The notes under the pieces: model-generated
Told to the model about the DNA's origin: nothing
The model's database searches: none
What the model saw: the letters and a program-made list of their open reading frames with translations, nothing else
In this document: positions 1 through 64,000 of the stretch, one piece after another
How the letters are laid out: the number at the start of each line of letters is the position of its first letter
Numbering within the stretch: the first letter of the stretch is position 1
From: Hysterangium stoloniferum
Lineage: Eukaryota; Basidiomycota; Agaricomycetes; Hysterangiales; Hysterangiaceae
Length of the DNA: 64,000 bases
Direction of reading: 5' to 3'
Assembly (NCBI GenBank): GCA_015178975.1
Contig: WHVD01000157.1
Coordinates: 62,001 to 126,000, forward strand
Program-made: the position numbers and the translations under genes

Positions 1-517
1 AATACAAGTGTGATATTCTTAAGTCATTAGAACTTCTATTCTCCTACTCCGTATCTTGCCCTCTCTCTTGTTTCTTTTTGTGTTTTGGTAGCCTTGTTAG
101 TGTTGCCCTAACAGAAGAATGAAACTCTCTTAACAACACTATCATTTATCTCTCTCTCTCTCTCTCAACAACTCCTCACATCCAATTCCCTTTCCTCTAT
201 CCTATTGACCTCTCAGGCTCTGTGTACTGTCAACAAGTCTCCCTTATAGTATGTGTGACTTTAGTAGATGGGAACACCAACTGTTGGGGCTGATCCTTGT
301 ACAAGGCAGTCTTTAGTGCTCCAGAAAAGATCCAGGTAGTCATCCCTGTGATTCAGGGAATAAGCCAGAGTGATAACAACTGGGTGTTCAGTAGTTAGTT
401 AGTCTTTTTTAGTTTACAATAGTTACATTAGTCAGACCTAGGACACGTTTGTAGCTAGTCCTCTTCTCCACACACACACTCCTGAGGGCAGACCAGTATA
501 CAGTACATCCTACCCTA
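1..517. other. Gene-free left edge, possible gypsy leader
   Basis: No gene is visible. The stretch holds a short (CT)n tract near 153-176 and sequence with very few CpG dinucleotides that leads into the gypsy gag-like ORF at 518. It may contain the leader or part of the LTR of that element. No second copy of it was found in the window, so the LTR boundary cannot be set. Confidence 0.3.
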
Positions 518-3200
518 TTGGACTCCACCTCTCTGTTTTTCACAGATACCATGGATAACTCTACCCCTTCTATTGAAGAACTGCAGCAGAAGATTATTCA
601 GATGCAGCAGCTTCTAGATAATCTCTCATCATCATCATCACTCACCCCACCAGCCAAAACTTTCAAGGTAGCCACTCCAGATTCTTTTGATGGCTCACAA
701 CAGAAAACAGACACCTTTGTCACACAACTCTCCCTTTGCTTTTATGGGAAGAGAATGCAGTATGACTCTGATAGGATAATCTTTGCACTATCTTACATGA
801 AAGGAGGGACTGCTGAACCTTGGGCCAGGCTCAAAGTAAAGGAGTATTCCACCAGAGTGACTATTGACTCCACTTGGAAAGATTTCCTAAAAAGAGTTAA
901 AACAGACATTTGGAGATCCTAATCCTGCCAGCACAGCCAGATACAAGATGAACCCTCAAACAAGGTTCACAGAGTGCTGAGGAATATATTGCCCAGTTTA
1001 GGCAATTAAAGGAGGATACTCTGTACAATGATGCTGCTCTCATTGAAAATTTTGAGCAGGGCATCAATTCTGCCTTGGTAGACAGGATATATGCTCTCCC
1101 AGAAATGCCTACTACCTTAAAAGAGTGATTTGACTGGGCCACAAAGTTGGATAGGCAATGGAGGCAAAGAGAAGCTAGCAAGAAAAATTATGGCCTGCTC
1201 TCCAAGCCCCAAAGGCCAGTCCCACCTCAGCAGAACAACTTTCCTAACCCCTCCAGTCAAACAGCTCAGAATATCAAACAATCGAGGTTGTACCAAGGAG
1301 GTTGATTCAGGTTGGAAATCTGTTAAACCCATTATTTGTTTCAAATGTAGGAAACTAAGGCACAAGGCCAATCAGTGTAAGTCCAACATGGACATTAATA
1401 GTATGGATTATGATGCCCTCAAGATATATGTATATGAAGGAGGACATAGAGAAGGAGAGGAAGGGGATTGAGGAGGAAAAGCAGGATTTTTGAAGGCACC
1501 ATTGGTGATGAAGATGAGGAGGAGGAGGAGGAGGAAGATGACCAGTCAGAGATTGAAGACAGTGATAGGATCTGGGCTACAACTATCTATCCTCAATCTC
1601 ATGTCACTGCTACTTCTACTGTATCTCAGAAGTTGGCAGAAGAATCTCATAAATAGGACCAGAAGAAAGCCTTTGAGGATTTAGTCCCCAGTTGTTACCA
1701 CCAATTTAAGGAGGTACATTCTCCAAAGATTCCTTTGACAGATTACCTGACAGGAAACCCTGGGATCATGCCCTTGAACTAAAACCTGGGTCAGAACCTT
1801 TCAGAACCAAGCTTTACCTCTTAGCACCAAATGAAGAAAAAGAGTTAGATGCTTTTCTAGAGGAGAACCTCAAAAGTGGCAGGATCCAACCCTCCAAATC
1901 CCCCATGGCATCTCCAGTGTTTTTTGTCAAAAAGAAGGATGGATCCCTGAGGCTGGTTTAGGATTATAGGAAACTAAACCACATAACAATAAAAAATTCC
2001 TATCACCTGCCACTTATACCTGACATTATCAGCAAGTTGAAGAAAGCCAAATACTTCACCAAACTGGATGTCAGATGGGGTTATAACAATGTCAGGATAA
2101 AAAAGGGAGATGAATGGAAGGCAGCATTTAGGACCAATAGAGGACTATTTGAACCACTAGTCATATTCTTTGGTCTCACCAACAGTCCTGCAACCTTTCA
2201 GACCATGATGAATGATCTGTTCATAGAACTGATTGATGGACAGGTTGTCATTGTCTACATGGATGGATGATATCCTTATCTTCACAGAGACCCTTGAAAA
2301 ATACAGGGAAGCAGTCAAAAGTGTTCTGGAGATTTTGGAGAAAAATAAGTCATACTTAAAGGCAGAAAAATGTGAATTTGAAAAGGAAAAGATTGAATAT
2401 CTTGCAGTGATCATTTCACATGGCTGCATCTCCATGGATCCAGTAAAGATAGAAGGTGTTTCCAAATGGCCTGAACCTACTACTTTAAAAGAAACACAGT
2501 CTTTCCTTGGCTTTGTCAACTTTTATAGAAGGTTTATAACTTAACAAAGAAGGACACACCCTGGAAATGGACTTTGGAAGAGAAAACTGCTTTTCAAGCC
2601 TTGTAAGACAGAGTCATTTCATCCCCAATTCTTATCTTCCCTGATGACAACAAACCCTACAGACTAGAAGCAGATAGTTCTGACTTTGCAACTGGTGCTG
2701 TTTTGTCTCAGGAAGGGTCAGATGGAAAGTGGCACCCTGTGGCTTTCCTTTCCAAAAGTCTGAGTCAAGTAGAAAGGAATTATGAAATCCATGATAAAGA
2801 AATGCTGGCTATCATTAGAGCTCTGGATGAGTGGAGGCACTCTAGAAGGAAGCAGTCACTCTTTTCAGAATTGGACAAACCACAAGAACCTAGAATATTT
2901 TATGTCTGCCAAAAGAATTAATAGGAGGCAGGCTAGGTGGTCCTTGTTTTTTGTCCAGGTTTTACTTTTCTCTACATCATAGGCCTGGAAAAAGATCTCT
3001 GAAACCAGATGCCTTATCCAGAAGACCAGATCATGGGAAGCGAGATACATAGAGATAATGAAGATATTGTCCTTCTCAGACCATCCTACTTCAAAATCCA
3101 GGCTCTTAAACAGGGTCATGCTGTCTTGATAGGACAAGAGACAGATCTGCTTAAGAAGATTAGACAAGCAAAGGATATGGAAGAGGTTGTGGTTAAGGCA
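518..3200 (+). mobile_element. Ty3/gypsy fossil fragment (gag to linker)
   Basis: This is a degraded Ty3/gypsy retrotransposon. In order it shows a gag-like ORF (518-922), a CCHC-type knuckle near 1340-1380, reverse transcriptase blocks (about 1800-2540, including a VYMD-type box near 2255), RNase H (about 2640-2980, with the LEADSS-like motif), and the start of the linker before integrase (3045-3200). It stops there. The same linker recurs at 50222-50372, so two insertions of one family are represented. It is clearly broken, with many breaks, and CpG-poor, which suggests an old copy. No flanking repeats or target duplication were found. Confidence 0.85.
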
Positions 3201-4075
3201 CTATGTTACAGTAGTGCAGATGGGTGATTTTGCTCTCCTGGTGCAGATAAATTTCCTGGTTGATGACCAGGCTGGGGATGTGGTGCTGACTGTAAATTTG
3301 GTGGCTGCAGTGGAGCAGGTGGGTGTAATGGTGGTAAAGCGGCATACTGAGCATACTGAGCAGCTACTGCAGAAGAGCCAATGTGATGTATTAGCCTTAT
3401 TTTAATACTATCTTCTGAAAAAGGAGTCCAATGCTCTATCAAAATGTGCAAATACTCAATTCACTGCAAGGTAAAATAATTTTAAGTATTTGATATTAAT
3501 CAGTGGCAGCCTGAATAGACTTAGAACCCCTGAAGTCAAGAGTTTACTTGAATATATACACCCTACTTCACAAAGAAGGTTTTGAGAGCTGCTTTTCAAG
3601 CTGTTCTTTTTCTGTGGAAACAACTACTAAAATATGAATAACAATTCACTGATTCCAAAACTAGATTCTACTTTGGTTCTAGCTAAAATTTATATATAGT
3701 TTATACTATTTATCAAATAGTAAAAATATTTATAAACAGGTCAAAAGATTAGATATAGAATAAAACACTATTTGGCTAATCTATGCTTTATTTACACTAA
3801 CCTACAGGATCTGCTGTGATACTAACTTATCAGGATCTTAATGTAGTCTTAAGGATTCTGCAAGAATATTCTCAGGATGTATTTATGCCTAAAACCGAGA
3901 GAAACTAGAATTATATTTCTAATTTCAACAATGATGACCAAGATTGTTTATTACTTTAATTGATAACCAACAACTCAACTAGAGGTGGATAAGTAATAAA
4001 AGAAAGCCAGCTACTCAACTAAGAGATGGCAAAAGGGTAAACAAGATTACTTGTTAGAAGCTCAACTAGAGATGA
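3201..4075. other. Gene-free AT-rich stretch
   Basis: No convincing coding sequence. The right end (about 3968-4075) has three degenerate copies of a motif resembling CTCAACTAGAGATG, spaced roughly 45-50 bp, just before the solo LTR. The middle (3480-3900) is AT-rich with no recognisable element. Confidence 0.4.
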
Positions 4076-4638
4076 TGTTAAGTGCCGTGTCGGGAACTTA
4101 TTCCGGAACTATCGGGAGGTCACCGGGAAGTCGGAAACTTGTGGATAGGGTCAGGACATCGGCTTCAGCTTATGTGCTGCGCCTCTACGCAAACGCTCAA
4201 TGTCCTTAATTTCGGAAGTGAACTAACGACGGAAGATATGGATATTCAGAGTTCCGAAGAGTTCCGAATATCGAGCGTACAGAAAGACGGGAGGAGGAAT
4301 AAGAAACTAAGTCGATATCAGATCTAAAGTAAAGTACAAATTCGCGGAAACTAATATAAGTCTACTCGTTATTGTACTACAAACTGAGACCATAATAAGA
4401 CGGAAACAGAAGTATTCTTAAAACGGAAATACAATAAGACATATTAGGAAGACAATATTCCGAGACGGGAATACAACAACAAACGAGTGAATACTTGTCA
4501 ACGGACAAATTACCAAATGCGGAACAAACGAAGAATGCGGATGATACGGTAACTATGATGTTCCGTAGTCGGATATCGGATATCGAAAGTGGGAGATCGG
4601 AAGTCAGATATTGAAACATCCGGGAACGGGTCGTAACA
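4076..4638 (-). repeat. Solo LTR, gypsy family A, minus orientation
   Basis: This 563-bp block begins TGTTAAGTGCC and ends GTCGTAACA. It is the reverse complement of the LTRs at 8121-8668 and 21969-22512. The flanks are GATGA (4071-4075) and GGTGA (4639-4643), a 5-bp target duplication with one mismatch. No internal region in the matching orientation adjoins it, so it is best read as a solo LTR. It keeps many CpGs and looks younger than the LTR at 22519. Confidence 0.85.
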
Positions 4639-4669
4639 GGTGACAAGGTTATAGGATTAATACCAGAAG

Positions 4670-4830
4670 TGTTAAGGAGTGCACACAGAGCTTATCAGAG
4701 GGTTTCTCACAGGAAAGCCAGTAGGACTTGGCTTCAGCTTATAGGCTGCACCCTCATGAGATTGTGTTGTCTAATTTCAGACAGGTGGATGGAAATTCCA
4801 GGGAGTCCAGGAGTGATTGGTGGGTTGAGA
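4670..4830 (-). repeat. Fragment of family-B LTR
   Basis: It starts TGTTAAG and carries the block 'GGACTTGGCTTCAGCTTAT' followed by a GC-rich box and a diverged 'TTTCAGACAGG', in the order seen in the minus-oriented family-B LTR at 36440-37162. It is CpG-depleted and incomplete. Its right end is not sharp. Confidence 0.55.
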
Positions 4831-4839
4831 GGTTGGAGG

Positions 4840-7800
4840 GTCAACTGTGGGAATCCTGCATGTGACCTTCTTGGAAATTTAGTGTTCTGAGCTCTGATAG
4901 ATTCTGGCTCCACACACTGTTTTGTAGATACCACCTTTGCCATGAAACATAATCTGAAACTCCATTCTGTTCCTGCAATCTCTTTGCATCTATTTGATGG
5001 CACTACCAATATAGCAATTACCCAAGCCTGTGACATGTCTATCCAGTTCCCATGTGGAACATCCAGATGGTTACTTTTTTCATATACATGTAACACAGTT
5101 GGACTCTAGCTGTTCAATTGTTCTTGGATACAACTGGCTCACCTGATATAATCCATTGATTGACTGGGTACTGGACAGTATAACTTTCCAAATTTCTCTC
5201 TGTTTTCAATATGATTATACATTTCTGACCCAGACATCTCAGTGGAAAACCAGATACCATGACTTAACAATGGGATGTCTATCCTAAAGAGGGGGAAAGC
5301 AATTATGCTGTTGTTAACCCATACAATATAAAACCAGTTTATACAATGCAGCAACTTTCCACATATATCTGGGTGACCTCTCTACTATCCAATTGTGTGT
5401 AGCTATGGAAATTGAGCAACTACATCAAGATATCCTCTCTGCACTTACTTCTGATCCAGCTCTCAAGTCACACCTAGACATTCCCACAGTTCCCAATCAA
5501 CCCTGGTGGTCTCAAGGCTCTCAAGGTTTCATCCATCTTGATGGACATATTTACATTCCAGATTCCAACAATCTCTGACTCTGCATACTTCAGTACAAAC
5601 ATGATCATCCAATCTCCCGATATTATGGCATCAATAACACTCTTGGATTAATCCAAAGAGAATACACTTGGCCCAACCTCTGAGATTTCATAACCCAGTT
5701 CTGTAAGTCATGTACCACCTGCTTATGCTCAAAATCCCAACAACATAAGCCATATGGCCTTCTCAAGCAACTTCCAATACCAGAAAAACCCTGGAATTCA
5801 ATTTCCATGGGTTTCATCAAACAACTCCCATCTCCTGAAGGCTATACATCCATCCCCATTGTTGTATATTGATTCTCTAAATAAGGAATTTTCATACCCA
5901 CTAACAATACAATCATGTCCTTGCAACTAGCAGAACTTTTCATCATTCACATGTTCTCCAAATATGGTGCTCCATCTCATATAACTTCAGGTTCCATGTT
6001 TGTCTACCATTTCTTCAAGACTCTTAGAAAAGCTCTTGACATGAAGTTACACTTCACCTATCATCTAGAAGGTGATAGACAAATGGAATGTGTCAACCAA
6101 ACACTGGAACAATACCTCTGCATTTATTGCAACTATCAACAGGACAAATCCCTTCTTCTCACAGAATTTGCTTACAATAACTGTCCAAATGCCACTACTG
6201 GCATCTCTCCCTTCTTTGCCAATAAAGGATACAATCCTAATATTGCAGTCCATCCCAAATGAGATCTGGCATCCACTTGTGCTCAAGAATTTATTACTGA
6301 CTTCAATGGGTTAAACCAGGGACTTCAGAAAGCTATTTCTTCCACCCAGGAAAATTACCAATGTTCCATGTATAAAAACAGAATCCTGCCTCCTAACTTC
6401 AATATTGGAGACCATTTTTTTGTGAAAGCTCACTTCTTCTGAACTACCCAACCTTCCAAAAAACTGCCAAGAAATTCTTAGGTCCTTTTGAGATCATAGC
6501 ACAAGCTGGCTCACTTTCCTGGACTCTCCAACTTCCCAACAGTATGTGAGCAATTCACCCTGTTTTTCACATTTTCATGTTAGAGCCTTGTGTTCCTAAC
6601 AACATCCTGGAACATACACAATCTCTGCTCCTCTGGTCATTATTGATGGAGAACTGAATTTGAAGTTTCCGAGATTTTGGACTCTAAAATCAACAACCAC
6701 TGATGTACATGTAAAGTCACACCAAGAATTTTTTATGCAAGTCAATTATCTTAAAAAAAAAATACAACTATTTCAATGTTTCCCATACCCCAAATTCCTC
6801 CACTGCAACTCCCATCTCATCTGCAATCTCCATCCCAATTTCCACTCCCCTCACCACTTCCTGCATCTCCTTATCTTCACTTCCTGGCTTTTCTCCCCAA
6901 ACCCACCTTTTCTCAACCATATCTGCCAATGGACCATTCAGCTCACCTTTTTCCTTATTGGCATATCTTTCAGAAACTGTGATTATGCCGATACTAACAA
7001 AAATCTCCAAGAATTTGGCCTGTCTCCAGAACTTCCAATTCATCATCCAGAATCCCCTTTCTTGGATGTCATTATGGCACTCTAAGGTCTCCCAAGCCTT
7101 CATCAACTCCAGTCCAATAAATACCATCATGTTCACAGTATCTCTGAGCAGTCCAATACTGGTACCATCATCCACACTCAGCCCTACAGTTTCTGAAGGT
7201 TTGATTGTTTCCAGAGGTTTAGTTGTTCCTGAGTTTTCCACAACTGCTATTTTTTCCATCTTCTCCATTTTCCCCACCTTTTTGACCTTCTGAAATTTTT
7301 TGCCTTTCAGAGTCCACTTCACAGCAAGAGTGCACAGAATCTTGTTTATGGTGCACAGGAAACAGGTGCCACCCCATTTTCCCTTCTGTCTCCAACAAGT
7401 AATGCCCTGGCTCACACATCACTGACATGGAACCTCATGGGCACTGGAGCCCTGGTCTTTTGTTTTTGTTTTGGATGTTAGCCATTTTCCAGAACTCTTA
7501 AAAAATAACCTACTTTTGGACTTGAAGGCCCAGCCTCTTCCTCCTCATCCACATCATTGGCCTTCCACCGTTGTTTTTCCATTATTGGGAACACATGGAC
7601 TATTACTGCACCACTCACCTTTTGTTCCCACTTCTCTTTTAGCTGCTACTCTCCTGTCTCAGCATCCTACCATTTCTTCTCCACCTCATCCCACAGCCTC
7701 TGATCTTCATTTTCTGCAACCATTTGTTCCTCTGCTCTGTGATCTCTTTCTCTGCCCTAATCCACTCCAACTCACATTTTTCTGCCCCTTCCACCTCCTC

Positions 7801-8120
7801 CTCTTGTTGTTGCCTTACCTCCTCCATCCTCTGTCATTTGTGTTGAAGTTCTTCCACTTTTGACATTTCAGCAATTTCAGCTTCTGAGTCTCCTGGAGTG
7901 GTGGTACAGTAAATAAGGGACAATGAATGGACATGCAAGTTGTGGTTAAAGAAAGAAATCACTAATCAAATATTTGAAAGTTCTTACATATGTATACTCG
8001 GACCAGCAGCCAAAACTCTTCATTTCCAAACACACATTTTTTCACAACACATAATGGATAACTGACAGTTAAATGCTCAGTACCTAATCACCTCTATGGG
8101 ACTTCAGCCTAACAGGGGTA
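4840..8120 (+). mobile_element. Old Ty3/gypsy family-A copy (internal part)
   Basis: These are remains of the internal region of a family-A element. They include a protease-like DSGST motif near 4900, integrase pieces (about 5400-6260), a chromodomain-region remnant (about 6480-6710), the antisense accessory ORF region (6768-7866) and a polypurine tract (about 8108-8120). Much of pol is absent and the rest is heavily broken, with many breaks. Its 3' LTR lies at 22519-23065, separated by the younger insertion 8121-22512. Aligned with the younger copy it has lost most CpGs, so it is the oldest family-A copy here. Confidence 0.85.
6768..7866 (-). other. Antisense accessory ORF region of old family-A copy
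   Basis: On the strand opposite pol, between the chromodomain remnant and the polypurine tract, lie two open stretches. The first (7866 down to about 7639) is rich in Glu, Arg and Gln with coiled-coil character. The second (7415 to 6768) contains the later cysteines of the cluster seen in the other copies, C-X10-C-X2-C-X6-C, followed by a helical Met/Leu-rich part and an acidic tail. The same order occurs at 20641-21714 and 18545-19538. It is a fossil and not intact. Confidence 0.6.
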
Positions 8121-8668
8121 TGTTACAACCCGTTCCTGGATGTCTCAATATCCGAATCCTGATCTCCGACTACAGAACATCATAGTTACCGTATCTTCCG
8201 CATTCTTCCCTTGTTCTGCATTTGGTAATTTGTCCACTGACAAGTATTCACTCGTTTGTCTATTATATTCCCATTTTGAAATATTGTCTCCCCAATATGT
8301 CTTATTGTATTCCCATTTTTAGAATACTCCTACTTCCATCTTATTATGGTCTCAGTTTGTAGTACAATAATGAGAAGACTTATATTAGTTTCCACGAATT
8401 TGTACTTTACCTCAGATCTGATATCGACGTAGTTTCTTATTCCTTCTTCCGTCTTTCTGTATGCTCAATATTCGGAACTCTTCGGAACTCTGAATATCCA
8501 TCCGTATCTTCCATTGTAAGTCTCACCTCTGAAATTAAGGACTTTGAGCGTTTGTGTAGAGGCGCAGCACATAAGCTGAAGCCAACGTCCTGACCCTCTC
8601 TGACAGTTCCCGACTTTCCGGTGATTTTCCGATAGTTCCGGAATAAGTTCCCGACATGGCACTTAACA
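8121..8668 (+). repeat. 5' LTR, family A
   Basis: This 548-bp LTR begins TGTTACAACC and ends CACTTAACA, with the 5-bp GGGTA duplication just upstream (8116-8120). The stretch complementary to the primer site is at 8414-8424, which by analogy with Tf1-like self-priming elements would mark the start of the transcript (R). An upstream TATATTAG stretch is compatible with a promoter. Confidence 0.9.
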
Positions 8669-8670
8669 GT

Positions 8671-8681
8671 ATATCAGATCT
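8671..8681 (+). promoter_or_regulatory. Self-priming primer-binding site, family A
   Basis: Two bases after the 5' LTR, ATATCAGATCT is the exact reverse complement of AGATCTGATAT at 8414-8424 inside the same LTR. Tf1/sushi-type chromoviruses prime reverse transcription with the folded 5' end of their own RNA, using an 11-nt match of this kind. No tRNA 3'-end complement is seen at this place. Confidence 0.7.
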
Positions 8682-11600
8682 CAACTCTGCGACTCGCTCA
8701 TCATGGGTCCCAAATGCAAAGCTGCCAAAGGACCATCCCAACTTCAATCCCCATTGCAACTTTACACCACTCAACCCAAAACCCCAATTCAGCTGACAAC
8801 ATCAGCTTCAGTCGAAGAAGTTACTGAGGAAGTTACCGAGGTAACAAGGGATCCCAATATTCCCCACACTTCCGACAACGAAGCAGAAGATCAGCCGGAA
8901 TCATCGAAAAAGAAATCTTCCGATGAACTGACTGAAATGTTGTTTATCAACTCCATTGTGAAATTTGCTGACTATTTGAAATTTGCTGACTATTTGAAAT
9001 TTGCTGACTATTTGAAATCCGCTGAGGATAGTAAAGAATCATTCCACACCGGAGTCAAAGAACCCGAACCATTTACCGGCAAGGATCCGAAAAAATTGAA
9101 GAATTTCCTTCTCCAATGCCATTTCAGTTTCCGTGATTGACCCCTGCATTTAAATCTGACAGTCGAAAAGTCAATTTCACACACTCTTATCTCAAGGATC
9201 CCGCTCAGGATTGGTTCGAACCTGGACTATCTGGAATATCTGACGAGACACCTGCATGGCTCAATGACTGGGATGCTTTTGTGGAAGAACTAGAAACTAA
9301 TTTCGGACCTTACGATCAATCCGGTGAAGCGGAAAATGAACTAATGACGCTTAAGATGAAGGACAATCAACGAGTTTCTGATTATCTGGTCAAGTTCAAT
9401 ACCCTCACCGCATGATGTGGTTGGGATGATTCTGCCCTCAGGCACCATTTCTATATGGGACTTCTGTCACTCCTTAAAGACGAGATCTGCAAAGATGGGA
9501 AGCCAAAACTCTCCAACTCATGCAGATTAAAGCTCAAACATCCAATGCCCATTTTTGGGAACGAAAAGCCGAGGTCTCTCGAGAGAACCTGACAGAACAT
9601 TCTCAGAACAACAAAGTGTCGACTAGCAAGTCTTCTGGCAATAACTCAGGCAATAACACCAGCAACTCTGGCACTAATACTGGTAAATCAAACTCCAACT
9701 GGAAAAAAGACAAGAAATCCAACAAGGATAAACAGTCAACTTCTGACAAACCCGACATTTCCCATTTGTTGGGCACCAATGGTAAACTCACCCCGAAGGA
9801 GAAACAACGACATATGGACAATGACCTCTGCCTTTTCTGCAGGAAAGGCGGACACAAGGTTTCCGACTGTACTGTTAAATCTAACTCTTCCAAGGCCTGC
9901 ACGGCAACTTCCACTACAACTACAACATCTAAGGAAAAACCTGCCACGGAGTCGAAAAAAGAGTAAGCAACCCTCCAGAATCTGCACGGACAGAGGATTG
10001 CATTGACTCTCTCCGTGTTTCCAAGGTTATCCGTCTCAATGCGTCCACTCTCTCTAATCCCGATTCATTATTTGTAAAACTTGTCTCTGACTTTCTTGGA
10101 AATGTAGTGTTCCGAGCTCTGATAGATTCTGGCTCCACACACTGTTTTGTAGATACCACCTTTGCCACGAAACATAATCTGAAACTCCATTCTGTTCCCA
10201 CAATTTCCTTGCATTTGTTTGACAGCACTAGCAATACGGCAATTACCCAAGCCTGCGACATGTCTATCCAGTTCCCTTGTGGAACATCCCAGACGGTTAC
10301 TTTTTTTGTAACACAGTTGGACTCTAGCTGTTCAGTAGTTCTTGGATACAACTGGCTCACCTGATATAATCTGTTGATGGACTGGGTATTGGGCAGTATT
10401 AATTTCTGAATTCCCAACACTTTGGTTCCTCCTGCAGTGCCTTTTCCGGCCAACACCTTTTCAGCATCAACGGCATCTCCAGCTTCTACCGAAACCTCTG
10501 TGCCTCCAAAAATCTCTCATCAACGCTTCAGCATTTGTTAGGGTGAGTAAACTGGATGGTTCGCAGTGTTTTTCAATCAGCTTAAAAGTTGATGAAGCAT
10601 CTGGACATTTTGCGACTCCAGAACTATCTCAGCTAAAAGCCGACCTGGAAGGAGTTCCCAAAAAATACCATGATTTCGCGGACATTTTCAGTAAGCAAAA
10701 AGCTGACAGGCTTGCACCACATAGGCCCTACGACTTAAAAATCGATATTGAGCCCGGTTCAAACCCTCCGTTAGGACCTATTTACCCATTATCCCAATTG
10801 GAACTTTCTTCTATTCAGGAGTTCCTGGATGAACATCTGTCAATAGGTTTTATCTGTCCCTCAAAGTCTCCATATGGAGCGCCCATCCTTTTCATCAGAA
10901 AGAAGGATGGCTCCCTTCAACTCTGCATCGATTTCAGAGGATTAAATTCCATCACACGGAAAGATAAGTATCCACTTCCACTCGTTACCAATTTACTCGA
11001 CACCCCACAGAAAGCTCAGATCTACACCAAAATAGACCTCAAACACGCCTATCATTTGGTCTGAATTTCCGAGGGCGATGAATGGACTGCTTTTCGGACT
11101 CGCTATGGATCCTTTGAATGGTTGGTTATGCCGTTCGGCCTTACCAACGCCCCTTCCCCTTTTCAACGTTTTGTTAATGATATATTTTCCGACTGCTTGA
11201 CGTATGTGTTATAGTCTATTTGGATGACATTTTGGTATTTTCCGAGGATCCCACTCTTCACGATGAACAGGTCCGTGAAGTTTCCGAAGACTCCAAAAAA
11301 ATGGTCTTTTCGCCAACAGTAAAAAATGTTACTTTGACATGGATTCTATTGAATATTTAGGTTTCATTATCGGACCTGAGGGTCTCTGTATGGATGAAGC
11401 CAAGGTTCAAGTTGTCCGTGATTGGCCCAAACCACAGAAAGTCAAGGACATTCAGTCATTTTTAGGTTTCACCAACTTTTACTGTCATTTTATTCGGAAC
11501 TACTCGGATATTACAGTACTGCTCACTCGTCTTACCCATAAAACTCAACCTTGGGGTCTTTGACGATAAATGCCGTTCCGCTTTTCAGACTTTAAAAAAT

Positions 11601-12720
11601 GCTTTCACTTCTGCCCCGATTCTGTCCCATTGGAAACCTGATGTTCCGATTATTGTAGAAACCGATGCTTCTGATTATGCAATTGCCACGATTCTTTCCA
11701 TTCAAGATTCTGACAGTGAAATTCATCCAGTCGCATTCCTTTCTCAGACACTGAAAGTGTCTGAACTCAACTACGACGTTCATGATAAGGAACTTTTGGC
11801 AATTTTTGAAGCTTTCAAACATTGGCGCCATTATCTCGAAGGTGCCGCAACTCCCATTGACATTGTTACCAATCACAAAAATCTCGAATATTTTTCTACC
11901 ACTAAACTTTTGACCCGCCGGCAAGCCCGCTGGTCCGAATTCCTTTTTGCTTTCAACATGATTATCCGTTTCCGACCCGGACGTCTTGGTGGAAAACCAG
12001 ATGCCATGACTTGACGATGGGATGTCTATCCTAAAGAGGGGGAAAGTAACTATGCTGTTGTTAATCTGCATAACTTGAAACCGGTTTTTACAATGCAACA
12101 ACTTTCTGCATCTATTCGAGCAACTTCCCTCTAGTATCCAATTATGCGTAGCATCATGATTATGGACATTGAGCAATTACATCAAGATATCCTTTCCACA
12201 CTCACTTTCGATCCGGCTCTCAAGCCACACCTAGAAGTTCCTGACAATCCCGACCAACCCCGATGGTCACAAGACTCTCAAGGTTTTATCCGTCTCAATG
12301 GACGTATCTATGTTCCAGATTCCAACAATCTCCAACTCCGTGTACTTCAGTATAAACATGATCATCCAATCTCTGGACATTACGGCATTAACAATACTCT
12401 TGGTTTAATCCGTAGAGAATACACTTGGCCCAACCTCCGATATTTTGTAACCCAGTTCTGTAAGTCATGCACCACCTGCTTACGCTCTAAGACCCAGAGG
12501 CATAAGCTGTACGGCCTTCTCAAGCAACTCCCAATACCAGAAAAACCCTGGAACTCAATTTCCATGGATTTTATCAAACAACTCCCAACTTCCGAAGGCT
12601 TTACATCCATTCTAGTTGTTGTGGATCGATCCTCGAAACAAGGCATTTTCATACTCACTCATGATACAATCACGTCCTTACAATTAGCAGAACTTTTCAT
12701 TATTCACGTATTTTCCAAAC

Positions 12721-13444
12721 TGTTATGACCGTGTCACAACCCTATCAGTCCCGAGATTATCGCCACTTATCAACGTTTTCAAGTCACCACTTCGGAAACC
12801 ATCGGCCCCCGAAGCTGACGTATGCTTTCTTGATGATCAAACTCCATTTACGCCCATGTCAAAATACTCGTATTGTCTGGTTAAACTTTTGATACGTCCC
12901 TTTTATTATGTTGATCCATTCTATCCTATGTTTCACATATGTGTATCTATATTTGTAGTCCTCAAACTATTTCCTTTTGTCATAATTCTGCTCTCGGTTA
13001 TCATCAGCCTCCAAACTAATCATAAACTTCCCGTTCCTAGTCAAGCTTATTGTTAATACCATTTTCTGCCCTTCTCCCCATTAGTATTTTCTAGATGCCT
13101 GTTACTTGTATATGAACCTGCTGTAGTTGTAGTTACTAGGCAATCAGAATATTGGCTCAGAATACCCTCATACGTCTGTAACAGTCCCATACTAAGAATT
13201 CCCCCATCTGCCTTCACATGCGCTCGCCCACTTCTGGCCCTGACCCCTTGGCCCGACACTCGACTTGTCCTTCGGTTCCGATCGGTATCTCACCGAAAGG
13301 AACTCTTTAGGATTAGTCTTCGCCCGTCTGAAATCTAAGGACACCCTACAGATATTTGCGAGGGTGCAGCACATAAGCTGAAGCCGAGTCCTTCCGATCG
13401 GTCCCTGTTGGCCACTGACATTAGTCAGTTTTCAGTTCTTAACA
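12721..13444 (+). repeat. 5' LTR, family B
   Basis: This 724-bp LTR begins TGTTATGACC and ends TTCTTAACA. The same LTR occurs as solo copies at 36440-37162 (minus) and 37615-38574 (plus). The transcript start predicted by self-priming is near 13142. Confidence 0.9.
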
Positions 13445-13446
13445 GT

Positions 13447-13457
13447 ATATTCTGATT
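13447..13457 (+). promoter_or_regulatory. Self-priming primer-binding site, family B
   Basis: Two bases after the LTR, ATATTCTGATT is the exact reverse complement of AATCAGAATAT at 13142-13152 within the LTR. The length (11 nt) and offset (2 nt) match family A although the sequence is different, so the pairing itself appears conserved. Confidence 0.7.
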
Positions 13458-16400
13458 TCACACTCGCATTTTCCATTTAATCATGCCTCCAAGAAAAAAT
13501 GCCAAGCCAAGTGGCGAAGCAGAATCTTCCACTCTCAAGTCTCCTTTCCTGTATACAGCCCGAGCTACTCAGAGAACCCTGCTACCAGAAACCTCTGAAG
13601 AATCTCACTTTGTGGAGATTACCAGCGATGCTGAAGAAGTAACTGAAGCAACCGAACCCGAAGCAACTGAAGAGATTAACAATCAACCAGTTCCGGAACA
13701 CGAACCCGAGGATGGCGACCAACCTCAGGCTAGTGGTTCCAAGAAGTCCGCAAAAAAGAAACCGGCTCTCGACCCTGAAGAGACATGGGAATTGTTCTCA
13801 GGTACTCTAGGATCCCTTAACAAATTCCTTAGAAGCAATATCAAGGAAAAGGAACCTGGGCAAACCCGAGTCAACAAACCCGAACCATTCACTGGCTCAA
13901 ACCCAAAGAAACTGCTGACATTTCTTATGCAATGTCAATTCAACTTTCGGGACTGCCCGGCTGCATTCACAACAGATGACCGAAAGGTAAACTTTGCATT
14001 CTCGTACCTTAAAGGATTCCGCAGCAGCCTGGTTTGAACCCGCATTCTCTGGCCTCACCTCTGAAGACCCCGATTGGCTTCACGATTGGGATGCCTTTGT
14101 TGAGGAACTCAAAACCAACTTTGGTCCCTACGACCACACCGGCAATGCTGAAACCGCGATTTCTAATCTCAAAATGAAAGACACCCAGCACATCACCGAT
14201 TACATCATCCAGTTCAACAACCTTGCCACGTGTTGCGACTGGGGCGATTCGGCCCTCCGTTACCAGTTTTACTCCAGCCTTCCATCTCACCTCAAAGACG
14301 AAGTTTCCAAAGGAGAGACCGGCAAGCTGAAGACCCTCCCTCTCATGCGTCTGAAAGCCCAAAATGCAGACACCTGATACTGGGAACAATGTTCAGAAAT
14401 TAGTCACGAAAACCCCTCGGACAAAAAATCGTCGGACAATAAGAACGCCAACAAGTCTGGTAATCAAAACACCAACAACAGTGGCAACTTGACCTCCGAT
14501 AAGAAGTCCGAAAACAAAGGGTCTAACGACAAAAAAGGCAAGGGAAAACAGTCGAATAAGTCTCAAGACAAAGACAAACCCGACTTAACTGGCAAACTCA
14601 GCTCCAATGGCAAGCTCCTACCACAGGAAAAGCAATGCTGAATGGACAACAACCTTTGTTTGTTGTGCACAGATCCCGGACACTGAGTCACTGCATGCCC
14701 AAAGGCCACAAAAGCCCGATCGGCCAATACAGCCACGACCTCACAACCAGCTGCCGAGTCGAAAAAAGATTAAGCAACTCTCTGCATTCCATGCGGTTGG
14801 AGAGTTGCCTTGAATCTCCTCGCACACCAGAAAATTGTCACCTTAATGCATCCGCCTTGTATGATCCTAATTCCTTGTTCATAAATCTTACTTCAGAACC
14901 TCTCGGGAGTCTCACTTTTCAAGCCCTCATAGATTCAGGTTCAACCCATTGTTTTATAGATACAAGTTTTTCCCAAAAAAATCAGTTAAAAACCTATGCA
15001 ATAGACCCGATTCCGCTCCAACTCTTTGATGGTACCTCAAACTCCATAATCTCGCAAGCCTGCGAACTCCGACTTCGGTTCTTGTGTGGAACCTTTCAGA
15101 CAGTTACGTTTTTTGTAACACAGTTGGACCCGAGTTGCTCCGTGGTTCTAGGACATAACTGGCTCACCTGCTACAATCCATTGATTGATTGGGTATTGGG
15201 CAGTATCCATTTCCGAACCCCGTCGGCACCCGATATGACTGGTCTGTTTCCACCTGTTTCAGCAAATATGGCCTCTACAGCACCTCTGGACCCCGTGGCA
15301 AATCCGAGCTCTCCGCCACCTGTCTCTCTAATAAACACCACAGTGTTTATGAGAGCCATCAAGTTGGATGGCTCCCGAGCATTTACAGTCAATCTTAAAG
15401 TTGATGAAGTCACCAGTCACTTTGCATCCCCAGTGGCCGAACCAATCGCAGATTTGGAAGGTGTTCCCGAAAAATACCATGAATTTGCAGATGTCTTCAG
15501 TAAACAAAAAGCCAATTGACTCACCCCCCACAGGCCTTACGATTTGAAAATTGATATTGAAGAAGGTTCACATCCACCCCTAGGCCCAGTTTATCCTCTC
15601 TCGCAGTCCAAATTATCAGCTATCCGAGATTTCTTGGACAAACATTTGGCTATAGGTTCTATCTGACCCTCAAAGTCTCCTTATGGAGCCCCTGTCCTAT
15701 TCATTCGCAAAAAAAGACGGTTCCCTTTGGCTTTGCGTTGACTTTCGAGGACTAAATGTGATCACTCGAAAAGATAAGTACCCGTTACCACTAATCTCCG
15801 ATTTACTCAATGCCCCTCGGAAGGCCCGAATTTATACAAAGATAGATCTCAAGTATGCCTATCATTTGGTTCAGATCGCCGAAGGTGATGAATGGAAAAC
15901 AGCTTTTCACACTCACTATGGCTCCTTTGCATGGTTAGTGATGCCTTTCGGCCTCACCGACGCTCCGTCAGTCTTTCAATGTTTTATCAACAACGTCTTT
16001 TCCGACCTCCTTGATGTCTTTGTCATTGTGTACTTAGACGACATCCTCATATTCTCTGAAGATCCTACACTTCATGACAAACACATTCGTGAAGTCCTCC
16101 GAAGACTCCGAAAACATGGTCTTTTTGCGAATGGTAAAAAATGTTCCTTTGATGTCGACACAGTTGAATATTTAGGTTTTATGATGGGACCTGATGGTCT
16201 CTGCATGGACAACTCTAAAATTCAAGTCATTCAACCCCAAAAGGTTAAAGATATTCAGTCCTTTTTAGGCTTCACCAATTTTTATCGTCATTTCATTCAC
16301 AACTACTCAAAAATTACCATTCCACTCACTCGTCTTACTCGCAAAGATGCCCCGTGGATTTTCTCTGAGGAATGCCGATCGGCATTCCAGGAATTGAAAA

Positions 16401-18544
16401 GTGCATTTACATCTGCCCCTATTTTGTCGCACTGGAAGCCCAACATTCAACTCATCATGGAAACTGATGCCTCAGACTACGTGCTTGCTGTGATATTGTC
16501 CATTCTGGACACTGATGGTGAAGTACACCCAGTAGCTTTTCTGTCTCGCACATTTTCGGTGCCCAAACTCAACTATGATGTTCACGATAAGGAACTACTT
16601 GCAATATTTGAAGCTTTCAAGACATGGCGACATTATTTGGAAGGATCAGCCCAACCGGTAGATGTTATTACAGACCACAAAAATTTAGTTTACTTTTCAA
16701 CCACAAAACTTCTCACCCGTCAACAAGCTCGATGGTCCGAATACCTCTCTGCTTTCAACATGGTAATTCACTTCTGTCCTGGCTGCCTTGGTGGAAAACC
16801 CGACGCTATGACTAGACGATGGCATGTCTATCCTAAAGAGGGGAGTAGCAACTACACCACAGTTAATCCGCATAATTTCAAGCCTATGTTTTCATCAGAA
16901 CAACTATCCATGTCTATCCGAGCCACTTACCTCATTCATCCAGTCTTGTGAAGTGTTATCCTTATGGATACCGAAAGGTTACATCAAGACATACTATCGG
17001 CAATTCCATTAGACCCAGTCACCAAAGCACACCTCGATAACCCGTCCGACCCCGATCAACCCCGATTGTCATTAGACTCACAAGGTTTCATTATATTTGA
17101 CAATCACATTTATGTACCGAACTCCGACACCCTTTGGCTGCGAATCCTACAACATAAGCACGACCACCCAATCTTGGGACATTTCGGCCTCAATAAGACC
17201 CTCTCACTCATTAGAAGGGAATATACATGGCCCGGCATCCGAGATTTTGTTAAGCACTATTGTAAATCTTGTACTATGTGTCTACACTCTAAATCACAGC
17301 GACACAAACCATATGGCCTACTCAAACAATTACCGATACTGGAAAAACCTTGGAACTCGATTTCTATGGATTTCATCGAGCACCTACCGGCATCTGAAGG
17401 TCACACAGCAATCCTAGTTGTTGTGGATCGGCTTACAAAACAAAGTATTTTTATTCCAACATATGACACGATAACATTGGTACAGTTAGCTGAATTATTT
17501 GTCACCCATGTATTTTCCAAGCATGGCGTTCCATCGCATGTCACATCCGATTGCAGATCCGAGTTTGTCTCTCACTTCTTTAGGTCACTTGGAAAAGCAC
17601 TAGACATGAAGTTACATTTCACTTCGGGCTATCACCCGGAAGGCGATGGCCAAACCAAACGCATGAATCAAACCTTGGAACAATACATCCGTGTCTATTG
17701 CAACTATCAACAAGACAATTGGAAATCACTACTACCGCTAGCCGAATTTGCATATAACAATGCACCAAATGCCACTACTGGCATTTCACCTTTCTTCACA
17801 AATAAAGGCTACAACCCCAACATCGCAATCCACCTGGAACACGATCTCACATCCACCCATGCTCAAGACTTTGTTATAAACCTTGACGAGCTACATCAAG
17901 AACTTCGTAAAACTATTGCAATGGCTCAAGAACGATACCAATGGTCTGCAGATAAGAACTGACTTCCGCCTCCTGATTTCAAGATCGGAGACCGAGTATT
18001 CGTTAAAGCCGAGTTTTTCCGAACTACTAGACCTTCTAAGAAGCTCTCTGAAAAATATTTAGGTCCTTTTGAAGTTATAGCACAAGCTGGCACGCTCTCA
18101 TGGACGCTTCGGCTCCCCAACAACATGCATGCAGTGCACCCGGTATTTCATGTATCCATGTTAGAACCTTGTGTTGCTAACAGTATACCGGATCACATAC
18201 AACCACCTCCTCCACCCGTGATTATTGATGGGGAACCCGAATTTGAGATATCAGAGATCCTAGACTCAAAAATCGACAATTGCCGACACTCATGCAAATT
18301 ACTTTATTTGGTTAAATGGGCTGACTATGAAGGTACAGATGAAGAAACTTCATGGATCCTAGCTACAGAGCTCAGTAATGCCTCGGAAATCGTTTTAGGG
18401 TTTCACCAAGCCTATCCAAACAAACCCGGTCCTCTAAACTCTTTATAAGTCTATCACGCAGTATTCCGACCCTTTTCCGACTATGCATTTATGATTTTCA
18501 CGCTATGACTTGTTTGTTTTTAAAAACCAATATATTTTTACTAT

Positions 18545-19538
18545 CTAAGTTTCTTCCTCTACAACTTCTCCTTCCTCTCCGGCTTCCGAACCTCCCCCCG
18601 CACTGACAGCCACCGATACCGCTCCACTGACCTTTTCCGACACCCCAATCTCGTGCCCAACTCCATCGCAACTCGAGACTTCCAAGTACTGCTCAAGCTG
18701 ACCCCCAAGAGACTTGATAATGCTGGTCTGCTTCTCCAGCCTGACGCCCAAAAACCGCAACTGCTCGGTCATGAGCCCTTGTTGTCACAGAGTCTCGAAT
18801 CAGAACCGAGTTGTTTCCGAGAAATAAGTCCACATGAGGTGGTTTTGCTCTTCCAGAGCATCGGCCTGTCGCTCCTGGAATGATCCATTGGCCCCTGGGA
18901 AGACACATCCAAGCTTCTGATTGGCACACTCTTGACAAGTGCGGCCCCAACCATTGGCCCGAGGATGGCAGGTTCGACCCCGTTTCATGCACCGATTGCA
19001 CTTAGGGTCGTTTTCGGGCCCCACCTTGGGGGCCTGTTTTTGTTTCTATAGGAAAATTATTAGAAAAGTTTTTATTTAGGAAACTGAACCCACCTTGGGG
19101 CTTGACGGCCCCAGTGCATCCTCCTCGTCCTCCTCTTCCTCTTCATCATCGGACTCCAAAGGCATCGCAGCCTTGCGCTAAATATATATAAGTCAGTAAG
19201 GTTTGCAAAAAACACTGGAGCCGACTTACCTTCCCCTTCCACTTCTTTTTCACCGCCTCCTCTCACACCCAATCAGCCTCCTGCTGCTTTTTCTTCGCAA
19301 GCACTGCATCCCAGTGCTTGCGCATGGCCTCTTCCGCCGCCTGTTTCTTCTCCTTGGCCTCTATGGCTGCCAACTCCTCCTTCTCCTTCTGCTCCTCCTC
19401 TTCACGTGCCTTTCTCTTCTGCTCGAGTACACGACAACGTTCCTGCGCATTCGCTGGTCCACTCGGGACCGACATAGGAGCAACCATTAGCCGAACCAGG
19501 AAGGGTTTCGACCCTGAACCTATGGTCATGGAGGTCAA
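18545..19538 (-). other. Antisense accessory ORF of family-B element
   Basis: Opposite to pol and 3' of the chromodomain, this region encodes a Glu/Lys/Arg-rich coiled-coil block (19538 to 19263). Further along it encodes a cysteine cluster (about 19024-18910) with spacing C-X2-C-X6-C-X10-C-X2-C-X6-C and basic residues after the second cysteine. That spacing fits the fungal Zn(II)2Cys6 binuclear cluster. Intron-like gaps separate the blocks. Function is unknown. It belongs to the element, because the same arrangement occurs in both family-A copies. Confidence 0.65.
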
Positions 19539-20640
19539 GGGAAGAGAAGTGGAATTTCAAGTGCCAGGACCCCTTGAATTTTTATATGTAATTTTTTGCC
19601 AAGTCACATGATGTTTTGACACACCCATCTCATGTAACTTCTGATCGAGGCTCCAAGTTCGTCTCCCATTTCTTCCAGGCCCTCGGAAAAGCCCTCGACA
19701 TGAAACTACACTTCACCTCGGGATATCACCCAGAAGGTGATGGACAAACGGAACGTGTAAATCAAACATTGGTACAATATCTCCACATCTATTGCAATTA
19801 TCAACAGGACAACTGGAAATCCCTTCTTCCGATCGTGGAATTCGCCTACAATAACTCTCTGAATGCAACTACCGGCGTATCTCCTTTTTTCACCAACAAA
19901 GGCTATAATCCAAATCTCACTGTACATTCCGAATGAGATTTGGCTTCTGTCCATGCTCAAGAATTTATTACCGACCTCAACGAATTACATCAAGAACCTC
20001 GGAAAGCTATTTCTTCCACACAAGAATATTATCAATGTTCTGCGGACAAAAACAGGATCCCACCTCCTAATTTTAAAATTGGTGATCAGGTTTTTGTAAA
20101 AGCTCAATTCTTCCGTACTACCCAACCTTCTAAAAAAACTCGCTGAGAAATTGTTAGGCCCTTTTGAAATTATAGCACAAGCCGGTTCACTCTCATGGAC
20201 TCTCCAACTTCCCGATAGTATGCGAGCAGTTCACCCCGTTTTCCACATTTCCATGTTAGAACCCTGTGTTCCTAACAAAATCCCGGAACATATTCAACCT
20301 CCGTCCCCTCCAGTCATCATTGACGGAGAACCCGAATTTGAAGTTTCCGAAATTTTGGATTCTAAAATTGACAATCGCCGACATACTTGTAAATTGCTCT
20401 ATTTAGTCAAATGGGCAGGATATGAAGGTACTGACGAGGAAACTTCATGGATATTGGCCATGGAACTTGGACATAGTATGGAAATTGTTACTGACTTCCA
20501 CACAGTTTATCCAAGCAGACCTGGACCTTTATCATCACTCTAACCCTTTTCTGTTTTCTTTCTGTTCAGTCTCCGACACTTCTGACACTTCCGATATCAC
20601 ACTTGTTTTTAGGTTTTAAAAGTCAAAAATATTATTAGGA

Positions 20641-21714
20641 CTATCTTAGAGTCTCTGATACCCCAAATCCACTTTCCATCCCGACTTCTGTCTCATCAGC
20701 AACCTCTGCACTTTCCACCATATCCTGCACCTCTTCATCCTCACTCTCTGATACTTCCGGCCCATTTCCTGACTCCCACCTCTTTTCGACACATTCCACC
20801 AATGGATCATTAGGCTGTTCCCGTGCCTTATCGGAAAATCTCTTGGATACTGCAATAACACCGATGCTAACCATTACCTTCTCCAGGAATTCATTTTGCT
20901 TCTGGAAGTTCCAGATCAACGAACGGAAACCTTTTTCCTGGATTTCATTATGGTAATCTAGTGTATCCCACATTTTCATGACTTCCATCCTGATAAAGAC
21001 TAACGCGTCAATGGTGTCCTTGAGGAGCTCCATGCCTGTACTATCCATTTTCGGCACCTCAATTTCCACAGCTTTGGCCACTCCCGAACTTTCCACGTCG
21101 TTAGCTTTCTGAGCCTTCTCACCTTTTGGAACCCTTTTCGAGGCGAGAGTGCACGGAAGTTTGAGAACCACGCAGGGATAGCAAGTTCCACCCCATTTTA
21201 CCTTCTGTTTCCAACACATCATATTCTGTATGGAACATCGATAACACAGATTGTCATGGACGACTTCCATCCGTTCCGGAGCCCTGACCTTTGGCTTCTG
21301 TTTCAGAAGTTAATCAATTACCGGCCTTTTGTAGATGCACTTACTTTAGGACTTGAAGGTCCAGCCTCTCCCTCTACCTCCACCTCCACGGCTTTTCACT
21401 GTACCCAATAGTTATCGGTTGGAACCATGAAAACTTATGGATTGCACTTACCTTTCCTTCCCTTATCTCCTCACGTTTTTTTGCCGCCTCTGACTCCCGC
21501 TGTAACTTTTCCGCCTCTTCCTTCTTCTTCTGAGCCTCCGCCGTTTTCCGGATCCATGCTTCTTTTTCCGCCCTCACTCGCTCCAACTCCCATTTTTCCA
21601 CCTCTTCCGCGTCTTTCAACTCCTGCATCAATGCCTTTTCCTCCTCCTCCTGTCGTCGCTTCAACTCCTCCATCCTTTGTCATTTTTGTTGAAGTACTGT
21701 GACTTTCGACATTT
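20641..21714 (-). other. Antisense accessory ORF of younger family-A copy
   Basis: A coiled-coil block (about 21673-21374, rich in Glu/Lys/Ala) is followed by a 209-codon open stretch (21270-20641). Near its start this has the cysteine cluster C-X2-C-X6-C-X10-C-X2-C-X6-C, the same spacing as in family B. A Leu/Met-rich helical part and an acidic tail follow. It lies between pol and the 3' LTR on the opposite strand. The cluster resembles Zn2Cys6 DNA-binding domains; a regulatory or DNA-targeting role is inference only. Confidence 0.7.
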
Positions 21715-21968
21715 TTTGAAGTACGGCAATTTTGGTATCTGAATCTTCTGGGGTAGTGATGAATAAAGGCCAATGAATCGACATGCAAGTTGTGGATAAA
21801 GAAACAAATACATTAATTCGAATATTTGGAGGTTTTTATACTCAGAACAACAGCCGAAACTCTCACCTCCAGAATTGCGTAAATTTCACGACACATAATA
21901 ATCAGCCATCGCTTCAATCACTCAGTACCTAATCACCTCTATGGGATTTCGGCCTAACAGGGGGGTAC

Positions 21969-22512
21969 TGTTACGACCCGTTCCCAGATGTTTCAATATC
22001 CGACTCCCAATCTCCAACTACGGAACATCATAGTTACCATATCTTCCGCATTCTTCCCTTTTTCCACATTTGGTAATTTGTCCGCTGACAAGTATTCACT
22101 CGTTTGTCTATTATATTCCCGTTTCGAAATATTGTCTCCCCGATATGTCTTATTGTATTCCCATTTTTAGAATACTCCTACTTCTGTCTTATTATGGTCT
22201 CAGTTTGTAGTACAATAATGAGAAGACTTATATTAGTTTCTGTGAATTTGTACTTTACCTCAGATCTGATATTGACTTAGTTTCTTATTCCTTCTTCCAT
22301 CTTTCTGTACGCTCAATATTCGGAACTCTTCGGAACTCTGAATATCCGTATCTTCCATTGTAAGTCTCACCTCTGAAGTTAAGGACTTTGAGCGTTTGCG
22401 TAGAGGCACAGCACATAAGCTGAAGCCAACGTCCTGACCCTATCTGACAGTTCCCGACTTTCCGGTGACTTTCCGATAGTTCCAGAATAAGTTTCCGACA
22501 CGGCACTTAACA
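21969..22512 (+). repeat. 3' LTR, family A (younger copy)
   Basis: This 544-bp LTR begins TGTTACGACC and ends CACTTAACA, preceded by the polypurine tract (about 21957-21965) and followed by GGGTA (22513-22517). It pairs with 8121-8668. Confidence 0.9.
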
Positions 22513-22518
22513 GGGTAC

Positions 22519-23065
22519 TGATATGACCTGTTCCCAGATACTTCAATCTTCCATAATTATCTGTAATGTTCCTTAACCTTCTGACCTGACTTCCAATCTG
22601 ACTTCCATCCATGGAAAGTTTATAGTTCCTATAGTTCCAAACCTCATCCTTGTTCCACATTTGGTAACTTGTCAGTCAATAAGTATTCATTTGTTTGCTT
22701 GTTGTATTCCCATTTCAGAATACTTCCCTAATCCATCTTATTGTGATCCTAGTTTGTAGCACAATAACAAAAGAACCTATATTAGTTTCCACAAATTTGT
22801 ACGTACTCTACTTTAGATCTGATATCAACTTAGTTTCTTATTCCTTCTTTCTTTCTGTACACTCAATATTCAGAACTCTTTGGAACTCTGAATATCCATA
22901 TTCTTCTGGCATAAATCCTTTCTATGAAATTAAGGATATTCTGAACATTTGCATAGGGGTGAAGCACATAAGCTGAAGCCCACATCCTGACCCTATCCAG
23001 AAGTTTCCAAGTTCCTGGTTATTTCCCAATAGTTCCAGAATAAGTTCCCGACATGGTACTTAACA
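22519..23065 (+). repeat. 3' LTR of the old family-A copy
   Basis: This diverged family-A LTR begins TGATATGACC and ends GTACTTAACA. It directly follows the remnant GGGTAC of a polypurine tract and lies 6 bp after the younger copy's 3' LTR. It is much poorer in CpG than the LTRs at 8121 and 21969, in keeping with the decayed internal region at 4840-8120 to which it belonged before the younger insertion. Confidence 0.85.
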
Positions 23066-24141
23066 GCATGACATACCCCTTACCTCATGACTCTTAGTAA
23101 TTCAGCCCTCTGGTTGATTGAGCTGAGTGTCAATCTTCATCTCCTATCATATTATCTGCTCTGTTGGAAACACTGGAGCACCCTTGAGGGTCATTAGAAT
23201 GTCAGTCCACTCTGGGGCTTTGGTATTTTCTTTCTGTTTCTGGATATTAGTTTAAGATCCAAAATTCAAGAAAAAAACTTACTTTTGGACTTGAAGGCCC
23301 AGCCTCTTCCATATTGACCTTGACCATTTTCTGCTGTTTTGTTTGTTAGGAGAATATCTAACAGAAACTTAGTTTCCACTCATCGTCTTTTCCCACCTCT
23401 CCTTCAACTTCTGCATCTCCTCTCCTGCAATAGTGGATCGTAGGATTCAATGTGGTCTGGTAGAAGGGGCAAATACCTGATTTGTGTTGTGTCATTTATT
23501 GTGCCCCATGTGATACCCACCATAATGTTAGATTTGGAAATACAATATCTATTGAATGTTCAAGCTGTTATAAGTCCCTAGTTGGCATCAGTTCAGATGT
23601 GACTGTATAAGTCCCAAGGTAGCATCAGAAGGACCTATGGAATATGTATATATAATCCATTATATCTCACTAGACCAATAGGTCCAGTAGCTCAGTGGTT
23701 GAGAGCACTGCTTATATAAAGCTAGTCAGTTTGGTATCAATATAGGATGCAAGAGCTTTATTGGTAAATCTGGGTGATTGATACATTGTGGCTACTCTTC
23801 CATTTCAATCCTCTGTTGTTGTACGACTGTACCGCACGATTCCCGCACGACCCTCGGTAGAGTATTCACTAAATAGACCTTTTTTGCTTGTTTTTTTTTG
23901 AAATTTATAACCCAACATTCCATCCCACTTTTCCCAAGTAAAATAAAAAAGGTGTTCCCACAAGTCATATCGAAGTTATCAAATGTGACTTTGGTGTCAC
24001 TCGAATGTAACAGGTGATGTGTCACTTCGGGTTGTTAGGCGCCCTGTCGTGCTGTCACGGTAAAGCACCGCCAAGCTTTCATTAGTAGGTTTGTGATGTC
24101 CCTGCTGAGCAGCTTTCATTGCCCACTTTGAGCACGCTGGC
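23066..24141. other. Gene-free stretch with gypsy and SINE-like remnants
   Basis: At about 23140-23420 a further remnant of the family-A 3' accessory region is visible, including 'GGACTTGAAGGCCCAGCCTC' as at about 7517 and 21352. A tRNA-like box A/box B pair lies at 23681-23745. Beyond that, 23790-24141 is the upstream region of the BEACH gene, without a recognised motif. Confidence 0.5.
23681..23745 (+). repeat. tRNA-derived SINE-like remnant
   Basis: A box A match TAGCTCAGTGG (23688-23698) is followed 34 nt later by a weaker box B, GGTATCAATAT (23733-23743). The 3' side does not pair with the 5' acceptor side, so this is not a working tRNA. It is best read as a tRNA-derived SINE head or tRNA relic. 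Confidence 0.4.
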
Positions 24142-27100
24142 ATGTTCAAGAGCTTGTTTACGCCACTGAGGGCGCGCTTTGATACCACGGCGCGCACCAC
24201 ATCACTTCCTGCGCCCTCGCCCATTCTCCCTGTAGAAGAACCTGAGCCCGAGGAAGACTTTGCACGAGATGCGAGAATCCAGATGATGCGGACTTTTGTA
24301 GAGGATGTAAAGGGAGTTAGGGGTATGACAGACAAAATGAGGGTGCGTGCGTTACCATGTGGTGTAAGAGACGCGTACTCACCTGTTCTCAGATTCTTGC
24401 TGAGATACATCGAACAATGGTCGAGGAGGCAGCAACGAAGGACGTTTTTAGAGAATTGGATGGCTTCTTAGTTATGATGACCATATTGTCTGCTTTACAT
24501 GAGGAGGGGCAGGATATAGTCGAGAGAATGGAAGTGGCAAGGTTGGGGCTGGCGATAACCTCTCTTGCTATGCTCGATCACCCTCAGAATAGGAATTACT
24601 TTGATGTGAGTTTATTATTAATTTTTCTCACCAGTATGACTGGTTAATGAATATCCAAAAGTCTCGCGTAGGCTTTGATGCGCTCACACAGGCCATCACT
24701 CCGTTTGCGCACAATCCAACCACTCTCGACCAGACACTCGGCTTCCTGCTCTCGTTAGCCCTTTCCGACTTCTCTCTCGCAGGCGTGTTCCAGATGCTAC
24801 GAAATTCAGTGTCAGAAATTGATCCTAATCGACTGACTGTGATCCATATTCCCCAGGCTATCCTTGCCATAGTCCACATGCTCGTATACATTCCTTCAAC
24901 AGACGAACAGCTCCCTCATAACGTTTTCAAGATAATAGAGCGTCTTGCATCTTATAACCATCGAAATCAGGCCTGGTTGAATAAACTTGGGTTGGGTACT
25001 ATTTTATTTGATAGGCTATATCTACCCGATACAAGCCCCATGCATGCGATATCTTCCCAAACAGAGTTGGTAATGCAAAAAATCCTCAGAAAAATGCTTA
25101 GTATTGGGGCACCAACGAAGGATGTCCGATGCATGTTTAGGGCCCTAGTCAGGGGCAAGGATACGTCGATCACCGAAGGAGCCGTCCTCGACAGTCGTAT
25201 ATTAGAGCTACTTCGGATGAGTATGAGGGTAAAGTGGCCGGAGCATTTTGCGTTTGGTACTAATGGAGCAATTGAGGTGCAGAGTGAGGGTGGGGGCACA
25301 GGAATTGGGACAGCGGGATGGTCGTTTATGGTCAGTCACGATTCTTTGGCCGGTATGACGTTTTCCTTATCCCTGAATTTGCCATCAGGCCTGGATTTCA
25401 GTCGAAAGTTTCACAAAGTCAGGCTCCTTCCTGATATTCAACGCCGCCGTAATTCCCAGCACTACTCCTCGCCCCACTACTTCACGTACAACACCTTCCC
25501 GCACAAACAACTCGACCAGTTCGCATACGACACCTGCCCGAGCTCATGCTGCGGCCACTTCACGCACTCCACCTTCAGGTTCTATAACACAATTCCCTCC
25601 CCAACCGCCCAAGTGGATTATAAAATTGGGTGTTAGGTCGGATGGAAAGCTAGAGCTCTGGACAAATGCGGTGAAGGAGCCTGCCATTTTGCCAGCATCG
25701 GTCATACATAAGGGACGATGGACACATATTTGTGTGGTGCAACAAGCACCGAAGTCAGTGGGACCGCCCATTCGTACGTGTCATGATATTCTTTTGCCTG
25801 GAATCTTGTATATTCATTATTCATTAAATTTATAACAAAGGGGTTTTTATTGATGGATCGCTCACGGACACCCTGACCTGGTCTTACCCGAAAATTGACC
25901 CCGGAAATATGACATACGTTCTAGGCTCTCCTTCATACATCGCTCCTCTCGCAGCCCCGATGCTGAAAGTGCCATCTACCCCAATACCCCACTATTCTTT
26001 CTCCCTCTCAACAAGCTGTCTTCTAGCCCTCCCCCTCCCAAACGTCCTTCTCCGTCTTATTCACTACCTCGGTCCGCGATATAACTTCCATGCGCACATG
26101 CAAGAGCATCATCTCGGCCGATTCCTAACCTACGGTGCAGCAACGAGCGTTAATATCTACCTATTCTCGTTAGCTACCAGCCGAGAACTCGGAAAATCAA
26201 ATGGGGAGGAAAAGGACGGACGAGCGTTGGTGAAAGCTATCAAATCCGGCGCCGGTATACCTGAGGAGTCATTTGTATTCGCGTTGAGTCCTGCGTCTGT
26301 GAATGTGGGCGAAGGGAGTGGTAATGCTGCTAATATGGTCGAGCGGAAGGGCGGAATGAGTGATCGTAAGAGGGAGGAGATCGAGTTGAGTTTATGGGGT
26401 GACGTCGTTACTTATCGACCTCAGTGTCTTGATGTGGGTGTTTGGGAGATTGGTGGGGCGGGGATATTGTTGAGAGTAGTGGAGTTGGCAAATGTGAGTA
26501 TGCACGCAGCATGAACTGGTTGGGTTTGGCTCCTGATAACGACTTTTCTTTCTTTCTTTCTGTTTGAGAACCCCCATGATTTGTGTCATGCACTTGGTGT
26601 CTTGACGGATACGCTGCAGATAAGTTGGCAGACTTCGGAGGATATGGAACACATTCGTTCGTATTTCTCGCGTATGCGTGACTTTCTCACAGTTGACTTG
26701 CGAGTGGAACTGTCTAGGTGGATATGAAATTCTTGCTGGGATACTCAGGGCCAAGAGTCGATTACTTAACATGGCGGCGTATGAAGTAATATTCGAATTC
26801 CTTGGCCTTAATTTCAGAACTCCTGAGTAAAGCTTCTGTATGCTTTTCGCATTACCAATTATCCTTATTTTTCTATGAAGATCTTCGACCGTCATGAATC
26901 CCCTTGCATACCGCCTCCTCGCCTTAGACTTTGAAATATGGTCTCAAACTCGAAAAGAAATTCAACTAGCCCATCTCGAACAATTTACAATACTTCTTCG
27001 TACCAGTCGCTACAAGAGATTCAACCTTCGACAACATCTCGGCAAGTTTGGAATGGTCCGCAAATTATTGTGGGTATTACAGACAAATATGTATGGACAT

Positions 27101-30100
27101 GATGTCATACCCGACGTCGTGGCCGCCTTGAAGACTGTCCTTGATCAAAGCTTTGGTACGACGGATGTAAAGCCTGTCGTGGCATATTTGGCTGTCAATT
27201 TGCATGGATGTAGGCAGAAACTAAGGATTTTACTTCACTACATGATCTTAATTTCATCATTTAGCCCAAGGCAGTTCAAACAATGCCTCCCCAACGTCCG
27301 TGATCTCCTATATTGACCGTATGACTACCCGTGAAAAGGCCGAACAAGTCCTCGACGCCCTGACCTCCCTCCTGTCCGCACCAGGCAAACTCGAAAAGTT
27401 CACGGCAGCACTCCCCCTTTCGCGGATCTGTCTCCTCCTCCTGGGCGACAACCCGAGTCCCGTCACGGCCTCCCATATTCTTTACATAGTGGGCCTGACC
27501 CTGACCCGTTCCTCGTCATTTAACCGTAAATTTGAGTTAGTCAGCGGTTGGGCGGTATTGAGAAATGTATTGCCTGTGGCGTGGGATCCAAGTGTGCATG
27601 TTGCTGCATTTGATGTCTTGTTGGGACGTGTGACTGTGGGAATGAGCTCTCATAACGGTTTGGCGGGTTCTCAAAAGATTGTTTGTCCGTATATTTTTCC
27701 TGCTATTTTGATGGCGTTGGATAGGGGACTTGGCATTGTTGCGAGGAGTGGTGACGGATTTAATGAAGATGATGGTGAGTAAAGATATGTCGAACTGCTC
27801 CGATTCGTTGCATAATACACACACAACAGTCCGACATGGTTTAGCCGTGGACCCGGCGATGGAAGTCTTGCTAGAAGAACTGATCGATCTTCATTCCTCC
27901 AATAATGGCTTTAGAGAGTTGTTCAAGTCGCAGCAGATTACGGCGTTACTTGTTGAAGCGTGCAAGACCTTTGCGAGGATTATTAACGTGGACCAGGATG
28001 TGCGGATAAGGGCAACGAGGATATCGGAGAAGATGGCACATTTAGTGCTTATGTTGGCACTGGATAATTATGTTGATGCTGCCAATAAGCAAGAGGTAAG
28101 TAAAATCGACAATGAAGGGATCTATGCCAAGCTCTTCACTTGTAGCTCCTCGCAATCATCCGACTAGTTGAAGAATCATCAGGCCAAGACACCTCCATGG
28201 ACACCTCCTTAGTACCCTCTAACACCAATGGTCATGCTAACTATGCACGTCGGCGGTCACAAACGACTCGTCGTAGCCTTCAAATCATTGGTGACCGGAC
28301 TTACCAGAAATCTGTGACCCGTATCCACGAATGGCAAAAGACAATCGCTCGTACGGAGCGCAAACGTTTACGCAAGATGTTTCAAGATCTGTATGTTTCT
28401 TTTTTTTTTTTCAAGCGTGTTGCTCTATCTTCGAATCTATTAATGGTGAAATTTCTTAGTCAAGAGCATCACCGGCAAGCTGAGCGATTAACACAGTGGC
28501 GAACTGGCTTGACAATGGAGCCAGGACTTTGGTCAACTTCAGTGGAGCGCAAGTGGCGTCTTGACGAGACAGAAGGGCCTTATCGAATACGGTAATCATT
28601 TCTTCCTTGATTCTTTTTATTCCAACTAATGTATTGATTTTTTCCCTCTGCTAGAAAAAAGTTGGAGCCAGAACAAGTCAAAATACTCAGCGTCAAAGTT
28701 AGTGAAGAAGTTTCAAGAGATGTCGAAGAACCAGACTTCGAGTCTCAATCTGTCGTGCAAGTGGAGGTTCCTCCATGGGCCGAGGCGTATGAATTTTCTG
28801 CAACGGGGGCTAATGGTGATTTTATTTTAGTTTCTTTAGAAATTGCGGCTGATATCTCAACAGATGACGAGGAATGGGCTGAGGAAGTCGGCGAAGATAA
28901 GCATCGTCGTGTTCGTCGTGATCTGGAACCTGGTGACGTTATTGAAGCCGTTAAAACCGCCACTCGTATTATCGGAGTTGATTCATCCCGTTAGTCACAA
29001 TACATTTCCGCAAACTATGTCTTACATTCGTTTTTTCCAGCTGGTCTTCTTATTTTGGGTAAAACCCACCTATACATGCTAGATGGCCTTGTTGAGGGAG
29101 GAGACGGCGAGGTCATCGAAGCTAAGGATGCTCCCAAAAATTTATTTTCTGTCCCTGGAAGTATGGTGGAATTAGATGGGATCCAGAGAGCACAACGATG
29201 GTAAGGAATACTATACCTAAATGGTGATTTAAGTGGACTTACTGTTCCGGATGAAGGCCATATGAACAAGTTGCGGCCTTTGGAAAAAGGACTTGTCTCT
29301 TCAGAGATGTTGCGTAAGTAGACGACAAACTCCCAATAGCTCTCCTGACACGTTCGTTAGGTTGGAAATATACTTCCGTGATACACGCAGTCTCCTAGTC
29401 GTTTTTGGTTCGAAGCAAGATCGCCAGACAATACACACTCGTCTTCTTGCAATCCAAGCTGCATTATCAGTTAATGATCCCACAACGCCATCCATGCTAC
29501 GGACGCCACTCCTGAACAAAGTCAGCGCGAAGCTCTTTAGTGGATTCCGAGATGAAATTTACACGGCACAACGTCGTTGGCAAGCGCGGGAAATTAGTAA
29601 TGTATGTTGACGTTTGTTCTCTATACGATATTTACACAAGAACATCATTTTCAGTTCACATATCTCAGTATCATCAATCAAGCTGCTGGAAGGACCCCTA
29701 GTGATGCCACCCAGTACCCCGTATTTCGTAAGCCCAACTGGATTGTATCTAACCGATAGGTTACATATGATATTATAGCGTGGGTATTATCAAACTATTC
29801 GTCTGATACGATCGATCTCCAGTCTCCGGAGACTTACAGGGAGTAAGTCCTCTTACCTATACAAGTAGATAACACTTTCACTTGCTATATTGCAGCTTAC
29901 GAAAGCCGATGGGGGCCTTGAATCCTGCTAGGGAAGAGGCCGCAAGCGCACGCTATACAAGTCTGGATGCGATTGGCGAAAAACCATTCCACTATGGCAC
30001 GCATTTCAGCTCAAGCATGATAACGTGCCACTTTTTGATGAGATTAGAACCATTCACACATATGTTCAAGCGGTTGCAGGTAGGCCTGTCTTTCGGATAC

Positions 30101-31982
30101 TTTCTGTCGAACAGAACTGGTGAACGTTTTTCTTTGTAGGGTGGAGACTGGGACATACCCGATCGTTTGTTCAGTGACATCCAGCGAGCGTACAGATCTG
30201 CATCAGAAGAAAGTCGTGGTGATGTGCGAGAGCTCATCCCAGAATTCTTCACATGCCCAGAGTTTGTGGCGCTATCTCTTTTCAATGGCTCGACTCTCAT
30301 GTAGGTTTATCCAGGTTTCTTATCAATGCGTCGAACATCGATTTTGGGACTCAGAATAATGGTGAAAAAATCCATGATGTCAAGCTACCACCTTGGGCAA
30401 AACAAGATCCCTTACTGTTTATTATACAGCACCGTCGTGTACGTTATTGCTTAATCAATCATGAGTTGTTCTCATTTTCCTTGCATAAGGCCCTTGAGAG
30501 TGAATATGTTAGCGAGCACTTGCCTGCCTGGATCGATTTGATCTGGGGGTGTAAACAGCGAGATCCAGACGCCTTCAATGTCTTCCACCCTTTGAGTTAT
30601 GAAGGGTCTGTTGGTATGTTATATTCTGGTTTAATATTAGCTGTGCCATAACAACGGAATGAAGATTTGGACTCAATATCGGATGAAATTGAACGAGAAG
30701 CCACCGTAGGAATTATTCACAACTGTTTGTACATTTCTTACATTTGTATTGGAAAGAGAATTTAACCATGCATTAGTTGGGCAAACACCCCGGAAGATCT
30801 TCCCCCATCCACATCCACCTCGACTATTACACGGAATTCATACCTTATCCTTAGGTACACTCCATGGTATCGAAGAGGACCATCAACTGCTGGTTCAGTG
30901 CCAAAAACCAGTTCGAGGTAAGGCCAGTTAGTTCTAAGACATCTGGGTCACTGTTTACCCCGTACCGATAGAATTAAACACTCCCGTGGCCTATCTCTCT
31001 GTAGATGCATTTTCTGAAAGAGTACTACCATGTCGAGCGAATATGTTGTATGTACCGGCGTTTGCCCATGAGTATGTTTCATGGGGATGGTTGGATCAGA
31101 GCTTGCGACTCTATAGTGACAGAAAGGTCTTGTAACTTTTTCCTCGGTCGTTTTATACACTGATCGGTTTCCGCTTAGCTTATCCAATGTTATGAGGCTG
31201 CATTCTGCACCTGTGCTACATTTCCCGATTCAGAAACACTTGTCACTGGTTCCCAAGACTCCAAGCTTCGCATTTGGCGGCTTACGCGTCGGGATCAGAC
31301 AGCCATCTCTTTATTGTACATTCTTACCGGCCATCAACAGCCTGTATTGTCAGTGGTGGCTTCAAGAGCTTGGAGTTTGGTTGTTAGCGGTAGTGAGGAT
31401 GGATGTGCGATGTTGTGGGAGTTGAACCGGGCGCAGTATGTGAGAAAAATTGAGCATGATGCACCGATTCATTCGGTGGCAATCAATGAATCCACGGTGA
31501 GCACTTCTGGTTCAAGACCTGATTTTGGCATTGCTAAAAAACGTTATAGGGTTATATAGCCACCTGCTCTCGAGAAAAACTTTGTCTGCATACCATCAAT
31601 GCTCATCATATTGTTACTCTTAATGTTGGGGGTGGACCACCGGATTTGCGCATCACATCCTTGGCCTTTCACGAAAGAGAATGGTCAAACCTCGGTGTCT
31701 TGGCAACAGGTACCGTCGGTGGTACCATCGCACTACGGACATGGGACACAAATGAGACCCCGGAAGGGGAAAGGGCACAATGGCAATTTCGGACACTGCG
31801 AACACTAAAGTGTCGACCTGCCGATGGCGGGTTTACGTCCATGATCACTGCTCTACGTTTTATTGGGTGAGTCTCACGGTTTGTTTATGTTGCAATTGGC
31901 AGATTGACTGAATATTATCAGTGAATGTTTGTACTTTGGTCAAGATAACGGGAAAGTGTATTCGTGGGATTTGCCCGAGTAA
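24142..31982 (+). CDS. BPH1: BEACH-WD40 protein (Bph1/LYST-like)
   Basis: This is a large cytosolic scaffold of the BEACH family, which acts in membrane trafficking. The hand model has 28 exons: 24142-24342, 24393-24605, 24662-25330, 25389-25773, 25841-26493, 26569-26656, 26718-26826, 26881-27209, 27265-27774, 27830-28095, 28146-28390, 28460-28591, 28655-28989, 29041-29200, 29257-29313, 29361-29601, 29655-29727, 29779-29842, 29896-30079, 30140-30261, 30315-30438, 30490-30613, 30665-30724, 30777-30917, 30972-31126, 31179-31496, 31550-31866, 31922-31982. The sum is 2112 codons with stop and all phases agree. It encodes a helical N-terminus, a concanavalin-like domain (about 355-560), a PH-BEACH domain (about 1350-1475, '[15 protein letters not shown]'), BEACH (about 1530-1810, 'FPWVLSNY', 'NPAREEAA', 'HYGTHFSS') and WD40 repeats (about 1880-2111). 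Length is close to yeast Bph1. The first ATG gives [10 protein letters not shown]; the start and exon 3 acceptor are the least certain points. Confidence 0.92.
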
Positions 31983-32829
31983 ATGTACTATGTCAGGCAC
32001 TATATATTGTCATCTCTTAAGTTATTGTACTCATTATTTTACGATGATCATCTGTGAGTACTATAGTGTTGTAATTGTCACGAAACTCTATAGGGGTGTT
32101 CTAGTTCTACGCGTGATAAGTTCAGAATGTGTGGGCAAACATATCTAACAGCTTGTTCACTCGATATTTTATCAATTGATCAAATACGTAGTTTAAATTG
32201 TCCATGCTTTGAAAATTGTGTTTTACACGAGTCTGATCGGCTTTGTGCTTGTTAGCAAGACTATGGTTTTCTCATCTACAGCTCACCTCGCTGAGTTCGC
32301 CCCCTCAGAGCAGAGTCTTCGTATCACCACCTTAGCTTGTGTAAGCGCCCCGCAGGTTAGTGACAGAGCTGCGCACTTGCTTTGTCTTACTACTTTCTCA
32401 GAGCGGAAACTCAAGTACCTGGTGTGTATCCTCAGACTCCTTGCTTGCAGCAAGTCTCCTGTCTCCGCCAGGTACAAGATTACTATTCTCCAGCGCTTCC
32501 TATTCCGTCATAGCGTTGATGGGGTGTCACGGAAGCCTCACAAGCGGAGACTGAATATCCAGAGACAATAATGGTCGTGTTGTTGAAACGTGTCATCCCC
32601 CACTGTATGAGCCAGCCATGCTTGGAATGAAAAATTGAAGAAGTCGCAGTTGCAATAGCAGTGTCAGTAGCTATACAAGTCTTAAAAGATTCATTTCAAA
32701 TAAAAACCATAAATGTTTGTGAGTCATTATATTTTATGGCTATGTTTTCTGGTCCACTATATTTATACTCGGATTAATAGTCTCAGATTTAGGTTTCTCA
32801 TGTTTTTTCTCAGAAATAAATGAAAGATT
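31983..32829. other. Gene-free stretch after BPH1
   Basis: An uncharacterised open frame of 120 codons (32209-32571, plus) is present but resembles nothing recognised and has a competing frame on the other strand. Otherwise this is AT-rich intergenic sequence; no terminator signal stands out. Confidence 0.3.
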
Positions 32830-33745
32830 TTATTGTTGGCCTCCTGATTGACCATCCTTGGCCCCTCCGACTTAGAGCCTCCCTTCCCACTTGGCTTAGA
32901 TCTTAACACAGGATTGAAGCATCTTTCTTTTCCAATAATGTCTTGAGTGACACTGGAATCAGATTCATATTTGTCAAATGTGTTGAAGTAGGTTTGAGTT
33001 ATATATGACTAGAATCCCAGTCAATCACAGTACTGTATTGCTTCAGTCAAGGGAGTCCTAATACCACTTGTGTCACGAATCAATTATTCTTCAATAAAGT
33101 CGAATAATATTCTATCAACCGAACTCAAAAGCCTCGTTCGACGAAGTATATATTCGCCCTGTCAATGAAGTAAGAGGCTATACCAGTCGTGAGAACTCAC
33201 GGAAGTATTTGTCGAGGAAGTTACGACAAGATAGATTACTAATATCACTAATATACAGATATTTCGACTGACTTCCCTCGCTCCTTTCGTAGCCCTTTTA
33301 TGCTTTTCGTCGTATCGTTATGACTATGTTATGAACTAATTATGAAATCATATATGACGTCGAAATGAGACATGTCGAAAGAGATTCGATGGTGTCAATT
33401 AATGTTCGGTTTTGTCGAGTTGAATTCAATAGGTTGAAGAGTTGTCGAATATTACCTTTGAATGTTTGTGACAATATGTGACATGTGACAGTTGTGACAA
33501 CTTGGCAAGACAAGCCCAGATTGGTTAAAAGGAATTGTAAATCTTGAGTTTGTCCAGCCAGAAAATAGACTCATGAGGTGGTCATATGTGTAATTGTCCC
33601 AGATGTTGGAATAAATCTATTGATTAATCTTTATGATGATGGATTCCTAAAATGGGTCTCCTCTGGGAGCCATCCAGAACAAATACCATTTTACTGATGT
33701 GCCCTTTCTACCTTGTTGAAATTTCTATCCATGTTGTGTCTATTG
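32830..33745 (-). mobile_element. Degraded Ty3/gypsy pol remnant
   Basis: Read on the minus strand, the flanks of the solo LTR at 33071-33499 show the protease-to-RT linker signature of Ty3/gypsy elements ('GLPWLKQYSTVIDW' region, about 33065-33010), preceded by decayed coding-like sequence at 33505-33740. It is broken, with several breaks. The KDZ transposon appears to have inserted at its edge (33746). Confidence 0.45.
33071..33499 (-). repeat. Solo LTR, family C
   Basis: This 429-bp block begins TGTCACGAAT and ends GTTGTGACA, flanked by a perfect 5-bp duplication ACTTG (33066-33070 and 33500-33504). It is the reverse complement of 38803-39232. Orientation is inferred from the TATA-like CATAAAAG in the other copy. 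Confidence 0.85.
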
Positions 33746-34333
33746 CACCTATTACACCTGGATTTATAAGTATATTAGCCCTGGTGCACATATGTGTACC
33801 CCCGGGCTAATTTGCCCCCTTATTGCATTGGGCCTCTTCCACAGATAATACTGTGGATCTGGGGGAGGTTGAGAAAAAAAATCAATAAAAGTTAATAATC
33901 AATACAACTAAGATAACAAAACGTTCCTTACTTTTATTAGGACGCTTTGTAGTCTCAAGACCATGGGAGTCCTCTCCTCAATCCTTCACTTGCCGTCACC
34001 TTCATCCGCTTACCGGCAATGTCACCTCCCGTTGTCATGGTGCTGCCCTTCGGCAATGTTCCTGCATGCCATACTTCTGCGCTCATTGTCAGTGACAACA
34101 AGCTCGCACCTCACCTTCCTGGGCTCTCCAGAATGGCATGCTCAGCGCATTTCCTGTTGCTATATATTAGCTATCATTTTAGACATAATATATACTTGAC
34201 AACTAAACAAAAAATAAATGAAATAACGTGTTGTTTAAGCACTTATTATATTATTTGAATTAAACTAGGTCATTAAAATGCAAAACATGTTTTTTTTTGT
34301 AGGTATCATATTGTGAAGGTACAGTATGTATTC
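33746..34333 (+). repeat. Left terminal inverted repeat of KDZ element
   Basis: It pairs with 44324-44894 with small indels. It contains subterminal palindromes (GCACATATGTGT near 33781; CCACAGATAATACTGTGG near 33839). In its central part about a dozen CpGs present in the right arm are TpG or CpA here. Confidence 0.9.
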
Positions 34334-36439
34334 AAGAGGCCAGCAAGAGGCCAGCACGGTATCAGCTGTGAGCTCTTGGTGTTAGATGTCACATGAGCTC
34401 CTCAGTGTGTTGCATCTCGAATTTTATCACGCTGCAGACTTTACCACTGTAAGTATATATCTGACACTTTCTTTGGTGCTATTATAATAACAATTGTTTA
34501 TCATAGTTATAATGAGTAGTAGGAATACGGTGACTCACGGTAAAGTCCGTACTGGCAGCAATCAAGGCATTGTAGCCGTTCAGCTCGGTCGCCGTCATTG
34601 TGACATTGAAGATGGATCTGTGGGTAGAGTAGGAAAGTGATTTATAAAGGGTAATGGGCTACTAGATGAGCATCAGAAGGTTATTGAATTCAGACAAGCA
34701 GAAATTGCTAGTGAGTTCCTCCCCTTTCTTGCTACATTTCGGTATTGACCTCCACTGTAGAACTCCCTCCTGAAACCTGCCGATTAACTCAATATATGCA
34801 TAATTCAGAATTGCCATGTAGTTTTGAATCCGATATCCATGGTTTGGACAGTGATGATTGAGAGGACATATTGCATGATCAGGAGTTTACCATAGCTCAA
34901 CTCCAGGGTCTCGAGCTCAGTCACAAAGGAGGTGAATTTGAACACCTTTTTTCCAACTGGAAGAATGTTGCAAAAGGGTAATATTATTTATCACAGACAT
35001 CTTTATTTTCTGATTTCATAAACAGCCACCATCGCCGCAAGTACACTCCTGGTAACACCACACACTCGCAAATCCAAGCTTCTAAGCACCACCAGGATTG
35101 GGAGATCCAGCTGCCACTTCTTTTTGAAGCTTACATGGAGTTCAAGTATGGTGGTGATAGGATCATGACAGACATCAGTGATGCCAGCGACACAGCAGGA
35201 GACATCCGAATGGAACAAGCTCAAGACGAATTCACAATTACAGTGTTTGGGTTAGAAGGTATGTTTAATTCATTCTCTGTGAAACTATTTTCACCCTGAA
35301 AAAAAGGCTATCCTGCACATACACTTGCACATGATAAATGCAGACATACCTTCCTCAATCAAACTCTCATCTCACATGGCTTTCTTGGAGCAAGTCCAAT
35401 CATTCCTTCCCTTGCATTCAGTCTCAAAGATCTCGAGATCTACCATCGCTGTTGCCTCCGGTGTCCCCAGTTTAGTCTTCAGCAATAGGTCAAAGTAATG
35501 TGTGACCTGTCCAATGTAAGTATTCATAAATTCTGCAGCTTTTTTGCGACTAATGCAATAACAGATCAATTACAAACCTATCTATCGCACACGGTTCTCA
35601 GATGCACTTGATATCTACCTAGAACTCCATCGACATATGGAGAAATTGATGAATGAGTCTCTTGGCAGAGATACACCTGACTGGCACATTAAGCATTCAT
35701 GTCCAGGATGTTTATATCAGGTATGTGTTGCATCCCATACTTGAATGATTATTGTCTAATGAGCACACTCATACCTAGCTTGCTGATGAACCAGCCCTTT
35801 CACCATCCATCATTGGAGCGGTGGATGGCAACAATAGCCTGAAGCGTTTCATCAACAAGACAGCAGCTGAAGACACTCTTGCCTTTGAGAGTGACTATTT
35901 CTTATCACGGGATTTTGTGAATCAGTTCACTGGGGAAGTTAAAGTCATTCACAGGAGAAGCAAAGGAGACAAAGTTGTAAGTTTGGTCTAACTATATGGT
36001 CTTTGGCTGTTCTAACATATTACTCTGTATAGCAAGAAGTGCATGAAGAAGGGGACCCTACAGGTGGTGATCCAACTATTGTAGTCTGCACTGATCGGTG
36101 GAAAGTTGCAAATGCAGACAAAACCAATGTCCTCCTCACTTCATTTGATGAGACTGGAATATTTATTGGTGCATGCCATCATGGAATAATATGGATCATT
36201 TCTGACATGGTGAAGAGTGGTGAACTGTATGTGTGTGCATCCTATGGTTTTGTGACTAACTGATCTTGAACTCCAGTGAAAAGTATCCTTTGGCGACCTG
36301 TGCATATCTCCTCGAGCATTTACCACATGACATAGGAATTGGGTATGACATTGGTTGCTCATTTACAACAACCCTTGCCAACAGCTCTCTTGGTGTCCAA
36401 GCCAGAGAGAATTCTCTAAAATTTGTTGTTCCAGCCTTC

Positions 36440-37162
36440 TGTTAAGAACTAGAAACTGACTAATGTCGGTGGCCGACGGGGACCGATCGGAAGGACTTGG
36501 CTTCAGCTTATATGCTGCGCCCTCGCAAATATCCGTAGGTTGTCCTTAAATTTCGGACAGGCGAAGACTAAATCCTAAGAAGAACTTTTCGGCAAGACAC
36601 CGATCGGAACCGAAGGAAAAGTCAGGTGTCGGGCCAAGGGGTCGGGGCCGAGAGTGGGCGAGCGCACGCGAAGGCGGAAGAGAGATTCTCCTAGTATGAG
36701 ACTGCTACAGACGTATGAGGGTATTCTGAGTCGATATTCTGATTGCCTAGTAACTACAATTACAGCGAGTTCATATACAAGTAACAGGCGTCTAGAAAGT
36801 ACTAATGGGGAGGAGGGCGGAAAACGGCATTAACAATAAGCTTGACTAGGAACAGGAAGTTTATGATTAGTTCGGAGGCCGATGATAACCGAGAATGGAA
36901 ATTACGATAAAAGGAAATAGTTCGAGGACTACGAATATAGTTAGACATATGTGGAACATAAGATGAGACGGATCAACATGATGAAAGGGACATATCAAAA
37001 CATAACCAGACAGAAAGGCGTAGTCGGGTTTGATTGACCGGAGAGCATACGTCAGCGTCGGGGGTCCGACGGCTTCCGAGGTGTTGTATTGTCGGAGACG
37101 TATAACGAGGGTATTCCGTCGGGGGCCGTCGGTTTGCGAAGGGTTACGACACAGTCGTAACA
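36440..37162 (-). repeat. Solo LTR, family B, in KDZ transposase
   Basis: This 723-bp block begins TGTTAAGAAC and ends GTCGTAACA, the reverse complement of the LTR at 12721-13444. The 5-bp duplication CCTTC is perfect (36435-36439, 37163-37167). Many CpGs are kept, so it looks relatively recent. Confidence 0.9.
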
Positions 37163-37614
37163 CCTTCCATGGTCATGCACACAACCGTTCCTGTCAATTA
37201 TCCTACCATGTAGGGATGTGCAAAGGCTTTGGACTTGAAGACTGTGAAGTTTGTGAACATGTCTTTTCAGGTTCAAATAAGATTGCATGTTGTACCTGGC
37301 ACTCAACTATCTATCACTGAAAGCAATTTATTGACATGTACTTTCATCAATGGGATCTTGACAAATATGAGAATCTAGGTGAGTACTTTTTGATTGGAGT
37401 TATCAATCCTAATATTATTTTAGCTACATTCCTGCTCAATAACTACCAACAAGCACTAAAGATCATTAGTGAGATAACAATGTGCCAGAAAATGTTGACA
37501 CCAGAACAAGTGATTCCAGATACTCAATTTATGAAATGGCTTGATGAAGAACGGGCCTATCTGAAATCCAAGGCATCTGAGCCAGAAAAGGATATATTGA
37601 GTATTGAATATGTG

Positions 37615-38574
37615 TGTTACGATCGTGTCGTAACCCATGTCGCAACCCGATGGTCTCCGAGAATACTACAGTCTATCAATGTTCGAAGTTATTGATCAAG
37701 TCATCATTTCGGCAACCTTCGGAACACCGACACTGACGTATACCTTCACGGCGATCAAACCTCGTTTACGCCCCTGTCAAAATATACTCTACCATCTGGT
37801 TATGCTTTGATACGTCCCCTTTCATTATGATGATCCGTTTTACTCTATGTTTCACATATGCCCATATATACCTGTAGTCCGTGGACTATTCCCTTTTCTC
37901 GTAATCCCGCTCTCGGCTAAATCTCGGCTTCCGATCTCATCGTGACCTTCCAGTTCCTAGTCAAGCTTATTTGTCAATGCCGTTTTCCGCTCTTCCCTTA
38001 GTTAGTAGTTTCTAGACGCCAATAACCCATATATAAACCTGCTGTAATGTAACTACTAGACAATCAGAATATCGACTTAGAATATCGACTTAGATCGACT
38101 TATATATCCCTCTAATTTCCGACTCTCAGTCCCCGACTGTCTCAGTCTCCGACTGTCTCAGTCTCCGACTGTCTCAGTCTCCGACTGTCTCAGTCTCCGA
38201 CTCTCAGTCCCCGACTGTCTCAGTCTCCGACTGTCTCAGTCTCCGACTGTCTCAGTCTCCGACTCTCAGTCTCTGACTCTCTCGGTCTCCGACACTCTCA
38301 GTCTCTGACTCTCTCGGTCTCCGACTCTTTCAGTCTCTGACTCTCTCAGCCTCCGACTCTTGGTCTCTGACCCCTCAACCCAACCCTCAACTTATCCTTC
38401 GGTTTCCGATCGGTAGTTTACCGAGAGGTTTACTTGACAGGACTAGTTTTCGCCCGCCCGAAATTTAAGGACACCTGACGGTAACTTGCGAGGGCGCAGC
38501 ACATAAGCTGAAGCCAAGTCCTTCCGTTCGGTCCCCGTCGGTCTGCCGACATCCGTCAGTTTCTGCTCTTAACA
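37615..38574 (+). repeat. Solo LTR, family B, with expanded minisatellite
   Basis: It begins TGTTACGATC and ends CTCTTAACA. The 5-bp duplication ATGTG is perfect (37610-37614, 38575-38579). At 960 bp it is longer than the other family-B LTRs because of a tandem repeat at about 38116-38370. The self-priming segment CAATCAGAATAT is conserved near 38070. Confidence 0.9.
38116..38370 (+). repeat. 16-bp minisatellite inside solo LTR
   Basis: About fifteen imperfect units of the type CCGACTGTCTCAGTCT are present, with some shortened units (CCGACTCTCAGTC). The array accounts for most of the extra length of this LTR relative to its 723-724-bp relatives. Confidence 0.9.
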
Positions 38575-38802
38575 ATGTGACCCTACTTCAAGTGTATGAT
38601 TCAGAAAGGTAAGCAGTTAATATACTTATTGTAGCTGCTTCATTTAATCATACCACTTCACAGGATGGTTGCTAATCAATCTGGGAAGATGGAAAGGGAG
38701 GCAAAGCAGCCTACAGCTAAGATACGGCTCATACGTATTGTTTGGGAGGCATGGGAGGCTGTCCTTGTGCTACAGAAGGAGGTACAGAATATGGAGGAGC
38801 AC

Positions 38803-39232
38803 TGTCACAACCGTCACATGTCACATATTGTCACAAACATTCAAAGGTAACTTTCGACAACTCTTCGACCTATCGAATTCAACTTGACAAAACTGAACAT
38901 TAATCGACACCATTGAATCTCTTTCGACATGTCTCATTTCGACGTCATATATGATTTCATAATTAGTTCATAACATAGTCATAACGATACGACGAAAAGC
39001 ATAAAAGGGCTACGAAAGGAGCAAGGGAAGTCAGTCGAAATATCTGTATATTAGTGATATTAGTAATCTACTTTGTCGTAACTTCTTCGACAAATACTTC
39101 CGTGAGTTCTTGTGACTGGTAATAGCCTCTTACTTCATCGACAGGGCGAATATATACTTCGTCGAACGAGGCTTTTGAGTTCGGTTGATAGAATATTATT
39201 CGACTTTATCGAAGAATAATCGATTCGTGACA
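38803..39232 (+). repeat. Solo LTR, family C, in KDZ transposase
   Basis: This 430-bp block begins TGTCACAACC and ends TTCGTGACA. The 5-bp duplication AGCAC is perfect (38798-38802, 39233-39237). A TATA-like GCATAAAAGGGC near 38998 suggests plus orientation. It is the reverse complement of 33071-33499. Confidence 0.88.
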
Positions 39233-40079
39233 AGCACCTTGATATCAGTGAAAGATGGACAATTACATCTGCACAATATCAAGATGTTTTGAAATACATG
39301 GATCAGCGAGAGTTCCAGCTTGCTATTGACAAGTTAGAGGGGCTTGTAGTTCAGCATCTTTTTGAGCTGACCAAGGCCAATGTATCTGAGACAGGTATGT
39401 GATGACTTCTCTGTCAAACTATAACTAACAGCAACTTTTGAAGGGTATAAATTGAGGGTACAGATTGCCAAAGCAATTAAAACTAGATCAAAAGCCATCC
39501 AGTGGGCATTAATCACATACAATGACCTTGCTGTCAAAATGATTCCTCCCCATCCCAAGCTTCACTATAGCTGAATTTGAGGTGTTGTGAATTGGTGCTT
39601 GGGAGGATATTCGGAACTTGGAATGGGCAAAGGCCTATAATTGCGAGGCAACCAGATGCCATCTCAAGATCCTCCATGCAAAAGAGGAAATACAACGACT
39701 TGATATTATTGAGGTCAGACGTCTTGCCACATGGATTGATGATGAGATTGGGTTATTTTCCTCCACTCTGGAACAACTCAAACATACAGATATCCTGCTA
39801 TTTGGTGCAGTGAAAGAGCGTGCATTACAGCAAGAGAGAGTTAATAATCATATCAGGTTGACTCTTCACAAGATATACATGCTGGAAGGATTTTCTGGTA
39901 ACACTGAAATAGGGAGGAAGGTTGATAAACTTGTTCTTTGTATTCCTGGCCAAGAACTATGCACAAGGATGGTGGAGGGTGAGAAGTCACACTGTGATTG
40001 TTCCTCTGAAGATGAGGAATTGCAGCATGTAGATCAATTATACAAAGCAATGGCACAAATTACATTACAGGACAAATAA

Positions 40080-41259
40080 ATAAATATTTGTAAAGCTTTG
40101 TAAAGAGTATTGAATCAGTGTGTTTGAGACAGGGAAGAACTTCCAAGACCACCAGAACCGTTATAGACTACAGTATGTGAATGGCTCACTGAAGAGATCC
40201 TGCAAGACAAGCAAAGCTCTGTAGAAGTCTCTAAAAAATCTCATATATGGATAATCCCAGAAATGAACTAAAATATGTATGTATATCAGATCCCTGCCAT
40301 CATGTAACACTGCAAATTGACCTTTTCAGATCTTAAGATTCCTGTTATACATACATATACATACAGTATGTACCTTGTTCAACCATTTCACAGAATGTTT
40401 GCAGTCTGGACGGACCCGACTTTTCCAAATTATTTCCTAGATATAAAAATTAAATATTATTTCACAGAAGTGAGAACAATAAATATGATGCTCTTGTATA
40501 TACAAAATTCAAATCCTTAATCAGTCTAAATCATCTAAACCCATCCATATTGTCCAAATCATTCAGACTTATTATATATACCTACTAAGTGCCTCCTCAA
40601 TGGCAACATGCAAATTTTAAGTCCTGAATAGCTCAATTAAATTTCTTTTTATACACATAAGATAGCTTCGTTGGGTGAGGTGATAGGTATGATGAAGCTA
40701 TTACAAAGATATTGTGAAGCTTTGACATAACCTACACCAACTTTTAATGAAGTTCCTGGTCATTAAAGAAGTAGAGGTTATTGTTAAATCATATTATATC
40801 TTCACTGCCATCATCCCTTGAGAATGAATTTCTACCTGCATATATTGTTCGACAATTCACTCAAAGCAGTGTGACTGATCTGTCACACTCACCTTGCATT
40901 TTCATCACATCAACCAATATCTATACCACACCGAGTTTGGGCACTGCTGTCCATAACTCTATCTCATTGGTTGCAAAAGTGCATCACTGAATAGAAGATA
41001 TTCATGTCTGACAAATGATATTATGACCTCACATCTCTACGACACTGGCACGGCTAACAGCTCTGTTCAATTTCTCTAATGATGTTCGTAAGTTATAGTA
41101 TTTTGTTTGTGTTTAATAGTCACCTACCCAATTCCACAATGGATTGCCGCCATTATTGATGAGGCTGAAGAGATTGAAGACAGTGGCAGTGGATGTCATT
41201 CAATCCATTAAAAGTAAGTAAAGTGATTACACTTTCTAACTTCTGATTCAAATTAATTA
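40080..41259. other. Spacer between the two KDZ genes
   Basis: This is AT-rich sequence between the transposase stop and the second gene. No coding region is supported, although short coding-like bits just before 41210 may be an upstream exon of the second gene. No internal repeat was recognised. Confidence 0.4.
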
Positions 41260-44200
41260 GTGCCTTACATTTCACCTGTAGATTGTGTATTGGTAATGCT
41301 ATGGTGCACTGCACTAGTAGACTCAAAGACGCCACATGTGTGGCTTGATTTGCAGTCATCCCGATCGCTGTATACCCAGCACAGAGGAGGCAAGTCGAGA
41401 GAGGGGGAGAGGGAGAAGGTTGATCGGGGGGTTATGACGGATGATGGAGCCACTGTACCATCAACATCAGGAGCAATGCGCATGATGCCTCCGATGCCAA
41501 ATGGCCCGCTGCACACTGTGATGGCATTGAGGTCAGCCGCATCCAATTCAAAGGGAGTGGGGGATGGGTTCATGTTGTCGCACCCGCCCTCCTTCATATT
41601 TCAGTCAGAGCGTGTGTCCCAAACACAACCTTCCATACTACAGCCACAATCACAACCACAATCACAACCACAACCACAATCACAATCACAATCACAATCA
41701 CAATCACAATCACAATCACAATCACAATCACAATCACAACCACAACCACAACCACAACCACAGTCCTCTCAGACAGCCATGTCACCCCTCTGTTCACAGC
41801 ACACTGCCCCTCTGACCTTTGAGGCCCTCCGCAGGCCGACACCCCCCTCTGCACCCTCTTGCGCCCCTGCAAGCCCTGGAACCACCATGCTCATACAGTG
41901 CGGCCAACGCCCCACGGGCTCACCTGCACATCCATCACCTTCCTTGCATGCTAGCCAGGTGTGCGACATGGCTGCACCTGTTGGATGTCCATCGGGTGGA
42001 CGTGTGAGTGCCATTGATGGCTGTGCACGTTGGCACAATGCAGAGATGTCATTTGAGATTGGCCCTGATTCAAGTGTGGATGTGGTGGAGTAACAGCGTA
42101 CGAGTGGGAGTGGGAGTGGCACTGAGAGTGAAGATGACGGTGGTGGTGGTGTCATGCATATGGAGGTGGATGTGGGTGGAATGGAGGTTTGTCAGGGTCG
42201 CAGTGGAGACTGGAGTCGCAGCTGCCATTTGCTATTGATCCGAGTCAGTTGCAGATACAAGATGCGCGGGCTGTTCTATCATCACCTATGAGGACACCAA
42301 CACAGAATTGGGTTCAGAAAGTGTCGTTGTCCATGGCCACTTCAAGCCTGAAGCCAGGATGTCTGAACTTGCAACCCAATCCACCAGGGAGTCCCTCGAC
42401 ATTGAATATATTGAACTTAACAAGTTCACGCTCGCCAGAGGTCATGTGTGCTGGTACAGGTAGTGGGTGTGGGGCTGATGATGCTATGGCTAACGCAGGT
42501 CAAGGATCAGATATGAGCATCAGCCAGGGGGATCCATCATCAGATTCTGGCTTTGCATACGAGGATGGTGGTGTGGGAGGGGGTCAGAGCTGCAAATGCA
42601 GGTGATGGGGGTGGGAGCATTTGGGGCGAGTTGGGGCAGCCAAGGGTAAAGTGAAGAGGTGTATGTGTGTTCTTCATTAGACAAACCTCTCACAATAATG
42701 CCATGTTTGTAGTTGTAGTTAGTTGTGTAATAATTATACTATATTGAATTTATTTGTGTGTTTTGAGTATTCACATTTGTTGGACCACTGTGACATTGTG
42801 ACTACTACATCGACTTTACATTTATCAATATCTACTTTTTATTTGTCAAAATTCAATCAAATTTAGGATGATGCCCAAGAAAGGAAACAAGAGTCTTACC
42901 TACAGTATGCGCAAAAATGCAAGAGTCATTGCAAGAGGATGACGAGAGGGCTTCAATGAAGATATTAATATCATCCTTGACATGATTGAAAAACACTGTG
43001 AAGAAGTCGGTGCCAAATGGAAGAAGAGCAAGCAAACAGTCATGCATGCAGTGTATGCTCCAGGTTGTATAGCAAAACAGAAGCAATGTGTAAATTTAGC
43101 TAATGCTGCTCGTGCTATCGCAGCATGGTTAAGGGGTGACAAATTAGGTGTGTATTGATACATAGCTGTTATAACAAAATGACTAATATCAGCCTGCCTG
43201 TGTAGATCTTACTGAAGAAGAGAAGATGAAGTATGAAGAGATCCAGGCTAGCCTAAATAAGCTTGGTGGAGTGGAACAAGTGAAGCAGCTTCCCAAAGAC
43301 ATGAAAGTGTTTCTTAGGTCAAAGACAGAAGAACTACAGGCATCAAAGCAAAGTGGAAGTCTGACAAGCATGAGATCCAAATCTCAAGATGCCCAGGCAA
43401 CCTTGGAAAGCATTGGCAAAGAGGTATTTACATTGGACATTTCAAGATCACATTTATATAAAAGCATAAAACACTTTCATAGCTTAATGCATTAAATCAG
43501 CGTACTGGCATAGAAGGCTTCCTTTTTGCAGTTAAACCAGATCACGGGTTTAATTTTCCCGCACAGTTCATTATGACTGAGAAGGCTGGCCGCTTTCTTT
43601 GCATGGGTATGAAGAAAGTACCTACAGATCTCCTCAAAGAGCTTGAGCTGTTTGTGGTTGGAGATATAGAAAGTATGTTTATATTATATTAAATGGCTTT
43701 ATATTCTAATACTCAGTGACAGGCCTTGTTCTAAACCATAATGAACGTTTATGCCAGATCAAGGGGAAAATCTCGCAAGAAATTAAGACAGGACTTTGTG
43801 AGTTAAACATGGTTTTTTATTATCTCTCATTATTTCTAACATTAGATGTGACAATTGTAGTTGAAATAACTGGCAAGGACATGCCTATGCAGTATGAACA
43901 ATACTTGAAACTTGTTGCTGACTATGGTGTTATGATCCGGAACTGGCCAGAAGAAGTGCCATTCACAACTCCCTCAAAAATAAGCTCTCTTTATCAACTT
44001 CGCATTCTACTGGATTCCTTAAGCCTTCCTGACTCTAGTAAATGGTGCAAATGGGAGCATCTACCAAAAGATGAGTGGAAAGCAAAACAGGAGGAATATA
44101 TACAGGCAGTACGAAATAAGGGACCCAAAAAGCGAATATTTGTGGCAGCTGAAGATTACGATGAGTCAGCAACAAATGATGAGCCCACAAAAAAAAGGCA

Positions 44201-44345
44201 GAAGACGGCAAAAGCCATTAGAAGCTCTCCCAGTGGTGAAGAGGGAAACAAGCCAATGGAAAGGAACAGTCACAAGAAGGACATGAAGAAGCCAAGGGAG
44301 AAAAGGGGGAGGACAGCTGCAAAGAATACATACCTCACAATATGA
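41260..44345 (+). pseudogene. Second gene of KDZ element (unnamed family)
   Basis: The first part (41260-42093) is a long low-complexity ORF with a Gln-Ser/Gln-Pro tract at 41643-41760. The conserved part follows in several exons: about 42868-43146, 43206-43420, 43484-43672, 43717-43800 and 43846-44345. It includes 'ANAARAIAAWLRGDK', 'RTGIEGFLFAVKPDHGF' and a C-terminal domain with 'YGVMIRNWPEEVPFTTPS', then a Lys-rich tail. Proteins with this layout (central 'RTGI..F' block and a C-terminal 'GWP..VPF..PS' motif) are, as I recall, common unnamed proteins in mushroom genomes. The reading frame is uncertain near 42940-42965, where an in-frame TGA occurs. The last codons lie in the right inverted repeat. 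I see no TET/JBP dioxygenase motif. Confidence 0.6.
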
Positions 44346-44894
44346 TACCTACAAAAAAAAACACGTTTTGCATTTTAATGACCTAGTTTAATTCAAATAA
44401 TATAATAAATGCTTAAACAACACGTTATTTCATTTATTTTGTTTAGTTGTCAAGTATATATTATGTCTAAAATGATAGCTAATATATAGCAACAGGAAAT
44501 GCGCTGAGCGCGCCATTCTGGAGAGGAGGCGCGAGCTCGTCGTCACTGACAACGAGCGCAGCAGTATGGCGCGCAGGAACGTTGCCGAAGGGCAGCGCCG
44601 TGACGACGGGAGGTGACGTTGCCGGTAAGCGGATGAAGGTGACGGCAAGTGAAGGATTGAGGAGAGGACTCCCACGGTCTTGAGACTACAAAGCGTCCTA
44701 ATAAAAGTAAGGAACGTTTTGTTATCTTAGTTGTATTGATTTTTATTAACTTTTATTGATTTTTTTTCTCAACCTCCCCCAGATCCACAGTATTATCCGT
44801 GGAAGAGGCCCAACGCAATAAGGGGCAAATTAGCCCGGGGGTACACATATGTACACCAGGGCTAATATGCTTATAAATCCAGGTGTAATAGGTG
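44324..44894 (-). repeat. Right terminal inverted repeat of KDZ element
   Basis: It is the inverse copy of 33746-34333 and ends GGTGTAATAGGTG followed by the duplicated GTCTATTG. Its GC-rich centre keeps CpGs that are lost in the left arm. The inner end overlaps the stop of the second gene. Confidence 0.9.
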
Positions 44895-44902
44895 GTCTAT
44901 TG

Positions 44903-46196
44903 GTCGGCCACCTGACCAATGATCATCATTGTCATCTATGATCTGTGATCTGGGGGATGTCCCCATTTGCAATTGCAAACTCGGCGCGTAGTTCGGCATG
45001 TCGAGTATAGAAGGGGTTGTGAAGGGATTGTACTATTCTCATGGCAAGTCAAAATTGAAGGGAAGAATATTGGACTAGCTCACCACTGTGGCCAATATTT
45101 AGATTTAGGTTATATATTGAGACTTTCATCTCCTAGTGGTATCATAGATTTGGAACAAGAGCTATCCTTTCCGCCAACGGTGGTGTCACGCTCTCAAACC
45201 TCAATAGACCTTCCCATGGCATTTTCAATTCCCTTAATCTTGATTAATGTTCGGACCAACCTCTCTATACTCTGATACCATCGAAGCGTGATTGAAAGCA
45301 CATCAAAACGATCAAAAGCAGGGCTACCGACGACTGGACTCCTCGTGAGAGGTGCCATACCTGGAAGAGCATTTTCCACAAATAGAAAGACCACCAAAAA
45401 ATACACACACGTATATATACTTGTTAGTCAAGGTATAATCTCCCGGCGCGACCATCAAGGAGTATCGAAGAGTCACAAGCTGTTGAACTTTCTCAGTGGT
45501 TCATTTTGCCATCAAGGACACGATCGCGATGCGGTGTGCATTAATAAGAGTGAACCGAACTGTCTATTTTCTTATATCCTTAATTGGTTGTCCAAATGGA
45601 GCTGAGCTGGATGAGTTCCCTTTGTTGTTTCCCACAGGTTGCACGCTATTTTGAGACCGTGAGATGAGAGGAACAGAGGCAGTGCATAATTAATGTTAAT
45701 GATGGCTTTACTTCCTGTAGACTCATTTTGGGATATGACGGTGTTGTGTCATAGACAGTTGTCAAGGGGTAATGAACGGTCGAAACCCAAAGTTCATTTG
45801 GGGGCAGGACTTCGGCGCATGCGTCCTGTCGGTGTCTACAAGGTTATCAGAAAAGTCTAAATAAACCGATAGTGCTTCCAGAAGATGATATTAGTACCAA
45901 GGCACATCAGATCAACAGAATGTGCAGGGCAAGCCGACTCAGTTGTGTTAACTTCTCTGACCGATCGGATACTTTCGAACAGCTGTTTGGTCCCTCGTTT
46001 GAATGTCCAAGCTTCAGTCATTTAATTGTGTTTTCATGAGGAGGTAGATGCTTCCATGTAGCCTGTGGGTGCGAGTGGTTCCCGTCGTATCCATTAGGAC
46101 AGACTTGGAAGCCATTGGGGCATAGCGTTAGGATTCTAATCGCTCAAGAATCTCACTTCAGCTGCCCTTGATTGTTCGGCGCTAGCTACTTCGCGC
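44903..46196. other. Gene-free stretch with possible LTR remnant
   Basis: No host gene is supported. Read on the minus strand, 45270-45280 is TGGTATCAGAG, a primer site known from many retrotransposons that use the initiator tRNA. The block 45289-45636 next to it begins TG, ends CA on the plus strand and holds a TATATATA box near 45413, so it could be a single LTR. The remainder (45640-46190) shows nothing recognisable. Confidence 0.35.
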
Positions 46197-46204
46197 TATA
46201 TATA
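46197..46204 (+). promoter_or_regulatory. TATA box upstream of WW-like gene
   Basis: TATATATA lies 87 nt before the start codon at 46291, a usual place for a fungal core promoter. Confidence 0.5.
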
Positions 46205-46290
46205 CAGTATCAAGTTCAACTTGAAGCAAACTTCATGCCCTCTTCTTTCTGAGTTATTACGTTAAATATTTAAACCCTTTCGTCTTGGAA

Positions 46291-46825
46291 ATGTCTTCCG
46301 TGTGTATACCTACTCATAATCCCGATCCCCGACCTCTTCCAGAAGGATGGACGGCAATGTATGATATGAAGTACGGTCATTTTTGCAATGTTTTACACTG
46401 TGCGTTCTTGTACTAAACCTCGTCTTGTGATCCTAGATCCGACGCTTGGTATTTAAGTCTCTCAATTCTCGTTGATATTTAATACTAAAATTATCCTCTT
46501 TAGGTACTACGTTAACAGTTCGATTGTCTCTTCTTATCCCGTCATTTCACACCCGCTTGGGCCATTGCCAGCGCGGAAGACAACTAAGGATCTATTCGGT
46601 CTAACTCATTTTTTCAAGGAGAGCCGAGTCCTTCGGTTCCTGCGATGCAGGAAGAACAAAACTAGGAACCCAGAGGCATTTGAGCTGCCTTCTGAGCTTC
46701 ACATTAGGCGACCAGACCAAAACACTGGTAAGAATTGATTTTGATTTGTTGCTATGTAATACAGAGACTTATGAATATTAGGTGGTTGTTGTAGCCCGCC
46801 TTCATGTATGTTGGTGTCTCTGTGA
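46291..46825 (+). CDS. Small WW-domain-like protein
   Basis: A four-exon model (46291-46370, 46437-46448, 46504-46727, 46782-46825) has introns of 66, 55 and 54 nt, agreeing phases and a total of 119 codons. The N-terminal part reads 'LPEGWTAMYD' then 'AWYYVN', matching the first half of a WW domain, a small fold that binds proline-rich ligands. The second Trp expected before the final Pro is missing ('VISHPLGP'). A basic stretch follows (about residues 58-85) and a Cys-rich end, GGCCSPPSC. AATAAATAAA after the stop may serve polyadenylation. The model is well formed but the protein is short, so it could be a truncated member of a longer WW/membrane-protein family. Confidence 0.55.
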
Positions 46826-46864
46826 ATAAATAAATCATCACCTTGCTTACCAGTCAGTACTAAA

Positions 46865-47815
46865 TCACAGATGAACTGTCAAACTATCATAATCATCGTA
46901 CTTCTGTAAACCCCAAAAGGTACGGGGAAACACTTGAGGATACCAACCGTGGAAAGAGCAGTGCACAAGCTCGATACGCTCACAATGAAGGAGGGCATGG
47001 AGAATCACACGAAACCCGGGCGAAAAGAGGAATTGGCTGGCGGCTCCGAAGGATACAATTCCGGTTGCGGTGATATTGAGGATGCTGCTTAACAATATCC
47101 ACCTCTGGAAGATCATATAATATCACTCTTAGTTTAACTTCTTCCTATTTCAAATGCCAACAGCGTCGGCGATCCCTTCCTTTATTTAATCATTTTGTCG
47201 CCTTTTCTCCTGGGATTTCGTTTCACAGAAGGTTTTTCCGGCTCTGTGTTACTAATGCAAATATAAAAGGGAATAAAAATTCCCTTCCTCACTACTTTGT
47301 CCTGAGTGCCGCTTTGTGTGCATCTTATTCCAAAAAAAAATATTTCCAAAATCATTACTGCTAGCATACATAGTGCACCAAGGAAATAATCACCAGGAAT
47401 AATCCAGTGTGCCTTCGTTCCTCCCAAATCCCGCGGTTCAGTCCAACTAAAAGGTTTACGATGTTTGTGGCGGAAATAGCGATTAAGCTTAATATGAAGA
47501 TAGCAATTGTACCCACTCCTCCCCTACAATCTCTACGATCCACAGTCGGTTATCCCTCAGATACATAACCTCACGATCCAGGCCGTGTACGGTTAAATAG
47601 TAGGCTATACATATTGAAAGACCTTTGAATAATGTCAGTATCGTGGTAGACAACAAATATATCAAAGCGAATAACAGTGTGGACAATACCGCTCACGCAG
47701 TCTGCTCTTTCCCTAGCGCCTTTGAAACATCAAATTTGATAGATTCAGAGACTGTTCTCTGGATACTGGAGGCGTTATTTCCGTTCATTATAGGTGTTGG
47801 GAACTTGCGCAGACG
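46865..47815 (-). pseudogene. Membrane-protein ORFs, probably decayed
   Basis: Several adjacent minus-strand open stretches (47815-47489, 47543-47361, 47427-47182, 47116-46865) encode hydrophobic segments that look like transmembrane helices, for example 'TLLFALIYLLSTTILTLF', 'TIAIFILSLIAISATNIV' and 'YFLGALCMLAVMILEIFFFG'. They switch frames without room for introns in places, and an in-frame TGA near 47698 separates a possible N-terminus (MNGNNAS..., from about 47792). The block lies tail-to-tail with the WW-like gene. Agaricomycete genomes contain WW-domain proteins with membrane helices, so the two may be pieces of one family; that is inference. Confidence 0.35.
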
Positions 47816-47822
47816 ACAGTAG

Positions 47823-48800
47823 ACATTAGAATATATAACTTGGCTTGTGTCTATGAGTGAACTACTCCGGGTTATATATATCTACAGGGAAGAAAGTTCT
47901 GGGAGGGAGAAGGGGTGAGTGAACCATGGGGGGTTTGAGTTGTTAAACTTAAAGACATAAGTCAGTATCTTTTTGCAACCTTACCTAACTAAATACTTAC
48001 TTAAAAAAATAAATAATAACATCCTTAAACACTACATTTGTAAGCCTGGCAGTCTTATGCATTCACCATTGTTTGCATTCACCCTTTGTTGTGTTCACCT
48101 TTTGTTCCACTTTAGTTCTGTCACATGATCACAACATATATAGCCAGGGGGATTTTCTTTCTTTCTTTACCTTACCATATGCTACTTTGTTCTGTATCCA
48201 GTCTTGCTCTAGACAATACACTGTGTTCCATATTGGTAGTCATATCAGTGTCATGGAGTAACATTTTCACTCTTCCCCAATCTGTTCTTCTTGAACCAGC
48301 AAGATAAAACTGTCCATGTGAGAAGAAAGGAGTGTGCTGATCCAATCCAACTAATTTTAAGGATTGACCACTGGAAACCCAGGAATCCAGGAATACACAA
48401 AGGGATAGAGTCAGGAGACCTGTGGGCTCTCAATATACTATGAGGTCAGGTCAGAATGCCTGGAGGCTCCCAGAATATGCTGGTATGGGTTCTAGTAAAG
48501 CAAGTAGATATCAAGCTAGTCAATAGGAAGCCACTAGATGGATACTAAGTCCTGCAGGTGTGCTGCACCCTTACATGATTGTTGAGTCCAATGTCAGATA
48601 GGAAAACACAGGAGACCAGTGGGGTCTATTATTATACAAAGAGAAGGGGGTAGGGGACCCAGGACTTCCAAGAGCAAGTGATGTCTGGTCAGAGGGCCCA
48701 TGGGTTCCAGGAATATGGTGGTATAAGGTTTACTAGGTCAAATAGGTAGACTACTAGATGGGTGCTAAGTTTATTTTCTGATGGGATTGTAAGTACAAAT
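47823..48800. other. Gene-free stretch with degenerate duplication
   Basis: At about 48406-48550 and 48609-48770 two related blocks share 'CAGGAGACC.GTGGG.TCT', 'GGTCAG...CAG.AATATG.TGGTAT' and 'ACTAGATGG.T.CTAAGT', a degenerate direct repeat of about 200 bp. Between them is a decayed 'TGCTGCACCC' box as in family-B LTRs. No gene is supported. Confidence 0.4.
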
Positions 48801-49740
48801 GTTTACATTATACCTCAATGACATCCTCATTTATTCAGAAGACCTGGTGCAACACACTAAACATGTTTATGAAGTGTTTCAGTGTCTCTGAAAACATGGC
48901 GAGTTCACCTGTGGTGATAAATGTTCTTTTGATGTTGATCATATCAAATATCCAGGTTTGATTTTGGGACCTGATAGACTTATGTACAAGGGATGAAGAG
49001 AAGATCTGGACTATCCATGAATGGCTGGAGCCCCACAAAGTAAAAAACATTCAGTTGTTTCTTGGTTTCACAAACTTCTGCTGTCATTTCATTCACAGCT
49101 ATTCAGACATCAAGATCCCCCTTACTCACCTTACTCACAAGGGAGCCCCATGGAACTTTACAGACCAATGGAGGATGGCTTTTCAACATCTCAAGGACAC
49201 ATTTATTTCAGCACCAGTACTTATGCATTGGCACCCAGACCAGCCAATTATCATTGAAACTGGTGTATCTGATTATGCACTAGCTGCAATTATTTTCATT
49301 CTTACCCCTGATGGAGAAAATTTCCTTTTCAGAACCTTTTCCTCTACAAAACTCAATTATGATGTCCATGACAAGAGCTCCTCAACATGTTTCAGGTGTG
49401 CAAGACCTGGCATCATTACCTCAAAGGTTTGGGAATCTTGATTGATGTTGTCACTGACCCCAAGAACTTATAATATTTTGCCATAACTAAGCTTCTCAAT
49501 CATCAGCAAGCCCAATAGTCAGAATTCCTCTCCCAATTCAACCTCATGATTCATTTTCAGCCTGGCCACCTGGGCAGCAAACCTGACACCTTGACTAGAG
49601 AATGGGACAGCTACCTTAAAGAGGGGATCAATGATTATCCAATGGTCAATCCACATAATTTCCAGCCTATCTATAGATTTGAACAAATAAGCCTGAACCC
49701 TTGCTATGCTGCAGGACAATCACTTTGCCACCTTCCCCAC
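48801..49740 (+). mobile_element. Ty3/gypsy RT-RNase H fossil fragment
   Basis: Pol pieces include an RT box resembling YLNDILIYSE (near 48815), the RT thumb region (near 49050-49110), RNase H ('VLMHWHPDQP', 'SDYALAAI', about 49215-49290) and the end of RNase H with 'QPGHLGSKPDTLTREWD' (about 49558-49610). It is related to the chromovirus families at 8121 and 12721 rather than to the 518 fragment. It is broken, with several breaks, and no LTRs are seen. Confidence 0.8.
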
Positions 49741-49869
49741 TGCTCACTATAGACTCCAGGTTGTTGGGGGGCTTTGCCCCCCTAAATCCTCCCACATCCA
49801 CAACTCTTAAGTATTTCTGAGGCTCATTATTAGAAAGATGTAATTGTTTAGAACAAAATTGTTTCAGAA
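49741..49869. repeat. GC-rich hairpin between fossils
   Basis: Around 49764-49785 the sequence GGGGGGCTTTGCCCCCC forms a perfect short hairpin. Such G/C hairpins are often seen in or near fungal LTR elements. Nothing coding is supported here. Confidence 0.4.
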
Positions 49870-50012
49870 GGAAACCATGTAAAGAACGGAAACCATGTAA
49901 AGAACGGAAACCATGTAAAGAATGGAACCATGTAAAGAATGGAAACCATGTAAAGAATGGAAACCATGTAAAGAACGGAAACCATGTAAAGAACGGAAAC
50001 CATGTAAAGAAC
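49870..50012 (+). repeat. 18-bp minisatellite, eight units
   Basis: Eight tandem units of GGAAACCATGTAAAGAAC are present, one a base shorter, with only C/T variation at the last base. As the period is a multiple of three, the frame reads through as Lys-Glu-Trp/Arg-Lys-Pro-Cys repeats. It lies between two gypsy fragments of different families. Confidence 0.95.
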
Positions 50013-51837
50013 AGTCCAGAAAGCAGCAATGGTTTCAGAAGGAGCCTGTTATAATCCCACTGATTGGGCCCCCACAACCTTGTCTTACCTTCCCCACTGT
50101 CCAGCATCCCACTATTGGTACCCCAACCATGTTGTCACTGCCCCCAGCACCCCAACACTTGGCTCACTATGGTTTTCCCTCTTCATCATCACATTCCATC
50201 TCCATCCTGATGCTCCAGGGAGATAGGGATAATGAAGATGTTGTCCTTCTCAAACCATCCTACTTCAAAATCCAGGCTCTTAAGCAGGGTCATGCTGTCT
50301 TGATAGGTCAAGATACAGATCTGCTTAAGAAGATCAGACAAGTAAAGGATATGGAAGAGGTTGTGGTTAAGGTAATAGAAGAATTAAAGAAGTCAGGAAA
50401 TAAGAGGAATGAAGGGAATGAATGGGAAGAGGAACAGGGTCTTATTCTCCTTAGAGGGAAGGTCTATGTGCCCAAATATATGGAGCTCAGAAGGTAAATT
50501 GTTGAACTCCATCATGATGCCTATCCCAGTGGCCATCCAGGCAGGTGGAAAACCTTGAAGTTGGTATCAAGGAACTATTGGTGGCCAGGAATGTCCAGGT
50601 ATATTGCATCATATACCAAAGGATGTGATAGATGCAACAGGACCAAGACATATCCTGCCAGCCCCATAGGAAAGCTTGTACCAACCCAGAGCCCTAAAGA
50701 TATTTGGAAAATCATCACTGTTGATCTAATTACTGGACTTCCAGAAAGCCAAGGATACAATGCCATTATGGTAGTAGTACAGACTTCACAAAATGATTCA
50801 TGTGCTACCCACTACAGACCAAATCACTTCAGAAGGCATGGCCAGGCTTTATAGAGATAATTTATGGAAGCTCCATGGTGTCCCCTTACAGATCATTAAT
50901 GATAGAGGACCCCAGTTTGTCTCAAAATTCACACAAGAGCTGAATTCAATTTTTGGGATCAAAGTGGCAGCCACCACAGGCTACCACCCTCAAACAGATG
51001 GTCATACTGAAAGAGTAAATCAAGAGGTAGAACAATATCTCAGACTCTTTGTCAACTATAAGCAGGATAATTGGGCAGAATGGTTGTCTCTAGCAGAATT
51101 CTGTCATAATAACATGATTCTAGCATCCACCAGGAAGACACCATTTATTCTGAATAGTGGAAAACATCCTATATTAGGAACTGAGCCTTTCAGAAGCAGC
51201 AAAATAAAGTCTGTAGAGCAGTTTGTCAAAGACATACAGGAAGCAAGGAAAGAAGCAGAAGCAGCACACTACAGAGCTGCTAATGACATGGCCAGGTACT
51301 ATGGCCAATCTAGAAGAGAGGCAGACACTTACAGGGTAGGAGATGGAGTGTGACTAGAAGGCAGGGACATTCAAACAGATAAGCTATCCAGAAAGTTGGA
51401 GGACAAAAGATATGGACCATTTGAAATCACTAAAGTGGTTGGTCTCAATGCCTATGAATTTAAATTACTTCCCTCTATGAAAATCCACCCAGTCTTCAAT
51501 ATAGCCAAACTTAGACCTTTTCTTGAGGATACCATTGAAGGGAGACAGGCACCAGTTAGGCCTCCTCCAGCCATTAGAGGAGAAAACCCTGAATGGGAGG
51601 TTGAATATATCAATCACAGTACATAGATTGATAAAGGGAAATTTACATTATTTGGTAACATGGAAGGGATACCCTCAAGAAGAAAGTACATGGGAATCTG
51701 CTGATAATCTCAAAGGTTCTAAAAAATTAGATAACTTCCATAACCAACATCCCTTTGCACCCAGAAGGATCTCTGCCTTGACATCCACCAGACTCTCCTT
51801 CAGACCTTACATGAAGATTAAGTGTCAAATAAAATGA
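50013..51837 (+). mobile_element. Ty3/gypsy integrase-chromodomain fossil
   Basis: This fragment starts with the linker seen at 3045-3200 (here 50222-50372). Integrase follows with its zinc-binding region (near 50500-50650, ending CDRCNRTK), the catalytic core ('DLITGLPESQGYNAIMVVV', 'NDRGPQFVSKF', 'GYHPQTDGHTERVNQ') and the C-terminal part. A chromodomain comes last ('YLVTWKGYPQEESTWE', about 51645-51700). It is broken, with a few breaks. It is the same family as the 518-3200 fragment but a different portion, so it is a separate or rearranged insertion. LTRs are not seen. Confidence 0.88.
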
Positions 51838-51859
51838 TATTTGACTTCAATATGTTTCA

Positions 51860-54800
51860 TTCTTTGTAGAGTGCATCAATTATGAGCAAACAAAATCATC
51901 CCTTGATTGTCCTCAAAAATCACTGTCAGTTCTTCATAAATAATATCCAACTCCTCCAAGAAATGTCTCGTCCACATAACTTTGTGTGCTGCTTTGGATA
52001 AAGCGATGTATTCAGCTTCTGTCGAAGACAGGGCTACCATCGACTTTTCCTCACAGACCAAGATACACCCTCCGATCCTAAAAATACGATGTATCCTCCA
52101 GTCGACTTTCTGTCCTCTGTATCACCAGTGAAATCCACATCTGAGTACACATGTAAACAAAGTGCTCCTCCTCCCAAACGAAGATCATGATCTCAGGTGG
52201 TATATAAGTATTGGATGACTTGTTTCGCTAAGTTCCAATGTGCTCTTGCTGGGTTTGATGAATATTGTGACAGCTTGTTCACAGAATATGCAATATTGGG
52301 ATGTGATACCATGGCAGCAAACATTAAACTTCCTATGATTTAGCAATACGGGAGTTTTGCCATTTCCTCACATTCTTCTTCTGTTTCCGGATGTGTAATA
52401 GATTGGAAGTCGATTCCTAGTGTGATAGGGGACCAAACTGGTCTTGAATTCTGTATGTTAAATTTCTTCACAATGTTTTTGATGTATTCCTTTTGTGATA
52501 TGAATACTGACTTCAAATTAGTGTCCCGATGAATACTTGTTCCCAAGATCCAGTGAGCGTCTCCTTCACTCGAAATTCCAAATCATTCGCTAAACACCTT
52601 TTCGAGATCTAAGAGACGTTTTTCATCACTGACAGCTGTTGCATCGTCCACCCAAAAGGCAACCACGGCCCAACTTCCATCATCCCATGTTTTGAAGAAT
52701 GCAGTGCTATTGAAGTCGGAACAGTACCAGGTAAGTTCCTTAACCATAAAATCATATAACATTTTTCTCCACTCATTGCCTCCTTGTTTTGTGCCATACA
52801 GGGCCTTCAATAATGGCAATGCTAGGTGCTCCTTTCCGGGTTCTTCAAATCCTTCTGGCTGCTGAACCCAAACTTTCTCCTTCATCATCCCATCATATCA
52901 TGAGCCTAGGCTGTGGCTCATTCAGCATCACCTTTAATTGAGGTTTGTTATTTTCTTTTGTATCTGCAATACTGTATTCCTAAATTGCCCTTCATCTCCA
53001 TACAGGACCGGTGATGTCAATGTCATTGCATTTTCATGGAATATCACATCTTGTACCTTTTCAATATGTCTAGACCCAGGATACCATACCAAGTAACTGG
53101 TGGAGTATGGTTCATATCTGACCATATAGCCCATTTTAGAATGTGAGTCCAATTTCTGCCATTTTTGTCTAGGGATAGCAATGCTAACTGTACTGCCAAA
53201 AAAATTTGTAAATGGGAAAGATCTGGCCTCTCTCCAGTAACATGTTCAATTGGCATGTGTCTATCATTTGTTCGAGTTGGACTTCAGTTTTTCAGGTATG
53301 CTATCATCTTGACAGCTATTGCCCAAATTCCTTTGGGCAATTTCAATGAATACAACATTGATTGACCCCCCTCTGAAATTGTGTGTATACCCCTTTCTGC
53401 AATTCCATTTTCCTGAGGGGTATAAGGAACTGATGTAAACAACAATATTCCCTTGGACAATAAATATCTTTTGATTTCCAGATTGATGAATTCGGTCCCA
53501 TTGTCTGCCATTAGCCTTGGACTTTTGCATCAAACTGCATCTCAAGTTTCTGTATGTATTCTCATATTTTCTGAATAGCCTCCAATTTGCTTGCTAAGGT
53601 TTCAATCCATACAGCATGTGAATAATCGTCAATGATTATTATGAAAGATCATTTCTTATTGAAGCTTATTGTCTCCATTGGTCCAGCTAAATCCATGTGA
53701 AGGAGTTCTCCGATTCACATCACTCGAGTTCGGCTAGTTTTGAATGGAGTTCAATGTTGTTTTCCTTCAATGCAAGCAATACAATCTGCTTCAAATTCCT
53801 CATAATTGTCAATTTCTATTCCAGATGCAAAATGCTGTACCAGATTTCGAATGGTGGTTGTGTGTAGATGGCCCAATCACTGATGCCATAACATCAAGTT
53901 GCTTGGCGATTTCGTAGAATGGACTACAGGTATGTTGTCCAAATTTTCTTGTAACTCGCCTTCTGATAAATTTGTATATCTGCATATTGATGATGAGGCT
54001 GGAATCATCCTGAATTGGAACAGGTACACATTCCCTCTTTCGATGGCTTTGCCTAAGGTTCATCCATTTGTGTCGATAATTCTTGAACTGTTTACGTTCA
54101 GATCGACTTGATAGCCATCCTTAAAGAGCTGCGCAGGATTCAGCAATCATACCTTGGCTTCAGGTGTCCATTCAACATTTGGAATTTTGCCTATGAATTC
54201 CAGTCCAAAACTCGACACATTAAATTTCAATGTTCCAACACCCTTGGCATAAATGTAACCACCATTCACTGTTTGAATCTTCTTCGGTACATTATATGCC
54301 ATAAAATTGTGTAAGTCCTGGATATTTGGCACATAATGTCCTGACCATGTGGAATCCAGGAAATATTTATGTTGGGTCATATCTTTACCCATGAAAAATA
54401 TGGAATCCACTGCTATAAACATTCCTCAGCTCGAAACTGAGGTTGATGAGTTATCAGGTGTATTAGCCGGCCCTTTGTCCTGCTTTGATTGTCCTCCCAA
54501 TTGCTGAAGATTCTTCTTTTTCCTTTTCAGACAATTTCATGCCCAATGAGACAAATCTCCACATTTGTAGCATCTTTGTGAACTTCTATTATTTGGCCTG
54601 CCTCATCCCAGGTTCCCACATCCATGCTGGAATTGTCCCCAGGACCTGATTGTATCACCTTGAGTGCAAAATGCAGAACTGTCTGCAAACCTGGGATGTA
54701 TTTCTTTTCATATTTCAATTTGTTGAAGCTTATTAATGATTTCTTTGACAGTGTCCTTATCATAGTCAATCATTGTTGACATGATATCGAAATCTTCTGG

Positions 54801-55341
54801 AAGTGTGCTCATGAAAAAGGCTACGGTAATCAGGGTCCTCAATGCTGTGTCCTGCTTCTAACAATTTAATTCGGATAGAATCCATTTGGGCCTTATACTC
54901 AATTATTCCGGTACCACCGTACCTCATACATATAAGTTCGGAGAGTAACATTGCCCTACTATTAGCAAGACGTGTTCTGTAAGTATTTTTCAGTTTATTC
55001 CAAGCATCAACAGGATTATCATTAGTCATAATAGCTACCCTTGGTTCATCTTCTACACGCAACATTATTTCGCTATACACCCTCTTATTTCGAAGCACCC
55101 AGGCTTCTTCGATTTCCAATTCGTCTTTCATCGGGGCATCCAATTTAGTGCACATGGGATCTGCCAATTCTCCAGTTATGACTTTCCACTGGTTCAAAGA
55201 TTCAAGTACTGTCTTCATACTTGTGCTCCATGTAAAGTAGTTGTCCTTTCGTAGCTTCGGAAAGACTTGATATGCACTTCCAGTACTCAATTCGTAGTCC
55301 TTGATCTTCTCCAAGGTAGACATGATAATAATCCTGAGCAA
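51860..55341 (-). mobile_element. Ty1/copia retrotransposon fossil
   Basis: In minus-strand order the parts are a gag-like ORF from about 55324 ('FTWSTSMKTVLESLNQW'), a CCHC knuckle near 54570-54535, a protease region near 54400-54150, integrase ('MADNGTEFINLEIK', 'YTPQENGIAERG', about 53510-53380), RT ('VWVQQPEGFEEPGKE', 'LLKALYGTKQGGNEW', 'FWVDDATAVSD', about 52870-52600) and RNase H ('ALSSTEAEYIALSKAAHKVMW', ending near 51876). The PR-IN-RT-RH order defines copia. It is broken, with many breaks. The 3' end including its LTR is absent, and the element abuts the gypsy fragment at 51837. Confidence 0.9.
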
Positions 55342-55372
55342 TTCAAAGTTCTTTTACTAATAAGAAGGGCCG

Positions 55373-55384
55373 GGGCCCATAACC
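55373..55384 (-). promoter_or_regulatory. Copia half-tRNA primer-binding site
   Basis: On the minus strand this reads GGTTATGGGCCC. The same motif follows the LTR of Drosophila copia, which primes with an internal half of the initiator Met tRNA. It lies directly between the proposed LTR and the gag-like ORF. Confidence 0.6.
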
Positions 55385-55580
55385 TGAAGATTAACGAGTG
55401 AGAATAGTTATTTGTTGTTATTCTTTACACTAATTATCGTATATATACAGGTGGATAGAGTTTATCCACTAAGTGGATCGATACATCATAAACCACATCA
55501 TAAGCCGCATCACCTATTGTATCATATGCGCGGCTCCACTCGTTCCGGTGCCTATACCTTCAACGCTCGTATCCAATACA
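55385..55580 (-). repeat. 5' LTR of copia fossil (proposed)
   Basis: The inner end is set by the primer site (minus strand ...GTTAATCTTCA). The outer end is proposed at TGTATTGGATAC. The block is 196 bp and has a TATA-like GTATATATACG near 55441. No second copy is available in the window to confirm the boundary. Confidence 0.5.
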
Positions 55581-57653
55581 ACCGCGTGCGAACCAAGTGA
55601 TAGTACGAGTTCATATCAGGAACCAATTTAGTTTGCTAATATTCTCTCTAATAATAAATAAATATCCAGACGAGGCTATAATGCAAGATTGAAAGGTTCT
55701 TAAGGTGCTCGCGCTACTTACGCAACCTTCGCCGCAAGTACGCTGACGGGTATGCTGAGACAGCATTGAGAGCACCAAATCCAGCACACTATCATAACCA
55801 TAACCCAAAAAAATAGGCTGTTGACCGACACGTTATCTACGGGCCTGTGTACTGTGAGTTTTTCTCCTGCTTCCTGCTACATCCTTTGAACCATATATCT
55901 TAGTGATTGTTGCCCATCACATGCCAACATCTAAAACAGTTAGAATGAGTTCATCGACATCTAATTGAACCACTGCAATACAATGACGAATACCGTCACC
56001 GTCACCCCATTCAACCTCAGGCAGACTTTATGCACCATTATCAGAGCTTCATTGCCCCTCATCATCATTCTTTTGGTTTAGTGCGTTATTTTATACATTG
56101 ATATCTCCACCGGATGCTGCCGCAAACAGATTCTGACCCACAATCGTGCAGGTTTGCAGGAAAAATAACCGAGGCAGTCCCAGTTGAATGAGAAAACAAT
56201 TTCGTGGGTAATATCTGTTGAAATATTAGCATTATGTAAGCTACCTTTGGTAAGCTGGAACGCAGTGTAGGGTAACTGTATAGTTACATTACGCTTATGG
56301 ATACTATATTAGCATAGAGACCGATCGCGTAGCCTCTCAGTGAAGGTTTATCACTCACTGAGAGGTATGCAATTTTCCCCAGTTCTACATTAATAGTTTA
56401 CTTACTATTAATTCAGTATTATTTAGGTAGATAACAATAGATGTTATAGTGAAGGTTTATCACTCACTGAGAGTATTATTTAGAACTGCGCAAATAATCT
56501 CAACAATATCGATGGTCTCTTTGGGTGGAATGCTGGCCGGATACTCCTCATTTTGATAGCCACGGAATCGGATCCCAGATATGTCGACGTAAAGCGGCTC
56601 GACGTTATCATCGCTGTGTTACGAAGAGCGCCGCACCAAAGCTTGACCACATACAAGATAATAATAGTCGCGGTTCACGCACAGAAGCATTGAGCCGGCG
56701 GGTCGTATCTCACGCACATGGTGTTTTGGTTGTCTTCTCCGCTGGCGCGGTATCCCAACCCCAGAAACTATTCTCCCCCCGTCCGTCGCTAAAGGACAGC
56801 GATAGATATTCTCACTGCAGAGAACCATGCAGGGTCCATCAACAGTTTCAAAAGTCAATAAATCTCTTTCAAGGAATCAAGAGTTAGAGACTAACCGAGC
56901 ATCCGAGGGTGGCTAGTAGGTTATGATCTTGGAGGTTCAAAGATGCTATTGAAAATAGTATGAGTTGACTTATTGTAAATACACAATCTACAAAGGTTTT
57001 ATAAACTTTTCATAGAAGTACTTGTGTACCAATCAATATGTCAGTTGGTGAGTCACCTTCTTGACATGATAGGTTTGGCAATAGGTTAGGTGTCCATGGG
57101 TAAAATTATGCATTAGCCTGCAAAACATGGTCCACAATATGCATTTTCAAGGATAAAGTGGAAGCAAGAGGGGTGAGCCGCCCCTAGAGAGGTGGGTGTT
57201 TTATCACCATTTCCAACAAATGTAATTTCTCACCCCGAAATCCTTTAACATCTTCGCAGACAATACTCCTTAACGCTCTTTCATTAGATGGGGGTATGTC
57301 CATTTCCCACCTATCAAAATGGCAGCATTGATTTTTTGAGGTCTTATCCTTAGTCTCCGGACCATGTAACAGTAAAAACGATATACCTCATTACATGACA
57401 GAGTTAGAGGAAATATAAACCCATTCTTATTATACTAACATTTACCATCAACCTTGTTGCATTCTTTCGGTGTGAATCTATGAACCACGGTTGTAGTCTC
57501 CAAATGTACTCGCGGTCATTACAGGTTATTTTTTACCATTCTCGGTGTAACCAACCTTTTTTGCATTGTTACAGATTTTACAAGACGTCGATCGGAGTTC
57601 CCAAAAAGGAAGGTAAGGGCGCTAAGTCCCTTCGTGTGACACAAACAGACAGG
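55581..57653. other. Gene-free stretch before MTR4
   Basis: No gene is supported. A 31-nt hairpin at 56334-56364 is partly repeated at 56448-56473. Open frames of 80-120 codons at 56525-56887 on both strands overlap and cannot be told apart; the minus-strand one looks slightly more protein-like but matches nothing known. The region 57100-57480 is plain intergenic sequence upstream of MTR4. Confidence 0.4.
56334..56473. repeat. Duplicated hairpin motif
   Basis: CTCTCAGTGA and TCACTGAGAG form a perfect 10-bp stem around an 11-nt loop at 56334-56364. The 26-nt segment AGTGAAGG...CTGAGAG recurs at 56448-56473. A short GTATTATTTAG motif also occurs twice, near 56416 and 56473. Confidence 0.8.
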
Positions 57654-60600
57654 ATGCAAACCGAGGATTTATTTTCATTCCTCGATGAAGACGAGAACGC
57701 ATCTCGTCCTACTGCTGAGGCCGCTTCTGAAGATATCCAGGTCGATGACGATGAGTCCCTCCCGCCCAAAATGAGGAAGAAAAAGCGGAAGGCTGCCGAG
57801 GCCGCTATCGCTGCTGAGGCTCTTGAGAAGACAAGTACGACCCCAGCCCCTTCACCGCCGCCAGCCATACGACTCAAGTCAGAACATGTTTCGAAAAAGC
57901 CTCGCTTGGCCTCGCCGAAGCCAGTTGTTGTTGACGAGTTTGAAACCGAGGCGAAGCGGGAGGTGGCAGCTAGTGCTGGTCTCACCGAGACTGTTGAAGC
58001 AGGACAGCGCCTTGAATTGAGGCATCAGGTGTGTTGTGTTGTGTCTCATGTCGTGTCCGGTATCATATCTGTGTACATAGGTCCGACACCAAGTCGCCGT
58101 TCCACCAGGCTATCCTTACGTCCCGATATCACAGCATGTCTCTCCAGCAGTACCCGCGAAAACATACAAATTCACCCTCGACCCGTTTCAGCAAGTTGCC
58201 GTGCACGCCATTGAACGTGGTGAAAGTGTCCTTGTGTCAGCACATACTAGTGCAGGGAAGACGGTCGTCGCAGAGTATGCTATAGCGCAGTGCTTAAGAG
58301 ACAAGCAGAGAGTTATCTACACTAGCCCTATCAAAGTCAGCATTCGAACAATCGGTGTATATAGCCCATTAAACATAATCGGTTTATAGGCTCTTAGTAA
58401 CCAAAAATACCGAGAGATGCTCGAAGAATTTGGAGATGTAGGACTCATGACCGGCGACGTCACAATCAATCCGACAGCTTCATGCCTTGTCATGACAACA
58501 GAAGTGAGTTCAGCTGCACATCACTGTATTGCTGTTGCTTATTTGATGACTTGAGATTCTTCGATCTATGTTGTATCGTGGCTCGGAAATTATGCGTGAA
58601 GTGGCCTGGGTCATCTTCGACGAGATCCACTACATGCGTGACTCCGGTTCGTATATTTGGCCAATTTTTCCCTGCGTTTCTCATCGTTCCCAACGTATAT
58701 CCGTAAACAGAACGTGGTGTCGTATGGGAGGAAACCATCATTCTTTTACCCCACAAGGTTCGACATGTCTTCTTATCCGCGACGATTCCCAACGCTATGG
58801 AGTTCGCCGAATGGATTTGCAAATCACACGAACAGCCGTGTCACGTTGTATACACTGATTTTCGACCGACGCCGCTGCAGCATTACCTATTTCCCGGCGG
58901 CGGTGAGGGTATCTACCTCGTGGTGAACGAAAAGGGCGAATTCCGCGAGGATAATTTTCAAAAAGCGATGGGGATGGTTGCTGAGAAACAAGGCGAGGAT
59001 CCTGCGAATGTTAACGCCGGGAAAGGTCGGAAAGGCAAGTCAAAAAAGGGCGGGACGAAAGGTGCGTTGAGGTTTTTTTTCATATCGCATTCGTTGTTGA
59101 ATTAATTTAATCATACCTTGCTTAGGTCCTTCGGACATTTCCAAAATTGTCAAGATGATTATCCTCAAAAGTTACAACCCAGTGATTATTTTCGCGTTCA
59201 GTAAGCGCGAATGCGAGGCCCTCGCTTTGAACATGTCCAAACTGGGAGTTAACTCTGCCGATGAACAAGCCGCCGTGGAGAATATATTCAACAACGCCAT
59301 CAATAATCTCTCAGAAGCCGATAGAAAGCTTCCGCAAATATCGCACTTGCTTCCTCTCTTGAAGCGAGGCATCGGAATCCATCACGGTGGATTACTGCCT
59401 ATATTGAAAGAAGTGATCGAAATTCTCTTCCAGGAAGGATTTATCAAGGTTCTCTTCGCGACCGAGACGTTTTCCATCGGACTCAATATGCCCGCGAAAA
59501 CCGTCGTCTTCACAAATGTGCGCAAATTCGATGGGAAGGAACTCCGGAGTTTGAGCAGCGGCGAGTATATTCAGATGTCTGGGCGCGCTGGTCGTAGAGG
59601 GTTGGATGAACGAGGTGTGGTGATTATGATGTGTGATGAGAAGTTGGAGCCTACGGTGGCGAAGAATATGATCAAGGGGCAGGCGGATCGTCTGGATTCG
59701 GCGTTTCATTTGGGATACAATATGGTGTTGAATCTTATGAAGGTGGAGGGGATCAGTCCGGAGTATATGCTTGAGAGGTGCTTTTTCCAGTTTCAGAATA
59801 ATGCTGGAATTCCGGTTTTAGAGGAACGTGGGTTTTATTTTATTTTATTTCATTCATCTTTCTGTTGGATATTGATGAAATACTGACGTTCCCCCGGCTT
59901 TCAGAATTACAAAAGGAAGAAGAAACCTTATCTACCTTCAAGATCGAACATGAAGACGACGTCGCGGATTACTGGGAGCTACGAAAGAAGCTAGACGAGC
60001 TCGCCGCAGATTTCAAGGATGTCATCACACATCCATCATACAGCCTCCCCTTCATCAATCCAGGTCGTCTCGTAAAAATCAAACACCTTCAGCTCGACTT
60101 TGGCTGGGGCATCGTGATCAACTACCATAAACGTATTCCGCCAAAGGTATGTAACGATTTTTCGTACCATGTATCTCTCAAATTCATGGCACATGTCTCT
60201 CTACAGGGTAAACCCATGCTTGACCCCTCAGAATCCCCTCAATCCCAGTTCATCATCGACGTTCTATTAAACTGCGCCCCAGGGTCCGCTTTATCCGGTC
60301 CCCCCAACCGTTCGTCCGACGTCCCCACCCCGGGCGGAATTAGGCCCTGTCCCCCCACAGAAAAGGGGGTCCCGCTTATTATTCCGGTTCTCCTGTCGAC
60401 AGTAGAAAGAATCAGCCACCTACGTGTGTTCTTGCCGAAGGATTTAAGGGCGTTACCCGCGAGGGAGACGGCGTGGAAGAGCGTTTTGGAATGCCAGAAA
60501 CGATTTCCTGAAGGGATTGCGATGCTGGATCCAGTCTTGCATATGGGGATCAAGGATGAGAAGTTCAAGACGCTTGTTGGGGTTGGTTACATTTTCGTTT

Positions 60601-61519
60601 TTTTTCTCTGATCCCCATTCCATTCTGATATGCTTTTATTTTCGTCTTATTATTAGAAAATTAGCACACTAGAAAAACGCATGACCTCAAACCCTTTACA
60701 CGGCACTCCTGAACTCCCAGCACTCTACGATATGTATGCAAGCAAGGACGACTGCCGCTTGCGTATACGCAATATCAAAAAGAAAATTCAATCGACCCAC
60801 GATGTCCTCCAACTAGAGGAGCTTAAATGCAGGAAACGTGTTCTGCGGCGATTGGGCTTTACGACTAACGCGGATATCGTAGATATGAAAGGACGTGTCG
60901 CGTGTGAAATTAGTACTGGAGATGAACTGCTCTTGACTGAGTTGATCTTCAATGGCGTGTTTAACCCGCTCTCTCCGGAGCAATGTGCGGCACTGTTGAG
61001 TTGCTTTGTATTTGGAGAAAGAGTACGTTCCCATTGATACATCTATGTTCCATACCCTTAACTCACTGTCGATTGCTATGCAGAGTGAACAGACTGTGCG
61101 ATTAAAAGAGGAGTTAGCTGCGCCCCTACGCGTGATGCAGGAGATCGCGCGTCGGATAGCCAAGGTGGCCAAGGAGAGCAAGTTACCGATTGTGGAGGAC
61201 GAATATGTAGCAAGTTTCAAGGTGGAACTCATGGATGCTGTTATACAATGGTGTCGCGGCGCCTCGTTCGCGGATATCTGCAAGGTCTGTTGTGAGTTGT
61301 TGATGGGCAGCAGCACATACTGACTGATTGAACCAGCTCACCGATCAATTCGAAGGCAGTTTGATTAGAGTTTTCCGTCGTTTGCAAGAGCTCATTCGAC
61401 AGATGACACAAGCTGCGAATGTTATTGGTAATTTGGAGCTTGAGGAAAAATTCAAAAAGGCCTCGGAGATGCTTGGGAGGCCTAATTCTGTTATATTTTG
61501 TTCCAGCTTGTATCTGTGA
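57654..61519 (+). CDS. MTR4: Mtr4 exosome RNA helicase
   Basis: This is a nuclear Ski2-family DEVH-type ATP-dependent RNA helicase that, in the TRAMP complex, feeds RNA to the exosome. The hand model has 11 exons: 57654-58028, 58081-58335, 58390-58503, 58556-58646, 58711-59061, 59126-59827, 59905-60146, 60207-60581, 60657-61022, 61084-61284, 61337-61519. It totals 1085 codons with stop, a normal Mtr4 length. It shows an acidic/basic low-complexity N-terminus, Walker A AHTSAGKT (about 179-186), DEIH (270-273, Ile where Val is usual), SAT (301-303), [10 protein letters not shown] (544-553), the arch/KOW insert, and the conserved C-terminus ending [13 protein letters not shown]. The start [13 protein letters not shown] fits the family. 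The donor of intron 8 (60582, GTTGGT) is weak and the least certain junction. No sign of decay. Confidence 0.95.
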
Positions 61520-62803
61520 TATTGGATCAAATCTGCTTGTATGGGGATTTTATAATACCAAAATGTTGCGATACAAGCAGATAGGGCAGAGCAGAAAAAC
61601 GATGCCGAGTGTGCCACAAATACACTCCCACACAGTACCTGCCTCGTCTGGCCTCCCCTGTCTGGGCCAATGTGATGGATCTTCTGAAGAGGAAGGCTTG
61701 GGAAGTGTATTTCCTATGGGCCCGAAAAGACGGTGGTATAATAGTTCTCTGTGCGAAGGACTGAAAATATTTATTCTAAAGTTGTTATCTATAGATTAAA
61801 TTACATATTTGACATGAAGCCATGCCGTTATCGATTAATGGGTTGATGACTAAACAAACATATAAAACATGATTTATGCGGGGAGTAGCAAACTGGAGTG
61901 TAAACATGTTAGACATGGTATGTAAGTCGGAGAGGGCAGACCGAAGGCGGAAACAAACTAAATGAGAGTGATGCCGGACGCAGCAGTATCGGGATAATAA
62001 ACCACGAGGACGTGTTTGGTTTGCAAATAAATCTGACCCCAGCTGCTTGATAAATCTGGGACCGGAAAACTTGACAACATTAAAAGATAGTGCATGATTA
62101 TCATTAGACAGCTACAATTGTGACCCCTGCGCTGTGAACCCCTCTCCATCCCTCAATTCAATAATCAAGATTTGGATACGCTGAAGAGTTAAGACCCGAA
62201 CTCAGGTCAGGTCCATCATCCACAATACGGCCCGTCCGAAGTTTCAGCGGCTAGTCGTAACCTGCAGTTTTATCTGGCCGCCGTCGGCAAAGAGAACGGC
62301 AGAAGTAGGTCATATAAGCGAATGAATGAACGAAACCGAATGTACCTCCATATTTCAAATTTCGTTGGTTAGGAAGAACTTGGATAATATGCGGCTGGTT
62401 TTCATAGGCCGATTGAGGCCCTCACCTTAAGGTGTCGTGCTCCCAATCCCAGTGCTGGTCAACTGACACAGTATATCTCGATTTACCCCACTCGTTAATT
62501 TTGTAGCATCATGGTCACGTGACGTTACAAGGCTAACTTAAAGTTTTTGACGGGGCGGCTGAATGAACGTGACTTGACGATCCAATAAATTTAGAACCCG
62601 GCTGTCTCGTGACATTCCAAAAATGTCAACATTTTGAATTGTCTTTATGGAAGTTGCACATGTTGCAGTTTTTCATATGCATGATCGTGCCTGCGTAACC
62701 AGTTCAAAAGGAAGCTCCACTCATTCTCCAACCGGCTTTCCCTCCCGTCCCGTTGGTCCTTCCCGTTCCCTTTACCACCTGTAGCTCAACTAAGGCGTTA
62801 ACA
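61520..62803. other. Intergenic region MTR4 to transporter
   Basis: No gene is supported. It contains the MTR4 3' region, short open frames without recognisable features (for example 61958-62149, minus), and the promoter region of the transporter, with a CT/CCCTTTCC-rich stretch at about 62730-62780 just before the start codon. Confidence 0.5.
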
Positions 62804-64000
62804 ATGTCGACAAGTGTACGTTCTTTCTACTTTCTTCCCAATTCTAATCATAGTTCTCATTTTAACAGTACAGCGCAGCGATCGCATCAAACCCTGTGAG
62901 TTTTTGCTTTTTTCGGGTTTATCTGGGAGCTCTTAATACGTTTTCCACAGTATATTGTAGGCTCTTTCGCATGTATAGGTGGTGGACTCTTTGGTCTGGA
63001 CATTTCGTCCATGTCCGGTGTCCTGGACAATCCCTCATACCTTCAACAATTTAACCATCCCACTGCCGGACCCCAAGGTAAGCGCGTTAATTTCCATGAA
63101 CCTCTCTTTTTTTGACGCGTTGGTCAGGTGCCATCGTCGCAGCAATGCCAGCTGGCAGTTTGGTCGGCGCCCTCGCCGTATCCAAACTCGCTGATCTCTT
63201 CGGTCGCAAGAAAATTATCATTCTTTCTGGTTGGGTTTGGGTCGTCGGCGCTGTCTTGCAATGTGCTGCTCAAAACCGTGCTATGCTCGTCGTTGGTCGT
63301 ATTATTGCTGGCATGGCCGTTGGCATGGCGTCAACCACAGTTCCGTTGTATCAGTCCGAGATTGCAGCGCCTAATATTCGTGGTCGTCTGGTTTCACTAC
63401 AGCAATGGTCAATTACCTGGGGAATGTAAGGAGTTATTATTATATCCCCTCACAAGCGACTAATTAAATATCTCCTTTCTTAGTATGATTCAATACTTCA
63501 TTCAATGTATGTTCATACCTCATCACGGCATAATACCCCCTCTGACTCATTTTCGTAGTTGGTTGTTCTTACATCGACGGAAAGGCCTCTTTCCGTATTC
63601 CATGGGGTCTTCAAGCTATTCCCGCCATCATTTTGTCCATTGGCATGTGTATGTCCCTTTCCTGTCTCTCATATCCTACATCCTTATTAACAACCTGCAT
63701 AGCGTGGTTCCCGGAATCGCCCCGTTGGTTAATTGACAATGGTTTCGAGACCGATGCTCTTCAAATACTCGCTGACCTCCACGCCGACGGTGACAAGAGC
63801 AACGATCTCGTCCGGCTTGAATATGCTGAAATCAGGAATCAGGTCGCATTCGAACGCACAGAGGGTGCCAAGTCATTCAAAGATCTCCTGAAACCTGGTG
63901 TCTTCCGTCGCGTCGGTCTAGGCATGTCTCTGCAAGCTTGGTCGCAACTTTGTGGGATGAACATCATGATGTACTACATCACCTATGTCTTCCAAGGTGC
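62804..64000 (+). CDS. Sugar-porter MFS transporter, 5' part
   Basis: This is a membrane sugar transporter of the major facilitator superfamily, cut by the window edge. Exons are 62804-62815, 62869-62895, 62951-63077, 63128-63425, 63484-63506, 63559-63648 and 63703 to beyond 64000, with agreeing phases; about 291 codons are visible. It opens MSTSYSAAIASN, then the first membrane helix ('GSFACIGGGLFGLDISSMSG'), the loop 'ADLFGRKK' between helices 2 and 3, 'VGRIIAGMAVGM', 'YQSEIAAPNIRGRLVSLQQW', and the sugar-porter signature PESPRWL after helix 6. 'SLQAWSQLCGMNIMMYYI' follows as helix 7, with the hexose-transporter Q..G.N pattern. The very short first two exons are common in basidiomycete transporters. 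The substrate cannot be told. Confidence 0.92.

Follow-up and report, generated by a model that had tools for sequence, protein, structure and literature searches.

Three nested chromovirus elements and their antisense genes

We analysed a window of 64,000 nucleotides from the Hysterangium stoloniferum assembly GCA_015178975.1 (contig WHVD01000157.1, positions 62,001 to 126,000 of the forward strand); coordinates below are those of the window. It contains elements of three chromovirus families, here called A, B and C, which are nested in one another and not arranged in tandem (Table 1). The C element is split by the insertion of A, which is flanked on each side by GGGTA, and the A integrase is split by the insertion of a B element that lacks its 3' end. 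A and B are chromoviruses (chromodomain Ty3/gypsy elements), both scoring above the cut-off of the chromodomain profile PF00385; RVT_1, RNase H and integrase domains were found in B.

In all three families an antisense gene sits between the end of the pol chromodomain and the 3' LTR. The original prediction had described an antisense coding block in three stretches, and the block is present in each of them, on stronger evidence than had been claimed. It had been placed antisense to pol, 3' of the chromodomain; it does lie on the opposite strand, but beyond the pol stop, 96-97 bp past it in B and A, with zero overlap. The A and B genes consist of three coding exons separated by two phase-0 GT-AG introns of 47-56 nt, often not a multiple of 3 in length, and the cysteine cluster falls in the middle of the protein, behind a charged region. 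This region, exon 1, is probably helical, and the coiled coil proposed for it is not supported: its heptad score in one A copy was no better than that of shuffled sequences (0.75 against a shuffle mean of 0.73, with 130 of 200 shuffles as good); the heptad pattern of the C-terminal part was weak in one A copy (40/200 shuffles as good).

Table 1. Features of the nested elements and of their antisense genes in the window.
Feature	Position	Strand	Description
C antisense gene, decayed copy	6768..7866	-	Cys cluster at 7427 with one stop; family Cys-exon dN/dS 0.287 (21 copies)
5' LTR, A element	8121..8668	+	preceded by GGGTA; 93% identical to A 3' LTR
5' LTR, B element	12721..13378	+	within A integrase region; 88.5% identical to LTR adjoining another B copy (L065)
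B pol 3' end with chromodomain	18050..18448	+	PF00385, 25.3 bits (cut-off 25.1)
B antisense exon 3	18545..19045	-	Cys cluster; internal stops in window copy; dN/dS 0.175 (30 copies)
B antisense exon 2	19094..19177	-	acidic, GPSSPK at end
B antisense exon 1	19230..19529	-	charged, probably helical; window copy interrupted; dN/dS 0.274 (29 copies), taken from downstream in-frame ATG (246 nt)
TATAAAA box, B	19580..19586	-	57 bp before putative antisense ATG; equal spacing in 24/27 copies
A pol 3' end with chromodomain	20142..20543	+	PF00385, 27.6 bits (cut-off 25.1)
A antisense exon 3	20641..21297	-	Cys cluster, helical C-terminal part, acidic tail, stop; dN/dS 0.252 (20 copies)
A antisense exon 2	21345..21398	-	acidic, GPSSPK at end; in-frame stop in window copy
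A antisense exon 1	21452..21784	-	charged, probably helical; window copy interrupted; dN/dS 0.271; ATG in 10/10 copies
TATAAAA box, A	21834..21840	-	56 bp before putative antisense ATG; equal spacing in 10/10 copies
3' LTR, A element	21969..22512	+	followed by GGGTA
Probable 3' LTR, C element	22519..23065	+	cut off from C body by A insertion; 78% identical to A LTR over 374 bp

A search of the genome yielded at least 150 confirmed places for each of the A and B antisense exons (150 of 461 candidates for A and 150 of 571 for B). Starting from the best 40 chromodomain ends of each family, we found the antisense gene downstream and on the opposite strand at 31/40 ends for A and 34/40 for B, the pairing having first been run with 66 of the 150 A and 34 of the 150 B exon places; at the remaining 9 A and 6 B ends, inspection by eye against the 150 places of each family revealed no exon nearby. 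Relatives were also sought in two non-fungal collections, and none of the 39 stretches with the cysteine pattern in IMG/VR or of the 34 in GTDB contigs was confirmed.

Selection, splice sites and TATA box

For the analysis of selection, A copies comprised the best protein matches (L069-L078) and ten hand-chosen, lower-ranked ones (L079-L088) that cover the gene only from about Cys 3 onward, and B copies were the best protein matches (L039-L068), one of the 30 being left out of the splice-site and exon 1 counts for its short match. The dN/dS of the cysteine exon lay between 0.175 and 0.287 in the three families (Table 1); choosing A and B copies by protein similarity biases these sets towards conserved copies, yet the value of 0.287 came from C copies chosen by DNA similarity (22 rows with the window copy included twice, hence 21 copies). 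With the exception of one shadow frame, the frames of A and B that do not encode the gene gave dN/dS of 0.92-1.52. That shadow frame, on the sense strand, also has a low dN/dS (0.297 in A, 0.285 in B), as would be seen if the antisense frame owed its openness to composition or mirrored a sense gene. Its third codon positions, however, are those of the antisense gene, and every copy of it contains stops, 2.7 per copy in A and 4.9 in B. By contrast, the gene frame of the cysteine exon was stop-free in 15/20 A and 12/30 B copies, against 0 for each of the five other frames. Frame-wise dN/dS and stop counts speak against a chance frame or sense mirror, and we give an artefact a negligible probability. 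In exon 1 of A, the gene frame was stop-free in 3/10 copies, hardly above the 2/10 of another frame.

The antisense frame is therefore under purifying selection in A, B and C. Neutral evolution, which by the original prediction would have counted as a refutation, is not what the comparison of dN/dS between frames showed, and the selection it had suspected from retention alone is seen as constraint in three diverged families. dN/dS drops as divergence rises (0.68, 0.38, 0.19 and 0.12 in B; 0.40, 0.27 and 0.24 in A), the trend to be expected from selection in transposing lineages combined with drift of inserted copies. The majority of the examined copies are interrupted; taken unaltered, 1/10 A and 10/29 B copies have a spliced frame that runs open through 130 or more codons of exon 3. 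The cysteine block itself was no more constrained than the rest of its exon in B (dN/dS 0.298 vs 0.160), with values of 0.195 vs 0.250 in A.

Splice sites and the presumptive promoter are conserved as well. All four splice sites are kept in 10/10 A copies, and in B three are kept in 29/29 copies and the fourth in 28/29. A TATAAAA box, expected by chance about 0.02 times per 110 bp, precedes the putative ATG at equal spacing in most copies (Table 1); the B count refers to the 27 copies, out of 30 loci, with the start context searched, and the three that lack the exact motif have variants at the identical place. In A the box falls within a conserved spacer just outside the 3' LTR, where divergence per 30-bp block is 0.024-0.056, compared with 0.044-0.157 in the LTR and 0.067-0.179 in the gene.

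Transcripts from this box would be complementary to the genomic RNA at its 3' end, and convergent transcription might then produce double-stranded RNA that damps the element, the antisense RNA outweighing the protein; passages of PMC7264820 discuss roles of this sort in plant elements. We consider this improbable, given that selection acts on amino acids (cysteine-exon dN/dS of 0.12-0.24 at the deepest divergence against at least 0.92 in the non-shadow frames of A and B) and that conservation of introns and of cysteines is of use to a protein. In its introns and separate promoter the gene also looks like a captured cellular one, and capture is considered in the plant literature as presented in PMC7264820. 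On that account, a host gene once caught in antisense would be a passenger, conserved only through the youth of active lineages. A passenger would drift, however, whereas A and B, only 33% identical over 39 aligned cluster columns, both keep introns, cysteines and a dN/dS well below 1, which makes it very improbable that the gene is a mere passenger.

The cysteine cluster and Zn(II)2Cys6 domains

The minus strand does carry the spacing C-X2-C-X6-C-X10-C-X2-C-X6-C, predicted to be identical in A and B, at 21246 (A) and 19000 (B). It is present at 7427 (C) as well, there with a stop separating Cys 1 from Cys 2. When all six frames of the window were scanned, with 8-12 residues allowed in the middle loop, the pattern turned up at these three sites only. 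Without exception, A and B copies covering the cluster keep this spacing, so that its loss in other copies, another refuting outcome named in the original prediction, was not seen either; all six cysteines are kept in 30/30 B copies, and Cys 1 to Cys 6 of A in 10/10, 10/10, 15/15, 20/20, 20/20 and 20/20 covering copies.

Fungal Zn(II)2Cys6 domains have the spacing C-X2-C-X6-C-X5-12-C-X2-C-X6-8-C, which A and B clusters fit in every copy covering the positions. Among host stretches taken for comparison, 12/20 show the spacing pattern, with loops of 5-11 residues, and one host domain (L105) has the identical 10-residue loop; the 52 matches to PF00172 (Zn_clus) in the genome itself all lie on contigs other than that of the window. 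The window copies remain under the Pfam cut-off, B reaching 10.3 of 21 bits and A and C giving no match. The B match aligns profile positions 16-31 to residues 12-27 and so covers part of the domain only; 14/19 B members match the profile weakly (best E 0.026). Profile comparison with hhalign identified the A and B clusters as homologous (95%). Against 11 host Zn2Cys6 domains, B reached 89%, above all 100 shuffles with cysteines held fixed, whereas 43 of 100 such shuffles reached the score of A. Structure models were poor (pLDDT 44 and 63): Foldseek with the low-confidence A model placed the Zn2Cys6 factors Pho7 and Put3 first and second of 6 matches (E 0.52 and 3.8) and returned no matches with the low-confidence B model. 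Neither the B exon nor the B profile found a relative in the PDB by sequence. The Zn(II)2Cys6 label is thus only partly supported: the spacing fits and, in profile comparison, B resembles host domains beyond the cysteines, whereas A shows no such likeness and the cluster, unlike that of Zn(II)2Cys6 factors, is mid-protein and below the Pfam cut-off in window copies.

Binding of nucleic acids in general is common among small cysteine clusters, and in the A cluster no likeness to Zn2Cys6 domains was detected apart from the cysteines themselves. The protein may be real but act, by means of the cluster and the charged helix, on RNA or virus-like particles (for example in packaging, nuclear export or Gag-like assembly) and not on DNA. 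The Zn2Cys6 spacing, the host domain with the same loop and the resemblance of B to host domains speak against this, and we regard it as rather unlikely.

If the protein binds DNA, the LTRs are candidate targets. CGG/CCG triplets exceeded shuffles in A LTRs (16.2 against 9.3, 9 copies) but not in those of B (20.4 against 19.7, 25 copies); the best spaced CGG/CCG pairs were found in 6/9 A and 23/25 B LTR copies, none being established as common to both families. We claim no such site, since the spaced pairs come without a null model.

Known antisense genes and proposed role

Additional antisense ORFs in this position, with pol on one side and the 3' LTR on the other, are of a kind already known, termed aORF-3R. 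In the passages of PMC7264820 and PMC11963269 that treat them, plant elements of the Tat/Retand lineage (Grande with gene23, RIRE2, Retand, PvRetro13) carry antisense genes likewise placed, with a TRP28 domain; a promoter lies upstream of gene23, and DNA binding is predicted and a regulatory role suggested. Retand differs from families A, B and C in belonging to a non-chromovirus lineage and in having TRP28 (PF04195) where these have the six-cysteine cluster; PF04195 gave no match in the window exons of A, B and C at E 10, nor in exons 1 and 3 of an A copy (L073) at E 1. In fungi, the Boty-like chromovirus of Botrytis cinerea carries brtn as an additional antisense gene (Zhao et al. 2011, as cited in PMC7264820, PMC8365987, PMC4227169 and PMC5987419). 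By these descriptions Boty, like our elements, is fungal and has gag, protease, RT, integrase and chromodomain besides an antisense gene; it differs in its host. Some fungal elements are marked in PMC2864245 as having an 'add. ORF' of unknown function, which may or may not be antisense. Our literature searches listed no description of this gene in basidiomycete chromoviruses. Given these precedents, the view that an antisense gene would be unusual in a chromovirus was overstated.

A viral parallel also exists. HBZ, a bZIP protein, is the product of the HTLV antisense gene, which is read from near the 3' LTR, as the gene described here would be. The HTLV antisense promoter lies inside the 3' LTR (HTLV passage of PMC7264820), whereas the TATA box of A and B is in the spacer between LTR and gene.

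We propose, with a probability of roughly 0.55, that in these chromoviruses a dedicated antisense accessory gene encodes a nuclear DNA-binding regulator of the element or an aid to its placement; judging from sequence features, an element-encoded regulator is the most likely role. The gene would be transcribed towards pol from its own internal promoter and then spliced, and the product would enter the nucleus, bind zinc through the cysteine cluster and probably dimerise via its helices. It would then bind the element's own DNA, in LTR or spacer, and tune its transcription or, alternatively, bind chromatin and aid the placement of new copies. Introns may persist in the gene because the genomic RNA is sense, so that they could not be spliced from it. 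Only tentatively do we extend this to the possibility that a fungal chromovirus lineage encodes its own zinc-cluster transcription factor in an antisense gene that has introns and a promoter of its own, and that the factor serves to regulate the element or aim its integration, the antisense orientation allowing a spliced gene to survive in a retrotransposon.

Selection, splice sites and promoter together provide evidence for an antisense protein gene maintained in a fungal chromovirus lineage, in parallel to plant Retand and to Boty. Antisense orientation offers a simple account of how introns are kept within a retroelement gene, and the role of antisense accessory genes becomes directly testable.

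Antisense gene in the nested chromoviruses

The window spans 62001-126000 of contig C65 in a 111-Mb genome of 554 contigs. In it, the family A, B and C stretches are three chromoviruses nested one within another (see table), and chromodomains above the Pfam cut-off lie at the pol ends of A and B. In both of these families a gene lies on the strand opposite pol, between the pol stop and the 3' LTR, at a distance from the pol stop of 97 bp (A) or 96 bp (B). Its three-exon layout is common to A and B: exon 1 is charged and probably helical, exon 2 is acidic with GPSSPK at its end, and exon 3 (the Cys exon) holds a six-cysteine cluster followed by a helical part and an acidic tail. Both introns measure 47-56 nt and are in phase 0. 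Their GT and AG are kept at all four sites in 10/10 A copies, and in B in 29/29 copies at three sites and 28/29 at the last. Intron lengths differ between copies by 1-9 nt, in many cases not a multiple of three, so that an unspliced frame would break. The spliced frame of L073, an unaltered A copy, encodes 339 residues; 1/10 A and 10/29 B copies keep the spliced frame open for no fewer than 130 codons of exon 3, and the remainder are interrupted, including the window's own A and B copies.

Exon searches of the genome yielded at least 150 matches each for A (150/150 scored, of 461 candidates) and B (150/150 scored, of 571 candidates), and the opposite-strand gene follows 31 of the 40 best A and 34 of the 40 best B chromodomain ends.

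Features of the nested elements and neighboring sequence (positions within the window)
Feature	Position	Remarks
Family C	body to 8120; 3' LTR (probable) 22519-23065	split by family A
Family A element	8121-22517	inserted at border of family C polypurine tract and 3' LTR; flanked on both sides by GGGTA
Family A LTRs	8121-8668 and 21969-22512	mutually 93% identical
Family B 5' LTR	12721-13378	inside family A integrase, which the B insertion splits
Family B 3' end, missing	near 19614	spacer reads directly into family A integrase
Junction of family B copy (polypurine tract and 3' LTR absent) with family A integrase	19590-19630	
Possible antisense-gene remnant	23283-23336	downstream of C 3' LTR, around GPSSPK exon; E 0.32, weak by itself
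Inverted LTR	4076-4636	86% like A LTR
B-type LTR sequence	36506-38508	both orientations present
Host gene	59155-60611	exosome helicase MTR4-like

Constraint on the antisense frame

Selection on the antisense frame, suggested in the original prediction, was borne out: pooled dN/dS of the Cys exon in the gene frame was 0.252 in A (20 copies; codon bootstrap 95% range 0.197-0.319) and 0.175 in B (30 copies; 0.122-0.249), for copies collected by protein similarity and thus biased to conserved ones, and disjoint pairs gave 0.229 and 0.188. Other frames gave 1.04, 1.02, 0.92 and 1.15 (A) and 1.07, 1.23, 1.06 and 1.52 (B). One sense frame was also low (0.297 in A, 0.285 in B); it shares third codon positions with the gene and carries 2.7 (A) and 4.9 (B) stops per copy. 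For C, where copies were collected by DNA similarity, the Cys exon gave 0.287 (21 copies), against values of 0.75 and 0.67 for the two remaining same-strand frames.

The contrast between frames is weaker in exons 1 and 2, where the gene frame gave 0.27 (exon 1) and 0.15 (exon 2) in A and 0.27 for both exons in B. The two other same-strand frames of exon 1 gave 0.80 and 0.59 (A) and 0.87 and 0.99 (B), those of the short exon 2 were scattered (0.39 to 3.1), and exon 1 of A was stop-free in just 3 of 10 copies. Cys exon dN/dS fell with rising divergence (B 0.68, 0.38, 0.19, 0.12; A 0.40, 0.27, 0.24), which suggests that young copies drift and that lineages still transposing are constrained. Among the internal stops of the B exon, 21/24 were TGA, the type produced by CpG decay. 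The 3' end of pol gave similar values in its best frame (0.33 in A, 10 copies; 0.22 in B, 25 copies), so constraint on the antisense gene is about equal to that on pol.

The cysteine cluster and the Zn2Cys6 family

As predicted, the cysteine spacing is retained in other copies: none of the 30 B copies has lost any of the six cysteines, nor has any A copy that covers the positions. By profile comparison, the A and B clusters are homologous (hhalign 95%, equaled by 0/100 Cys-fixed shuffles). Within the Cys exon, constraint on the cysteine block exceeds that on the remaining part in A (dN/dS 0.195 vs 0.250) and falls below it in B (0.298 vs 0.160).

For comparison with Zn2Cys6 domains of the same genome, 12 of 20 fetched places showed the full pattern and 11 were used; locus L108, whose last spacing is 8 residues, was left out. 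Against these 11 domains B reached 89% in hhalign, higher than all 100 shuffles, and A reached 4.5%, equaled by 43 of 100. Pfam Zn_clus matched 14 of 19 B members weakly (best E 0.026), and the window copies did not reach its cut-off. A structure model of A (pLDDT 44) had the Zn2Cys6 proteins Pho7 (E 0.52) and Put3 (E 3.8) as the first and second of six matches; the structure search with the B model (pLDDT 63) gave no match. The Zn2Cys6 reading thus has partial support: the cluster, spaced as in that family and in B leaning towards it, is a candidate member. On contigs C56, C115 and C309 of the genome, several PF00172 matches are bunched, possibly marking multi-cluster or amplified Zn2Cys6 genes.

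Precedents, putative promoter and proposed mode of action

The antisense genes of the plant elements Grande, RIRE2 and PvRetro13 have the same location as the A/B gene (PMC7264820), with a promoter upstream of gene23, that of Grande. An antisense gene in a chromovirus, expected to be unusual, has a precedent: Botrytis Boty-like elements are reported to combine a chromodomain with an antisense gene, brtn (PMC7264820, PMC8365987, PMC4227169, PMC5987419). Our literature search found no description of the A/B/C antisense gene in basidiomycetes.

TATAAAA, expected by chance about 0.02 times per 110 bp, lies exactly 56 bp upstream of the putative antisense ATG in 10/10 A copies. The searched start context was present at 27 of the 30 B loci; 24 of these have the box 57 bp upstream of the ATG, and in the other three a variant takes its position. 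When the 150-bp spacers around the box were compared between one A and one B copy, they gave no significant match to each other (best E 0.37). Across the 1.3 kb profiled in A, mean conservation is highest in the spacer (divergence 0.024-0.056 per block).

Alongside the gene, splicing signals, TATA box and constraint observed in these copies, we propose that antisense transcription would start from the spacer and that the transcript would be spliced, yielding a putative nuclear zinc-cluster protein that would act on the element's own DNA. The introns of the antisense gene would be expected to persist through transposition because the genomic RNA runs in the opposite direction, a principle shared with laboratory antisense-intron reporters.
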